Positions 1 to 64,000 of a stretch of DNA of 64,000 nt are shown here, piece after piece. The notes under the pieces were generated by a model that saw nothing but the letters and a program-made list of their open reading frames with translations, was not told where the DNA came from and ran no database searches. Each line of letters begins with the position of its first letter. Positions within the stretch are counted from its first letter, which is position 1. This DNA comes from Acidimicrobiaceae bacterium (GTDB taxonomy: Bacteria > Actinomycetota > Acidimicrobiia > Acidimicrobiales > RAAP-2): assembly GCA_003142095.1 (NCBI GenBank), contig PLON01000016.1:1-64000 (forward strand), read 5' to 3'. The translations under genes were made by a program, and so were the position numbers.

Positions 1-651
1 TGGCTGCCGTCGCGCGCCCTCGGTCGTCGCGCGCCCTCGGTCGTGCAACGACGGCCGACCAGTGGACTCTGGCGCAGTTCGGTGGCTTGGTCGCTCACAA
101 TCTTCATGGGCCTGCAGTCTCTCGAGTTCTACGCACTCGTGACCTGGCTGCCCACAATCTTTCGCGACCGCGGCACGCCGAGCGAGACCGCCGGATTTCT
201 GCTCGCGCTGGTCAGCATTGTGGGAATGCTCGGTGCCTTTGTCGCACCGTGGATCGCCCACAAGATGACCGACCAACGTCTCGGGGTGGCGATCGGCGCC
301 GGGGCCCTGGCGCTGGGCATTGCCGGGCTACTCGTGGATCCCCACCACCTCGACGTCCTTTGGGCGGTGCTGTTGGGTTGGGGACAGGGTTCTTCAATCG
401 GTCTGGCTCTCATGATGATGGTCGTGCGAGCCTCGAGTCGTGACGAAGCGATGGCGCTTTCCGGCATGGTTCAAGGATTGGGTTACTTGATCGCGTCGGT
501 TGGTCCTGTGTTGATCGGTGGCCTCTTCGACTTCTCGCACGGCTGGTCGGTGCCGCTCATCGTGCTGCTGGTGCTCGTAGGTTTTCAGGCAATTGCTGGT
601 GATTACGCGGCTCGAGATCGCACTGTCGGTTCAGTGTTGGCGCAGGTCTGA
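1..651 (+). CDS. MFS transporter, C-terminal part (5' truncated by window edge; CynX/MFS-like)
   Basis: Frame 1 is open to the window edge; multiple hydrophobic TM segments (FMGLQSLEFYALVTWLPTIFRDRG..., LGYLIASVGPVLIGGLFD) typical of CynX/NimT-like MFS proteins. Confidence 0.75.
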   Translation, partial: WLPSRALGRRAPSVVQRRPTSGLWRSSVAWSLTIFMGLQSLEFYALVTWLPTIFRDRGTPSETAGFLLALVSIVGMLGAFVAPWIAHKMTDQRLGVAIGAGALALGIAGLLVDPHHLDVLWAVLLGWGQGSSIGLALMMMVVRASSRDEAMALSGMVQGLGYLIASVGPVLIGGLFDFSHGWSVPLIVLLVLVGFQAIAGDYAARDRTVGSVLAQV

Positions 652-908
652 TAGTAAACACCGGCGGTTAGCCATAGAGTTCAACCCCGCGGAACCGTCG
701 GGGGCGTACTTCGTGACTATGACCGGCCAGGTGCTTCTGACGCGCTGCGGCAAGAACTTCACACCGGTTCAGCTGCTTCGCAGTGGACCCAATTCAACAG
801 ATGTGAGACCGCGATTCAACAAGTTTTAGTCACTCGCAGATTGTTGGTGCAGGGGAGCCGAAACCACAGATGTGGTACCAAGCATTACCGTGATCGGGTC
901 TCCTCCAG

Positions 909-1424
909 CTACCAGACTGAGGCCCATCCGGTAACTTCGAGAATCTCTTTTGCGATCTCCACCGGACTTCGACCATCGGTCTGGACCGCGACCGTTCGTC
1001 TCGTCCTTTGTTCGCGCAACGCCTTCGCCTGCGCCAACGTTCGCTTCGTCTGTTCCTCTCGACCAGAGCCAATCTCGCGTGCTTCGACTCGTTGCCTTAG
1101 CGTTTCGTCTGAGGCATGAAGACGAACGATCGTATAGTCAGCATTTCCGATTGACGCGCTTATCCACGCGAGATCGGCGTCCAGATCGAGCATGACGCCA
1201 CTGAGAATCAGACGTGAGTGTCCCAGCGCGGCAAAGCTCTCCCAGAGTGCTGCGAGATTTCTGCAGCTCAGCGCAACCAGCTCCGACAGCGATTCCGGTT
1301 GGGGATAAACGCGATCCAGTTCGTCGGTATCGATCATGGCGTGTGGCACATCAGCGATCTGGAGTTGGCTTCCGATCTCCCATGCGACTGTGCTCTTGCC
1401 AACGCCGGCAACTCCACATATCAC
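909..1424 (-). CDS. AAA family P-loop nucleoside/nucleotide kinase-like protein
   Basis: N-terminal Walker A ICGVAGVGKST, 171 aa, kinase-like LID region REIGSGREEQTKR. Confidence 0.7.
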   Translation of the reverse strand: MICGVAGVGKSTVAWEIGSQLQIADVPHAMIDTDELDRVYPQPESLSELVALSCRNLAALWESFAALGHSRLILSGVMLDLDADLAWISASIGNADYTIVRLHASDETLRQRVEAREIGSGREEQTKRTLAQAKALREQRTRRTVAVQTDGRSPVEIAKEILEVTGWASVW

Positions 1425-1526
1425 GAGGACGTCACACGAAGGAGAGGATACGACAGCACAAGATTGGCGAAATATCGATCCGGAGAACTGCCAACGTCGC
1501 TCGACGTCGGTTGATCCGCGTCAGTG

Positions 1527-1567
1527 ACCCGAAGCATCAGGTTTGCAACCTCGCACTGGCGGCTGGG
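1527..1567. repeat. Interspersed 41-bp repeat, copy 1
   Basis: acccgaagcatcaggtttgcaacctcgcactggcggctggg; 39/41 identical to 2192-2232; a second weaker shared block follows (gtcgcgtgagccgacttcaac vs attgcgtgacccgacgtgaac). Confidence 0.85.
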
Positions 1568-1871
1568 TTGAGTAGTGCAGGTCGTGTCGCGTGAGCCGAC
1601 TTCAACAATCTGCGACTGGAGATTCAGGGCAGGTCACGAGGAGCCCGCGGTCGAACAGCGAGGCGATTTCCGAAGCGCTTGGTCGGCTTGTTGACAACGA
1701 GGTCGGACCCGCTCTGAACCTCCCTCGAGCCGACATGTCATCAGTATTGATGTGTAAGCCTTCGACAGCGGATTGAGAGCGCGCCGACCGCGACCCCATC
1801 GAACGCATCACCTGAGCACTCCCGTTGATTTTGCCCGGACGTCCCAATCGACGAGCTCTGCGACCACCGCG

Positions 1872-2057
1872 CTACCGGCTGGAGCCGACCGCCAAGATCC
1901 GGCGGAGTAGGTATAAGTCAAGGACCAGGGGGACGATAAATACCAGACCCCACCAGTACCCCGTGGCGCAAAGCACAATGACGATGACGGCGATCCAAAC
2001 TGCCAGCAGCAGCCGTATCACCAGCGATGACTTCCGGTGCCGCAGATCCCAGTTCAT
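1872..2057 (-). CDS. Small membrane protein (about 61 aa, two TM segments)
   Basis: ATG at 2057 preceded by AGGAGGAAC-like SD; LLLAVWIAVIVIVLCATGYWWGLVFIVPLVLDLYLLRRIL. Confidence 0.55.
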   Translation of the reverse strand: MNWDLRHRKSSLVIRLLLAVWIAVIVIVLCATGYWWGLVFIVPLVLDLYLLRRILAVGSSR

Positions 2058-2191
2058 TGTTCCTCCTGCGCTACTCCAACTGGCCTCTGGCATCCCCCAC
2101 GGAGACCCGAGGTGCTTGGACACGGGACCAATGAAGGCGATAGGCGCCTGTCCGATTCACGCATACTTTACCATTGTCATTTTTATGTACA

Positions 2192-2232
2192 ACCCGAAGC
2201 GACAGGTTTGCAACCTCGCACTGGCGGCTGGG
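2192..2232. repeat. Interspersed 41-bp repeat, copy 2
   Basis: acccgaagcgacaggtttgcaacctcgcactggcggctggg; direct repeat of 1527-1567. Confidence 0.85.
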
Positions 2233-2573
2233 CGCGTGGGTTCTATTGCGTGACCCGACGTGAACCCGCACGCTGAACGTCTGCACAGAATTTAAAAATC
2301 CCACATTTCATCCCGCAGACCAATCCGACACCACCGGACAAGTTTTCTTTGATTCTCGGATGATTCCGACCCCACCGGACGAATCCGAACAGACGCATCC
2401 CTCTTTTAATCCCAAGATGCCGGGATCGAGAACCGGGCGGCCCAATGATAGAAACTGATTGTTCACGCTCGTGGTTCCCAACGGTCGCGCGACTAACGCA
2501 CTGGAATGGAAATTCGACGGATGAAATCGCTTTTGTAGACGCAAAACTGCGCGCCATCATGCGCGCCGCTTCG

Positions 2574-4055
2574 TCAGAGGTCGTTTCCGGCGTATGAAAG
2601 ATTGAAGCTCTTGTTGATGAGAGGAAAGTCGGGCACGATGGTGTCAGCCAGCGATGTCGCAAGAGCAGGCCAATTGAAAAACGAAGGGTCAGCGATGCAA
2701 CAGCGCGCCACGACACCCGCCACATCGAGCTCTACTCGATGGACAATCGAGCCCCGCCACCCTTCGACGATCCCGAGTCCCGACGCAGACCCGGGCTGCG
2801 AGAGAGCCTCGGAGCTCTCGAGGCGTGGCGAGAGACCGACGTGCCCACGTATGAGCTCGAGAGAGTTCCTCATTTCGTCGGAACGTTGCGTGAATCGCGC
2901 GAGGACGTCACCCTGTGACTGAGTAATCAGTCGAAACGCTGACCCGCCCGACACGAAGGGTTGAGAGTGCCTCGCATCAACCCGTTGGCCCGACGCACGC
3001 GCCACGACACCAAGCGTTCCAATGGCCTCGGCATCGTCCGCCAACAGTACTGCCGTTCCTTCGAAGCGATCGAAGACCGTACTGTTGGAAGAGATGAACT
3101 CCATCAATTGACTCAGCTCACTCGCGACGTTGTCAAGTTCTGCGGACGTCGGAAGGCGTCGAACCGAGGTGAGTCCCGGAAGAATCGATCCACGTAGCAG
3201 ACGGTGTCCCGTGACTGACTCGTTGAGGCGGAGCAGTTGTTCTCGAATCACCATTGCCCGCGCGTGCGCCACGCCAAAACCAACGTCGCTGCACATAGCG
3301 CCGATGTCTCCCACGTGATTGTAGATCCGCTCCAACTCGAGGAGTATGGAGCGGATCACACGAGCGTCGTGTGAAACGTCGATTCCTTGCGCCTCTTCGA
3401 CGGCCATGCAGTAGGCGAGACCGTGACCGACGGCGGTGTCGCCCGAGATACGCTCGGCAATCTGTAGTCCCTCATTAATGTTTACGCCCTGGAACATTCG
3501 CTCAATACCACGGTGCAAGAACCAAAGTCGCGCGGTCATTTTGAGTATCGTCTCGCCCACGACCGAGAAGCGGAAGTGTCCTGGCTCAATGAGTCCGGCG
3601 TGCACCGGGCCTACGGGTATCTCGTAGACCCCGGTGCCCCGCACCTCAATGAAGGGATACGGTACGCCCTCGTGAGCCATGGCGGGAGTCGGTCCCGCGT
3701 CGTGGCGCATTGGATACCAGTGCTCGGGCCAGTGAGAGTGTCGAACGAGAGGTCGAAGAAAGGGATGTCCTTCGGGGATAACGCCAAAGGTGTCGTGCAT
3801 CTGTCGCTCGAAGCGGCTCGCGGGAAATGAAAGGTCGCTAAGCGTGGGCACCCGGGGATCATTCGGGTTAAGTCGGACCGTGAGTTCGAGACGATGATCC
3901 GGAGGACCGCTGGTAAAAACATAGACCACGCGAAGACTCTCGCCGTCGTCGTGGGCCGCTATCAACGCCAATCGATAGCCACTCTCCAGTGTCTGCTTCG
4001 CGGTGGCGTGCAGCGCAGAAGCCGGAAGCTCGAGGGTCTTACGACGACCGGTCAC
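2574..4055 (-). CDS. Hydrogenase-4/formate hydrogenlyase large-subunit-like protein (NuoC+NuoD-like), lacking NiFe ligands; Ehr-type
   Basis: NuoC-like N-terminus (FPASRFERQMHDTFGVIPEGHP) and NuoD-like core (GPVHAGLIEPGHFRF...LWFLHRGIERMFQG); GTG start at 4055 overlaps upstream TGA (GTGA). L1 region reads AERISGDTAVGHG, C-term DPSFFNWPAL. Confidence 0.9.
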   Translation of the reverse strand: MTGRRKTLELPASALHATAKQTLESGYRLALIAAHDDGESLRVVYVFTSGPPDHRLELTVRLNPNDPRVPTLSDLSFPASRFERQMHDTFGVIPEGHPFLRPLVRHSHWPEHWYPMRHDAGPTPAMAHEGVPYPFIEVRGTGVYEIPVGPVHAGLIEPGHFRFSVVGETILKMTARLWFLHRGIERMFQGVNINEGLQIAERISGDTAVGHGLAYCMAVEEAQGIDVSHDARVIRSILLELERIYNHVGDIGAMCSDVGFGVAHARAMVIREQLLRLNESVTGHRLLRGSILPGLTSVRRLPTSAELDNVASELSQLMEFISSNSTVFDRFEGTAVLLADDAEAIGTLGVVARASGQRVDARHSQPFVSGGSAFRLITQSQGDVLARFTQRSDEMRNSLELIRGHVGLSPRLESSEALSQPGSASGLGIVEGWRGSIVHRVELDVAGVVARCCIADPSFFNWPALATSLADTIVPDFPLINKSFNLSYAGNDL

Positions 4056-5515
4056 GGCGCCACCACGTGTGCCGCCGCATGCAGGAGCGACAGTAGAGGC
4101 CACGCCGACACGCCGATAAAGGCGCACACGACCAGTGCCGTGACGAGCGGAACGACGACCGAACGAGCGCTCAGCGGTACAGCAACCGACGAATCACCCC
4201 CCAACAACAGATGACGCGCGTGGTTGGTCATCGAGACGAAGATCACGGAGAGACAGACGAGCGAGATGGCCACGACCCACCACAGTCCGACGTTAACTTC
4301 GGCGCGTGCCATCGTGAACTCACTAACGAAAAGGCTGAAGGGAGGAAAACCGAGCAGCGCGAGGAGCCCACACCCAAAGATTCCGCCGACTACCGGACGA
4401 CGCGCTAACAGCCCTTTGACTTTGGCGATCTCGGTCGTTCCCTCGGCGTGAGCGATCTCACCCGAAGAGATAAAGAGGGTCGACTTGGTGAGACCGTGTC
4501 CGAGCATGTGCAGAAGCACCGCCGCGATCGCGAGTGAACTACCGGCCGCGGCACCAAGGGCCAGGAGCCCCATGTGTTCGACACTGGAGTACGCGAGCAT
4601 TCGTTTGTAGTCGCGCTGAGCGATCAGCAGGACCGCGGCCACCAACAACGACAACAGTCCCACAACGATGAAGAGCGTTCGAGGAAAGGCCGGGCCGAGC
4701 GCGGCGTCGGCGATCGCCTTGAATCGTAAGAGAGCGTAGAAGGCCACGGTCAAAAGAACGCCCGACATGAGAGCCGACACCGGCGCGGGGGCCTGACTGT
4801 GAGCGTCGGCGAGCCAACTGTGCGTCGGGGCTAGTCCCACCTTGGTGCCATAACCGAGGACCAGCAGCGTTATGGCGAGACGCATGACCCCGTGGTTGAG
4901 GTGCGGCGCGATCGCCATCAGCGACGTCCAGTTGAGCGACACCGCGCCAGGCGTGTCAACGCCCGAGTGAAGGGCGGCGAAGTAGACCAGCACGGTGCCC
5001 AGAAAGGCCAGCGCGATGCCGACTGAGCAGAGAATGACGTACTTCCACGACGCCTCGATGGCCTTCTTCGTTCGATTGTGACTGACGAGAAAGGTGGTCG
5101 CGATGGTCGTCGCTTCAACGGCCACCCAGAGCACGCCGAGGTTCGCCGCGAGTACCGCAGTGAGCATGCACGTGATGAAGACCTGCATCAGGACGACGTA
5201 ATAACTCGCGTGCCGAGGGATCGTCGTTCCCTCGGCAATCTCTTGGCTCATGACTCGAGGGGTCTGCAGCGTCGCGAGTAGCGAAACGGTGCCAATGACG
5301 ACCACCATGAACGAGCTGAGCGCGTCCGCATGAAGGGTTCCGTGCAGGGCCGACACCGGACCGTGCGAGGACGTCGTGATACAGAGAGCGATCCCAATTC
5401 CGAGCACGCCCGCCGACGAGAGGGCACTCCCCCAGCCAATCCATCGCCGCCACGGAACGACGAGTGAGACGACCCCCATCAAAAGAGGAATCACGAGAGC
5501 GAGCAGACTCAGCAT
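4052..5515 (-). CDS. Hydrogenase-4 subunit F-like proton-translocating antiporter subunit (NuoN/MrpD-like)
   Basis: APAPVSALMSGVLLTVAFYALLRF, HMLGHGLTKSTLFISSGEI motifs. Confidence 0.9.
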   Translation of the reverse strand: MLSLLALVIPLLMGVVSLVVPWRRWIGWGSALSSAGVLGIGIALCITTSSHGPVSALHGTLHADALSSFMVVVIGTVSLLATLQTPRVMSQEIAEGTTIPRHASYYVVLMQVFITCMLTAVLAANLGVLWVAVEATTIATTFLVSHNRTKKAIEASWKYVILCSVGIALAFLGTVLVYFAALHSGVDTPGAVSLNWTSLMAIAPHLNHGVMRLAITLLVLGYGTKVGLAPTHSWLADAHSQAPAPVSALMSGVLLTVAFYALLRFKAIADAALGPAFPRTLFIVVGLLSLLVAAVLLIAQRDYKRMLAYSSVEHMGLLALGAAAGSSLAIAAVLLHMLGHGLTKSTLFISSGEIAHAEGTTEIAKVKGLLARRPVVGGIFGCGLLALLGFPPFSLFVSEFTMARAEVNVGLWWVVAISLVCLSVIFVSMTNHARHLLLGGDSSVAVPLSARSVVVPLVTALVVCAFIGVSAWPLLSLLHAAAHVVAP

Positions 5516-6174
5516 CAGTCGTGGAGCTCTCTCATCTGGTCTAGATCGAATGATCCATGGCGGGCTCCCGCGTTGACGACGAGCACCTGAAGAACAACGA
5601 CCACGAGCAGAACGTCGAGGGTCGAACCGAGTTCCACGATCAGCGGCACGCCAGCGGTCAGGAGGAAAGTGACGAGCCCGATGCCGTTATCGACCAGTAA
5701 GAGTCCCACGATCTGTGAGACGGACCGGCGCCTGGTCACCAACATGAAGTAGCCCACTAACACCGTCGCCACGCCAACGGGCACCAGACGCGACGCGGCG
5801 GAAGGAGCGAGTGCGGTGAGTTTGGAACTTACGACGTAGGAGACGACGATGAGGAACGCGGCTGAGACGAGTGAAGCTGGCACGTTGATGAGCGGCGCCG
5901 TCTCACGACTTCTCGGGTCGAGACGGATCACCCGACGAAGCAGCCAGGGCACCAGTGCTCCCTTCACGGCAAGAACAAGTGCTGCCGTTATCGCCAGACC
6001 GAGATCGCGTTCGTGCCAGGCCAACACGCCAGCCACTGAAGCGAGCGCTACTCCTTGGAGACGCAACATGGTGACGATGGTGCGAACCTGGCGTCGCCAG
6101 AGGGTCATCACGGCGCACACGAGAACTGCTCCCGTGGTGAGCTCGAGCGCTCCGACGTAGAACGACGTACTCAT
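5515..6174 (-). CDS. Hydrogenase-4 subunit E-like membrane protein (NuoK-like)
   Basis: ATG at 6174 (MSTSFYVGALELTTG) overlaps hyfC stop (ATGA); IVGLLLVDNGIGLVTFLLTAGVPLIVELGSTLDVLLVVVVLQVL typical HyfE. Confidence 0.85.
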   Translation of the reverse strand: MSTSFYVGALELTTGAVLVCAVMTLWRRQVRTIVTMLRLQGVALASVAGVLAWHERDLGLAITAALVLAVKGALVPWLLRRVIRLDPRSRETAPLINVPASLVSAAFLIVVSYVVSSKLTALAPSAASRLVPVGVATVLVGYFMLVTRRRSVSQIVGLLLVDNGIGLVTFLLTAGVPLIVELGSTLDVLLVVVVLQVLVVNAGARHGSFDLDQMRELHD

Positions 6175-7136
6175 CGCGTAGCCAGTTGCGTTATGACGGC
6201 GAGCACCGCGAGCACGAAGCCGCCCGCGAGAAGTTCGGGCACTCGAAAGAGGCGCAACTTGGCGCTGTGCACTTCGATGAGTGAAACGGCGACGGCGAGA
6301 AGTGACGTCTTTAGCGCTAAGAACACGACGGCGGCGAGCAGTCCAAGAATCGAGCTTCCGGTGGCGACGCCCCAAGGAACGAAGAGGTTCATGAGCAGAG
6401 CAAAGAGCAGCCCGAGTCGCATGGCGGCTCCCAGCGTGACGAGCCCTAGATCGGATCCGGCATATTCGAGGGTCATGGCCTCGTGAATCATCGTGAGTTC
6501 GAGGTGGGTATTTGGGTTGTCGACTGGAAGCCGTCCGGTCTCGGCGATGACCACGATCACGATTGCCACGAGCGCCAAGAGTCTCGTGGGCGTCGAAGTC
6601 CACACCGGATGAGTGATGGTGGCGGCGACGATCGCGGGGAGGTTCGACGTTCGAGCCTGAATGGACAGAGCAATGACCGCAACGAGGAGCGCGGGCTCGG
6701 CGAGCGCGCCAATAGTGATGGCTCGGCTCGATCCCATTCCCCCAAAAGCGGTGCCGGTGTCGAGGCCCGCCAAGGCCATGGCGATAGAGCCCGTCAACAA
6801 GAGATAGACGATCACAAAGAGATCGGAGCTGGCACTCAGGAGAGGGTGCGTCGTCACCAACGGCGATATCGCCACGGCCAGCGTGGTGGAACCCAGCACG
6901 ACGAGTGGCGCAACGGCCAGCACCGCGCTCGAATGATGAGCGCGCAGACCCTCCTTCCCCATGAGCTTTCGCAGATCTCGAAGCGGCTGATGGATCGGCG
7001 CGCCCACCCGTCCTTCCGCGCGGGCTCGAACCTTGGCCATCAGTCCCATCAGCAGCGGACCACCAAGGACGATGAGGGCGACTTGAAGAATCGACGCGAT
7101 GATCGCGTAGCCGAGAGGTGGGCCGTCGGGCGTCAC
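6171..7136 (-). CDS. Hydrogenase-4 subunit C / HycD-like membrane protein (NuoH-like)
   Basis: GPLLMGLMAKVRARAEGRVGAPIHQPLRDLRKLMGKEGL, AETGRLPVDNPNTHLELTMIHEAM. Confidence 0.92.
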   Translation of the reverse strand: MTPDGPPLGYAIIASILQVALIVLGGPLLMGLMAKVRARAEGRVGAPIHQPLRDLRKLMGKEGLRAHHSSAVLAVAPLVVLGSTTLAVAISPLVTTHPLLSASSDLFVIVYLLLTGSIAMALAGLDTGTAFGGMGSSRAITIGALAEPALLVAVIALSIQARTSNLPAIVAATITHPVWTSTPTRLLALVAIVIVVIAETGRLPVDNPNTHLELTMIHEAMTLEYAGSDLGLVTLGAAMRLGLLFALLMNLFVPWGVATGSSILGLLAAVVFLALKTSLLAVAVSLIEVHSAKLRLFRVPELLAGGFVLAVLAVITQLATR

Positions 7137-9127
7137 GCCAGCACCACCAAAACGATGAGGAGCGCAACGAAGCCAAACGCCAGGTAGCGGTGAACGCTTC
7201 CGTTTTGAAGACGCCGGGCAGCTAGTCCGACGCGCGTGAAAGTGCGGATCACCGGTTGGTACGCGAGGCGCTCGACGGCGTCGTCGACACGACTCTCGTA
7301 GGAGAGTGACTGCTCGTAGTAGTGCGATTCGACGGCGTGGGTGACTTCCACGTCAATCTCTGGACGCAGAACGTCAGCGAACACACGTTGGAGTGGCTCG
7401 GCGTACGAGGTCGCCGTGTACTGCATGCGTGCCGTGGGCCGGTCGCCTCCCCCACGCCAGGCCTCTACCTTTCGCGCGGGACGGCGAAGCAGCGATTTAA
7501 CTCCCGAGATAAGTGCGACGATCATCAAGAAGCCCGCCAACAGCAACATTGGCTCGATCGCGCCGCGAACGTGATCGAGCGTGAGCCCGATTCCGTTTTC
7601 GACCGAACGAGAGACGACGCTCGCGGAGCCCACGTCCGCGGCGCGGCTCACGAGGGGAATCACCAAGCCGGGCGCCACGCCAAGGGCGACGCACGGAATA
7701 CACAAAATTCCCATACCGAATTGCATTGCGCGCGGAACTTCGTGAGCCGACGCCGCGCCAGTGGATCGAGCCTGACCCAGAAACCCAATGCCGATGGCTT
7801 TCACGAACGTAACGGCCGTCAAGCCACCGGTCAGCGCCAGCGCAACGACGCCCACCAAGAGCACGATCAAAGTCGGTGAACTCTTATCGACGAAGCCGTG
7901 GAGTAGTCCTTGCAGCAAGAGCCACTCACTGGTGAATCCACTGAACGCCGGCACGGCGACGATCGACAGGGCACCGACTCCGAAAAGGGCCGTCGTTATC
8001 GGGATTCGACGAATCAGTCCACCGAGCTGATCGAGACTTCGAGAGCCCGTCGCGCGTTCTACGGCACCCGCACCGAGGAAGAGACAGCCCTTAAAGGACG
8101 CGTGCGAGACGACAAGGAGCAAGGCGCCGATCAAGGCAAGATGAGCGTCCCCTGGGTGACCGGTCGCGGCGAGAGCTCCGGAACATCCAACACCGATCAG
8201 AACGAGCCCGAGGATGTCGATCGTGGAGTAGGCCAGCAGTCGCTTGAGATCAACGCTCGTCACCGCGTGCAGCGCGCCGAAGAGTGCGGACACGACGCCG
8301 AGCGCGACAACAACGACCCACCACCAGAGCGTGCCGCCCGCCAACAAATCGTCGCCGACTCTCACGATGCCGTACACACCCATGGCGACCATCGCGCTCG
8401 ACATCAGCGCCGACACATGGCTCGGCGCCTCGGGATGAGCCTTGGGCAGCCACACGTGAAACGGTACGGCGCCCGCCTTCGACGCGAAGCCGATCAAGGT
8501 GAGAACGAAGGCAAACGACCGCAACGTCGGCGACATCGCGGAGGCGTGCGCTCTGATGTCACCGAACGTTTGACCACTCTTCAGTGACAACAGAAGAAGT
8601 CCGAGAAGTATTGACGCCGCCCCGAGTTGGGTCATTGCCCCGTACCACTGGGCGGCCGAGCGCGCTTCAACGTGTCGACGCTGTTCGACCATGATCAGCA
8701 ACATCGAACTCAGTGCCATGAATTCCCATGAGAACATCAAGGTGACGACACTCGACGCGGCTGGCACGGACAACAGCGACATCAAAAACAACAGCAGCAG
8801 GCTGAGTGCCGTACGAGAACGAAGTTCGCTCTTCGCGTAACCCACGTAGTAAACGAGCGTCGCGATACCTACGAAGGACGTCATCGCCACGAACAGCGCT
8901 CCGAGAGGGTCGAGCGTAAGGCTCACTCCGTTCAACGGTAGAAGGAGTGATGAATGGAACGACGCCGCGCGTCCGCTGATCAACACGTGAGACGCCGCGA
9001 CAAATGTCAGGAGACACCCCAACGACCCGCTCAGTGATGCGACAACGACTCGACGTTCGATCGAGAGGACCATTGCCGCGACGAGACCGAGGACACAGCA
9101 GCCCAGACCGGCCAGGAAGAGCACCAC
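7133..9127 (-). CDS. Hydrogenase-4 subunit B / HycC-like antiporter subunit (NuoL-like)
   Basis: FHVWLPKAHPEAPSHVSALMSSAMVAMGVYGI, SHASFKGCLFLGAGAV; in-frame GTG at 9127 directly after the TAA of the preceding gene (the ORF-track start at 9286 overlaps that gene). Confidence 0.88.
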   Translation of the reverse strand: MVLFLAGLGCCVLGLVAAMVLSIERRVVVASLSGSLGCLLTFVAASHVLISGRAASFHSSLLLPLNGVSLTLDPLGALFVAMTSFVGIATLVYYVGYAKSELRSRTALSLLLLFLMSLLSVPAASSVVTLMFSWEFMALSSMLLIMVEQRRHVEARSAAQWYGAMTQLGAASILLGLLLLSLKSGQTFGDIRAHASAMSPTLRSFAFVLTLIGFASKAGAVPFHVWLPKAHPEAPSHVSALMSSAMVAMGVYGIVRVGDDLLAGGTLWWWVVVVALGVVSALFGALHAVTSVDLKRLLAYSTIDILGLVLIGVGCSGALAATGHPGDAHLALIGALLLVVSHASFKGCLFLGAGAVERATGSRSLDQLGGLIRRIPITTALFGVGALSIVAVPAFSGFTSEWLLLQGLLHGFVDKSSPTLIVLLVGVVALALTGGLTAVTFVKAIGIGFLGQARSTGAASAHEVPRAMQFGMGILCIPCVALGVAPGLVIPLVSRAADVGSASVVSRSVENGIGLTLDHVRGAIEPMLLLAGFLMIVALISGVKSLLRRPARKVEAWRGGGDRPTARMQYTATSYAEPLQRVFADVLRPEIDVEVTHAVESHYYEQSLSYESRVDDAVERLAYQPVIRTFTRVGLAARRLQNGSVHRYLAFGFVALLIVLVVLA

Positions 9128-9129
9128 GA

Positions 9130-9624
9130 TTATCGGGCGGTGAGGCTGCGCAGCGCCTGGGTAATCGCTCCTGGATGAGGAGGACATCCCGGAATGCGAA
9201 CGTCCACGTCGACAAAGGAATCCAGCGTCCCCGCAACCCCGTAGGCGTCTCGAAAGATGCCGCCGCTCACCGCACAGTCGCCACACGCGACGACGACGAT
9301 CGGTCGAGGTAGCGCGTCAAGTGTTCGTACTAACGCTCCCGCCATGTTCCGAGTAACGACTCCGGTAACTAATACACCGTCAGCGTGGCGCGGTGAAGCG
9401 ACCAATCGAGCGCCGAATCGTGCGGCGTCGTACGTTGGCGCAAACGCCGAGGCAATCTCTACTTCACAGCCGTTACACGAGCCAGCGTCCACGTGGCGGA
9501 GTTGAAGCGAACCTCGTAGCCCGGTGCCAGGTATCACTTCGGGTATCGAGGCTGCACGTTCAGTACGCGCTCTGGAGAAAAGTGAACGAAAGATGGATCC
9601 CTTGCGGTACCGGAACGTCGACAT
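9130..9624 (-). CDS. Hydrogenase small-subunit-like Fe-S protein (NuoB/HycG-like)
   Basis: DAGSCNGCEVEI, VACGDCAVSGGIF, IPGCPPHPGAI: 4Fe-4S ligands retained. Confidence 0.92.
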   Translation of the reverse strand: MSTFRYRKGSIFRSLFSRARTERAASIPEVIPGTGLRGSLQLRHVDAGSCNGCEVEIASAFAPTYDAARFGARLVASPRHADGVLVTGVVTRNMAGALVRTLDALPRPIVVVACGDCAVSGGIFRDAYGVAGTLDSFVDVDVRIPGCPPHPGAITQALRSLTAR

Positions 9625-9727
9625 TAGTCCTGCCTATCGACAGACCACGGCGAATAGGCGTCGATTAACTGCACCATCACGCACCGAGAGTCAAGGTCAA
9701 TCCCGCCCCGCAGCAACACCGTTGCCG

Positions 9728-10072
9728 TCACGCAGGACCCACTAGGTCCTCGAGTGTTTGGCGCGCACGACCAAGCGTCGTCGCGAGGACCGATCGGGCC
9801 GCGGCCAGGAATTCGCCCACCGATGGATCGGTCACGCGGTACGTCACAATATTTCCGGCGCGACTGGATTGAACAAGTCCTGTGTGTTTTACGACATTCA
9901 AGTGTTGAGAAAGAGAAGAAGGTTCAAGCCCGGTAGCGGCGAGGAGGTTGCTTACTGACATCTCGCCAGCCACCAACAGCTCGAGAATTCGTATACGTGC
10001 CGGATGCCCTAAAGACTTGAAGAGTTCAGCTTTGGCGACGTAGAGCGGCTTGCTGTTTCTCAGATCATTCAT
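9728..10072 (-). CDS. ArsR-family winged-helix regulator (Rv0081-like)
   Basis: KAELFKSLGHPARIRILELLVAGEMSVSNLLAATGLEPSSLSQHLNVVKHTGLV. Confidence 0.88.
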   Translation of the reverse strand: MNDLRNSKPLYVAKAELFKSLGHPARIRILELLVAGEMSVSNLLAATGLEPSSLSQHLNVVKHTGLVQSSRAGNIVTYRVTDPSVGEFLAAARSVLATTLGRARQTLEDLVGPA

Positions 10073-10087
10073 GGAATTAGCATATCC

Positions 10088-10097
10088 ATGAATTCAT
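10088..10097. promoter_or_regulatory. Palindrome ATGAATTCAT in the arsR 5' region, candidate operator
   Basis: Perfect 10-bp palindrome 16 bp upstream of the arsR start codon in AT-rich DNA. Confidence 0.4.
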
Positions 10098-10209
10098 AGA
10101 TTACTTAAATCACCCTAGAAATTCGATGTAGTGTCTTACTGTTATCCTTGGATTTGCTCTACTCATGATACACTAAATCCGTATTTGTTCTATCGCCTGG
10201 AGCAAACTC

Positions 10210-11835
10210 ATGGATAACAGCGTTTCAACCGTCATTTTCAGTGGTGACGTGCCGCGTTCCACGCTCTCCCAGATGTCGACGAGGGGGGCCGTGCGACGGC
10301 TGGCCACTGGTATCTACACCACTGACACGTCGAGTGCACCCGAAAGAGTGGTCCGGCGAGAATGGCGGAGCATCGCAGGACGTTTCTTTCCTGACGCCAC
10401 CATTTCGGATCGTTCCGCTCGGACAGCCGGACCCGTGGAGGGATCGCTGTACCTGGTCTACCCGCACAACGAACGCACGCTTGCCTTACCGGGGCTCACC
10501 ATTTCCCTGCGCCGCGGCGCCGCCCCTCAGCCAAGCGACATCCCCCTGCCGGGCGGCCTGCACCAAGCCTCGCTCGCCCGGGCACTCGCGGAGAACGCCA
10601 TCCCTTCCAGGGCTCGCGGTGGTGCGCTCTCGCGTCGGCTCACCCGCCACGAACTCGGTGAATGGGTCGAGCGTGCTGCGCGATTTGGCGGTGCCGAAGA
10701 GCTCAGTCAGGTACGCGACCAGGCGCGTGCGCTAGCGCCGCTACTCGGAGTGAGCGTTAAGGACGCTGCGGACCTCGACAACCTGATCGGCGCGGCGCTG
10801 GGTACAAGGTCGCTAACCGGCCTCCCGCGCTCACTTCGACAACGTGCGCTCGGCGTACCGTACGACGCAGAGCGAATCGAACGTTTCGACGTGCTGGTTG
10901 ACGCACTGCGGTCTGCCGCCCCCCAGAACCATCCGGCCGCTCCGCTCGAGCCCAGCAGCCTTCCTTTCTACGAGGCGTATTTTTCGAACTACATCGAGGG
11001 CACGGAGTTCACCGTCGAAGAAGCCGAAGACATCGTCTACCGCGGAGTCGAGCCCGCCGGACGACCCCAAGACGCCCACGATGTGCTCGCCACCTTTTGG
11101 CTCTTGAGTGACCTCGTTGAAATGCGGCAACTCGCGGACAACCCCAAAGAGTTCCTCGAACTTCTCCAACAGCGCCACTCCCGGATCATGGACGCGCGAC
11201 CCAACAAGCGCCCCGGACTCCTTAAGGAGCGCGCCAATCAAGCCGGGGCGACCATGTTCGTCGACCCCGACCTGGTTCGCGGAACCCTCATAGAGGGATT
11301 TAGCCGTCTCGACGACCTCGACAGCGCGTGGGAGCGGTCAGTGTACGTGAAGTTCCTCGTGGCCGCGGTGCATCCGTTCGATGACGGCAACGGACGCCTT
11401 TCTCGCATCATGATGAACGCGGAATTGGATGCCGGAGGCCAGTCACGAACGATTATTCCGACAGTCTTTCGTGACGATTACCTCGGTGCCTTACGTCGCT
11501 TGGATCGTGCCAATGATCCCTCTGTCTTGATTGACGCGCTGAGGTTCGCCAACGACTGGACGGCTCGTATCGACTTCGCTGACACCGCCACGGTTCGAGC
11601 ACAATTGGATGCGACCAACGCGTTCGCCGAAGAGGGTGGCACTCGGCGTCTTCAACTACCGCCCTTCCGCCATTTTCTCTTGGCTCGTGACGAGTTACCG
11701 CTCCAAAGAGCGAGAGAACGCGAAGAGATCGATGACCACACCACTGCGCAACGTATCGCCGAGCGTCAACATGCATTCGACGCATCTATGGACTACGACG
11801 GATCGCTCGAGCATCATCCAACGCTTGATTTTTAG
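10210..11835 (+). CDS. Fic/DOC family protein with N-terminal AbiEi-like winged-helix region
   Basis: Fic motif HPFDDGNGRLSR; class II inhibitory-helix motif SNYIEG (S/TxxxE[G/N]); N-term RGAVRRLATGIYTT wHTH-like. Confidence 0.85.
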   Translation: MDNSVSTVIFSGDVPRSTLSQMSTRGAVRRLATGIYTTDTSSAPERVVRREWRSIAGRFFPDATISDRSARTAGPVEGSLYLVYPHNERTLALPGLTISLRRGAAPQPSDIPLPGGLHQASLARALAENAIPSRARGGALSRRLTRHELGEWVERAARFGGAEELSQVRDQARALAPLLGVSVKDAADLDNLIGAALGTRSLTGLPRSLRQRALGVPYDAERIERFDVLVDALRSAAPQNHPAAPLEPSSLPFYEAYFSNYIEGTEFTVEEAEDIVYRGVEPAGRPQDAHDVLATFWLLSDLVEMRQLADNPKEFLELLQQRHSRIMDARPNKRPGLLKERANQAGATMFVDPDLVRGTLIEGFSRLDDLDSAWERSVYVKFLVAAVHPFDDGNGRLSRIMMNAELDAGGQSRTIIPTVFRDDYLGALRRLDRANDPSVLIDALRFANDWTARIDFADTATVRAQLDATNAFAEEGGTRRLQLPPFRHFLLARDELPLQRAREREEIDDHTTAQRIAERQHAFDASMDYDGSLEHHPTLDF

Positions 11836-12214
11836 GGTTGGCGTCCGATACTACCTGACGATCAACGCCTGGCGTACGTGACCTAACAGGGGCCATCATG
11901 GTTCCCAACAGGCCTCCGATTAGGTTGCGGTGGAGCACGCGTTCCTACGAGAGCCACTGCGGAGATAGCCAATAAACCGTCATGTGTGTATCACAGCTCT
12001 CGCAAACTGCATTCGTGAATGTCGTCAAATGTTGACTGCGACCTGTCACGCGTCACTTTGCGAGGAGTAGGCTCCACGTGGATCTCATATTTGAAGTCCA
12101 CACACGCTAAATCAAGTCCTCGTTAAGCGTTTTCGCAACGTAGAGGAGACTCCCCGATGGAGCCAGCAGCGGTTGAGAATTTCGCGATAGGCACAACGAC
12201 GCCAAGGGCTGATC

Positions 12215-12964
12215 ATGGTCGCTGAACGTCTTGTCGAAATCTTCACGCTCATGGCGAACCACGAACGCGAAAATCCTCACGGCGTGTCACTCTGTTCCGT
12301 CGCGAGAGAGATAACCGAACTAAGTGGCGCCGGGATTTCCATTACTTCGAAAGACGGCATGCAAGCACAACTTTGTACGAGCAATGGCGTCGCGCAGAGG
12401 TTGATGGACCTCGAGATCACGTTCGAAGAGGGACCGGGACATGAAGCGAGTAGGAACGGCACGGCCAACGAAGTCTCTGACCTCTTGGGCGACGAAGGAT
12501 ACCGTTGGACGTTCTATTCGCCCGAAGCCGCCGATCTCGGGGCACGAGCGGTCTTTGGCTTTCCCATTCAGATTGGAGCAATTGTCTTTGGTGCGTTAAG
12601 TCTCTACCGCGACCGCACGGGACCGCTCAGCGAGAAGCAGTCCTCGAGCGCCTATCTAATGGCCTCCGTCATTGGACGCGCCGTTTTGGCGATGCAAGCA
12701 GGCGCCCCCCGAGGTACCATCGCCGACGAGCTCCAAGGTCAGTCCACTTTCGATTTTTCCGTTCACCAAGCTGCGGGAATGCTCTCGGTACAGGCGAAGC
12801 TCTCGGTGAAGGACGCTCTCGTCATGCTTCGCTCGCACGCGTTCGTCGTTGATATGTCCCCCTCCGAGCTCGCACAACGAATCATCGACGCTGAGACTCG
12901 GTTCGACCTCGAGGCTAGGGACTGGATAGACATAGAACGAGCGAACAGGAAAAAGTGGAGCTAA
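12215..12964 (+). CDS. GAF-ANTAR domain transcription antitermination regulator
   Basis: GAF domain (GEEGPGHEA-type core FEEGPGHEASRNG) and C-terminal ANTAR-like helix VHQAAGMLSVQAKLSVKDALVMLRSHA. Confidence 0.8.
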   Translation: MVAERLVEIFTLMANHERENPHGVSLCSVAREITELSGAGISITSKDGMQAQLCTSNGVAQRLMDLEITFEEGPGHEASRNGTANEVSDLLGDEGYRWTFYSPEAADLGARAVFGFPIQIGAIVFGALSLYRDRTGPLSEKQSSSAYLMASVIGRAVLAMQAGAPRGTIADELQGQSTFDFSVHQAAGMLSVQAKLSVKDALVMLRSHAFVVDMSPSELAQRIIDAETRFDLEARDWIDIERANRKKWS

Positions 12965-13009
12965 CGTGGGGGCGCTCGGTGGTTCATCCTCCTCAGTCGG
13001 TCAGCGTTA

Positions 13010-13765
13010 TTGGGGAACCGACTAAGTCGAGAGAGAGTCATGCCGAGAGAATCGCTAATAATTAGTACCCTCGTCGAGTTGGCCGACAATCTCGTTGACC
13101 ACTTTGACGTCATTGATATTCTCACTTTGCTCAGCGACCGCTGCGTCGAAGCCTTGGACGTCGACGCCGCGGGGGTCCTGCTGGCTTCGCCCGGTGGAGA
13201 ATTACAGTTTGTCGCCTCCTCGAGCGAGTCGATGCGAGTACTGGAACTCTTCCAAATTCAAGCGAACGAAGGTCCTTGTGTGGACTGCTATCGAAGCGGT
13301 ACACCCATAGTCAATCTTTCGCTTAGCGAATCCAACGGACGTTGGCCGCTCTTTACACCGCGAGCGCTCGAGCAGGGCTTCCGCTCGGTGCACAGCCTTC
13401 CCTTGCGACTGCGCGGCCGTACCATCGGTGCGCTCAATCTCTTTCGAACATTGCAGGGCCCGATGGGAGACGACGACGTCGCCGCCGCCCAAGGCCTCGC
13501 CGACGTGGCAACCATCGCGATTCTTCAACACCGCGCGTCGTTCGACGCCAACGCGCTTAACGAGCAACTCGATAACGCCCTCACGAGCCGCGTGGTCATT
13601 GAACAGGCGAAGGGCATCATCACCGAATCGACCCACTGCGGAATGGACCAAGCTTTTGGTCGACTCCGTGCTCACTCGCGTAATCACAACGAGGGTCTCA
13701 CCGGGGTCGCCTCGGCCATCGTGGCGGGAACGCTCAGTGCGAATGATCTGGACAAGCTGAAGTAA
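13010..13765 (+). CDS. GAF-ANTAR domain transcription antitermination regulator
   Basis: NEGPCVDCYRSG GAF motif; SRVVIEQAKGIITESTHCGMDQAFGRLRAHSRNHN canonical ANTAR. Confidence 0.88.
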   Translation: MGNRLSRERVMPRESLIISTLVELADNLVDHFDVIDILTLLSDRCVEALDVDAAGVLLASPGGELQFVASSSESMRVLELFQIQANEGPCVDCYRSGTPIVNLSLSESNGRWPLFTPRALEQGFRSVHSLPLRLRGRTIGALNLFRTLQGPMGDDDVAAAQGLADVATIAILQHRASFDANALNEQLDNALTSRVVIEQAKGIITESTHCGMDQAFGRLRAHSRNHNEGLTGVASAIVAGTLSANDLDKLK

Positions 13766-13831
13766 CCACGTTCGCGGTACTGTTGACAGTTCGAACTGAA
13801 GTCCGTGACCGGTTGTGCGGTTCGCGATTTA

Positions 13832-13866
13832 GTGCTCGCTGCCCGACACTTCGTCGCAGCGAGCAC
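13832..13866. terminator. Perfect 11-bp stem hairpin between convergent genes
   Basis: GTGCTCGCTGC-ccgacacttcgtc-GCAGCGAGCAC. Confidence 0.6.
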
Positions 13867-13941
13867 CGAGTTCGTCGTTGGCGCAAAGTACACCAACCGT
13901 TGACACGCTGTCGTTTCACGACGAGAGCGGCACTCGCCACT

Positions 13942-14388
13942 TCACGATCGAGCCCCTGAGGGAGCCGGATCACCCACCGAGAAGCGTCGGCCGGTGATCA
14001 CGTCTCCTCGAATAAAAATGACCAGATCACCCGCATGATGGACGAGAGGAAAGGGAAATTGCTGGAGCCCCAGACCCGAGAGTTCGTCGGCTGAGAGTTC
14101 CCGGGCGAGTCCCCGCAGCAACACGCTCCAGACGGAGCGCCTCTCGTCGTCCACTCGATCCACTTCGAAGGCAACGAGCGAACCTATCGCCTTGTCCGCG
14201 AGCGTGCCAGGCCCGATCCGGCATACAACTCCCGCATTGTGATACGCGAAGTTGACTGGGACAATGATCGGCGAAGTGGAAGTGGAGACGCCGAGCCGAC
14301 CAATGTCGTGGCTCTGGGCAGCAACGGCGAGGAGACGTAGGCACTCGTTTTGGGGCAGTATCTCCGAGCCCCTCTGATCGATCCACAC
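13942..14388 (-). CDS. Pyridoxamine 5'-phosphate oxidase-like (split-barrel flavin) family protein
   Basis: DIGRLGVSTSTSPIIVPVNFAYHNAGVVCRIGPGT...VAFEVDRVD. Confidence 0.75.
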   Translation of the reverse strand: MWIDQRGSEILPQNECLRLLAVAAQSHDIGRLGVSTSTSPIIVPVNFAYHNAGVVCRIGPGTLADKAIGSLVAFEVDRVDDERRSVWSVLLRGLARELSADELSGLGLQQFPFPLVHHAGDLVIFIRGDVITGRRFSVGDPAPSGARS

Positions 14389-14798
14389 GCAGTTATTCTA
14401 AGCCCAACCTTGGCCACACCAATGGGGACGAACTCCAGCCTTCCCGTGCACGGAACGTAGACCAAGTCGGCGGCGTGGTCAATCATCCCACCTAGCTGTG
14501 GCGTCGGAACGAGGACAGCGCCTGATAGACGCCGCTGTGAAGGTCGGGTATTCCATGAACAGCGTTTGATCTACGGTAGGGCCAATACAGTCAAACGCCG
14601 TTGCCATGCTTATCGGGAGTTATCCGACCAAGGGGAGCAGCCGGTGCTCGCCTCGTCAAGATCCACGCACGCGTGATCCATCGGCCCGGCGTGACTCGTG
14701 GACTATCGTTCCCAACGGTGAGCGAGCCGCATTCGAGCCACATCTACGTCCAATTGGACAACACGTCAGGCGTTGCATGACGAGCGGCCATTAGCGGC

Positions 14799-16937
14799 AT
14801 GACTAGCGACTCTCTGACGTCCTATGACGCGCCTAACGTTGGCCGTCTTCCTGGGGAGCCGGTAACCCTCGTCGAGGGAGTTTCGTTCGTGGTCTCATCA
14901 GCATCCGGTGACATTGAGCAAAACGGTGCTCAAGGACTGTTTTTCGACGATACTCGATTCATCTCTTGCTGGAAGCTACGACTCGATGACGCGGCTTTGG
15001 AGAGTCTCGGAGTAATTTCACCAAATTCCTTCACCGCGACGTTTCTCTCGCGTGGTCGTCCACTCGATGGTCGCGCCGACAGCACGATAGTTGTCGTGAG
15101 AAATCGTTTTGTCGGGAACGGCATGCGCGAGGAAATCGTAATCCGGAACCTAGCTCGCGAGCCGGCGGCGTGTACGTTGAGTCTCGAGGTCGACGCAGAC
15201 TTCGCACACATCTTCGACGCCAAAGAGGGTCGAGTCCGGCTTAACGGTGAGCGATCGGTTGACGTGCGCAAGTCGACGATGGCCTTCTTCTATGCGCAGC
15301 AAGAAATTACTCGCCGTGTCTGGGTGGAATTTCCATCCGACGCGCTCCTAACACCGGGCCTCGCCAGAATCGATATGGTGGTGCCGCCCCACGGGGAATG
15401 GCGTACCTGTATTGAATTTCGACTCGACGTTGACGATGAACCGATCGAACTGCGTTACCGATGTGGCGAACCCGTCGAAGACTCCGAACCCCTCGCGCGA
15501 CATCGCTTCTGGGAGCAGACCACTCCGCTTGTGCGTAGCGGACACGACGGTCTGAACATAACCTTCGATCAGAGCGCACGAGATCTTGGCGCGCTGCGCA
15601 TATTCGACCCGCAACAGCCCGACTTGGTGATGGTCGCCGCGGGAGCGCCCTGGTTCATGACGCTCTTCGGTCGTGACTCACTTATTACATCATTGATGAC
15701 GCTTCTGGTCGACCCAACTATTGCGCTGGGGACAGTTCGTACTTTGGCGCGTCTGCAAGGAACAAAAGTGGATGCACGTTCCGAAGAAGAGCCGGGCAAA
15801 ATTCTTCATGAGTTCCGTCGCACGCGTACGCTCTCGACGAGCGCAAAAGGGGGTTCCGCCTACTACGGATCGGCCGACGCGACGCCGCTCTTCGTCGTTC
15901 TCCTCGGAGAACTGTACAAATGGGGTTTCACGGATGTTGTTCGCGATCTCTTGCCCCACGCCGATTTGGCGCTTCAGTGGATTGAAGAGTTTGGGGACCG
16001 CGACGGCGACGGCTTCGTCGAGTACCGTCGCTCCACCGACCGTGGACTCTACAACCAGGGCTGGAAGGATTCAGGCGACGGCATTAACTTCGCGAACGGA
16101 AAACTCGCAGAGCCCCCGACTGCGCTCTGCGAAGTTCAAGGTTACGTCTACGCGGCGTATCTCGCGCGCGCGCGAATTGCGCGCGGGTTCGGTGACGAGG
16201 CAACCGCGCGCTCGTACACCATGCGTGCCGCGAAGCTCAAAGTTGCATTCAACGAACGCTACTGGCTCGAAGCTCGTGGCTACTTCGCGATTGGCCTGGA
16301 CGGAGAAAAAAAGGCAATAGATTCGCTGACGTCAAACATCGGCCACTGTCTCTGGAGTGGGATCGTTGAGCCAGACAAAGCGCGCGTGGTTGCGGATCAT
16401 CTGATGAGCCCCGAGATGTTCAGCGGGTGGGGTATTAGAACCCTCGCTTCCTCGATGGGAGCGTACAACCCCGTTAGCTACCACAACGGTTCGGTTTGGC
16501 CCCACGACACCGCACTCTGCGCCGCAGGTCTCATGCGGTATGGCTTTGTGTCAGAGGCTCACACCGTGACCCTTGGCCTCTTGCAAGCAGCGCAATCCTT
16601 CGGCGGCCGACTCCCGGAACTCATCTGCGGTTTTGACCGCGACGATATTCCATCTCCCGTCCACTATCCCACGTCGTGCGCGCCACAAGCGTGGTCGTCG
16701 GCCGCCGTGTTCGAATTGCTGCGAGCGACGTTACTTCGCTTCGATCCATTGGTTCCAGACGGTGAGCTACAGATTGTGCCAAGCCTCCCACCACAAATCG
16801 GAAACCTCAAGATTGAGAACCTTCCGTTCGCCGGAACGCGGCTAACCATAACGACCGACGGCACCTCTACCGAGGTTGCGGGTGCTCCGCCAGGGATGCG
16901 GATTGTCAAGTCGGTACGCCCGCCTTCGGAACTTTGA
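14799..16937 (+). CDS. Amylo-alpha-1,6-glucosidase / glycogen-debranching-like enzyme
   Basis: GDE_N_bis-like N-term (LFFDDTRFISCWKL); APWFMTLFGRDSLITSL; YHNGSVWPHDTALCAAGL. Confidence 0.88.
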   Translation: MTSDSLTSYDAPNVGRLPGEPVTLVEGVSFVVSSASGDIEQNGAQGLFFDDTRFISCWKLRLDDAALESLGVISPNSFTATFLSRGRPLDGRADSTIVVVRNRFVGNGMREEIVIRNLAREPAACTLSLEVDADFAHIFDAKEGRVRLNGERSVDVRKSTMAFFYAQQEITRRVWVEFPSDALLTPGLARIDMVVPPHGEWRTCIEFRLDVDDEPIELRYRCGEPVEDSEPLARHRFWEQTTPLVRSGHDGLNITFDQSARDLGALRIFDPQQPDLVMVAAGAPWFMTLFGRDSLITSLMTLLVDPTIALGTVRTLARLQGTKVDARSEEEPGKILHEFRRTRTLSTSAKGGSAYYGSADATPLFVVLLGELYKWGFTDVVRDLLPHADLALQWIEEFGDRDGDGFVEYRRSTDRGLYNQGWKDSGDGINFANGKLAEPPTALCEVQGYVYAAYLARARIARGFGDEATARSYTMRAAKLKVAFNERYWLEARGYFAIGLDGEKKAIDSLTSNIGHCLWSGIVEPDKARVVADHLMSPEMFSGWGIRTLASSMGAYNPVSYHNGSVWPHDTALCAAGLMRYGFVSEAHTVTLGLLQAAQSFGGRLPELICGFDRDDIPSPVHYPTSCAPQAWSSAAVFELLRATLLRFDPLVPDGELQIVPSLPPQIGNLKIENLPFAGTRLTITTDGTSTEVAGAPPGMRIVKSVRPPSEL

Positions 16938-17200
16938 TTCTCAGAGCACCGCAAGATCGCCATACAAGCGCCGCACCCATCGAGGTGCGATCTGAATAAT
17001 TCGACGGAGTTGGGGTCTTGATCTCGTCGAGGCTTCAAGAACTAAAGAATCTGGCGCCGGTGGGGATAACGACATTGGGTATTTGCATCTTTGCGCCCGG
17101 CGAGCAACCCAACCGCCCGTACTAGACGCCGGGTTGATTGGATCTGCACCAGCGTGTTTTCGAGAGTCCTTATCTTCGAATATTGTCGGGTGGCCCAACA

Positions 17201-18385
17201 TCAATCCGCGAGAACGTTAGGCAAGACTTGCGGTGGGACGGTCACGTCAAGAGTCCTGCAAGGATTGCTTCCACGGGCGTTCGCCCGGGAAGAACCCCCC
17301 GATGCGATGTCGCGAACGGTCTCTCGTTCCAGAGCGTTACGATACACACGCTCGTAGCCAGCGACCATTACTTCAGACGAGAATCGGCGTACGACACGGT
17401 CTCGGCAATCCTGCGCTTTAAGATCCTTTGCTCGACCCACAGCGTTAACCATCTGCTCAACCGTGGAACAGAGGAATCCGGTCGTACCGTCAGCGATCAC
17501 CTCGGGTGCGGCACCGAGTGACGAGGCAATGACGGGGGTGCCGCAGGCCATCGACTCGGTCATGACGAGGCCAAAGGGCTCGGGCCAGTCGATCGGAAAC
17601 AACATGGCCCGGGCCCGGCCGAGCAGGTCGACCTTCACCGCGTGCGACGGCTCGTCGAGGACGGTGACGTCACTGCCGAGTCGCGGAGCAACTACATCGC
17701 GCCAATACGCCTGTTCGGCAGGCTCGCTTCGTTTGATCATCATGACCAGAGGTAACTTTGCCTTGCGCGCAACATCGATGGCGATCTCGGGACGCTTTTC
17801 GGAGGTGATCCGACCCACGAAGACTAGGAAGTCTTCTTTAGCCGGGTTGAATGGATGAGACGCAAGGTTAATCCCGTTGTACACCATGTCCGCGTAATGT
17901 AACTGAGGGTTCGCGGTGCGCTGCGCACGACTGATTGCGACGAGACCAACTCGCCTATTGATGAGCGCAGCCATCCGCCTGTTCTGTGGAGTCCACGTGC
18001 CGTGCAACGTATGGATCACGCGCGTATCCCACCTTGACACCGCACCGAACAGCGGGCCCGCGCTGGTGTGATCGTGAATAATGTCGAACTCTCGCGCGTG
18101 AAGGTACGCGGTGGCCGCGTGGTAACTCTCGTCCGCGAGCGCGTCAGGGTGTCCGAGCGGCACCGGGGTGGCTAGCGGCGAGATTAGACGTGCATTCGTC
18201 ACAGATCCTTCGCTCGCGAACAGAGTGACGTCATGACCGTTTGCAACCAACCCTTCGACGAGCTCCGACACCACACGCTCGATTCCGCCGTAGCCAATGG
18301 GCGGTACGGGTAAGACGGCCGGGGCCACCACTCCGATCCGTAATCGAGCTTCTCGGGTCAAACGACGCATAGTTGGTTCACCCAC
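17201..18385 (-). CDS. Glycosyltransferase family 4 protein
   Basis: PPIGYGGIERVVSELVEGL; DIIHDHTSAG; FPIDWPEPFGLVMTESMACGTPVIASSLGAAPEVI. Confidence 0.9.
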   Translation of the reverse strand: MGEPTMRRLTREARLRIGVVAPAVLPVPPIGYGGIERVVSELVEGLVANGHDVTLFASEGSVTNARLISPLATPVPLGHPDALADESYHAATAYLHAREFDIIHDHTSAGPLFGAVSRWDTRVIHTLHGTWTPQNRRMAALINRRVGLVAISRAQRTANPQLHYADMVYNGINLASHPFNPAKEDFLVFVGRITSEKRPEIAIDVARKAKLPLVMMIKRSEPAEQAYWRDVVAPRLGSDVTVLDEPSHAVKVDLLGRARAMLFPIDWPEPFGLVMTESMACGTPVIASSLGAAPEVIADGTTGFLCSTVEQMVNAVGRAKDLKAQDCRDRVVRRFSSEVMVAGYERVYRNALERETVRDIASGGSSRANARGSNPCRTLDVTVPPQVLPNVLAD

Positions 18386-18898
18386 GATGATTGTTGGTAG
18401 TAATCAGTCATCATCGTCTTCCAGTATCTCGATGCGAAGAAGGGGCCGCGACGGGCGACGGGCTCCGAACATTGAGCTGGGTCGCGCATCAAGGCAATCC
18501 GATCTCCGGCCGCAAAATGGCGTACGCAAATCGAGGAAACGAAAACTTTTCTAGCGTCGTTTGTTCTGAGGCCAAACCTACGATGGCGCGTCGTCGAGAC
18601 ATTGGTACAGACAGTGGCACCCTCTCGACGGGTGGAAATTGACGAGCCTCACTACTACGTAGCATCTCACCCCTCTCTCCAGCCACTACGGAACCGTTGG
18701 GGCCATTCTGTGACGTCCACACCGAATCCGGTAGAGCCAATGGTCCCTTTTCGCAAGCCGAGGTTTAGGCGGCAGCCCCTGATTCAAGCGGTCGGACACC
18801 ACACGATCTAGCGACAGAAGGCCGGATGTACGGCGCCCATCGGCGCGAGAATCCCAACAAAGTCCGGGAGTGACAGACATCTGACGTGCGCGAGGGAA

Positions 18899-19468
18899 GT
18901 GACTTTTGGCCCTATCGCCGCTACCACGGCCACTTCTATCGTCGTGACCATGGGCACGGGGGCTGAGGCTATCGAAGGAAGAGGTGTGATCTTCATCGAT
19001 GATTTCATCGATGTCCCGTTGCCGCTGGCGATCGTTCGGGGACGCTTTGTCGACGCTGAAAAATGGCTGACAGACTTGGCGGGCGGCGCCGAGGGAGACG
19101 GCGAGGCGTTGCGCATTCAGATTGGCCCCACGTGGGTCGGTGGACTCATGAGTCGAAAGGTCGAAGTGACGCTTGGGCCGCCGCGTGAACGAGGCGAAGC
19201 CCGCGTGATGGAGCTTGAATGGAAGGCGATCGGATTGGCCAGCGCGCTTCCGGTGCTCAACGGCGACCTTGAGTTGGCTCCGCTTGGTTTGCTCCATTGT
19301 CGCCTCACACTCGCCGCCTCGTACCTACCGCCGTTTGGTGAGCTCGGCCGTGCGCTGGACCGCGCCCTGTTGCACCGGGTAGCGCAGTCGACCGTGCGCT
19401 CGTTCCTCGAGCGAGTGGATTCGAGCCTCGAGGCTGACCACGGCGGCGCAACCACTCGACCTTTATAA
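18899..19468 (+). CDS. Hypothetical, possibly SRPBCC-like lipid/ligand-binding protein
   Basis: Long ORF ending LTLAASYLPPFGELGRALDRALLHRVAQSTVRSFLERV. Confidence 0.55.
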   Translation: MTFGPIAATTATSIVVTMGTGAEAIEGRGVIFIDDFIDVPLPLAIVRGRFVDAEKWLTDLAGGAEGDGEALRIQIGPTWVGGLMSRKVEVTLGPPRERGEARVMELEWKAIGLASALPVLNGDLELAPLGLLHCRLTLAASYLPPFGELGRALDRALLHRVAQSTVRSFLERVDSSLEADHGGATTRPL

Positions 19469-19848
19469 GTTGATTAGCGATTTTTTTGAGCGCGCCAAAT
19501 GTCTGACCACTGACGACGGGTTACTCATAAACTTCGCGATAGCAGGTGACCACAGGTTGCGGAGTGTTGACGCAGAGAAAGTTCTCAACCAATGACGCGA
19601 CGGACATTCTTCACAACAAGTCACAGACTCGATGTTGCCCTGTTTCGCGATTCTCTTTTCGCGAACTGGGCTATTGATGAATTCAACCGCTGCGTCCAAA
19701 ACAGTGAGTCGGTTTCAACTTCTTCTCTTTGACGTCGAGTGTGCACCTGTAACATTAGGAAAGTGTCCGTTTACAAGATTGAAAGTCCACCGTCGTCATT
19801 AGTGATTAGACACTCCACTCGTGATCTCAATGAGGAGTCGTTGCAACG

Positions 19849-21231
19849 ATGAGTATCCCTAGTGCCTCCTATTCGGTGACGATGAGGGTCGCGCTGGACA
19901 ACGCGTCACTGATCGGTTCGGTGGCAACCGCGGTCAGCGACGCCGGTGGTGCGGTGACGGCGCTTGATGTCGTCGAGCCCAACGGAAGTCACATGGTCGT
20001 CGACATAACCTGCAACGCCGTTGACGACGGGCACGCGGAACTGCTGAAGGCCGCGGTCGCTGCCGTGCCGGGGGCAAGCGTCCAAGCGATCAGCGACCGC
20101 ACGTTCCTGCTTCACCTTGGCGGCGTCATCTCGGTCGAGCCAAAGGTTTCACTGAAAACGCGTGACGATCTCTCAATGGCCTACACGCCGGGCGTTGCGC
20201 GCATCTCCATGGCCATCGCCAAGGATCCCACGTTGGCGAGAAACCTCACGATCAAACGAAACGCTGTCGCCGTCGTCACGGACGGCTCCGCGGTTCTTGG
20301 ACTTGGCAATATTGGCCCCGCGGCCGCGCTACCGGTCATGGAAGGCAAGGCTCTTCTGTTCAAGCGATTCGCGGGTATCGACGCGTGGCCCGTGTGCTTG
20401 GCGACACAGGACGTCGATGAGATCGTGCGCATTGTGGAGTGCATCGCTCCCGTCTATGGAGCAATCAACTTAGAAGACATCTCGGCGCCGCGGTGCTTCG
20501 AGATCGAGTCACGACTTCGTGAGCTCTTGGACATCCCGGTCTTTCACGACGATCAGCACGGAACGTCGACCGTGGTCTACGCCGCGCTACTCAACGCTCT
20601 TCGCGTCGTCGGAAAAGAGATGAAGGACATCCGCGTGGTCGTGCTGGGCGTTGGCGCCGCCGGCGTGGCAATCAGCAAACTACTTTTGGCCGAAGGCGTC
20701 GGTGACATCATCGGCGTCAACCGCAATGGAATCCTCCGAGAAGATGACTCTCGACTCGACGACGCGCGTCGTTGGTTGGCCGCGAACACGAACGCGGAGA
20801 AGAGATCGGGCAGTCTCGCCGACGCCATGACCGGCGCGGACGTGCTTATCGGCGTCTCTGGACCGAGGCTCGTCACTGAAGAGCATCTGAAACTCATGGC
20901 GAAGGACTCCATCGTGTTTGCCTTGGCGAACCCCGAACCCGAAGTTGACCCCGTCGTGGCCCGACGTTACGCGGCAATCGTCGCTACCGGCAGGAGCGAC
21001 GAGCCGAATCAGATAAACAACGTCCTCGCCTTTCCTGGCATCTTTAGAGGGCTACTCGACGTTGGGGCGCAGCGCGTCACCGAGGAAGTCGAAATCGCTG
21101 CCGGCCGGGCCATCGCCAACGTGGTGAAAGCAACGGAACTTTCGCCGGACTACATCGTGCCCACGGTGTTTAACGCGAACGTCGTTACCGCCGTGGCCGC
21201 CGCCGTCGAGAGCGTTCTTCGTGTTTCGTAG
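19849..21231 (+). CDS. NAD(P)-dependent malic enzyme with N-terminal ACT-like domain
   Basis: LSMAYTPGVARISMAIAKDP, FHDDQHGTSTVVYAALLNAL, VVVLGVGAAGVAISKLL, FALANPEPEVDP. Confidence 0.93.
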   Translation: MSIPSASYSVTMRVALDNASLIGSVATAVSDAGGAVTALDVVEPNGSHMVVDITCNAVDDGHAELLKAAVAAVPGASVQAISDRTFLLHLGGVISVEPKVSLKTRDDLSMAYTPGVARISMAIAKDPTLARNLTIKRNAVAVVTDGSAVLGLGNIGPAAALPVMEGKALLFKRFAGIDAWPVCLATQDVDEIVRIVECIAPVYGAINLEDISAPRCFEIESRLRELLDIPVFHDDQHGTSTVVYAALLNALRVVGKEMKDIRVVVLGVGAAGVAISKLLLAEGVGDIIGVNRNGILREDDSRLDDARRWLAANTNAEKRSGSLADAMTGADVLIGVSGPRLVTEEHLKLMAKDSIVFALANPEPEVDPVVARRYAAIVATGRSDEPNQINNVLAFPGIFRGLLDVGAQRVTEEVEIAAGRAIANVVKATELSPDYIVPTVFNANVVTAVAAAVESVLRVS

Positions 21232-21336
21232 CACCGCGTTAGATCGCTCCGGGCCTTTCATCATCTGTTCTGCTGGTGCGGACGGGGCTGACGCGAAGAT
21301 AGTGAATATGGTGAACGACCCCTTATGACGTTCAAT

Positions 21337-21360
21337 GTAAGCAACCACGTAAGCAACACG
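21337..21360. repeat. Two tandem copies of a 12-bp repeat at the left margin of the accessory island
   Basis: gtaagcaaccac/gtaagcaacacg. Confidence 0.6.
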
Positions 21361-21502
21361 AAAAACAAAGAGGCTCTTCAGTAAACGCCTGAGGACGAAA
21401 ACACAATATTTCAGAACAAATTGGACGACAGCGTACGTCAGGAAACATGGTAAGTGTTGATGGCGTGCAGGGGGTCTGAAACTTGATCAGACTTGCAGCT
21501 AC

Positions 21503-24500
21503 TTGTCCGTCCTAGCGTTGCGAAACTATCAACAACGTCAGACATTTAAGGACATCCCTTCCACTTCGCCAAATAATCAGAATCGAGCGAGCTTCTTCGT
21601 TATCACACCTTGTACCACGTCTCACCTACTCTTGGTCATTGTGACGTCAATCGAGCTCAGATCCGAGCAATACATTGAATGGTCCCGTCCATCCGGACTC
21701 CCAAACGGCTTCGAGACACAATATGTCTATACCTGTCGACAAGGAGAATCAGCAAGTCCCCCTATGGAGATTGCAGTTTTGCACTTCTCACCCGCCGGAG
21801 AGCCCAGCCGCCAGGCATTGACCAGGGTCCACACACTTCGGGTGAACCAGCGAGTTACGCCGGTTGTCATCGCGACCATTCTGGCCAACGATACCGTGAC
21901 ACTTTTCGGGCCAAATACGGCAGTGACACCAACCCGGCCCCTCCCCCTTGGCCAAGCTGAACGTATCCTTCAAGCGGTTCTCGATGAAGTGAATCCAGTA
22001 GCGGCGCGAGCGCGACTAACTGGACTTCTTCAGTCGCTCGATACGACCTCAATACCAGGTGTCAAGAACTCTGGCTTATTCGCTAACCATGAACTGCTCA
22101 ATGGAGTTCCGAAGCGGTCGGACTGGGCTGATTCATGTCTGACATCCCGCACATTGCTTTCATTGCGCGAGCATGAACTCGTGGAGCAGCTCGGCTACTC
22201 GACCAAGGGTGCAGGCGCCCACGCACTCGTATTGAAAGGATCCGGTCCACGGCCGGAAGCTATTGCCGTGCTGTTGAATGAAACCGAGAACTTCGACACA
22301 GACTCCCATCGATTCTCAGTCTCCCCAGTCGCCTACGGTCTCAAAATGGCAGAACAGGAGGGCGTTCCGTGGCTAATCCTCGTACGAGGTGGACAACTCC
22401 GTCTCTATCCGGCGCGTATTGACCTTGGCGTAGGACGAAAGGGCTTGGCAGAGACCTTCCTCGAGATCGACCTACCGCAACTCACCGATAACACCGCTGG
22501 GTATCTCTCTCTGATCTTCTCGGCACAGGCGCTGACCGGAGGCGGCAGCGCTTTTCAGATCATGGCGACGAGCTCCCAATACGCGGTGGCCCTCGGTGCG
22601 AGACTTCGGGACAAGGTATATGAAGAAATTGTGCCACACCTCTCCCTTGCTGTTGCAAGGCAACTGGGAGTTCACAACTACGCCATGGATGCAGAAGGCC
22701 TTGACCTCGCTTATCAGCTCACACTGCGCATATTTTTCAGGATGCTCTTTCAGGTTTACGCCGAAGATCGCAAGCTCTTGCCCTATGGAGAGAACGAGAA
22801 ATACGACCGCAACGCCCTGAAGACCGTCGCTCACGATCTCGTTGAAAATCCGGACCAAGAATTCGACGCTGAATCGTGTTCGCTCTGGGACGATTTGGCT
22901 CAGGTCTGGCGCGTTATCGACACTGGTGATAAAGCATGGGGAGTACCGGCCTACAACGGCGGCCTCTTCGCATCTGACCCCGAACTCAATGAACACGGTG
23001 CCATCGTCAGCGAATTAAGTATCACCAATGACGTAATCGGCCCCTGTCTTCGAGCTCTACTCCTCGATCGATCTGACGACGGTGAATATGGTCCCATTGA
23101 CTTCCGCTCGCTAAGCGTTCGAGAGTTCGGCACCATTTACGAGGGTCTACTCGAATCAAGTCTCGGACTGGCCGAGGTGGACCTGACGCTCGATGGGGAC
23201 GGTACGTGGCTGCCCGCCGCGATTGGTGATCAGGTGGAGGCCGCCGCTGGTGAGGTCTACTTCCACAACACCAGCGGTCAACGTAAGGGAACCGGCTCAT
23301 ATTTCACACCGTCGTTCGTTGTTGAACATCTTCTACAGCGTGCACTCGACCCTGCGCTCGACGACCACCTGGCGAAGGTCGCCCAACAACTCGCTGCTGG
23401 CGACCAGGCCAGTGCCGCCGAGATGTTCTTTGAATTCCGAGTTGCCGACCTGGCTATGGGCTCTGGTCACTTCCTTACTTCGGCAATCGATCACATCGAA
23501 CAGAAGATGGCCTCGTTCTTAGAAGAGGACGGTCACCAGATACCTGGGGTTAGTAAGGAGATAATCCTTCTCGGAAACGCTGCCCTCGAAGCGATGGGAG
23601 ATCATGAATCGGCGCCGCCAGAAGGGTCATCACTTCTACGTCGCCAAATCGCTCGCCGGTGCATCTATGGCCTCGATATCAATCCAATTGCTGTTGAACT
23701 GGCCCGCGTCGCCATCTGGATACACACTTTTGTCCGAGGTCTCCCGATGTCAAGCCTCGACCATAATCTTGTGTGTGCGAACAGTCTGACTGGCATTGGA
23801 AGCATTGATGAAGCATTGGACGTCCTCGTACCCGGAAGGAACGGTGCAGCCACGTTCTTCGATGCTCCGATCGAAGATGCCCTTCGATCTGCTCAAAATG
23901 TTCTTGCGGAAGTTGCGCTGATGCCGGAAGCGGATCGCAAGCAAACCCAGGCCGCTTCAAGGGCAATCAAGAGGGCACGTCGGGAAGCCGAGCAGGCAAG
24001 ACTCCTCTTCGATGGTGCGATCCTCAAAAGGATAGGAAGGACTGACCTGATCAAGGGAGAGGATCCCCAAACGATTTCCAAAGACGCTGACCTTATGGAG
24101 GCGCAGATCGCAATTGCGCCGCTAATACCAGGTCATATGCCAATGTTGTTCCCAGAAGTATTCCTTCGTGAAAACGCGGGATTTGACGTTCTGGTTGGTA
24201 ATCCGCCGTGGGAGAAACTCAAGGTCGAAACATCGCGATGGTGGGCTTTAAGGTTTCCAGGACTTCGTTCGCTACCGCAAGGTGAGCAGGACCAGTTAAT
24301 TGACAAATTACGAATTGAGCGACCTGACTTAGCGACCGAGATCGATGCCGACATTCGAGTGAACGAATTGGCTCGTGCTGCTCTGGTTGCCGGACCATTT
24401 CCCGGAATAGGAAAGGGTGACCCAGATCTCTATCAAGCATTCTCCTGGCGTAATTGGCAACTTCTTCGGAACCATGGTCGGATTGGTATTGTCATGCCTC

Positions 24501-25684
24501 GAAGCCTCATTGCTGAAGCTGGTGGTGAACAATGGCGCGAAGAAGTCTTTAATACCGGAGAATTCAGGGATGTGACTCTGATCCAGAATACTGCCCGTTG
24601 GGTGTTCGACATGGAACCTCGCTATACGGTCGCTCTTCTGGTACTCCAGAAGACTGGAGCGCCCGCCACAAAGGTCGGCTTGGCCGGTCCATTTGCCACA
24701 AGGCTTGAGTTTGACTCTGGATCTCGCGAGCCTCTTCCCACATTTCCAGCAAGAGAGTTCCGCACCTGGGGCACCGGTGCCGCGTTCCCGGTTCTCTCCT
24801 CTGTGAAAGATGGTTCCGTCTACCAAGTGATCAAGAGTCACCCACGCTTAGATGCCGATGTCGGGAGTTGGCGCGCGCGCCCATACGCCGAGTTCCATGC
24901 CACTGCGGACAAGCCGTTATTCAATCTTGACTCTGTCCCTCCAGGCTGGTGTCCGCTTTACAAAGGAGAGTCTTTCAACATTTGGAACCCTGACACTGGC
25001 GTCTATTACGGCGGAGTTGATCCAAAAATTGTGGTGCCGCTGCTATATGAAAAACGGCTCCGTACCTCGCGAATGAAGAAATCGCCATTTATTGAGTTTC
25101 CCCGTTCGTCGATCATGGATCTCAAGACACTGCCATTCCTTAATCCGAGAATCGCGATAAGACTTGTATCAAGGGCAACCGATTCCAGAACCGTTCTGGC
25201 CGCCTTAGTGCCGCCATCAGTTGGACTCACCCATGGAGCCCCCTACCTTCTCTTTCCAAGGGGTTCAGAGCGAGACGTAGCGTTTGTGCTCGGCGTCCTT
25301 TCTTCTATCCCGCTTGACTGGATCGCTCGCCGCACTGTGGAAGTGAACTTGACGTACCACGTGATCAACGGCTTCCCGATGCCTCGACCTGTTGAATCGG
25401 ATGTTCGCCGTAGCCGGATTATTGCCTTAGCCGGTCACTTGGCAGCTCGAGATGATCGCTTTGCAAAATGGGCAGAAGTTATTGGCGTCCCTGTCGGCTC
25501 TGTCGAAACGCCAGAGCAACAAGCCAACATAGAAAACGAACTTGATGCATTGGTCTCCTCCCTCTATGGGCTCTCACGGGATCAGGTCGAGCACGTGTTC
25601 GCAACCTTCCACAGAGGTTGGGATTACCGATCTCGGCTGACAAAGGTTCTCGAGTATTTCGACCGAATTGGGGCTGACCAATGA
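21503..25684 (+). CDS. Very large class I SAM-dependent N6-adenine DNA methyltransferase (Eco57I/DrmMI/PglX-like); start uncertain, probably downstream of 21503
   Basis: Motif I VADLAMGSGHFL, motif IV FDVLVGNPPWEKLKV, flanking Type ISP/Eco57I-like helical regions; stop overlaps the next ATG (ATGA). Confidence 0.88.
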   Translation: MSVLALRNYQQRQTFKDIPSTSPNNQNRASFFVITPCTTSHLLLVIVTSIELRSEQYIEWSRPSGLPNGFETQYVYTCRQGESASPPMEIAVLHFSPAGEPSRQALTRVHTLRVNQRVTPVVIATILANDTVTLFGPNTAVTPTRPLPLGQAERILQAVLDEVNPVAARARLTGLLQSLDTTSIPGVKNSGLFANHELLNGVPKRSDWADSCLTSRTLLSLREHELVEQLGYSTKGAGAHALVLKGSGPRPEAIAVLLNETENFDTDSHRFSVSPVAYGLKMAEQEGVPWLILVRGGQLRLYPARIDLGVGRKGLAETFLEIDLPQLTDNTAGYLSLIFSAQALTGGGSAFQIMATSSQYAVALGARLRDKVYEEIVPHLSLAVARQLGVHNYAMDAEGLDLAYQLTLRIFFRMLFQVYAEDRKLLPYGENEKYDRNALKTVAHDLVENPDQEFDAESCSLWDDLAQVWRVIDTGDKAWGVPAYNGGLFASDPELNEHGAIVSELSITNDVIGPCLRALLLDRSDDGEYGPIDFRSLSVREFGTIYEGLLESSLGLAEVDLTLDGDGTWLPAAIGDQVEAAAGEVYFHNTSGQRKGTGSYFTPSFVVEHLLQRALDPALDDHLAKVAQQLAAGDQASAAEMFFEFRVADLAMGSGHFLTSAIDHIEQKMASFLEEDGHQIPGVSKEIILLGNAALEAMGDHESAPPEGSSLLRRQIARRCIYGLDINPIAVELARVAIWIHTFVRGLPMSSLDHNLVCANSLTGIGSIDEALDVLVPGRNGAATFFDAPIEDALRSAQNVLAEVALMPEADRKQTQAASRAIKRARREAEQARLLFDGAILKRIGRTDLIKGEDPQTISKDADLMEAQIAIAPLIPGHMPMLFPEVFLRENAGFDVLVGNPPWEKLKVETSRWWALRFPGLRSLPQGEQDQLIDKLRIERPDLATEIDADIRVNELARAALVAGPFPGIGKGDPDLYQAFSWRNWQLLRNHGRIGIVMPRSLIAEAGGEQWREEVFNTGEFRDVTLIQNTARWVFDMEPRYTVALLVLQKTGAPATKVGLAGPFATRLEFDSGSREPLPTFPAREFRTWGTGAAFPVLSSVKDGSVYQVIKSHPRLDADVGSWRARPYAEFHATADKPLFNLDSVPPGWCPLYKGESFNIWNPDTGVYYGGVDPKIVVPLLYEKRLRTSRMKKSPFIEFPRSSIMDLKTLPFLNPRIAIRLVSRATDSRTVLAALVPPSVGLTHGAPYLLFPRGSERDVAFVLGVLSSIPLDWIARRTVEVNLTYHVINGFPMPRPVESDVRRSRIIALAGHLAARDDRFAKWAEVIGVPVGSVETPEQQANIENELDALVSSLYGLSRDQVEHVFATFHRGWDYRSRLTKVLEYFDRIGADQ

Positions 25685-28600
25685 GTAGTGATGAAAGACG
25701 GCCATTCCCTCCTGTATTTGCAACGAACCACCCTGGAACAGGCGATACTGTCGCCGGCGAGATTAATCGACTTCTTGCGGGATTGAGTACAACATATGCC
25801 GACCCACCAACCCTCGCTTTCGCCACTGCCTACATGAACCCCCAAGGTTTTGTTCTGATTGCTGATGAGGTTGAAAAGGCACCGCGAGTCCGTCTTCTCT
25901 TGGGTGCGGAGCCGGAAGAGCCATATCGCACCCAGCAAGAACGCGGCCAGAATGTTGCATTCGATGCCGTGGCCAAAGTTCACCTTCAGGAGCTGGAAAG
26001 AGACCGCGACCTCCTTGGATTCACCGCCCACTCTGACGCAGCCGCGCGGCGACTTGTCGACTGGTTGCGCTCGTTCGATAGCGCGATGGAACCACGAGTC
26101 GAAGTGCGTCGTTTCACGAAGGGCTTTCTCCACGGTAAGGCGTACATCGCTGATCATCCAATGATGCCCGCAGTTCTCGCCGGGTCGTCGAACCTGACGC
26201 TGGCGGGCTTGTCGTGGAATCGTGAGCTGAATCTGGGTTACCCGTCCGGCCAACACACTGGCTTAGTTATTGACTGGTTCAATGAAATCTGGGAGCAATC
26301 GGTTCCCTTTGATCTTGCTGCTCTCTACGAAGCTCGGTGGCAGGCCCATACTCCGGGCGTTGTTTTCCTTCGCATGCTTTACGAACTCTACGGCGACGCA
26401 CCCAATATGAGTGGAGTAAAGATCGATCTTCCGGTCACGGAGTTCCAGCGCGATGGTATTCGCCGCGCTCAACGAATTCTGGATGAACTCGGCGGCGTGC
26501 TCGTCTGCGATGAAGTCGGGCTCGGCAAGACCTTCATCGCCGGTGAATTCATCAAGCAAGTGTCTCAACGTGATCGGCAAAAGGTCCTCATTGTTGTCCC
26601 CGCAGCGCTGAAGACATCGACCTGGGATCCATTCTTGCGGCAGTTTGACCTAATCTCGGCCAGAGTCGAGGTAGTCACGTACGACGATGTGCGCAATGGC
26701 ACGAAACGCGGTGTGACGTCCGATGAACTCGACGATTATGCACTCGTGGTAATTGATGAAGCGCACAACCTTCGCAATCCGAAAACACTGACAGCAGAAG
26801 CCGTAATGAAACTGTTGTGGGGCGAGCATCCGAAGAAAGTATTGCTCCTCACCGCAACACCGGTAAACAACAGTCTCCGCGATCTCCAAACGTTGATCAG
26901 CTACTTCGTGCGCAACGATGCCCAGTTCGCCCCCATTGGCCTCCCGAGCATTATTGACTACATCAAGGCCGCACAAGCGCAAGATCCCGACACCCTCTCA
27001 CCACAACATCTCTTTGACTTGATGGACAAAGTCGCCGTACGGCGGACTCGGCGATTCGTGAAACAGGCCTACGCGAACGACCGAATCTTCAATAACCGTG
27101 GAGAGCTCGTACCAGTGGAGTTCCCAACGCCATCGGTCCACCGTATTGAATATGAACTCGACGCCGAGGCCGACGACCTGGCCGAGAAGGTTATGTACGC
27201 GCTCGAGGTTGGTGACGACGAACACCTGGTAATCCGTTCTGGCACTCACCGCGACCCTGATCGCCTATCGCTCGCCCGCTACGCTCCGAGCGTCTACAGC
27301 TTCGACTCCGATGTTGACAGTCTCCAGGTGACCAACGTCGGACTGCTCCGAACGATGCTGCTCAAGCGTCTGGAGTCCTCAACGGCGGCGTTGGAGGTCA
27401 CACTGCGTCGTCTCATCACGTCGCATCACGCATTCACCCGGGGACTAACCGAGGGTTACGTCATCATCGGTGACGCTCTGAAGGACTTCGCTTCATCCGA
27501 CGCCGAGTCCATCGATGAGTTTCTCGAAGGTCTTGACGAGAAGGGTGTCGAACAGGTGGCACCTATATCGGACTTCAACGTTGGAGCTCTCTCTATTGAT
27601 GTCGATGGGGACGTAGAACTTCTTGAAGAGCTTCACACCCTTTCCCTTCAACGTCTCGAAGTAGGTCCTGACGCCAAGCTCCTGGAACTCGTGGAGGACC
27701 TCATTCGCATCGCCGAGGCCGCTGCCCTGCCCGACCGCGACGGCGTTGAGGAAGCTGTCCGGCGCAAGGTCATCATCTTTTCGACGTACGCTGACACGGT
27801 CGTTGACGTGCACCGACGCCTCGCTGAAGCGATCGATCGAGCGCCGAAGAAGTCACCACTCGCGGCCTACAAGGGGCGTCTAGCTCCAGCCGTATTCGGT
27901 GCCCAGGGCAGTGAGGCCCAACTCGAACGGGCCCAGGTGTTAGCCGCGTTCTGTCCGATGACGGCCGGTGAACTAGACGAGACAGGTCGTCCCCGGTCGA
28001 AGGACCGTTATGACATCTTGGTGACGTCCGATGTTCTTGCCGAGGGCGTGAACCTTCAACAGGCTGGACGTATGGTGAACTACGACCTGCCATGGAACCC
28101 CATGAAACTTGTCCAGCGCCACGGTCGTATCGACCGTATTGGATCGCCGCACAAGCGCGTTACCATCGACTGTTTCTTCCCGGCCGAAAACCTGGACCGA
28201 CTCCTGGGTCTCGAGGCGAAGCTACAGCGAAAGATTGCGTATGCCAATGCCGCCGTGGGAGTGGGCAACGTTTTGCCCAGTCAAATTGCCGACCCCACTG
28301 TGGAGGTCCTGCTTCACGACGTTCGAGCGGACATCATTGATCTCTATAACGAAGATCCCACAATCCTCATTGAAGGTGGTGGTAGCGAAGCCATCTCTGG
28401 TGAGGAGTACCGACGTCGATTGAGCAAAGCGTTGGAGATGGCCAACGTCAAGAGAGAGGTTCTCGGATTGCCGTATGGGTCCGGCAGTGGTTTCCATTCC
28501 GCCAAAATCAGTCAACCCGGATACGTCTTCTGTGTTCGAATCGGTGATGAAGAGAAACCTTGGTTCCGCTTCGTGCCCGCTGATCCTAAAACGTGGGAAC

Positions 28601-29130
28601 CGGTGCGAGACATTGACGGAAATGCTGAAGTCGACGACGACACCTTGACTTGTCTGATTGCTGCCGATCCCGGAACAATTAGTGGCGTGCAAGACATTAG
28701 CGAGCAGGCACTTGCGCAGGTCTTCGACGCTTGGGAGGTGGCACAGAGCCACGTCTACGACCTTTGGACGTTTCTCACAGACAAGAGCAACCTCGAACCG
28801 AAGATTGAGAAAGCACTTCGCGACGCGTACGAGTTAGTAGCAGAGAACGGTGGTTTCCTCGGACCGGCTCGTCAAGACGAACTTCTGGCCAAGCTGAATG
28901 GCCGTTGGAGCAGTGGCGTAGTCAAAGCTGTGCGCAAGATTTTGCGATCCGACGACCTATCCGTGAAAGAGAGAGTCCAAGGTCTCCTTGACTTTGTCAC
29001 TGAGTCTGGCATTTCGATACCCGAACAGCCCAAGCCACTCAAACCGGTCCGTCGTGAAGACATTCGAGTGGTCTGTTGGGTGGCAGTGTCACCGGATTCC
29101 AACTACAAGCCTTCGAGGATCTCGAATTAG
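25681..29130 (+). CDS. PLD-like nuclease domain fused to SNF2-type helicase
   Basis: N-term PLD motif FLHGKAYIADHP...AGSSNLTLAGLSWNRELNL; helicase LVCDEVGLGKTFIAGEF, ALVVIDEAHNLRNP, LLLTATPVNN, SDVLAEGVNLQQAGRMVNYDLPWNPMKLVQRHGRIDRIG. Confidence 0.92.
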   Translation: MSSDERRPFPPVFATNHPGTGDTVAGEINRLLAGLSTTYADPPTLAFATAYMNPQGFVLIADEVEKAPRVRLLLGAEPEEPYRTQQERGQNVAFDAVAKVHLQELERDRDLLGFTAHSDAAARRLVDWLRSFDSAMEPRVEVRRFTKGFLHGKAYIADHPMMPAVLAGSSNLTLAGLSWNRELNLGYPSGQHTGLVIDWFNEIWEQSVPFDLAALYEARWQAHTPGVVFLRMLYELYGDAPNMSGVKIDLPVTEFQRDGIRRAQRILDELGGVLVCDEVGLGKTFIAGEFIKQVSQRDRQKVLIVVPAALKTSTWDPFLRQFDLISARVEVVTYDDVRNGTKRGVTSDELDDYALVVIDEAHNLRNPKTLTAEAVMKLLWGEHPKKVLLLTATPVNNSLRDLQTLISYFVRNDAQFAPIGLPSIIDYIKAAQAQDPDTLSPQHLFDLMDKVAVRRTRRFVKQAYANDRIFNNRGELVPVEFPTPSVHRIEYELDAEADDLAEKVMYALEVGDDEHLVIRSGTHRDPDRLSLARYAPSVYSFDSDVDSLQVTNVGLLRTMLLKRLESSTAALEVTLRRLITSHHAFTRGLTEGYVIIGDALKDFASSDAESIDEFLEGLDEKGVEQVAPISDFNVGALSIDVDGDVELLEELHTLSLQRLEVGPDAKLLELVEDLIRIAEAAALPDRDGVEEAVRRKVIIFSTYADTVVDVHRRLAEAIDRAPKKSPLAAYKGRLAPAVFGAQGSEAQLERAQVLAAFCPMTAGELDETGRPRSKDRYDILVTSDVLAEGVNLQQAGRMVNYDLPWNPMKLVQRHGRIDRIGSPHKRVTIDCFFPAENLDRLLGLEAKLQRKIAYANAAVGVGNVLPSQIADPTVEVLLHDVRADIIDLYNEDPTILIEGGGSEAISGEEYRRRLSKALEMANVKREVLGLPYGSGSGFHSAKISQPGYVFCVRIGDEEKPWFRFVPADPKTWEPVRDIDGNAEVDDDTLTCLIAADPGTISGVQDISEQALAQVFDAWEVAQSHVYDLWTFLTDKSNLEPKIEKALRDAYELVAENGGFLGPARQDELLAKLNGRWSSGVVKAVRKILRSDDLSVKERVQGLLDFVTESGISIPEQPKPLKPVRREDIRVVCWVAVSPDSNYKPSRISN

Positions 29131-29181
29131 ATCGTCGGCGGACATACTCATTAGTCGATGACCGTTCCCACGAAATATTTC

Positions 29182-29631
29182 TTATGCGGATTGCTTGCTG
29201 CGACGTCCAATCCGAATCAAACGGTTCGCCTCAGCTAAACGTATGTATCTAAAACTCTGGGGCGGAGCAGATTCGCCTAGACATTTTCTGACCTTCTCCA
29301 ACGGCACTGGAATGTCAAATCGCAGCGGACTTGCCACCGTAATCGCGACGCCATGATCCTTTCCCTTAAGGTAGTCCGCCAAAGTAGTCCAACCTAGGCC
29401 GGTGGACACGCCGTGAAGATTCCAAATTTCTCTTGGCGTCCCAGTTGAAATGTTCTCGACAATGCAGGTTCCAAGTATTTTCTTTACGGGAGAACTTGCG
29501 TACACGATGACAAGGGTGCCGGGAGAAGCTTTCGGGCGAATGCGCCTTAGCTCAACGGTCTTTTCACCTGAGATAATCATCTCGGCGAACTCTGGCCGTA
29601 ATGATAGAAAAAGTGCTTGCTTAGACGCGTC
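29182..29631 (-). CDS. ASCH (PUA-superfamily) domain protein
   Basis: QALFLSLRPEFAEMIISGEKTVELRRIRPKASPGTLVIVYASSPVKKILGTCIVENI; start set at MDASKQ (downstream of ORF-track start 29655). Confidence 0.8.
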   Translation of the reverse strand, partial: DASKQALFLSLRPEFAEMIISGEKTVELRRIRPKASPGTLVIVYASSPVKKILGTCIVENISTGTPREIWNLHGVSTGLGWTTLADYLKGKDHGVAITVASPLRFDIPVPLEKVRKCLGESAPPQSFRYIRLAEANRLIRIGRRSKQSA

Positions 29632-31675
29632 CATGCATTCCTCTCTCGTAGACAATATCGAAGACCCTGTCAGGCAACTTCTGTGGCGACCTTAGGGCAA
29701 CCCTGTAACCGCAGTTCTCGACAATTTCAAAAAACTCTGAATGAGGAATCGGGAACTTGAAAACCTCTGTATCCGAGAAACGAATCGCCATCAATGTCCC
29801 GCGCTTAGCTCCCATTTTGAGTATTTGCTCTCGTTGATAGACCCCAAGGCGACTGAATCTCCGATATAGATCAAGTGGTCGACCCACAGCAACCTCTTCG
29901 ACTTTTGACGTCGCCCTGACTGCACCTGTTCCTGGTCGCTTACGCTCGTGCGATACATACCAAAGAATTCGAGATGGCGGCCCGAACTCACCGCGGGCAG
30001 CACCACTGTAATAAACGTGTTCTCTCGAGATTCCGAGATCGTCGTTGCGGTTGAAAAGAGTTCCAGAACTCAGGTCGGTGTCAAAGAGTTGCTCAGCCCA
30101 CACCGGCCTGATCGGCACAGAATATGTGGGGACTCGAGAATCGGCAACCTTTAAGGGAGCAAACCGCCTTTCGAGTTCCAATATTTCCGAGGAAGTCAGT
30201 TGCTCGAGACGAAGTTTCGGGATAGCAACATCGACACCGAGTTGCTTCGGCAATGGAGTGAGTTGAGACATGGCGTGTGCAACACTGATGCTTGGTATGT
30301 GCTTGTCGATTGCGACTGACCACCACTCTTTTTCCGCCTCAACGAAGCCCTCAGAAATCAAGCCTTCCGGGAGTTGAGGCGACAAGTTTTGATCTGAGAT
30401 AACGAGAGTTTCGGCACCATTTCTGAGAGCGTAGTCACGTAAAACGTGTGCTACCTGTCGAGCGATAGTTCCAGCATAGGAACCTGCAACTCGAAAAAGT
30501 GAGACATTCGCTCGACCCTCCCCGCACGATCGAGCAACCAATGCAACTGCCTTACCGTCAGACCTGAGTACAAGCATTTCCCAATGCAGCGGATCAGATC
30601 GGCATTGACGAAGATACTGAGAGAATTCCTTCTTTCTTTCACCCGCTGCGCGATTCGAAAATACTGCATATAGCTCATCGTCTTCCTTGGGACTCGGCAC
30701 AAAGAACTTGAACGTAGTGTTCTCGATTGACGATGGCGCGTAAGGACCGGCCGTCTGGCGCCACAAATCTGCTAAGAGATCCGCTGGTGTTCCTATTTTT
30801 AACTGGAACAGCTCCCACGCCGATACTCTAAAGCGACGAATTAGGTCATTGTCCCTTGACGCGAAAAGTCCGACGTGGGCCGCCGCAGCTCGAGCGACAT
30901 GCTGCAGGTCCAGTTGACCATGGGCAGAAAGTTTCGGCCTACCGATCAACTGATGTAATTGCAACTCGGCTTCCTTCCAATCGTCAGATGCCGTATCGGC
31001 ACGTGCGAATCCGGTTAACTGTGCTCGGCGGCGTTTGCGTACGGCTGCATCTTCATGGTGACCAAGTTCCTGATTGACTGTCTTTGTCACGACTACTCGG
31101 GCTACGTCAACGACCCAGTCGGAGACAAGAGCTCGACTTGCGGCGGACTCCGGTCGATCCTCTACTAAGTCAATGAACACATCGGTGTCGACAGCGATGC
31201 GAAGTCGGTGCTCCTGATCTGCAAACATCGTGAAGAGCGTCGGATGGCCGAAGTCAAGCCACCACTTCGTTAGAAGCATGCCTTCGCGACCACGTCCGGG
31301 GCGCTCATTTACCGACTCAAAATCAAGCCGGGGCCAAAGACGATGCGCATCGTAGTCATTTCTACAGTTGACTAATATCCCGTCTTGTTCAGAATGCCGA
31401 GCCCTTAGTTCAGCGACCATCATCGGAGCAACTCCCTCGCCTCGATGCGCCGAATCAATGCATAGATGCGCAATAACAATTCGTCGAAGCCTAATGTCGT
31501 ATAGGAGGTAGCCCACGATTTCATCGCCGTCGACGGCGACCAACAATGTTCCGGCTCGGGCACGCTCTTCGAAAGCACCTTTTGGCATAAATCCGAGCGT
31601 CTGACTGTTTGCTCTGTAGAGCCCTAGAACAACATCCATTCGCGCATACTCATCGCCGATGTCTTCAATCTTCAC
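29621..31675 (-). CDS. Multidomain protein: GNAT acetyltransferase - PIN nuclease - second GNAT-like - C-terminal ASCH/EVE-like (PUA) region
   Basis: GNAT: IVIAHLCIDSAHRGEGVAPMMVAEL; PIN: RIAVDTDVFIDLVED...NQEL...DLQHVARAAA...SRDNDLI; middle TIARQVAHVLRDYALRNGAETLVISD; C-term ILWYVSHERKRPGTGAVRATSKVEEVAVG. Confidence 0.78.
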   Translation of the reverse strand: MKIEDIGDEYARMDVVLGLYRANSQTLGFMPKGAFEERARAGTLLVAVDGDEIVGYLLYDIRLRRIVIAHLCIDSAHRGEGVAPMMVAELRARHSEQDGILVNCRNDYDAHRLWPRLDFESVNERPGRGREGMLLTKWWLDFGHPTLFTMFADQEHRLRIAVDTDVFIDLVEDRPESAASRALVSDWVVDVARVVVTKTVNQELGHHEDAAVRKRRRAQLTGFARADTASDDWKEAELQLHQLIGRPKLSAHGQLDLQHVARAAAAHVGLFASRDNDLIRRFRVSAWELFQLKIGTPADLLADLWRQTAGPYAPSSIENTTFKFFVPSPKEDDELYAVFSNRAAGERKKEFSQYLRQCRSDPLHWEMLVLRSDGKAVALVARSCGEGRANVSLFRVAGSYAGTIARQVAHVLRDYALRNGAETLVISDQNLSPQLPEGLISEGFVEAEKEWWSVAIDKHIPSISVAHAMSQLTPLPKQLGVDVAIPKLRLEQLTSSEILELERRFAPLKVADSRVPTYSVPIRPVWAEQLFDTDLSSGTLFNRNDDLGISREHVYYSGAARGEFGPPSRILWYVSHERKRPGTGAVRATSKVEEVAVGRPLDLYRRFSRLGVYQREQILKMGAKRGTLMAIRFSDTEVFKFPIPHSEFFEIVENCGYRVALRSPQKLPDRVFDIVYERGMHGRV

Positions 31676-31709
31676 GTTACTCAGCCTGACACGCTACAGG
31701 GCGTGCCGT

Positions 31710-31725
31710 GTATTAATTGCAATAC
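31710..31725. promoter_or_regulatory. Inverted repeat in the divergent promoter region between GNAT-PIN and nuclease genes
   Basis: GTATT-aattgc-AATAC. Confidence 0.3.
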
Positions 31726-31802
31726 CGTAATTGGTTTTGTTTCGGAGTACCTTCATTCGCGTCCGATACGCTCATCTCGTGGCTGCCAAAACGAACAGTG
31801 AG

Positions 31803-32732
31803 ATGGGGACTCTAGTCTTCGGAAACCTGAAAGACGCATGGCCGGGAGAGGCAATTGACTTCACTCCTCTTCTTGCTCATCAGGTCGACGCCATTGGCGT
31901 CGCCATCGGTGTCGAGCTCGCGCCGATCGGTGCCACCGAAGTCCAAACAGCCGGCAGCCGTCGGATCGACATCCTCGCCGACGGAGCCGACGGGACAAAC
32001 TTCGTTATCGAGAATCAGTATGGAGCGCTCAATCATGACCACCTCACCCGGGGGCTCGCGTATGCAGTAGCTGCTCACGCCCGGGGACTTATCGTCATCG
32101 CCGAGAAGCATCGCGACGAGTTCCGAGAGGTAGCGCACTATCTCAACGAGCTTCGCGATAACGATCCCGAGCGCGGGGTTGCCGTCTGGCTCGTAGAAGC
32201 CAAAGCTGTGAAAATAGGCGACAGCGCGTGGGCACCTTTGTTTCTTCCTGTGGTATCACCCAACGAGTTTGCATCTGCCGTAGTTCTCGAACAAACGGCA
32301 ATTCGTCGCAGGTTGGCCCGTGAGGAATTCGACAGACTCTTCGCATCCGATGAGATTCACGAGGCAGTAGGCAAACTCCTCGATGGATGGGACAATGCTG
32401 ACCGTCGTCACCGCATCATGGCGAGCCCTGCTCAGGCGGTCCTTGAGTGTCGCGGTCCTGGCGTCGGTGGATGGCGAGCCGTTATCGGCGTCTATCCCGA
32501 CGGGAAGGTCAATGTACCCTTCGGCTCGTACAAAGGGCTGAACAGCGGTCTAGCGGTTGAGGATCTCACCACCGAAGAGTTCCGCGCCCGCGCGAACATG
32601 CTGTTCGGCTTCGACGGCACAGAGGTTCAAGCCAAGACTGAATCAAGTTGGATATCGGCGTCTCGTTTCAGTGCGCTTAGGGACTTCGCTGACGAAGTTG
32701 CAACGGCATTTGTAAAGGCGACAATCGAATAG
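31803..32732 (+). CDS. DUF4268-like predicted PD-(D/E)XK nuclease
   Basis: RRIDILADGADGTNFVIENQYGALNHDHLTRGLAYA (D...ExQ variant active site) plus C-terminal DUF4268-like tail. Confidence 0.68.
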   Translation: MGTLVFGNLKDAWPGEAIDFTPLLAHQVDAIGVAIGVELAPIGATEVQTAGSRRIDILADGADGTNFVIENQYGALNHDHLTRGLAYAVAAHARGLIVIAEKHRDEFREVAHYLNELRDNDPERGVAVWLVEAKAVKIGDSAWAPLFLPVVSPNEFASAVVLEQTAIRRRLAREEFDRLFASDEIHEAVGKLLDGWDNADRRHRIMASPAQAVLECRGPGVGGWRAVIGVYPDGKVNVPFGSYKGLNSGLAVEDLTTEEFRARANMLFGFDGTEVQAKTESSWISASRFSALRDFADEVATAFVKATIE

Positions 32733-32846
32733 ATCGAGACTTCATCCGTTCCTTGATGCGATCTAGACGTCACTTTACGAGTTCCGAAATTGGTCGAGGC
32801 CAGTGAAACAATTTAACCGCTCCAAGGTGATGGCTCTCGAGCCCAA

Positions 32847-33485
32847 TCAGACGACACTCGCGCCCTTTCGACGATTGCAAGGTCCGCACAGTATTTGGAG
32901 ATTATCGACAGTATTTGCGCCACCCATGCTGACCGGAATCAAGTGGTCGTATTGCAATTCACTTTTGTTACCGCATGACCTACAGGCTCCCCCGTCACGC
33001 TCCCAGACCGAGTGGCGAACGGCTCCGGGAATGGACTCTCGGAGCGATCCGTCCGGCAATCGTTTTGCAGCAGCGACCGTCTTCGCCTCGCTAAGTTTCT
33101 TCTCGTTTCGGAGGTCGTAAGCAATAACAAGCGACCGAACTTCGTCGCCATCATGCCCGTCAGAATCGGTAAACCATCGGCTGTCGTATCGCCAGTAGTT
33201 TCGATCGCCAACTGTCAAGTATTTAACTGGCATTGATTTCGAACGTTCAGCCATTGACTTTATGTCATCCCGAGTCGCTCTTCGATCGCTGTAGAGCTTT
33301 TTCTTTCCGATTTGGAGATAGCACCTGTATTTGCCAGACAGCAGGCTAATTCCGTCTCGTTCAAAGTACGATTCGCAATTGTCAAGACGACGTACCATTT
33401 TTCGAACCTTCCAGTTTCTCTCGGAATTAAGTTTCGCAGATCGACATCGCTCGGGCGTGGCTACCAAGAAGTTACTTACTGCCAA
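32847..33485 (-). CDS. HNH endonuclease
   Basis: VRHSVWERDGGACRSCGNKSELQYDHLIPVSMGGANTVDNLQILCGPCNRRKG. Confidence 0.88.
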   Translation of the reverse strand: MAVSNFLVATPERCRSAKLNSERNWKVRKMVRRLDNCESYFERDGISLLSGKYRCYLQIGKKKLYSDRRATRDDIKSMAERSKSMPVKYLTVGDRNYWRYDSRWFTDSDGHDGDEVRSLVIAYDLRNEKKLSEAKTVAAAKRLPDGSLRESIPGAVRHSVWERDGGACRSCGNKSELQYDHLIPVSMGGANTVDNLQILCGPCNRRKGASVV

Positions 33486-34858
33486 TTCGTGCAGGGCCCG
33501 ACGATTCCGTCAGAACATATTGTCGAATTCGTAGTGACCGCTGTACTCGTATCAACTCCAGTGAACTGAGCACCAGTGAGATTTGCTCCGGTCATGTTCG
33601 TACCGGTCAATCCGGCATCGACGAAGCTGACGTTCGTAAGTGCGGCGTCAGTAAGGTTAGCGCCAGTCAAACTGGCTGCGGCGAAGCTGGCGTCGTCGAG
33701 ATTCGTACCAGCCAGATTGGCGTTGGCAAGACTTGCGTCAAAAAAATAGGCGCTCGCAAGATCGGCATTTGAAAGATTGGCATTGTCAAGGTCGTGATTG
33801 AAGAAACCTCCGCCGGCCAGATTCGCGTTAGAGAGATCGGCGTAGGGACCAACCAAATATCCCAATACCACTGACCAGTTCTCTGGGAGTGTTGGGCTTC
33901 CCGTGATCGACCCAGAGGTGACTCCAGAAAGATTTGCACCCGTAAGGATCGTCCCCTGCAGGTCGGTATTGGATAGGTCTGTGTTGGAAAGATTGGCTTG
34001 AGCGAGATTGGCATCTGGACCGACCATGAACCCCGCAGCCATTATCCAACCAGTCGGCAACAACGGAACGCCGGTGACAGAACCTGAAACGACACCCGAA
34101 AGTGTGGCGCCGTTCATTCGAGTTCCAGAGAGATTCGAACCGGTGAGAACCGCCTTCGAGAGATTGGCGCCAGGTAAGTTAGCCCCCTCTAACAAGGCAC
34201 CAGTCAAGTTCGCTCCCGTGATGTCAGCGAGGGATAGGTTGGCGCCCTTTAGATTTGCGCTTGCGAGATCCGCGCTCGGTCCAACGAGATAGCCATTAAC
34301 GAGCCTCCAATGTGCTGGAAGGACTGGAATACCGACGATGGAGCCAGAACTGACGTTCGATAAGTTGGCCCTTGTCAATCGCGCAGCGAGGAGATCGGCG
34401 CCTGTGAGATTCGACCCGGAAAGTCGAGCGCCCGTCAAGTTGGCCCCAGGTCCAACGAGGTAACCACTTGTCAGACTCCAGTGTGCTGGGAGAAGCGGTG
34501 TGCCGGCCACTGAACCGGATACGACGCCCGAGAGAACCGCTCCATTCAATCGTGTGTTGGAGAGATCCGTGAGCGACAGATTTGCACCGGTCAGCAATGC
34601 TGATGTGAGCCGGGCATTCTCAAGGTTCGTGCCCTTGAGATTTGCACCGGACAGGTTCGCTCGTACTAGGTCGGCACCCGCCAAGTTGCGACCACTCAAA
34701 TTGCATCCAGCCAGATCAACGGATGGTCGAAGCGCCACATGACAACTCTTCCCGCTTGCACCGGCATCCGACGGACCTGATGAGAAAGTGAGGCCTGCCA
34801 CGATGGCAGAGCCGAACAGCAGCCATGACACGGTCAACCTAACAAATGGCATCCGCAT
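33476..34858 (-). CDS. Secreted pentapeptide-repeat protein with periodic inserts
   Basis: Signal-peptide-like MRMPFVRLTVSWLLFGSAIVAGLTFSSG; extended A(N/D)LxxANLxG repeats; inserts SGS(V/I)xGxPxLPxxWxxxxGYLVGP repeated four times. Confidence 0.85.
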   Translation of the reverse strand: MRMPFVRLTVSWLLFGSAIVAGLTFSSGPSDAGASGKSCHVALRPSVDLAGCNLSGRNLAGADLVRANLSGANLKGTNLENARLTSALLTGANLSLTDLSNTRLNGAVLSGVVSGSVAGTPLLPAHWSLTSGYLVGPGANLTGARLSGSNLTGADLLAARLTRANLSNVSSGSIVGIPVLPAHWRLVNGYLVGPSADLASANLKGANLSLADITGANLTGALLEGANLPGANLSKAVLTGSNLSGTRMNGATLSGVVSGSVTGVPLLPTGWIMAAGFMVGPDANLAQANLSNTDLSNTDLQGTILTGANLSGVTSGSITGSPTLPENWSVVLGYLVGPYADLSNANLAGGGFFNHDLDNANLSNADLASAYFFDASLANANLAGTNLDDASFAAASLTGANLTDAALTNVSFVDAGLTGTNMTGANLTGAQFTGVDTSTAVTTNSTICSDGIVGPCTNWQ

Positions 34859-35016
34859 CAACAACCCCCAAGAGCGTGAGTCAACTCTAACTCCGGTTGA
34901 ATGTTCAGCCTCAATAACACCTTTCCAGATTTCGGAATATTTAGACGTCCGATGGTCCAGTAGTGCTTGGACGCAGCCGGAGAGATCGAAGTTCTCGACC
35001 ACTTTTGTCCCACGAG

Positions 35017-35925
35017 TCAACTGGCGTTCAAGAACTCCGAGAATCTCTCTTCAAGTCGATCCTTGTCTGGATGCGCTGCTACTCGCCGAGGAAGATTGAT
35101 GCGAGATCCATGCATCTCTTGGAGTCCGTGCTTAAGCATCGGTCCATCGACTTCATGAAGAAGCCTCGGACTAATGACGACGCGGAAGTCTTCACGAATT
35201 CCCATCATGTTCTGGTCGAATGCGGCGTGGTGAATCTTGCACAGTGCAATTCCATTTGGAACGACAGGATCGCCGTGGGGCTTGGAGTCGTCAATGATAT
35301 GAGCTGCATCGAGCAATTCTGTGTGAGCCAATCTGCACACCGCACAAGAAGATCCGTACGCATTCATGACCTGCTCTCGGAAGATCGGCTGATGAAGTCT
35401 GGCCCGCGTTTCCCTTAGCACGTATCGCTTTTCCAGCGCCCGGGTCGACGAATCACTGCGAGAAACCTCAGTCCAGTTGAACCAAAGGGTGAACTCTGAT
35501 CGATTCGAATCCTCGCCGACTATGAAAATTGGATACACGGGAAAATAAGTTCCCCTTCGCACACCAATGAAGTAAACGAGGGGCAACCCCGTATCTCTGC
35601 AGGCTCGAAGCGCTCGATTGGTGAAGGTATTGGGATCCGTGCCTTCGTATTTGTATCGCGGATAGCCATCGTCACCTTCTAGGTCTTCATAGGGAGGGAG
35701 GCGTCCAAACGGTGTGAACGCGGTGGTGATCGATAGTGCTGCGTCCAGTCCTGAAGGTTTGTTGATTCCACGACCGCGAGTCTGTCGGATCACGAACCTC
35801 TCCTCGCCAAAGGTGAATGAATCCGTTTGATCCCATCGCAATGTCCCATCGGTCGAACCGATGAGTAAATCATCAAGATGAGCGAAGAGCGCCGACCTAA
35901 CCGCGAGCTCACGCACTTCGTCCAT
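35017..35925 (-). CDS. HNH_2-type endonuclease, restriction-like
   Basis: MNAYGSSCAVCRLAHTELLDAAHIIDDSKPHGDPVVPNGIALCKIHHAAFD. Confidence 0.85.
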   Translation of the reverse strand: MDEVRELAVRSALFAHLDDLLIGSTDGTLRWDQTDSFTFGEERFVIRQTRGRGINKPSGLDAALSITTAFTPFGRLPPYEDLEGDDGYPRYKYEGTDPNTFTNRALRACRDTGLPLVYFIGVRRGTYFPVYPIFIVGEDSNRSEFTLWFNWTEVSRSDSSTRALEKRYVLRETRARLHQPIFREQVMNAYGSSCAVCRLAHTELLDAAHIIDDSKPHGDPVVPNGIALCKIHHAAFDQNMMGIREDFRVVISPRLLHEVDGPMLKHGLQEMHGSRINLPRRVAAHPDKDRLEERFSEFLNAS

Positions 35926-36045
35926 GGCCTCATCATCTCAGATTGGAATACTGTGTGCTGTTGGCAACACGGGACGAGTAATCCTTGACGGTCAATCCCG
36001 TCAAACGACAAGGTTCCGACGCGCGAAGCCCGAGGAGAGCGAAAG

Positions 36046-37137
36046 ATGCCGATTGAAATGGCCATATGGCGCATCACTCCAAACGGGCCAAAGCCGCTGG
36101 ACTCATCGCGGCTCGGCTTAGAGTCAACGCTCGAGGACATGATCGTCGAAGATACGAAACTTCTCGGTTCTGATCTGCTAGTCGTCGGTAGGCAAGTTGA
36201 GACAGCATTCGGCGGTTTTCTCGATCTCCTGTGCATTGATGCCGATGGGCGTTTACATGCCCTGGAGCTCAAAAGGGACAAGACGCCTAGGGATGTCGTC
36301 GCTCAAGTTCTCGATTACGGATCATGGGTCTCTGATCTGACCGTGGAGGACCTTCAGGACATCACTCTCCGATACAACAGTGGAAAAACCCTGGACAATC
36401 TCTTCGCGGAGCACTTCGGCGAAGCTCTCCCAGACGTAATAAATATTGAGCAGCGTTTTACCATCGTCGCATCCGAACTGGACACCACATCCGAGCGATT
36501 AGTTCAATTTTTGGCCGAGACTTACGCCGTCCCGATCAATGCCGTGTTCTTTCGACACTTTGGCGATGGCGAATCGAGCTACTTAGGAAGAACGTGGCTG
36601 ATTGACCCGATCGTTGCAGAGTCCTCTACTTTGCGCCCGGTAAGAGGGAAAGTGCGGCCTTGGAACGGAAGGGACTACTACGTTATTCAAGGGACCACTG
36701 TTAAAGAAGGTATTGACAGGTGGTCGATTGCAAGTGATTACGGATTTCTCAGTGCTGGTGGAGGAACCTGGTATTCCAAGCCCCTCAGGAATCTGAAAAC
36801 TGGCAACAGGGTCTTCGCATATGTCGGAGGAGCCGGCTACGTCGGGGTTGGAGAAGTTATGGGTGAAGCCGAGCCAGCTGCAGATGCGAAAGTTGTAGTC
36901 AACGGAGTAGATCAACCACTAATCGATCAGCCTGGAATACCGGATGCTTTCAAACACAGAGCACTATCCAACGAACTCGATGAGCGGGAAGTCGTGGTCC
37001 CAGTCCGATGGCTCGCCAAGAGGTCTGTGACCGACGCGATTCGCATAGCTGGACTGTTCACTTCTCAGGTCACAGTGTGCAAACTTCGCGACGAACGCAC
37101 TATTGAAGTTCTCGAAGAGGAGTTTCAAGTTAAGTGA
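36046..37137 (+). CDS. NucS/DUF91-like PD-(D/E)XK nuclease fused to C-terminal EVE/PUA-like domain
   Basis: Nuclease core FLDLLCIDADGRLHALELKRDKTPRDVVAQVLDY; EVE-like DRWSIASDYGFLSAGGGTWYSKPLRNLKTGNRVFAYVGGAGYVGVGEV. Confidence 0.8.
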   Translation: MPIEMAIWRITPNGPKPLDSSRLGLESTLEDMIVEDTKLLGSDLLVVGRQVETAFGGFLDLLCIDADGRLHALELKRDKTPRDVVAQVLDYGSWVSDLTVEDLQDITLRYNSGKTLDNLFAEHFGEALPDVINIEQRFTIVASELDTTSERLVQFLAETYAVPINAVFFRHFGDGESSYLGRTWLIDPIVAESSTLRPVRGKVRPWNGRDYYVIQGTTVKEGIDRWSIASDYGFLSAGGGTWYSKPLRNLKTGNRVFAYVGGAGYVGVGEVMGEAEPAADAKVVVNGVDQPLIDQPGIPDAFKHRALSNELDEREVVVPVRWLAKRSVTDAIRIAGLFTSQVTVCKLRDERTIEVLEEEFQVK

Positions 37138-37254
37138 CTTCTCTCGATTGCTATTAGGGCTCGCATCGACGTGGTTCTTTGTGGTGGGAGTTGAGCAAAA
37201 TAGACGGCGCCATGCTCGGCCCCATTCGAGATTGTCTTACGGTCACGGAATTGG

Positions 37255-37322
37255 ACCCAAAGACATTCGGTCAGGACCCGACGGGGCTCATCCGTCAGAC
37301 ATCGGCGAGGGGAAGGTGGCAT
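37255..37322 (-). pseudogene. Degenerate remnant of a DppF-type ABC ATPase C-terminus (duplicate of the 3' end of the 38509-41748 gene)
   Basis: Reverse complement tgccaccttcccctcgccgatgtctgacggatgagccccgtcgggtcctga vs tgccacgtggccctcgccgatgtccgccggacgagccgcgtcggggcctga, stop conserved in position. Confidence 0.6.
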
Positions 37323-37666
37323 TTCAGACGCTTGGATTGAAGTCAAAGCGACGAAGCGTCCCCGCCCCAAAACGCTGGAGCAACGAGTGGCGTATCGCCG
37401 GGCGAGAGCTGAAGGTCAGCAACAGCTGTGCCTCACGAGCGGTACGTTCGGCGATACCTCCTTCGAGCACCGACGAACTACCCAGGAAGACCGTTGGCAC
37501 AGATTCGCCATTGTCTCTATCGAATTCCGTCAATACCGCGACCGATGTGTGGTGCAAGAAACCGCAAGGGTGCAGAAGGTTGAGTTTGGAACGGACCCTC
37601 ACCGAAACGTCGTTCGTCTCCGTCACGATGTCGCAATTCAAACTCTCGAGTTCGAATGGAAAGAAG

Positions 37667-38452
37667 ATGAAACTACTGACGCGATACGCGCCGCTTCGAA
37701 AAGGGCTTTCTTGTTTGGTGTTGATGGCGGTACTGTGGGCAACCACGGAAGCTCCGTCGGACGCGATCCTCCCGCGAGGCTCTTCGATAGACGAGATCAG
37801 TCAAGAGTTCACCCTTCGCATCACGAACCCGGTCGACAACGTATCCCTTGCCTCGTCCGTCTTCATTGAGGACGCGGGAATTTCAACTGCCGCCTTCGGC
37901 GGCGTCGGCGTGCCCGCTCCCAAAGGCGAGATCTATCTATCGTTTACGGCAACCTCGAGCCCTGAACAGGACTCATCGAACCAAGCGGACTCCGGACATT
38001 TCTTCTCCGAGATGACGCCCCTAGCACCGTCGTCCGTCATCTTCACCAGTGGCACCGGTCGACGGGTCGTGGCGAAGGAATTCAATCCAATTAATCAGGC
38101 CAACAATCCCGACGCCGACTCCGACGATGGGCTACTCGACGCGACGTACTGGTTCACGGTCCCAAGCAACACCCGGGCCGGAACAATTTCGATTGGGCCG
38201 GCCACGACGAGAGGATGCGAATATCGTGGTTTCTGGTGTCAAGCTCTGACGCCACTGAACGTGTCTGAGTCCATCTCGTTCACGGTTTCTTTTCCACGCG
38301 AACTGACCACTCCGCCAAAACCGCAGGCGAAGACGGCCTCGCCTCCTCTGTCCTCGTCGTTCGCCGTGAACGACTTTCTTACGGTCGTGCCCCTGCTCTT
38401 CTTTGGCTACGTTTTTTGGCGTATTCGGCGCCGGTCTCAACGTCGCGCGTAA
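37667..38452 (+). CDS. Secreted, C-terminally membrane-anchored hypothetical protein
   Basis: Signal-like MKLLTRYAPLRKGLSCLVLMAVLWATTEA; C-terminal TM + RRRSQRRA. Confidence 0.6.
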   Translation: MKLLTRYAPLRKGLSCLVLMAVLWATTEAPSDAILPRGSSIDEISQEFTLRITNPVDNVSLASSVFIEDAGISTAAFGGVGVPAPKGEIYLSFTATSSPEQDSSNQADSGHFFSEMTPLAPSSVIFTSGTGRRVVAKEFNPINQANNPDADSDDGLLDATYWFTVPSNTRAGTISIGPATTRGCEYRGFWCQALTPLNVSESISFTVSFPRELTTPPKPQAKTASPPLSSSFAVNDFLTVVPLLFFGYVFWRIRRRSQRRA

Positions 38453-38490
38453 CCCTTTTCCGACGCTCACGCGCGAGGCCGCGAAATGGC
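38401..38490. repeat. Degenerate repeat family, copy A (3' end of 37667-38452 and downstream)
   Basis: Alignable with 50731-50820 (FWRIRRRSQRRA* vs FWRFRRRAQRGA*). Confidence 0.6.
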
Positions 38491-38508
38491 GCTGTTCCAG
38501 AGGTTCGT

Positions 38509-41500
38509 TCAGGCCCCGACGCGGCTCGTCCGGCGGACATCGGCGAGGGCCACGTGGCAGGCGGCAAGTTGATCCGGCGCCACCTCGCCCAGCTGAGGCG
38601 TGACGGTCTTGCACTCTTCAATGGCGTACGGACAGCGGGGCTGGAAACGGCACCCGGGCTTGGGGTCCACGACCTTCGGCGGTTCGCCGGCATCGACCGT
38701 GGCGAATTCGTCAAGGGGCGTGCGGGGATCAGGAACCGCGGACAGCAGGAGCTTGGTGTAGGGATGTCGAGGGTCGGTCAAAAGTTGCTCGGTCGGGCCG
38801 ACCTCGACGACGTGGCCGGCGTACATGACGATGATTCGGTCAGCGATGTATCGGGCCGAAGCGAGGTCGTGGGTGATGTAGAGGATGGAGACGCCTTCGC
38901 GTCGGCGAAGATCGGCCATGAGGTTGAGGACGCCGACGCGAATGGAGACGTCGAGCATCGAGACCGGCTCGTCGGCGAGAATGAGTTTGGGACGGAGCAC
39001 CAGTGCCTGAGCGAAACCAATCCGCTGGCGCTGGCCGCCGCTCAGTTCGTAGGGGTACTTCTGGAGCATGTCCTCGGCGGGCTCGAGACCAACGGCTTCC
39101 ATCACGCGCACCGCCTCGGAACGCCGAGTCGACGCGTCGAGGTCCGGCCGGTGCAGCTTGATCGCGCGCATGATGCCGTGCGAGACCCGATAGGAAGAGT
39201 TGATGGCGCTGTAGGGGTCCTGAAAGACCATCGGAACCTCACCGCGGTACGCCAGCTTCGCCTTGCGCCCCTTGATGTCGTTGACCGGCTGGCCGTTGAA
39301 GCGAATAACCCCCGAGCTCGGCCGGTACACCGACGCCAGCAGTTGCGCGATCGTGCTCTTGCCGCTCCCACTCTCGCCCACCAACGCAACGATCTCGCGC
39401 CGGCCGATCGTAAAGCTCACGTCGTCGACGGCGTGCAGGAGCTTCTCGGACCAGAAGCCTCGCATCCGAAAGGTTCGCGTCAAGCCTGACACCTCGAGGA
39501 GAGGGACTTCGGGTTCGATGTCGTTGATGCGGTCTGGCGCCGACGGCTGCGCGTCGCTCGTCCGAGATGACAGCTCGGACAACGACGTGGCGTGCGATTG
39601 AGCTACGACACCCGCCGCGTTGTCGTCCACCACTCGATTAGTTCGCCCGGCGAGACTTCGCGTCTCCGCTGTCGCATTTGTGTACAGCAAGCAGCGCACC
39701 TCGGTCCCGCTCACCTTATATATGGGTGGCTCGATGACGGAGCATTCGGGCATGGCGTCAGCGCACCGAGGCTGGAAGCGGCATCCGGGTGGTGGCGTAA
39801 GGAGATTCGGTGGGGAGCCAGCGATGCCGGTGAGAGGGATCTTCTCGCCGCGGATTGAGGGGTACGCCTCGAGTAGGGCGCGAGCGTAGGGGTGGCGCGG
39901 CGTATCAAAGAGTGTTGCCGTGGTTCCGAGTTCGGCCACCTGTCCCGCGTACATGACCATGAGTCGATCCGAGAAGTGCCTCACCAGTGAGATGTCATGG
40001 GTGACGAAGATCACGGCGAAACCGAGTCGGTTCTGTAGCTCCTTGATCTGGCGCATGAGAGAGCGCTGGCCCACGACGTCGAGCGCCGAGGTCGGTTCGT
40101 CCATGACGACAAGGTCGGGCGTGAACAAGAGCGACATGGCGATCATGGCGCGCTGGCGCATGCCGCCGGAGAGCTGGTGGGGATAGCTGTTGAGATGGAT
40201 CGGGTCGATGGACACGAGGCGCAGCACCTCGGCCGAGCGACTCGCGATCTCGTCACTCGACATGGCCGAGTGCGCCTTACAGGCGTCGCGCATCTGTTGG
40301 CCTACGGTCATCACCGGGTTCAGAGCGTTCATCGCGTTCTGCATGACCACCGAGAAGTCGCGCCAGCGGAGGTGGCGGAGCTCACGATCGCTCATCTGGG
40401 CCATCTCCTGACCGCGGAAGGTGACGCTCCCGCCGGTAATTTCGGCGGGCGGAGAGAGCAGGCGGCTGATGGCGAACATCAGCGTCGACTTCCCGCAGCC
40501 GGATTCGCCGACGACCGCCAGGAACTCTCCGCGATGCAGATCGAGGTCGACATCGTCGACGGCCACGATCGGCCCGGCGTCGCTGGCGTAGGCGACCGAG
40601 AGGTTGCGAACCGACAGCAACAGGCTTGACGATGAGTCCACGACATCGCTCTGGCGCGCGACGTCGGTTTCTTCCGAGTTCGAAGAGACGGCGAGCGGCG
40701 GTTCAGCGATCGCGGGAGTCTTTCGGTCGTCTGACGCAACCGGTTCCCGGTCCACGGCGGGACCGAGGTTGGACTTAACGTTTCGTGGGCGCGACCCGCG
40801 ACGAACGGGTCGCAGCGCCGGGTTGGAGATCTCGTCGAAGGCGAAGTTCATCAAGGCGAGCGACCCTCCAAAGAGGGCGAGGCAGACTCCGGGCATAATC
40901 GCCCAGAGAGCCAGTCCCGACTGGAGCGCCGCCTGCTGATAGGACCAGTAGAGCATCGTGCCCCAACTCTGGGCGTTCGGGTTACCGAGCCCGATGAACT
41001 GGAGACCCGCGGCAGTGAGTACAGCGAAAACGGCGTTAAGACAAAAGGCCGCCACGATGAGCGAACTCATGGACGGCAGCATCTCGGCCGTGATGATGTA
41101 ACTGGCGCGCTCGCCGCGAACGCTGGCGGCTTTCAGAAAATCCCGGTTGCGCATCGAGAGTGCTTGGACGCGCAACTGGCGAGCGCTGTAGGACCAGTTG
41201 AGAGCGCCGAGGATGATGATGATGTCGAGCAGTCCGGCGCTACGCAGGTAGGCGGCGATCACAATGAAGAGCGGAAAGATGGGGATGACCAGCAGGATGT
41301 CCGTAAGCGTTGAGAGGATGCCGTCGGTCACGCCTCCGAGGTAGGCGGACGCCACTCCGACGATCACGGCGACGAACGTGGCGATGAAGCCGGCCGCGAA
41401 CGCGATGATCAGAGACTGGCGCGCGCCCCAGATGAGCTGGGAGAAGATGTCCTGTCCGAAGGACGTCGTGCCCAGCCAGTGGGCCGCCGAGGGCGACAGG

Positions 41501-41748
41501 TTCGGCAGAAAGCTCTCCGCGCTCGGACTGTAGGGGGCGATCAGACCGGGAAAGACGGCGAGCACGAGGAAGAACAACAGAAAGAACAGGCCGACTTGGG
41601 CCTTGCGGTTGCGCAGTAAGCCCCGCCACATGGTGTCACCGTGCGAACGCTCAGCGGGCCCGTCCGAGCGCTTGACGCCCTTGTTCTGGCTGGTGACGTC
41701 CGTCACATCCTGCGCGAGTGACTGGTCCGTCTGGTCAGGGTTCGACAT
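38509..41748 (-). CDS. Oligopeptide/dipeptide-type ABC transporter, permease (DppC) fused to two ATPases (DppD-DppF)
   Basis: DppC-like N-term with ALSMRNRDFLKAASVRGER; two Walker A sites GESGCGKSTLMF and GESGSGKSTIAQL; two signature motifs LSGGMRQRA and LSGGQRQRIG; all in one 1079-aa ORF. Confidence 0.92.
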   Translation of the reverse strand: MSNPDQTDQSLAQDVTDVTSQNKGVKRSDGPAERSHGDTMWRGLLRNRKAQVGLFFLLFFLVLAVFPGLIAPYSPSAESFLPNLSPSAAHWLGTTSFGQDIFSQLIWGARQSLIIAFAAGFIATFVAVIVGVASAYLGGVTDGILSTLTDILLVIPIFPLFIVIAAYLRSAGLLDIIIILGALNWSYSARQLRVQALSMRNRDFLKAASVRGERASYIITAEMLPSMSSLIVAAFCLNAVFAVLTAAGLQFIGLGNPNAQSWGTMLYWSYQQAALQSGLALWAIMPGVCLALFGGSLALMNFAFDEISNPALRPVRRGSRPRNVKSNLGPAVDREPVASDDRKTPAIAEPPLAVSSNSEETDVARQSDVVDSSSSLLLSVRNLSVAYASDAGPIVAVDDVDLDLHRGEFLAVVGESGCGKSTLMFAISRLLSPPAEITGGSVTFRGQEMAQMSDRELRHLRWRDFSVVMQNAMNALNPVMTVGQQMRDACKAHSAMSSDEIASRSAEVLRLVSIDPIHLNSYPHQLSGGMRQRAMIAMSLLFTPDLVVMDEPTSALDVVGQRSLMRQIKELQNRLGFAVIFVTHDISLVRHFSDRLMVMYAGQVAELGTTATLFDTPRHPYARALLEAYPSIRGEKIPLTGIAGSPPNLLTPPPGCRFQPRCADAMPECSVIEPPIYKVSGTEVRCLLYTNATAETRSLAGRTNRVVDDNAAGVVAQSHATSLSELSSRTSDAQPSAPDRINDIEPEVPLLEVSGLTRTFRMRGFWSEKLLHAVDDVSFTIGRREIVALVGESGSGKSTIAQLLASVYRPSSGVIRFNGQPVNDIKGRKAKLAYRGEVPMVFQDPYSAINSSYRVSHGIMRAIKLHRPDLDASTRRSEAVRVMEAVGLEPAEDMLQKYPYELSGGQRQRIGFAQALVLRPKLILADEPVSMLDVSIRVGVLNLMADLRRREGVSILYITHDLASARYIADRIIVMYAGHVVEVGPTEQLLTDPRHPYTKLLLSAVPDPRTPLDEFATVDAGEPPKVVDPKPGCRFQPRCPYAIEECKTVTPQLGEVAPDQLAACHVALADVRRTSRVGA

Positions 41749-41753
41749 GGCAG

Positions 41754-42740
41754 TTAGGAGGACTCTCTCGTTCGGGGGTCGAGGATGGCCGTAAGTACGT
41801 CGCAGAAGAGCAAGCTAAACAGCACCGCGAGCGTGATCAGAAGAAAGAGGGCTTGCATCAGCGGGTAGTCGAGTCCCTCCACTGCTCGCAGCAAGAGGCC
41901 CCCCAGTCCGGGGTAGTTGAAGACGTACTCCACGAGGATGGCGCCCGACACCACGAAGCCGAGCGCCATGGCGAAGCCCGTCAGATTGGGAAGGATGGCG
42001 TTTCGTCCGGCGTAGGCCCACATGACTCTCCAGGGCTTGAGACCTTTTGCCCGGGCCATGCGGACGTAGTCTTCGGCGAGCACGGTGATCGTGTTGTTCC
42101 TCATGAAGAGGATCCACAAGCCGATTTGGGTGATGATGATCGTCATGCCCGGCAGGATCGCGTGGCGCAGCACGTCGACCATGAAGGTCAAGTTCCAGGC
42201 CGGGACGTCGGTGATGATGTTGTAGGCGTTCTCGTAGGGCAGCCATCCGAGCGTGACGCTAAATATATAGACGAGCAGCAGCCCGACCCAGAAGTACGGA
42301 AGCGCGAATCCGATCACGGCCATCGGCGGCAGGATGTTGTCCAGCCAGGTGCCGCGGCGCCACGCGCTCACGAGCCCGATGAACGTGCCGAGGACGAAGG
42401 CGAAAATCGTCGTCACGCCGACCAGTCCGAGGGTCCAGGGCAGGGCGTTCATCACCATGGTGCGTACCGGAGTCCCGAAGCTCGTGGTGATCGAGATGCC
42501 GAAGTTGAGCGTCGCCACCCTCTTCCAGTACTCGCCGTACTGCACGATCAGACTCTGGTGCTTTCCGCCTCCGAGAAGAGTTGTCAGGGCGTGAAACGCC
42601 TGAGGGGTGATGTGGGGGTACTGAGCGAGGAGGGCTTCGGCCGGGTTGCCCGGCATCAGGCGCGGCAGAAGGAAGTTGAGCGTCACCGCGGCCCACACCG
42701 TGACCACGAAGAAGGCCAGCCTCCGACCGATCGCTCTCAC
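41754..42740 (-). CDS. DppB-type ABC transporter permease
   Basis: DppB-like N-term FFVVTVWAAVTLNFLLPRLMPGNPAEAL; EDYVRMARAKGLKPWRVMWAYAGRNAILP. Confidence 0.92.
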   Translation of the reverse strand: MRAIGRRLAFFVVTVWAAVTLNFLLPRLMPGNPAEALLAQYPHITPQAFHALTTLLGGGKHQSLIVQYGEYWKRVATLNFGISITTSFGTPVRTMVMNALPWTLGLVGVTTIFAFVLGTFIGLVSAWRRGTWLDNILPPMAVIGFALPYFWVGLLLVYIFSVTLGWLPYENAYNIITDVPAWNLTFMVDVLRHAILPGMTIIITQIGLWILFMRNNTITVLAEDYVRMARAKGLKPWRVMWAYAGRNAILPNLTGFAMALGFVVSGAILVEYVFNYPGLGGLLLRAVEGLDYPLMQALFLLITLAVLFSLLFCDVLTAILDPRTRESS

Positions 42741-42776
42741 TCGGGCTTCCTCGCGGCTCGGGCTAGAGCCGACACC

Positions 42777-44465
42777 TTATTTTTCGTGCAAGTGCAAGAG
42801 CACAACGCCCCAGTCGGGCACAGCGTACTGATTGGGCTGTGCGTACGGGTCACTCGGCGTTACCCAGCCGGCGATGGACTGCGTGTCGTACTGGTACCAG
42901 TCAACGGCCTCGGTGACCGGGATCACCGGCACGTCGCTGAGCATGACCTTTTGCAGCTCGTCGATGACCGTGTGCTGAACAGCCGTGCTCGTCGTCGAGG
43001 CGTACTGCGTAAAGAGGGCATCGGTCGCTGCGCTGTCGTAGCGCTCCCAGTCGGCGGAGGCCGACTTGCCGATCGGCGCCGTGTTCACGGAGTCGAGTAT
43101 TGCGCGAAGTTCGTAGTACGGCGTCGGCCCACCCGAGTCCCAGCTGTAGGCGAGCTGGTAGTTACCCGTGTAGAGGTCGGACTCCCAGGTCGTGGCCGAA
43201 AGGTTCTCCGGGGAGAGCGCGATGCCGACTGCTTTGAGGTCCGTCTCGATGACGTTCACCGACGCCACCCAGTCGGAGTAGCCCCCGTTGTTGATGATGG
43301 TGAAGGAGAGCTGCTTGCCGTCCTTGGCGAAGATGCCGTTACTGCCCTTCTTGTAGCCGGCGGCTTCCAGGATCGAGATCGCCTTTTTGGGGTTGTAGGC
43401 GTAGGCGTCGCCGTACGAGGCTGCCTGGGACGTGTCATACCAACTCGAGTACGTCGGCTTCACGATGCTCGACTGATTCGACGCCGGCTCGTACCCGGAC
43501 TCACCGATCTTGGAGACCGCCGGGCGGTCAATGGCGTAGGCCATGGCTTGGCGAACTGCCAGATTCGAGAGGATCGGGTTCTTCAAGTTGATGTACATGT
43601 TGACGTTGTAGACGGGCTCGAACCAGTCGTGGTAGTTCTTGTTCTTCGACAGGTAGTAGGCCTTGATGTTCGGAATGTACTGCGAACCCCACTGGTCGGC
43701 GCCGCTCGCGAGGTCAGCGTTGGCGGCGTTGTTCGAGAGGTACGAGGGGAAGTTCACTGTTTCGATTTTCGGAAGACCTGGCTGCCAGTAGTTGGCGTTC
43801 TTCGTGTACTGGATGTTGGCGCCGCTGCACGTGTGCAAGGTGTACGGTCCGGTACCGATCGGCGCCGAGTCGAGATAGGTGACCGGGTCTTTGATCTTCG
43901 ACCAGATGTGCTCGGGCACGATGGGCGTCTCGTCGGCGATGTAGTAAAAGTACGTGACCGAGGGCTTGGTGAACTGGAACACGACCTGGTTTGATCCCTT
44001 GGCCGACACGCTGCTCAACACCGACCAGTCCCCGTTGAGGTCGAGCGCGGTGTTCTTCTTCAACAGATTGAAGGAGTAGAGCACGTCCTTGGCGCTGAAG
44101 GCGACCCCGTCGGACCACTTCACGCCGCTTCGAATCGTGAAGGTGAGCGTCTTGTCGCCGTTGGACCAGGCCCAGGCGCTCGCCAGCCACGGCGTCGTCG
44201 CCCCGTTCTTGAGCGAGTCCATGTAGACGAGCTCTTCGTAGATCGGCCCGAAGGAGCCGAACTGCTCGGCGCCGCTGTACGGGTTGAACTGGCAGTTCCA
44301 GGCGACCCCGTATTCGTCCGAGATCGAGATCGAGCTGGTGTTGGAAGTCTTGCTCGTAGAAGACTTGGCCGTCGGCGAACCAAAGGCGGCGGTCGATAAG
44401 CCGGCGGTGAGGACCATCACACTACCGATCACCGTCAACCGTCGTCCCCATGAAATGGTGGTCAT
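42777..44465 (-). CDS. ABC transporter substrate-binding protein, family 5 (SBP_bac_5)
   Basis: Signal peptide MTTISWGRRLTVIGSVMVLTAGLSTAAFG; TFTIRSGVKWSDGVAFSAKDVLYSFNLL; IPVTEAVDWYQYD. Confidence 0.92.
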   Translation of the reverse strand: MTTISWGRRLTVIGSVMVLTAGLSTAAFGSPTAKSSTSKTSNTSSISISDEYGVAWNCQFNPYSGAEQFGSFGPIYEELVYMDSLKNGATTPWLASAWAWSNGDKTLTFTIRSGVKWSDGVAFSAKDVLYSFNLLKKNTALDLNGDWSVLSSVSAKGSNQVVFQFTKPSVTYFYYIADETPIVPEHIWSKIKDPVTYLDSAPIGTGPYTLHTCSGANIQYTKNANYWQPGLPKIETVNFPSYLSNNAANADLASGADQWGSQYIPNIKAYYLSKNKNYHDWFEPVYNVNMYINLKNPILSNLAVRQAMAYAIDRPAVSKIGESGYEPASNQSSIVKPTYSSWYDTSQAASYGDAYAYNPKKAISILEAAGYKKGSNGIFAKDGKQLSFTIINNGGYSDWVASVNVIETDLKAVGIALSPENLSATTWESDLYTGNYQLAYSWDSGGPTPYYELRAILDSVNTAPIGKSASADWERYDSAATDALFTQYASTTSTAVQHTVIDELQKVMLSDVPVIPVTEAVDWYQYDTQSIAGWVTPSDPYAQPNQYAVPDWGVVLLHLHEK

Positions 44466-44734
44466 TAGTCTCCCCCTTTTGGTGCAGCGTGCATCCACGC
44501 CTGTTCGATGCGAATGCGTGCGATCACCTTAGTTCTGTCGCGTCGAGCTATTAAAGAAACATCATTGCCTTAATTCACCGCACGCTACAGCAAGCCGATG
44601 AACCTGTCAAGGACGACGACGATGACGCACGAGAAACGTTCGCGCACCGGACCGAGTACCGCGCCAGCGAACTCCGCAGCGTCGTCGCGCTCACCCTACG
44701 ATGGGCTCGTGATGCGCCCACCACACCGGACGAG

Positions 44735-46345
44735 ATGAGCGTGAACATCGCCATCGTCCCTCGTCCGCTCGGCGTCACACTTGGTCGGACGGACCGGACC
44801 GGCTGTCGGCTCAGCGACGGACTGGTGATCTCGCACGCACCAGAGCTCGTTCGAGAAGCGCGATGGTTTCGACAGGTGCTCGAGGCGGGCACGGGATGGC
44901 TCATCCATCTCGCACCGCACGAGTCCGCGCCGGACGCCGCCATCGAACTCAACCTCGCCCCGCAGATTGAACTCCCCTCCGATGTCGCGAGCGGCGTGCA
45001 CGACCGTACTCGTGACGCGGCGTACCGGCTCACGTCGGCCGGGGGACGAATCGTCATCACGTCCCCGGGGGCGGAAGGGACTTTCTACGCGCTGCAGACG
45101 CTGCGCCAGCTACTGCCCGACGCCACGTTTCGCAAAGCCGGCTACGCCGAGCCCGTCTCGATACCCGAGTTGGAGATCGTCGACGCTCCCCGACTCGCGT
45201 GGCGCGGCGTTCTGCTCGACGTCGCTCGCCACTTCATGCCAAAAAGTTTCATCCTCGAATTGATCGACCTCCTCGCCCTTCACAAGTGCAACGTGCTTCA
45301 TCTCCACTTAACCGACGATCAGGGTTGGCGTATCGAGGTCGAGGGCTATCCCCGCCTCACTGAGGTCGGGGCTTGGCGGCGCGAGTCGACGGGATCCGAC
45401 GTCACGGCCGCCGACTCCGATGAGTCGTTTCATGGAGGTTTCTACACGCGAGAGGATCTCGAAGAGATCGTGGCCTACGCCGGCGAACGACACGTCGAGG
45501 TGCTGCCGGAGATCGACATGCCCGGACACATGGTGGCGGCGATCGCCGCCTACCCGGCGTTGGGCAACACTGATGAGCGCCTGAGCGTTCGCCCCTCCTG
45601 GGGGATCTCGAGTCACGTGCTCAACCTCGAGGACGACACGCTTCGCTTCTGCACCGACGTCCTCGATGAGGTCGTGCACATCTTTCCGGGGCCGTACGTT
45701 CACGTGGGCGGAGACGAGTGTCCGACAACGGAGTGGAAGACCGACCCACGGGCCCAAGAGATCATGCACGAAGAGGGATACGTCGACGAAGTACAACTAC
45801 AGGGATGGTTCAACGCTCGCGTGGCGAATCATCTCGCCCAACGCCATCGCCGGGTCGTCGCGTGGGATGACGTACTCGAAAGCGACGCACCACCCGACGC
45901 CATCGTGATGGCGTGGCAAGACGAGGCGAGAGGTGTCGCGGCGGTCGCGGCGGGCCATGACGTGGTGATGGTTCCACAGGAGTGGCTGTACTTCGACCGG
46001 CCCGAGTCAGCCGACCCCGACGAGCCCGTCGGCTTTTCCGGGCCAACGACTCTCGAGAAGGTGTACTTGCACGATCCGGTGCCGAAAGCAATTCCCGCGG
46101 GGGACCGCCACCGCGTGCTCGGAGCGCAGTGTCAGTTGTGGACGGAGTTGGTGGCCACGCCCCGTGAGGCGCAGTACCGCTACTTCCCTCGGCTCTGTGC
46201 GTTCGCCGAAATCGCCTGGTCGGTCGAGAGCGCCGAACGCCCGAAATCCTACGAGGAGTTCGAAGGGCGTCTCCGACAACACCTCGAGAGACTGACGGCG
46301 ATGGGCGTCAACTTCCGACCGCCCGAGGGCCCCCACCACGAGTAG
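44735..46345 (+). CDS. Beta-N-acetylhexosaminidase (GH20)
   Basis: RGVLLDVARHFMPKSFILELIDLLALHKCNVLHLHLTDDQGWRIE; YVHVGGDECPTTEWK catalytic DE pair. Confidence 0.95.
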   Translation: MSVNIAIVPRPLGVTLGRTDRTGCRLSDGLVISHAPELVREARWFRQVLEAGTGWLIHLAPHESAPDAAIELNLAPQIELPSDVASGVHDRTRDAAYRLTSAGGRIVITSPGAEGTFYALQTLRQLLPDATFRKAGYAEPVSIPELEIVDAPRLAWRGVLLDVARHFMPKSFILELIDLLALHKCNVLHLHLTDDQGWRIEVEGYPRLTEVGAWRRESTGSDVTAADSDESFHGGFYTREDLEEIVAYAGERHVEVLPEIDMPGHMVAAIAAYPALGNTDERLSVRPSWGISSHVLNLEDDTLRFCTDVLDEVVHIFPGPYVHVGGDECPTTEWKTDPRAQEIMHEEGYVDEVQLQGWFNARVANHLAQRHRRVVAWDDVLESDAPPDAIVMAWQDEARGVAAVAAGHDVVMVPQEWLYFDRPESADPDEPVGFSGPTTLEKVYLHDPVPKAIPAGDRHRVLGAQCQLWTELVATPREAQYRYFPRLCAFAEIAWSVESAERPKSYEEFEGRLRQHLERLTAMGVNFRPPEGPHHE

Positions 46346-46391
46346 ACCCGCTCGTTCACCCGCGACGTTGACCAATTCGGTCACGACGTAG

Positions 46392-47591
46392 TTATCGTTT
46401 CATCACCCGTTGCCACGCGTGCTCAGCCCCAACCGCGAGACTGCCCTGGACGATGGCGTCCTCGCCGAGCGCGCTCGCCCGCACCGCGATCGGCAATCTG
46501 ACCAGCGGGCGGAGCTCGCGTTTGACCAGCTCAACGAAGTAATCGTTCTGTCCAATCCCACCACCCAGGACAACCAGGTCCAGGTCAACGACGGCGGTGA
46601 TAGAGGCGATGGCCCGGGCAATGAGGTTGGCCTCGTCGGCGACGATACGGCTGCAGAGCACGTCACCTCGCTCCGCTGCTTCGAAAATGAGACGTGCCGT
46701 CACCACGCCGCTCATCTTGGCGTGCTTCGCGGCGCGCACTACGCCCGCGGCGGACGCCGCTGACTCGAGCCATCCACGACGCCGCGCATCTTTCGGGTCG
46801 ACGCTGGCGTCACTGCCGAGCGTCATGAACGCAATCTCGCCCGCGCCGCCGTGTGATCCTCGATGCAGCTTCCCGTCGATAATGAGGCCGAGACCAATTC
46901 CGGTCCCCACGGTCACGAAGCCGAAGTTCCGCACGCCTTGCGCGGTTCCCACATCTCGTTCGGCGAGCGCGGCGAGATTGACGTCATTCTCGACCACCAT
47001 GTCCTCGCCGAACGCGCGGCGCAGCTCCGCAAGTACGTGAGGACGCTGCCAGCCGGGTAGACCCCGCGCCATGAAGAAGGCGTCGCGGCGGCGGTCGTAG
47101 ATGCCGGGGCTGCCAATCACGGTCTGGGTGACCGCGGACCTCTTGATCTTCACCGTAGCTACGAGTTCGTCAGCGAGTGTCACGAGCTCTGACACGCGAC
47201 CAGCGCTACTGGTCGGGTGCACCCTACGTTGGCCGCGTCCCCTCACCGCACCCGAGAGATCGGCGATGGCGCCGCGAACATACTCGCGCCCCACGTCGAG
47301 CCCAAGAACGAAACCTGCTTCGGGACGAAGTTGGTAGAGAGTGGTCGCCCGCCCACGACGGCCCGTGATCCGACCAGCCACACGGATCAGCCTCTCTTTT
47401 TCAAGAGTGGCGAGGGCCACCGCCACCGTCGGCTTCGACAGTCCCGATACCGCGGACAAGTCGCTGCGTGAAACACTCTCGAACCGTCGAATCTGTTCCA
47501 GAAGCATCTGCTCGTTGAGTGCCCGCATCAGGCTCGGACGGGCCGCGAGCACTTTCGGCGTGTTCGATGACTCGTCGTCGTGGTGCATCAC
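46392..47591 (-). CDS. ROK-family transcriptional regulator (NagC/XylR-like)
   Basis: N-terminal wHTH (SRSDLSAVSGLSKPTVAVALATLEKERLI) plus ROK domain (LGLDVGREYVRGAIADLSG, VTVGTGIGLGLIIDGKLHRG). Confidence 0.92.
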   Translation of the reverse strand: MMHHDDESSNTPKVLAARPSLMRALNEQMLLEQIRRFESVSRSDLSAVSGLSKPTVAVALATLEKERLIRVAGRITGRRGRATTLYQLRPEAGFVLGLDVGREYVRGAIADLSGAVRGRGQRRVHPTSSAGRVSELVTLADELVATVKIKRSAVTQTVIGSPGIYDRRRDAFFMARGLPGWQRPHVLAELRRAFGEDMVVENDVNLAALAERDVGTAQGVRNFGFVTVGTGIGLGLIIDGKLHRGSHGGAGEIAFMTLGSDASVDPKDARRRGWLESAASAAGVVRAAKHAKMSGVVTARLIFEAAERGDVLCSRIVADEANLIARAIASITAVVDLDLVVLGGGIGQNDYFVELVKRELRPLVRLPIAVRASALGEDAIVQGSLAVGAEHAWQRVMKR

Positions 47592-47606
47592 GCTGTTCTA
47601 CTCGCT

Positions 47607-48632
47607 CTAGGCGGAGAGAGTGATCTTCTTCAGTCCCGGGGCGGTGTCGATCGGCCGTCCGCGTAGTTCGCCGAGGCGAAGCGCGAGAACCTGGCCCACG
47701 ACGACCTGAGCCAGTCCGACGCTCCAGTTCGGCGCGGACTCGCCCAGCACAATCTCTTCGTCGCCGGCGAAACCCGTTCGCTCGGGTGAGCGCACCACCA
47801 CGGTGCGCATGCCGACGCGTCGACTCTCGGCCAACAGTTCGTCAGCCACCGCGTCGCTCAACTCTTCGGTGACCACGAGCAACAGCGTGGAACCGTCACC
47901 GCCGGCTCCGATGGGACCGTGCAGGAAGTCGGGCGCCGCGAAGGACTCTGATCGGATGCCCGCCACCTCGCGAATCTTGAGGGCGACCTCGGCGGCCACC
48001 GACTGGCCAATCCCTCGGCCAACAACGGTGAGTCCACCGACGACGTTCAACGTTTCAAGCGGCAGGCTCGCCTCGAGCGCCCACGTCGCGGTCCGTTCCA
48101 CGAGATCGGGCAACTCGTCAAGCCCCGTGAGCGCAGTGCCCTTCAGCGCTTCCACCAACTGGGCGAGTGCGTGCCACGTCGACGAGAACGTTTTGGTCGA
48201 GGCGATGGCCAACTCCGGCCCGGCCCCGAGTTCGATGACGCGCTCGGCCACTGAGGCGAGGGGTGAGGCTGGATCGTTGGTGACCGCCGCGTTGGGCCGA
48301 CCTTGAGCAACGGCGCGCTCGACGACCGCGACGAGGCCCGGAGTCCGACCCGACTGCGACACGGCGAGCACTCCGGCGCCGTCGAGCCCGATGGCCGTCT
48401 CATCCTCATAGAGCGAGGGCGTGGCGAGGGCCACCAAGAGGCCAAGCTCTCGGCCCGCCAGGTACTGAAAGAAGACGGCCGCGTTGTCCGAAGAGCCGCG
48501 AGCAGCGAGCAGCGCGTAGGACACGCCCCGCCACGACTCGGCCACGCTTTGGGCCTGCTCGCGCCCCCGCTCGGCGCGCTCGCGCAGGATCGCACCCTGG
48601 GAACGGAGCTCCTGTTCAAAGAGTGTCGTCAT
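47607..48632 (-). CDS. SIS-domain protein, GlmS-isomerase-like / putative glucosamine-6-phosphate deaminase
   Basis: LLAARGSSDNAAVFFQYLAGRELG, AVSQSGRTPGLVAVVERA, ASTKTFSS. Confidence 0.85.
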   Translation of the reverse strand: MTTLFEQELRSQGAILRERAERGREQAQSVAESWRGVSYALLAARGSSDNAAVFFQYLAGRELGLLVALATPSLYEDETAIGLDGAGVLAVSQSGRTPGLVAVVERAVAQGRPNAAVTNDPASPLASVAERVIELGAGPELAIASTKTFSSTWHALAQLVEALKGTALTGLDELPDLVERTATWALEASLPLETLNVVGGLTVVGRGIGQSVAAEVALKIREVAGIRSESFAAPDFLHGPIGAGGDGSTLLLVVTEELSDAVADELLAESRRVGMRTVVVRSPERTGFAGDEEIVLGESAPNWSVGLAQVVVGQVLALRLGELRGRPIDTAPGLKKITLSA

Positions 48633-48691
48633 CGTTCCTCACCCGGCCTGTCTGATGCCCGTAGCGTAGTGGGGTCGATCGCTGTGCCGGG

Positions 48692-49450
48692 CTAGCGAAA
48701 CAGTTTGGCGGCTCCGCGAAGCGTGGCGACGTTGTCGTTCACCACTACGCGCCAGCGCTGGCCCTCGTAGCGAGCGACATCGACCCGACGTGAATTTCCT
48801 CCGCCCAGGTGGGCGACGTCGGCCGCGAACTCCGCGACGAAGTTCGTCACGGCTACGACCAGGCGGTCGTTCCAGAGCGCTTCGTCCTGAGACCGGGCGT
48901 GATCACCCAGCAACTCGTCGTAGGACAGGCCATCAAGAAAGACCTCGTCACCCACATCGCGAATGCGCACGTTCACGTCGTCCACCACCAGTGCGATGCC
49001 AAAACCGGTCCCCAAGGTAAAAACCAGCTCTCGACCCTGACCCTCGCAGCATCCGAGAGCGGCCAACGTCGCGTCGTTGACGACGCGTACGTCGAGACCG
49101 CTCGCCTCGCGAAGCGCACGCTCCAAGTCTGTGCCTTGCCAGGCCTCGTGCAGCACCGGGTCGATCGGTGAGGTGAAGCCTCCGGGCCGCGAGAGATTGC
49201 CGGGCTCGAGAACGCGCCCGTCGCGCAGGGCGCCCGGGAACCCCACCCCGACTCGCGCGCACCCGCTTCGCTCAACGTGGCCCAGTACGAAGTCAACCAG
49301 TCGCTCGGGTGTGCAGGGGTAGGGCGTCGGCTCGCGACGGACTTCCTCGACGAGGCGGCCATCATCGTCGACCGCGGCGAACTTCGTGGTCGTCGCACCG
49401 ATGTCCACGGCCAGGATGGCGTCGCGGACGATGACGGGCGGTTCGCTCAT
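48692..49450 (-). CDS. ROK-like sugar kinase (putative GlcNAc kinase)
   Basis: ILAVDIGATTTKFAAVDDDG; VVNDATLAALGCCEGQGRELVFTLGTGFGIAL. Confidence 0.8.
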   Translation of the reverse strand: MSEPPVIVRDAILAVDIGATTTKFAAVDDDGRLVEEVRREPTPYPCTPERLVDFVLGHVERSGCARVGVGFPGALRDGRVLEPGNLSRPGGFTSPIDPVLHEAWQGTDLERALREASGLDVRVVNDATLAALGCCEGQGRELVFTLGTGFGIALVVDDVNVRIRDVGDEVFLDGLSYDELLGDHARSQDEALWNDRLVVAVTNFVAEFAADVAHLGGGNSRRVDVARYEGQRWRVVVNDNVATLRGAAKLFR

Positions 49451-49543
49451 GGGCGCACAGCCTAACCATCACCATCCACTAACTCCGACCTTCGCTTGTA
49501 GGCCAACGGTGATCACCGTCCACCCTGAGGCGCGTACCGACCT

Positions 49544-50494
49544 TCAGTCGGTGGCCGTTTTACCCAGCGCCCTCCTGAGGACCTGCATCTGTTCGTTCGC
49601 CATTCGCTGCGACACGCCGGCCGTCGTTACTTGCGAGGAGCCGTGAAACGTTCCCGGGAAAGAGTGAAGCTCGACGGGCACGCCGGCGTCGAGCAACGCC
49701 AACGCGTAGAGGATGCCTTCGTCACGCAACGGGTCGAACTCCATTGTCGACACGTACGCGGGTGGTAGATCCTGGAGATCGTGCGCACGGGCGGGCGCCG
49801 CATACGGTGACACGTCATCAAATCCCGCGGAGCCGAGATAGTAGCGCCAACTTAATTCGGCGCTAGGTCGATTCCACTCGGGGGTGTCGACGAACGTTCG
49901 CATGCTCTGCGTCTCGAGCCGGTCGTCGAGTACCGGCATGGCCAGGAATTGGAAGCACAGGACGGGACCGCCGTGATCTCGACAAAAGAGAGCAAGCGCG
50001 GCGGCCAGGCCGCCGCCGGCGGAAGAACCGTAGACACCGACTCGCGCCGGATCGACACCAAGCTCATCGGCTTTTTGACACAGCCAGTTCAGTGCCGCGA
50101 AGCAGTCGTGCAGGCCCGCCGGGTACGGGTACTCGGGAGCCAGCCGGTATTCGACCGACGCGACCACGATGTCGAGCGTCGACGCCAGTGTGGCCGCGTT
50201 GTCCTGCTCGGATGCGACACTCCCGACAACGAATCCGCCTCCGTGAATGTAAAGAAGCGCGGGAACCGCGCCAGTTGCCCGCCGCGATCGAAATACACGC
50301 ACCGCGACATCAGGGTCTCCATCGTGGCCCCCAACGTCGTAATTCTCGATGTCGAGGGAGGACTCTTCGACAGATGTCGAGGAACTGGCGACCATCTCGT
50401 CGAGGCTCGCTCGTGCGACAGTTACATCCGTGATGTCGACGGGCGGAAGGAGAGGCACGGCGAGAGCGAGCTCCGGGTCATAGGAGTAGGTCAC
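49544..50494 (-). CDS. Alpha/beta hydrolase, HSL-type esterase/lipase
   Basis: YIHGGGFVVGSV oxyanion motif; GSSAGGGLAAALALF nucleophile elbow. Confidence 0.9.
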   Translation of the reverse strand: MTYSYDPELALAVPLLPPVDITDVTVARASLDEMVASSSTSVEESSLDIENYDVGGHDGDPDVAVRVFRSRRATGAVPALLYIHGGGFVVGSVASEQDNAATLASTLDIVVASVEYRLAPEYPYPAGLHDCFAALNWLCQKADELGVDPARVGVYGSSAGGGLAAALALFCRDHGGPVLCFQFLAMPVLDDRLETQSMRTFVDTPEWNRPSAELSWRYYLGSAGFDDVSPYAAPARAHDLQDLPPAYVSTMEFDPLRDEGILYALALLDAGVPVELHSFPGTFHGSSQVTTAGVSQRMANEQMQVLRRALGKTATD

Positions 50495-50556
50495 GAGACA
50501 CTTTTATCATGATGTCTGCCAGCGCACTCCACTTAACGGGTTCGCACGGTACTCTC

Positions 50557-50643
50557 AACATGCGCGCAACGATTCTCGGCCACTTACGCGCGATGCGGCG
50601 CGATGCACACGACAGCAGAGACACTCGAGTGCCACGGCGCTGG
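50557..50643. repeat. Degenerate repeat family, copy B'
   Basis: Aligns with 50770-50861 (aacgattctcggccacttacgcgcgatgcggcgcgatgca / aacgcttttcggacactcatgtgcgaggcggcgagatgca). Confidence 0.55.
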
Positions 50644-50730
50644 TGGATCCCAACGGTCTCGGCGCTGATGCTCTATAGCCGAAGATTTCCGAAGTAATTT
50701 TCTTGGATCTTTAGGGGTTCATCCTTACTC

Positions 50731-50861
50731 TTCATTGGCTTCATCTTTTGGCGTTTTCGGCGCCGAGCTCAGCGTGGCGCATAACGCTTTTCGGACACTC
50801 ATGTGCGAGGCGGCGAGATGCAGCGCACCAGGGACATTCGAGCGCCAGAGCGCCGCGGAGT
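50731..50861. repeat. Degenerate repeat family, copy B, containing the decayed 3' end of a homologue of the 37667-38452 gene
   Basis: ttcattggcttcatcttttggcgttttcggcgccgagctcagcgtggcgcataacgcttttcggacactc vs 38401 ttctttggctacgttttttggcgtattcggcgccggtctcaacgtcgcgcgtaacccttttccgacgctc. Confidence 0.6.
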
Positions 50862-50869
50862 GCATCGAC

Positions 50870-50912
50870 TTCGCATCTAGCGCTGCTGCGTCGGAGCAGA
50901 GCTAGATGCGAA
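50870..50912. terminator. Long near-perfect hairpin (12 bp + 1 mismatch + 5 bp, 7-nt loop)
   Basis: TTCGCATCTAGC g CTGCT gcgtcgg AGCAG a GCTAGATGCGAA. Confidence 0.6.
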
Positions 50913-51019
50913 AATTACCTTCAGGTATTTGACGAAGGGGGCCAGACCTGCAATGGTGTGAGCGCATAGCAAACTCGTGTGCGTTATGCGAACATACACG
51001 TCAACAAAAGGGGGACTGA

Positions 51020-51568
51020 ATGGGTGTTGAGTATGAGAAATTAGGGGGTTTAAACGCTGGGAAACGGCTTCGCGTCTGGGTGACTCGTCACCCACTCGGC
51101 GGCGCCATCCTGGCGGGCGTCGTCGCAGGCCAACTCGCCACCGTGTGGGGAAGTTGGTTCAGTGGAGTGGGCTTGCCGAATCTCGATTGGCCGCTCGCCA
51201 ACGGCTCCGTGATCGATCCCACCGGATCAGTCATCCAGCAGTGGGTGATCGGACTGTGGATCCACGAGGTCGACTGCATTGTGTTCGCGATCATTTTCGC
51301 CTTCTTCCTCTTTCCCGTCATGGGCAAGTTGGTGTCGGCGACCATGAACATGACCAAGGCGATCGTCTACGCCTTTGTGCTGGCGACCATCAGTGCAGGA
51401 TTCTTGGTGCCGTACGTCTACTACCCGGCGTACCACATGGGAGTCTTCGGAGAGAACTGGAAGTTAATCCTCGCCATCTACCTGTGGCACTTGATTTACG
51501 GCGTCAACTTGGGCGCGGTCTACAGCCCGCTACCGGCCAACGACCCGCTGCTGCAGCCAGCGGCCTAA
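51020..51568 (+). CDS. Multi-TM membrane protein, hypothetical
   Basis: 182 aa; several TM segments; start preceded by aaaagggggac SD-like sequence. Confidence 0.75.
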   Translation: MGVEYEKLGGLNAGKRLRVWVTRHPLGGAILAGVVAGQLATVWGSWFSGVGLPNLDWPLANGSVIDPTGSVIQQWVIGLWIHEVDCIVFAIIFAFFLFPVMGKLVSATMNMTKAIVYAFVLATISAGFLVPYVYYPAYHMGVFGENWKLILAIYLWHLIYGVNLGAVYSPLPANDPLLQPAA

Positions 51569-51585
51569 TCGGAAAGAGGTTCCGT

Positions 51586-52275
51586 CTACCGTCGAGGAGC
51601 GACGCGCTCGAGCACTTGTTGGCCGAGCGCGATCGCCTCGTCGGTGACGAGGTGATCGGTCGCGTGCGAGATCGCCACGTGCACGTGCGCACCGGCGCTC
51701 TCAAAGATCTGCGCCGATTCCCTCACGCGACTGACCGGGACGTGAGGATCAGTGTCCGACACGCAGAACAACACGGGCATACCCGCCTGGTCGTCGGGCC
51801 GTGTGAGGGTGCGCTCATCGGGTCCAATCAAACCTCCGGTGAAGGCCACGAGGGCGCTCATGCGCCGCTTGGAACGAGCGACGTACTCACAGCTCAGACA
51901 GGCGCCTTGGGAAAAACCCATCCACACGATTTCGTCGTCGGCTCGACCCTCTCGATTCAACATCGCGTGAACATCCGCCAACCTCGCCAGGGCGTAACTC
52001 AAACGTGGCTCGTTGCGCTCGAGGGGTTGGAGAAACGTATCGGGGTACCAGGTGTTGCCCTGCGCCGCGGGTAAGATGTAGGAAAGGTCGCGGCGATCGA
52101 GTCGGTCGTAGACGTTCTCGATCATGTAGTCGGGATCCAATCCTCGCCCGTGTACTAACACCACCGTGAGTGGTGAGTCACTGATCGCGGCGCCCGCGTA
52201 GACGAGATCGCGTTCGAAGTGCGGATTCGACGCCACGCCACCGGCGGCGGCACCCACCTCACCGAGCTCGGGCAC
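51586..52275 (-). CDS. Alpha/beta hydrolase, phospholipase/carboxylesterase (MhqD-like)
   Basis: VVLVHGRGLDPDYMIENVYDRL; WMGFSQGACLSCEYVARS nucleophile elbow. Confidence 0.85.
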   Translation of the reverse strand: MPELGEVGAAAGGVASNPHFERDLVYAGAAISDSPLTVVLVHGRGLDPDYMIENVYDRLDRRDLSYILPAAQGNTWYPDTFLQPLERNEPRLSYALARLADVHAMLNREGRADDEIVWMGFSQGACLSCEYVARSKRRMSALVAFTGGLIGPDERTLTRPDDQAGMPVLFCVSDTDPHVPVSRVRESAQIFESAGAHVHVAISHATDHLVTDEAIALGQQVLERVAPRR

Positions 52276-52278
52276 GAA

Positions 52279-53244
52279 CTACTTCGAGAACTGCAGCGGC
52301 TCGAGGTAGCCAATCAAGAAGTCGCGCTTGTCCGCGAACACCGGCGGCACCTGCAAGCTCATCCCGAGCTCGTCGAACGACTCGTCCACCGTGAAACCGG
52401 TGGGCTTGGAGACGGTGGCTTCGAACATCGCTCCACCCGGGGTGCGCACGTAGACCGAATCGAAGTAGCCGCGATCCTTGCGGTCCGACACGTCGGTAAA
52501 GCCCAGCCCGACCAAGGAGTGCTTCACCGAGTCCTGCGTGTCGTAGTCTTCGACTTGAAAGGCCGTGTGGTGCACGATGCCCTCGCCGTACATCCAACCG
52601 GCTTGGGGTCGGCCCGGCTCCGCGACGAAGTCCACGATGGTGCCGGCTCCTCCTTCGCCCACTTCGAAGCGCGCGCGGTCGCCCTCTTCAGACGTGAGTC
52701 GACCACCCCAGCCTTCGCTCATGAAGTCCGCCGACAGCCCGAGGTCGAGCACCGACACGGTGATCCCGTGGGTGCCGTGGATTCCAAACTCCTGGGGAAC
52801 GGGACCCGCCGAGTAGGGCGTGCGCGGGTCGCTCGCGACACCGACCAGTTCGTACTCGATGCCACAGGGGTGCGCGAGCTTGAGATGTTTCTCGCCAAAA
52901 ATCTCGACCTCCTCGACGTCAAAGCCGTGGTCGCGCAGGCGGTCGCGCCAGTAGCCCACCGCGGTCTCGAGGATGGTCAACATCAACACCTTCGTCTGGT
53001 TGACGCCTTGACGTCCCATGCGTCCGGACTGGCGCATGGGAAAGGTGGTGACGAGGGTCGACTCGAGGCCGACGTCGTTGCCGTAGTAGAGGTGGTAGAT
53101 CGGCACGTCGCCGTCGTACAGAGCGGTCTTCTTCACGCTCTTCAGTCCCAAGACCTGGGTGTGAAAGTCGTAGTCCTCTTGAGCTCCACCGACGCACAAC
53201 GTGATGTGGTGGTGCCGCTGAATCGCCTTGGTCGCTTGAGTCAT
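52279..53244 (-). CDS. VOC-family ring-cleaving dioxygenase (MhqO/LinE-like)
   Basis: HHHITLCVGGAQEDYDFHTQVLGLKSVKKTALYDGDVPIYHLYYGN; EGIVHHTAFQVED. Confidence 0.88.
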   Translation of the reverse strand: MTQATKAIQRHHHITLCVGGAQEDYDFHTQVLGLKSVKKTALYDGDVPIYHLYYGNDVGLESTLVTTFPMRQSGRMGRQGVNQTKVLMLTILETAVGYWRDRLRDHGFDVEEVEIFGEKHLKLAHPCGIEYELVGVASDPRTPYSAGPVPQEFGIHGTHGITVSVLDLGLSADFMSEGWGGRLTSEEGDRARFEVGEGGAGTIVDFVAEPGRPQAGWMYGEGIVHHTAFQVEDYDTQDSVKHSLVGLGFTDVSDRKDRGYFDSVYVRTPGGAMFEATVSKPTGFTVDESFDELGMSLQVPPVFADKRDFLIGYLEPLQFSK

Positions 53245-53264
53245 GATGTCCCCCCCATTTTCGA

Positions 53265-53283
53265 GTGTTCGCAGTACGAACAC
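53265..53283. promoter_or_regulatory. 19-bp palindromic operator upstream of the VOC dioxygenase
   Basis: GTGTTCG-cagta-CGAACAC, perfect 7-bp arms; matches 56987-57005. Confidence 0.75.
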
Positions 53284-53339
53284 GTATGCCCTAGAGCGAA
53301 CCCATTATCGGTTCCCCGGTGGGCAAAGTCAAGTGGGCC

Positions 53340-54521
53340 CTACGCGGCTTCGAGAACGACCGCGACGCCCTGGCCGACCCCGACGCACATCGCGGCCAGC
53401 CCGTATCCCCCGCCGCGACGACGCAGCTGCCAGGCGAGCGTCGTGAGCAGCCGAGCGCCCGACGCGCCCAGGGGATGACCCAGCGCGAGAGCCCCGCCCA
53501 GGGGATTGACCAGTGCGGGATCGAGTTCGGGCCATTCGCGCAAACAGGCCAACGACTGCGACGCGAAAGCTTCGTTCAGTTCGACGACCGCGAGGTCGCC
53601 CCAGCTGACGCCGGCGCGCGCGAGCGCGCGTCGCGCGGCCTCGACGGGCCCGAGCCCGTAGAGCGGTGGCTCAATAGCGCTGACGCCGCGACCGGCGACG
53701 CGCGCCAGCGCCACCCCGCCCAGTCGCCGCAGTCCTTCATCGTCGCTCATGAGCAGCACGGACGCGCCGTCGTTCATCGGTGAGGAGTTCCCCGCCGTGA
53801 CCGTGCCGCCGTCGCGAAAGACCGGCCGCAACGCCGCCAACTTCTCGCGCGTCGTCTCACGGATCGACTCGTCACGCACGAGTGGGTGGCCGGTGACGTG
53901 TACGACCTCGTCGTCGAAGGCCCCCGCACTCCAGGCCGCGGCCGCTTTCGTGTGGCTCTCGAGGGCGAAGGCGTCCTGGGACTCGCGCGAGAGGCGGTAG
54001 CGCTCGGCGAGGATCTCGGCGCCTTCACCGAGCGCTACCGTCCACTCACTCGGCATCGCCGGGTTCACCATTCGCCAGCCGAGCGTCGAGGAGTACAACG
54101 TCGCGTCAGTGCGCGGCAGCACCTCTTCGTTCTTGGGCAGTATCCACGGCGCTCGACTCATCGACTCGACGCCGCCCGCGAGGGCCACGTGCCCGTCGCC
54201 CACTTCGAGGAGTCGACTGACCTGTACAACGGCTTCCATGCCCGAGGCGCACAGGCGATTCACCGTGGCGCCGGGCACCGAGACCGGCACCCCCGCCAAC
54301 AAGACGGCCATGCGTGCGACGTTGCGGTTGTCCTCCCCCGCGCCGTTGGCGTCACCGAGCACGACGTCGTCGATCGTCGCGGGGTCCAAGGAGGGATAAC
54401 GTTCAAGCAACGAGCGAATCGCGCTGGCCGCGAGGTCATCGGGTCGCACTCGTGACAACGCGCCGCCGAGTCGACCAATCGGCGTTCGTACGGCGTCGAT
54501 CACCCAGGACGAGGACGCCAC
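53340..54521 (-). CDS. pcaF: Thiolase (beta-ketoadipyl-CoA thiolase / acetyl-CoA acetyltransferase)
   Basis: VNRLCASGMEAVVQVSRLL; NPLGGALALGHPLGASGARLLTTLAWQL; AAMCVGVGQGVAVVLE; adjacent CoA-transferase pair. Confidence 0.85.
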   Translation of the reverse strand: MASSSWVIDAVRTPIGRLGGALSRVRPDDLAASAIRSLLERYPSLDPATIDDVVLGDANGAGEDNRNVARMAVLLAGVPVSVPGATVNRLCASGMEAVVQVSRLLEVGDGHVALAGGVESMSRAPWILPKNEEVLPRTDATLYSSTLGWRMVNPAMPSEWTVALGEGAEILAERYRLSRESQDAFALESHTKAAAAWSAGAFDDEVVHVTGHPLVRDESIRETTREKLAALRPVFRDGGTVTAGNSSPMNDGASVLLMSDDEGLRRLGGVALARVAGRGVSAIEPPLYGLGPVEAARRALARAGVSWGDLAVVELNEAFASQSLACLREWPELDPALVNPLGGALALGHPLGASGARLLTTLAWQLRRRGGGYGLAAMCVGVGQGVAVVLEAA

Positions 54522-54522
54522 G

Positions 54523-55290
54523 TCAGTCGGTCGCCTTCGCGGCAGAACCCGCGTGCAGCGCGCGCAGTAGCGCCAGCTCGTCGTCAGAGGGCTCGGGCGT
54601 TTCGATCAGGTCGTCGCTCACCGACAGGTCCCAGCCGGTGGCCTCGCGCACGATCGCCACGGTGGCGCCCGGGTGCAAGGAGGTGAGCGTCATCTCGAAC
54701 GTTTGCGGGTGCGGGCGAAAGACTCCGAGGTCACTAATGAGTACGCTCGGTCCCGCACCCGGCAGGGCGAGTCGCGCGCGCGCATCGCCGCCGTCGCCGA
54801 ACCCGAACGTCGTGCGGTAGTCGAGTTCCTCCACGAACGTCCTCTTGGACTGACGCATCACGATGATGGACCGCGGACACCCGCTGGCGATCTCTGGGGC
54901 GCCGCCAGCCCCGGGAAGACGAACCTTGGGCCGATCGTACGATCCAATCACCGTCGTGTTCAGATTCGCGAACCGATCGACCTGGGCGGCGCCGAGCATG
55001 CCCACGTCAATGCGTCCCGGCTGTAGCCAGTAGTTAAAGATCTCGGGCACCGAGACCACCACGTCAGCGGTGCGCGCGAGCTCGCCGTCGCCGATCGACA
55101 ACGGAAGACGCGTGGGCTTGGCGCCTACGGTTCCCGATTCATAGACCAACACCAAGCCGGGCGCGTGCAGCGCGCGCGCCAGGTTCGCCGCGACGCTCGG
55201 CAACCCGATGCCCACGAAACAGCTGCGCGCGCCCTGTAACTCGCGCGCCGCGGCCACCGTCATTACTTCATCGTTCGTGAAGTCACTCAT
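54523..55290 (-). CDS. pcaJ: 3-oxoadipate CoA-transferase subunit B-like
   Basis: LVYESGTVGAKPTRLPLSIGDGELARTADVVVSVPEIF; ATG overlaps the upstream stop. Confidence 0.8.
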   Translation of the reverse strand: MSDFTNDEVMTVAAARELQGARSCFVGIGLPSVAANLARALHAPGLVLVYESGTVGAKPTRLPLSIGDGELARTADVVVSVPEIFNYWLQPGRIDVGMLGAAQVDRFANLNTTVIGSYDRPKVRLPGAGGAPEIASGCPRSIIVMRQSKRTFVEELDYRTTFGFGDGGDARARLALPGAGPSVLISDLGVFRPHPQTFEMTLTSLHPGATVAIVREATGWDLSVSDDLIETPEPSDDELALLRALHAGSAAKATD

Positions 55291-56105
55291 CACGAACCCT
55301 CTCGGTGATACACGTGGTGCTCGAGCCACTCCTCGAACACGTGACGGTCGCGGCTGAGCGAATCCCACGCCTCGTAGTAGTCGTTATCGCGCTCGGAGTA
55401 CCCCGCGGCGTAAGACGGGTAGCAGCCTCCCGGCGCGTGCACGATCGCCGTGACGGTCCACGACGGCAGAACGACGGCGCTTCGATCGTCGTCGAAGTGC
55501 TCGACGATCTCCTCCACGGTCACGATGGAGCGCGACGCCGCCAACACCGACTCCTTTTGCACGCCGGTGATTCCCCAGAGTCGCACGTTGCCCGCTCGAT
55601 CGGCCTGTTGGGCGTGGATCACGCTCACGTCCGGTCGCAATGCGGCGACCGCCGCGAGCAGCTCGCCGGTAAAGGGACAGATCACGTTCGCCACGGTGGC
55701 GCTGTGCGCCATGGTGTCCGTGCCGGCGTACGCGCGAAGCACCGCGAACGGCAGGCCGGACGCACCCGCGACGAAGCGGTTCGCGAGGCCAGCGTGGGTG
55801 TGCTCGTCGAGTTCCAACGCCTGGGGCCACTCGTGCTCGACGGCGTCGCGAAAACGATGCAGCGAACCGACCCCGGGATTTCCACCCCAGGAAAAGACCA
55901 ACTTGCGAGCGCAGCCGGCGCCGATCAACTGGTCGCAGATGAGATCGGGCGTGAGGCGCACGAGCGTGAGGTCGCGACGGCGCTGTCGGATGATCTCGTG
56001 ACCCGCCGCGAAGGGAATCAAGTGCGTGAAACCCTCCAGGGCCACCACGTCACCGTCGTGCACGTGGGTCGCTACCGCGGACTCCAACGTTAGAAACTCT
56101 GCCAC
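55290..56105 (-). CDS. pcaI: 3-oxoadipate CoA-transferase subunit A-like
   Basis: VATHVHDGDVVALEGFTHLIPFAAGHEIIRQRRRDLTLVRLTPDLICDQLIGAGCARKLVFSWGGNPGVG. Confidence 0.82.
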   Translation of the reverse strand: MAEFLTLESAVATHVHDGDVVALEGFTHLIPFAAGHEIIRQRRRDLTLVRLTPDLICDQLIGAGCARKLVFSWGGNPGVGSLHRFRDAVEHEWPQALELDEHTHAGLANRFVAGASGLPFAVLRAYAGTDTMAHSATVANVICPFTGELLAAVAALRPDVSVIHAQQADRAGNVRLWGITGVQKESVLAASRSIVTVEEIVEHFDDDRSAVVLPSWTVTAIVHAPGGCYPSYAAGYSERDNDYYEAWDSLSRDRHVFEEWLEHHVYHREGS

Positions 56106-56173
56106 TCCCTACTCCTGTCCGACGACTGTTCTGCATGCGCACAGCCGTCCGCCATGCGTGTGCGGGGACGAGG

Positions 56174-56941
56174 TTAGCGCTTCGTCAGCAAAGCGTTCAC
56201 CCTTTGGGTCGTCGCGAGCAGGGCGGGCAACATCTTTTCGCGCAACTCGCGCCGATTGACGCGCCCCACGTGGGTGGAGATATTCATGGCCGCAACGGTG
56301 CGGCGAGACGAGTCCACGATCGGAGCGGCCACCGAGCGCAATCCCACCTCGAGCTCTTGATCGTTCACGGCCCAGCCACGTTTCTCGACCTTTTGGAGTT
56401 CGTCCAGGATCGCGTCCTCGTCGGTCAACGTGTATTTCGTGAATGCCACTAACGGCGCCTGGGCGAGATGGCGGCGTTGCTCCTCTACCGGCAGCGACGC
56501 GAGGAGCACCCGACCCATCGAGGTGCAGTAGGCCGGCATGCGGTTGCCCACGCTGATCGATACGGTCATGATTCGTGACGTAGCGACGCGGCTCACGTAC
56601 ACCACCTCTCCTCCGTCGAGCACCGAGACCGACACGGACTCTCTGACCTCGCTGCTCAGTTCCTCGATGAAGGGTTCGACGATGCGACGAAAGGGCAGCG
56701 ACGAGAGATAGGAGTAGCCAAGGTCGAGGGTGTGCGGCAAGAGACGAAAATCTCGTCCGTCGACGCCCACGTAGTTCAACTCCTCGAGGGTGTGGAGCAA
56801 CCGTCGACAGGCCGCGCGACTGTAGCCCGTGCGCCGAGCCACGTCGCTCAGAGTTTGGCGCGGTGCGTTCTCGCTGAAGGATCGGATGACGGCGAGTCCT
56901 CGTTCGAGCGACTGCACGAAGTCGCGACCTCTCTCTTCCAC
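56174..56941 (-). CDS. IclR-family transcriptional regulator
   Basis: FVQSLERGLAVIRSFSENAPRQTLSDVARRTGYSRAACRRLLHTLEELNYV; IclR effector domain. Confidence 0.92.
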   Translation of the reverse strand: MEERGRDFVQSLERGLAVIRSFSENAPRQTLSDVARRTGYSRAACRRLLHTLEELNYVGVDGRDFRLLPHTLDLGYSYLSSLPFRRIVEPFIEELSSEVRESVSVSVLDGGEVVYVSRVATSRIMTVSISVGNRMPAYCTSMGRVLLASLPVEEQRRHLAQAPLVAFTKYTLTDEDAILDELQKVEKRGWAVNDQELEVGLRSVAAPIVDSSRRTVAAMNISTHVGRVNRRELREKMLPALLATTQRVNALLTKR

Positions 56942-56986
56942 GGGTACTTCTCCTCTCGAGGGCGCTATGATTCAACTAGGGAACAA

Positions 56987-57005
56987 ATGTTCGCAGAACG
57001 AACAT
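56987..57005. promoter_or_regulatory. 19-bp palindromic operator in the divergent iclR / hydroquinone-dioxygenase promoter
   Basis: ATGTTCG-cagaa-CGAACAT, perfect 7-bp arms. Confidence 0.75.
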
Positions 57006-57036
57006 AGCAGTTTGCGATGGCGACCGGGGGGTTGTG

Positions 57037-57534
57037 ATGACGGAGTACAAAACTGTTTTTGGCTCACTCGCGCACTACGACAAGGGCCGCGTCGAGGTCA
57101 TCAACGACCGACCGCAAAACTACGTCTTTTCGAATCTCTTCGAAGTAGCCAGTCGAGCGAAGCCGTGGGAGAAAGTGGCCGTCGCGAAGAACATGGAGTA
57201 CGTGATCGAGGCGATTCGCGCTGAAGGCGTGTCACCGTGGCGCATCGCCGCCCACGACGAGTTCGCGCTGGTGATGGACGGACGGGTGACCATTGACCTG
57301 CTTGACCCCGACGCGCTCCGCGTCGACGCGAACGCCACGGGCTCGGTCGCCGTTACGGGCGAGCCCACGGGCACGCCGATGGGCCAGATCGTGGCCACGC
57401 GCGGCCACCAGTGCCTCCTTCCGGCGAATCGTTGCTACCGCATGAGTGCGCAAGAGCCCTCGGTGCTGCTACTGCAGACGATCGTGGGGCCCGACACGGT
57501 CCAGCGCTGGTCCGAAATCTGTCTCAAGAACTAA
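57037..57534 (+). CDS. Hydroquinone 1,2-dioxygenase small subunit-like
   Basis: MTEYKTVFGSLAHYDKGRVEVINDRPQNYVFSNLFEVASRAKPWEKVAVAKNMEYVIEA; cupin-like; next to large subunit and HMSA dehydrogenase. Confidence 0.78.
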   Translation: MTEYKTVFGSLAHYDKGRVEVINDRPQNYVFSNLFEVASRAKPWEKVAVAKNMEYVIEAIRAEGVSPWRIAAHDEFALVMDGRVTIDLLDPDALRVDANATGSVAVTGEPTGTPMGQIVATRGHQCLLPANRCYRMSAQEPSVLLLQTIVGPDTVQRWSEICLKN

Positions 57535-57551
57535 ACAAAAGTGAGGACGCC

Positions 57552-58538
57552 GTGACGACAACAGAAGAGCAAGCAGTGCAGGCCACCGAGCCCAACGAGC
57601 ACGGGTATCGCTCGTACACGCTGGGCGAGTTCAGTTTTGGACGCGACGAGCACTTCGCCCACATCGAGTGGCCGACCGGACGTCACGTCATGGCGGTGGA
57701 GCCGTTCTTGAAGGCTCTCATGCGCGACATCGCGTGGAACTTCTTCTACGGGACCGTCAACTTCGACTCGGTGATCGGCACCATCAATCACTACGGGAAC
57801 GTTGATCTCTTCGCCGGACGCTTCAACGAGGACTACCGCAAGGCCGAAATCGATCACCTAGAGAACTTCCCCCACGAGGAGATCAAGGCCACCTTCGAGG
57901 CGATGCTCGGCGACTGGGTCAACGATTCCTTCGACCCCTTCGCCGCTCCCCAGGAGACCGGCTCGGCCTACGGTGACAAGAACGGCGACAATACGGCTGC
58001 GGTGACCAGAACCCGCGTCACGGCCCAGCGCATGGTTGGCTTGCCCGAGGACGAGCCGCTGCGCTCGGACGAATCGGGCTACCCGGTGAACCGCATGTTC
58101 GCCGACGTCGATCAGGGCGAGCCCGAAGTGCGAGTAGAGCCGGGCTACGAGAAAGAAGTCGCGGCCTTCAGTCTCTTTAAGTACCTCTCGCGCAGTGACG
58201 TCACGTGGAATCCCTCCGTGATCTCAGTGTGCAAGGACAGTCTGTACTGTCCCACCACCGAAGAGTTCATCTTGCCGATCATTCACGGCAACGACCGGGT
58301 GGAGTGGTTCATCCAACTCTCGGACGAGATCATCTGGGAGGTGGCGGACCGCGAGACGGGTCGTCCCCGCGCGAACGTCATCATGAAGGCCGGCGACTGC
58401 GCCGCCATGCCCGCCGACATCCGCCACCAAGGCTTCTCGCCCAAGCGCTCGATGCTGTTGGTGTGGGAGAACAACTCGGCCGCGTTGCCCGGGATGATTG
58501 CTCGCGGCGAGACGCCGAACGTACCCGTGACGTTCTAG
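57552..58538 (+). CDS. Hydroquinone 1,2-dioxygenase large subunit-like
   Basis: FNEDYRKAEIDHLENFPHEEIKATFEAMLGDWVNDSFDPFAAPQETGSAYGDKNGDN; GTG start at 57552; operon context. Confidence 0.8.
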   Translation: MTTTEEQAVQATEPNEHGYRSYTLGEFSFGRDEHFAHIEWPTGRHVMAVEPFLKALMRDIAWNFFYGTVNFDSVIGTINHYGNVDLFAGRFNEDYRKAEIDHLENFPHEEIKATFEAMLGDWVNDSFDPFAAPQETGSAYGDKNGDNTAAVTRTRVTAQRMVGLPEDEPLRSDESGYPVNRMFADVDQGEPEVRVEPGYEKEVAAFSLFKYLSRSDVTWNPSVISVCKDSLYCPTTEEFILPIIHGNDRVEWFIQLSDEIIWEVADRETGRPRANVIMKAGDCAAMPADIRHQGFSPKRSMLLVWENNSAALPGMIARGETPNVPVTF

Positions 58539-60011
58539 GTGGTACTGCATTACGGACTCTTCATCGACGGAGAGTTTTCCGAGTCGCGCGACGAAGCCAC
58601 GCTCGACGTCCTAAACCCGCACGACGCCACGTTGCTCGCCACGGTCGCCGAGGCCGGCGAAGCCGACGTGGACCGGGCCGTCGAGGCGGCCTCTCGTGCG
58701 TATCCCGCTTGGTCGTCGCTGTCGGGTACCGAGCGAGGCCGACGACTGCTGCGCTTGGCGGACGCGATCGACGATCACGCCGACGAGTTCGCACGACTCG
58801 AGTCCCTCGACACCGGCCATCCGATCCGCGACACGACGTTGCTCGACGTGCCACGATCGGCGGACACGTTTCGCTATTTCGGGGGCATGGCCGACAAGTT
58901 CGAGGGCAACCTGCCGCCGGTCGACGCGGGCTTTCTCAACTACGTGGTGCGCGAACCCATCGGTGTGGTGGGACAGATCGTCCCCTGGAACTTTCCTTTG
59001 ATGTTCTGTGGCTGGAAACTCGGCCCGGCGCTCGCGGCGGGCAACACGGTGGTGATGAAGCCCTCCGAGCTGGTGCCCCTCAGTACGTTGCGGCTCTGTG
59101 AGTTGCTCGACGACGCGGGCATCCCTCGGGGCGTGGTGAACGTCGTACCGGGCTATGGGGCGCGAGCCGGTGCGCACCTCGCGGCTCACCCGGGCGTGGG
59201 CAAGATCAGTTTCACGGGCTCAACGCGCACGGGCCGCAGCGTCGTCGCGGCGTCGGCGGGCAACCTCAAGCGACTCCAGCTCGAACTCGGCGGTAAGGGC
59301 GCGAACATTGTCTTCGACGACGCCGACCTCACGGCCGCGGTCAACGGCTCGGCCTTCGCCATCTTTCACAACCAGGGCCAGGCGTGCATCGCTGGCTCTC
59401 GATTGCTGGTGCACGAAACGGTGCTGGACGAATTCGTCGAGCGCTTCGTGTCGCTGGCCTCGTCCATTCGACTCGGCGACCCCCTGTCTCTCGACACCGA
59501 GATGGGTCCTCTCACCTCACTTCAACATCGCGAGCGCGTACTCGAGTACGTGGCGCTGGCCATCGAAGAGGGCGGGGAGGTACTCACTGGCGGCGGCACA
59601 CCGATCAGCCCCGAGCTGCAAGCCGGCTACTACGTCGAACCAACCGTGGTGCGCGCGGACCCCGCGTCGCGCGTCTGCCACGAAGAGGTCTTTGGCCCCT
59701 TCGTCACGGTGACGCCCTTTCGCGACGACGCCGAGGCACTCGCCATCGCCAACGCTACGCCGTACGGTCTGGGCGCCGGACTCTGGACCCGTGACCTCTC
59801 ACGCGCGCACCGGGTCGCGGCGTCGCTACGCAGCGGCATGGTGTGGATCAACTGCTACAAACGAGTGCACCCGGGGTCACCCTTTGGTGGCGTGGGCGAA
59901 TCGGGCTACGGACGCGAGATGGGGTTCGACGCCATGCGCGAGTACACCGAAGCGAAGTCCATCTGGCTCAACGTCGACGCGGCCATTCCCCCGTGGTACG
60001 ACCGTGCGTGA
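58539..60011 (+). CDS. Aldehyde dehydrogenase, probable 4-hydroxymuconic semialdehyde dehydrogenase
   Basis: VGQIVPWNFPLMFCGWKLGPALAAGNTVVMKPSE; LELGGKGANIVFDDADL; FHNQGQACIAGSRLL. Confidence 0.88.
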   Translation: MVLHYGLFIDGEFSESRDEATLDVLNPHDATLLATVAEAGEADVDRAVEAASRAYPAWSSLSGTERGRRLLRLADAIDDHADEFARLESLDTGHPIRDTTLLDVPRSADTFRYFGGMADKFEGNLPPVDAGFLNYVVREPIGVVGQIVPWNFPLMFCGWKLGPALAAGNTVVMKPSELVPLSTLRLCELLDDAGIPRGVVNVVPGYGARAGAHLAAHPGVGKISFTGSTRTGRSVVAASAGNLKRLQLELGGKGANIVFDDADLTAAVNGSAFAIFHNQGQACIAGSRLLVHETVLDEFVERFVSLASSIRLGDPLSLDTEMGPLTSLQHRERVLEYVALAIEEGGEVLTGGGTPISPELQAGYYVEPTVVRADPASRVCHEEVFGPFVTVTPFRDDAEALAIANATPYGLGAGLWTRDLSRAHRVAASLRSGMVWINCYKRVHPGSPFGGVGESGYGREMGFDAMREYTEAKSIWLNVDAAIPPWYDRA

Positions 60012-60032
60012 GTTCACTTCGCGGAGGAGAAC

Positions 60033-61103
60033 GTGAACGACTTTGACTACGACGCCCTCGCGGGACGCGTCATCTTCGGCTCCGGTCGACGACGCGAGGT
60101 GGCGAGCGAAGTTCGACGACTGGGCGCGACGCGGGTGCTGCTCATCGCCGACCCCTTCGACGCGGCACGGCTGAAGGAGTTTCGCGAACTCTTGGGCGAA
60201 CTATGTGTGGCGACCTACACCGACGTCGTCCAGCACGTGCCTCGCGCCAAGGCCACGCTCGCGGTCTCGCTCGCCCGCGAGCACGGCGTCGACGCCACGG
60301 TCAGTGTCGGTGGAGGCTCGGCGACCGGATTCTCTAAGGCGGTGGCCCTCGAACTGGCGACGCCTCAGCTGTGCGTGCCGACCACCTACGCCGGCTCGGA
60401 ACTCACGCCAATCTGGGGCATCAGTGAGGACGGCGAGAAGCGCACCGGCCGCGACCTGCGCGCGTTGCCCGCCGCTGTCATCTACGACCCCGAGTTGACC
60501 CTCGGACTGCCGGTCGAGGTCGCGGGACCCAGCGCGATGAACGCCCTCGCCCACGCCGCCGAGGGCCTCTACGCCAAAGGCACCAATCCGGTCACGGCCG
60601 TGATCGCGCTCGAGGCCATTCGCGTCCTCGCCCGACACGTTCCCTTGATGTGTGATGCGCCGGACGACCTCGAACAACGATCCCACGTGCTCTACGGCGC
60701 CTACCTCGCCGGCGCGACACTGGCCGTGGCCGGAACCGATCTCCATCATCGGACTAACCACGTGCTCGGGGGTCTATTCAATCTCGATCACGGCAAGATG
60801 AACTCGGTCGTGCTGCCCTACGCGCTCGCGGTGACGAGGCCGGCCATTCCCGAGGCGTACGCGCGCCTGAGCGACGTGCTCGGCGGGGACGCCGCCACAT
60901 CGGTCTACGCGCTGGCTCGTCGCATCAACGCGCCCGCCAGTCTCGCCGAGATCGGCATGCCGGCCGACGGAGTCGAACGCGCCGTGCCTCTCGTGGTGGC
61001 CGCGTGCGAGAACGACGTACGACCGCTGAGCGAGGTCCAGGTTCGCGCGTTCCTCCAGGCGGCCTACGAGGGCGCGGCGCCCGAAGAGTCACTCGGCGCA
61101 TAA
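60033..61103 (+). CDS. Maleylacetate reductase (iron-containing ADH family)
   Basis: GRVIFGSGRRREVASEVRRLG; VSVGGGSATGFSKAVALE; PTTYAGSELTPIWGISEDGEKRTGRD. Confidence 0.9.
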   Translation: MNDFDYDALAGRVIFGSGRRREVASEVRRLGATRVLLIADPFDAARLKEFRELLGELCVATYTDVVQHVPRAKATLAVSLAREHGVDATVSVGGGSATGFSKAVALELATPQLCVPTTYAGSELTPIWGISEDGEKRTGRDLRALPAAVIYDPELTLGLPVEVAGPSAMNALAHAAEGLYAKGTNPVTAVIALEAIRVLARHVPLMCDAPDDLEQRSHVLYGAYLAGATLAVAGTDLHHRTNHVLGGLFNLDHGKMNSVVLPYALAVTRPAIPEAYARLSDVLGGDAATSVYALARRINAPASLAEIGMPADGVERAVPLVVAACENDVRPLSEVQVRAFLQAAYEGAAPEESLGA

Positions 61104-61128
61104 TTGTCTCGGAGATGAAAGGAACACC

Positions 61129-61950
61129 ATGAGCCCGGCCTTCACCAATGACCAACACCTGAATGACGTCCTCGAGAGTTTCGACCACGCCACGAACCCG
61201 CGCCTCGCCGACGTGTTGCGATCACTCGTGGCTCACCTTCACGCGTTCGTCATAGAGACCGGACTGACCCGCGAAGAGTGGATGACGGGAATCGAATTTC
61301 TCACCGCCGCAGGGCATCTGTGCGACGATCGTCGACAGGAGTTCATCCTTCTCTCGGACACGCTCGGCGTGTCGATGCTGGTGGAGATGGTGAATCAACA
61401 CGCCTCCGACGGAGCGACCGAGCCCACCGTCCTTGGACCGTTCTACGTGCCGGGCGCGCCCGCGCGCGCGATGGGCGAATCGATCGCCCAGGATGATTCA
61501 CACGACGACGAAGTCCTCATCTCGGGCGTCGTGCGCTCGTCACGCGGCGAGCCCCTGGCCGACGCGAGTCTCGACGTGTGGCAAGTCACCCCGAAGGGCC
61601 TCTACGACGTGCAGGACTCCACCATCACCCCAATGAGCCATCGAGGGATCTATCGCACTGATGCCGACGGGCGCTTCGCGGTGCGTACCACCATTCCCGT
61701 CGACTACCAGATTCCGACTGACGGTCCGGTGGGAAAAATGCTCGCGGCGACCGGAAGGCTCTCGTGGCGTCCCGCCCACACTCATTTCATGGTGTCGTAT
61801 CCGGGCTATCGCACGGTGATCACGCACGTCTTTGACGCCGCCTCGCCGCACCTTAAGTCCGACGCGGTGTTCGGAGTGCGCGATTCGCTCGTGGTGGACT
61901 TCGCCGCAAAAGAGCTGTCCTTCGACTTCGTCTTGGATCCGATCACGTAG
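61129..61950 (+). CDS. Hydroxyquinol 1,2-dioxygenase (intradiol)
   Basis: TEPTVLGPFYVPGAP; ASLDVWQVTPKGLYDVQ; HRGIYRTDADGRFAVRTTIPVDYQIPTDGPVGKML...WRPAHTHFMVSYPGY. Confidence 0.9.
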   Translation: MSPAFTNDQHLNDVLESFDHATNPRLADVLRSLVAHLHAFVIETGLTREEWMTGIEFLTAAGHLCDDRRQEFILLSDTLGVSMLVEMVNQHASDGATEPTVLGPFYVPGAPARAMGESIAQDDSHDDEVLISGVVRSSRGEPLADASLDVWQVTPKGLYDVQDSTITPMSHRGIYRTDADGRFAVRTTIPVDYQIPTDGPVGKMLAATGRLSWRPAHTHFMVSYPGYRTVITHVFDAASPHLKSDAVFGVRDSLVVDFAAKELSFDFVLDPIT

Positions 61951-62039
61951 TCAGCGACTGACCAAAGGCTCTCTTCAAGTCGCTGTCTGATGGTCACGGC
62001 GGCGGGGTTGGGTTGCGAGGAAGTGTGGATTGAATCCAT

Positions 62040-62058
62040 TATTGGACATCGTCCAATA
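62040..62058. promoter_or_regulatory. Perfect 8-bp inverted repeat, candidate FurA operator
   Basis: TATTGGAC-atc-GTCCAATA, 20 bp upstream of furA ATG at 62078. Confidence 0.7.
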
Positions 62059-62077
62059 TCTGCTACTCTGACCTCAA

Positions 62078-64000
<1,923 letters not shown>

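Follow-up and report, generated by a model that had tools for sequence, protein, structure and literature searches.

What does a 684-aa protein that joins acetyltransferase, PIN and PUA-like domains do beside a small ASCH gene, and does the pair represent a new system or a known one in an unfamiliar arrangement? In the preliminary description of the window (the whole 64,000-nucleotide stretch analysed, from contig PLON01000016.1 of an Acidimicrobiaceae bacterium), these two genes were singled out as the best candidate for an undescribed system. As reported there, a stand-alone ASCH gene overlaps the large gene on the same strand, and both ORFs were recovered. Since the large protein carries an additional N-terminal GNAT domain, we refer to it and its counterparts as long forms. 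The pair is laid out as follows:

29621..31675 (−): GevT-like/PDC-M11A long-form protein, 684 aa, GTG start; order GNAT1, PIN, degenerate GNAT2, PUA-like
31247..31585 (−): N-terminal GNAT domain, residues about 31–143, motif A RGEGVA at 78–83; PF00583, PF13673 and PF13508 above the Pfam cut-off
30836..31198 (−): PIN RNase-like domain, residues about 160–280, with D163, E203, D256 and D275; PF01850 and hhalign alignment to canonical PIN
30311..30706 (−): middle GNAT, degenerate, residues about 324–455; still has the GNAT fold but no longer the acetyl-CoA loop motif (SYAGTIARQ instead)
29624..30196 (−): C-terminal PUA-like (ASCH/EVE-type) domain, residues about 494–684; PDC-M11A (494–647), Foldseek and hhalign
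29182..29655 (−): ASCH protein, GevA/PDC-M11B-like putative antitoxin, 157 aa from TTG 29655 or 150 aa from ATG 29634

The two ORFs overlap by 35 bp with the listed TTG start and by 14 bp with ATG 29634. The latter is preceded by AGAGAGG, a ribosome-binding-type sequence lying inside the end of the large gene, and appears the likelier start.

Between them, Pfam, hhalign and Foldseek bore out the composition proposed for the large protein, namely a GNAT domain, a PIN domain, a second GNAT-like stretch and a C-terminal ASCH/EVE-like region. The N-terminal GNAT was detected at residues 31–133 (PF00583, 34 bits; PF13673, 33 bits). The PIN region (residues 160–280) scored 20.0 bits against PF01850, below the cut-off of 23.6, and is therefore filed as PIN-like, an assignment backed by hhalign profile alignment; the acidic residues that had been picked out in DTDVF, NQEL, DLQH and SRDND correspond to D163 (VDTDVF), E203 (NQEL), D256 (LDLQH) and D275 (SRDND), so that all four acidic positions conserved in the active site of VapC-like PIN RNases are present. 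Structure-based dissection of residues 310–684, using a model with a mean pLDDT of 69, recovered a GNAT fold followed by a PUA-like, ZmASCH-like C-terminus: in Foldseek the middle domain resembled solved GNAT structures, with a TM to target reaching 0.67, whereas the hits of the C-terminal domain were to ZmASCH (best E 1e-7, target TM 0.71–0.78). The second GNAT-like stretch thus held up by profile and by fold, but it does not carry the acetyl-CoA loop motif. A full-length AlphaFold model built from three sequences had a pLDDT of 43 and was not used for inter-domain arrangement.

Proteins of this general kind have been described. Bell et al. 2020 (PMC7641849) reported GNATs that carry an EVE domain at the C-terminus and often a PIN at the N-terminus, and whose operons nearly always encode a second PUA-like protein, ASCH; they predicted a toxin–antitoxin role, noted restriction-modification (RM) neighbours and traced these (PIN)-GNAT-EVE + ASCH modules to Iyer et al. 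2013, cited here as it is represented in Bell et al. In hhalign, a profile built from nine long-form proteins matched the canonical PIN-GNAT-EVE profile over its entire length through residues 157–683, with a probability of 99.7% and E 1.4e-26. The middle region also aligned to the canonical GNAT (85%, E 6e-6). The match from residue 157 to the end indicates that the long form is the canonical protein plus an extra N-terminal GNAT.

Both window proteins were also matched by PADLOC to the phage-defence candidate PDC-M11, the large protein to PDC-M11A (61.8 bits, a partial match whose best stretch is 494–647) and the ASCH protein, which carries PF04266 in Pfam, to PDC-M11B (101 bits). Searching phages with the window ASCH protein (E 6e-21 to GevA) retrieved a pair from the lambda-like coliphage PhiR47_2 (GenBank PV340567.1) that its depositor annotated as 'GevT toxin' and 'GevA antitoxin'. 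GevT and GevA score 443 bits against PDC-M11A and 173 bits against PDC-M11B, respectively, and they show the same overlapping toxin-then-ASCH order as the window pair. Direct BLAST detected no similarity between GevT and the window 684-aa protein, so the link between them rests on the profiles and on the partner. GevT further differs from the window protein in being phage-borne and only 357 aa long, with GNAT-EVE only and neither a PIN nor an N-terminal GNAT; likewise, the PDC-M11 models, 357–501 positions long, have no room for the N-terminal GNAT. GevT-like genes were found in 131 viral contig stretches, and in the best 80 of these an ASCH ORF lay nearby in 78, mostly overlapping by 23–35 bp. 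At the phage loci L135, L139, L140 and L148 the ASCH gene is convergent rather than co-directional. In the literature searched, we found no paper text on GevT/GevA and no experimental study of the pair.

The PDC-M11 matches, the account of Bell et al. and the GevT/GevA annotation together rule out the reading of an undescribed system. Judged by homology, the window pair is a divergent, rearranged long-form member of the (PIN)-GNAT-EVE + ASCH family: it shares PIN, GNAT-like and PUA-like C-terminal domains in one protein, a paired ASCH and an RM neighbourhood, and it differs in its extra N-terminal GNAT, in a middle GNAT without the acetyl-CoA loop, in having no AAA_17 partner and in an ASCH protein without an HTH. 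We consider it probable that the pair is a chromosomal defence-island toxin–antitoxin module, a rare long form of the GevT/GevA family that acts on RNA and is neutralised by its ASCH protein.

To place the arrangement within the family, we compared the window protein with eight other long forms, which brings the set to nine from Actinomycetota, Cyanobacteriota, Bacteroidota and Alphaproteobacteria. They come from plasmids of Calothrix and Nostoc, from Prevotella, an Acidimicrobiaceae MAG (57% identity), Christiangramia, two more Bacteroidota and a Caulobacter plasmid, the last being more divergent. An ASCH ORF lies directly downstream in all nine, and full-length homologues down to 25% identity, each adjoining an ASCH gene, occur in several phyla, indicating that the window arrangement is not a chance one. 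The ASCH ORF that overlaps the end of the Caulobacter plasmid gene (L023:7063-7521) is unannotated, missing from the listed annotation. On a Mesorhizobium plasmid (L075:4004-6317), a single PIN-GNAT-EVE gene has an ASCH gene on either side, the second of which is encoded on the other strand.

All nine long forms possess the extra N-terminal GNAT and have lost the acetyl-CoA-loop motif of the middle GNAT. The glycine loop of the canonical middle GNAT (e.g. RGRKLGE, KGTLRGQ) was found in 12 of 12 aligned canonical proteins and in none of the nine long forms. Consistent with this, Pfam placed a GNAT mid-protein in each of four canonical proteins, with scores above cut-off for three of them, whereas in the long forms scanned it placed one only at the N-terminus. 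Considering that homology spans the domain and that the published definition says 'GNAT-like', the missing loop marks a variant, not a non-member. In a tree of the shared part, the nine long forms fell on one side of a branch with support of 99/98, although the Caulobacter row is very long and its placement therefore unsure; the pairings in the ASCH tree were compatible with the large-protein tree, with weaker support.

The long form is rare. The window genome gave the only full-length match among 398 genomes sampled from the phylum and likewise among 148 from its class, where no close relative was found; in the Bacteroidota sample, 3 of 299 genomes had a full-length match, one of them the starting genome. 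No long form was matched in the collections of phages and viral contigs searched. The term 'GNAT-PIN' does not occur in Bell et al. 2020, and we found no earlier description of an extra N-terminal GNAT combined with a lost middle motif; the architecture may already be drawn in Iyer et al. 2013.

The active sites of the long forms vary. All four PIN acids (D163, E203, D256, D275) are present in the window protein and in those of loci L004, L005, L006, L020 and L021. In the two cyanobacterial proteins the first three are replaced by A, Q and N/K, so that three of four are lost, and the Caulobacter long form has a change at the last position. The N-terminal GNAT motif A, RGEGVA in the window, is similar in most long forms and altered in Christiangramia (RGSKVA), Caulobacter (RGQKLS) and L020 (RKKNIA). 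With PIN acids lost in cyanobacteria and the GNAT loop altered in some Bacteroidota and Caulobacter, neither activity is universal; no long form in this small sample appears to lack both entirely. In the window protein, the front acetyltransferase is apparently working and the usual middle one decayed. One possible account, which we put forward tentatively, is that this lineage moved its acetyltransferase activity: a newly acquired N-terminal GNAT would have taken over from the middle one once that was inactivated. The toxin would then be a dual effector that both acetylates and cleaves RNA, and its antitoxin would mimic the toxin's own RNA-binding domain.

We then considered the ASCH partner. 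Its closest solved structure is that of ZmASCH from Z. mobilis (PDB 5GUQ/5GUS; Kim et al. 2017, PMC5615036), with which it aligns over about 135 residues (phmmer, E 5e-18). ZmASCH was crystallised and found to be a Mg-dependent ssRNase in vitro, with Y47, K53 and S128 implicated; it was characterised alone, and the word 'operon' is absent from that article. All three of these basic-cleft residues are present in the window ASCH protein, and ZmASCH itself scores 100 bits against PDC-M11B, so that by profile a characterised RNase falls in the antitoxin family. ZmASCH may therefore be an antitoxin studied without its toxin. The same facts could be turned round, with the ASCH protein as the RNase effector and the large protein as its regulator, or with both acting jointly. 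However, Gly stands in place of K53 in each of the 44 distinct phage GevA proteins, and the lysine is absent in half of the others, so it is not a family-wide feature (Y47, R32, Y90 and Q127, in ZmASCH numbering, are invariant in 58 of 58 family ASCH proteins), and the GenBank label names the ASCH protein as the antitoxin. We regard an ASCH effector as very improbable.

A different role for the ASCH protein is suggested by YqfB, which belongs to the same fold and is an N4-acetylcytidine amidohydrolase with a Thr-Lys-Glu triad and Thr24 as nucleophile (PMC6972931). By analogy, the GNAT could acetylate a base, for instance at N4 of cytosine, and the acetyl group could be taken off again by the ASCH protein, a scheme that would accord with the DNA base acetylation proposed by Iyer et al. 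2013, as cited in Bell et al. 2020, and with the K and R of the ASCH signature, which the family ASCH proteins keep in common with YqfB. By contrast, the position of Thr24, three after the Lys, is occupied by Glu in the window ASCH protein and the relatives compared, and the nearest solved structure is the ssRNA-cutting ZmASCH, not YqfB. Such a writer and eraser pair thus seems very improbable to us, and because Thr24 is not conserved, a YqfB-like deacetylase was rejected as an identity for the partner.

The surroundings of the pair were annotated next:

10210..11835 (+): Fic-domain protein, 541 aa
21503..25684 (+): type IIG-like restriction-methyltransferase, 1393 aa; PADLOC REase_MTase_IIG, 802 bits
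25681..29130 (+): PLD-SNF2 helicase, 1149 aa, convergent to the pair; PADLOC HKD+Snf2, 152 bits, and Pfam
31731..32732 (+): PDC-S11 candidate protein, divergent from the pair; PADLOC match to the N-terminal half only, no Pfam family
33476..35020 (−): pentapeptide-repeat protein, 514 aa, with an HNH nuclease gene on either side, all on one strand, ends overlapping
35017..35925 (−): HNH_2 protein similar to restriction enzymes for phosphorothioated DNA; NCBIfam 71.7 bits against a cut-off of 180
36046..37137 (+): second PDC-S11 protein, full match, 414 bits, NucS_C domain
38509..41748 (−): ABC permease and two ABC ATPases (oligopeptide type) fused in one ORF, 1079 aa

The pair has a type IIG-like RM/PLD-SNF2 pair on one side and a PDC-S11-like gene, two HNH genes and a NucS_C-like gene on the other. 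It is convergent to the methylase/helicase pair, which ends at 29130, in agreement with the preliminary description; the gene on its other side is divergent as described, but its designation as a nuclease is unproven, given a PDC-S11 match and no Pfam family. The methyltransferase and helicase genes (21503–29130, +) overlap by four bases and look like a restriction/DISARM-like module. Two PDC-S11 candidates (31731–32732 and 36046–37137, both +) lie a few kb apart. PADLOC mad3 matches to 38509–41748 were dismissed as ATPase cross-matches: this ORF encodes a fused oligopeptide transporter and is not a defence gene.

At the related loci L002, L004 and L005, too, the neighbours include RM or DUF262-like genes. 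RM or other defence neighbours at the window pair and at these three loci fit the defence association reported for the family. They would also suit modification-dependent defence without a classical antitoxin. In that case a modified base in invading DNA or RNA would be recognised by the PUA-like domain and the ASCH protein, which would only then license the PIN or GNAT, so that the pair would work like a type IV restriction-like or abortive-infection sensor; elsewhere, PUA, ASCH and EVE domains act as readers of modified bases, and the family adjoins RM systems (Bell et al. 2020, PMC7641849). The fixed overlap of the two genes, typical of toxin–antitoxin pairs, and the toxin and antitoxin labels of the phage pair speak against a sensor of this kind, and we consider it unlikely.

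In the toxin–antitoxin reading that we prefer, the 684-aa protein would be the toxin, or effector. Its C-terminal PUA-like domain would bind nucleic acid, probably RNA, possibly modified, such as tRNA; the N-terminal GNAT would acetylate the bound target, the PIN would cleave it, or both, and translation would stop. The middle GNAT would now serve as a structural scaffold. The C-terminal domain of the large protein is homologous to the ASCH partner (hhalign, 96.1%, E 3e-9), and the ASCH protein could keep the toxin silent either by taking that domain's place in binding to the toxin or by competing with the toxin for its RNA; like ZmASCH, it may itself bind or cut ssRNA. Here toxicity, the antitoxin role, the RNA target and the role in defence are what we infer from family homology and the GenBank annotation.

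Members of the family occur widely in both phages and bacteria, and the homology between the toxin C-terminus and ASCH, together with the family link to ZmASCH, makes these mechanisms directly testable. Furthermore, natural losses separate the possible activities, since PIN acids are lost in the cyanobacterial members, the loop of the N-terminal GNAT is altered in some of those from Bacteroidota, and the PIN domain is absent from the phage members. A small comparative panel drawn from these natural losses could therefore reveal which domain is the toxin.
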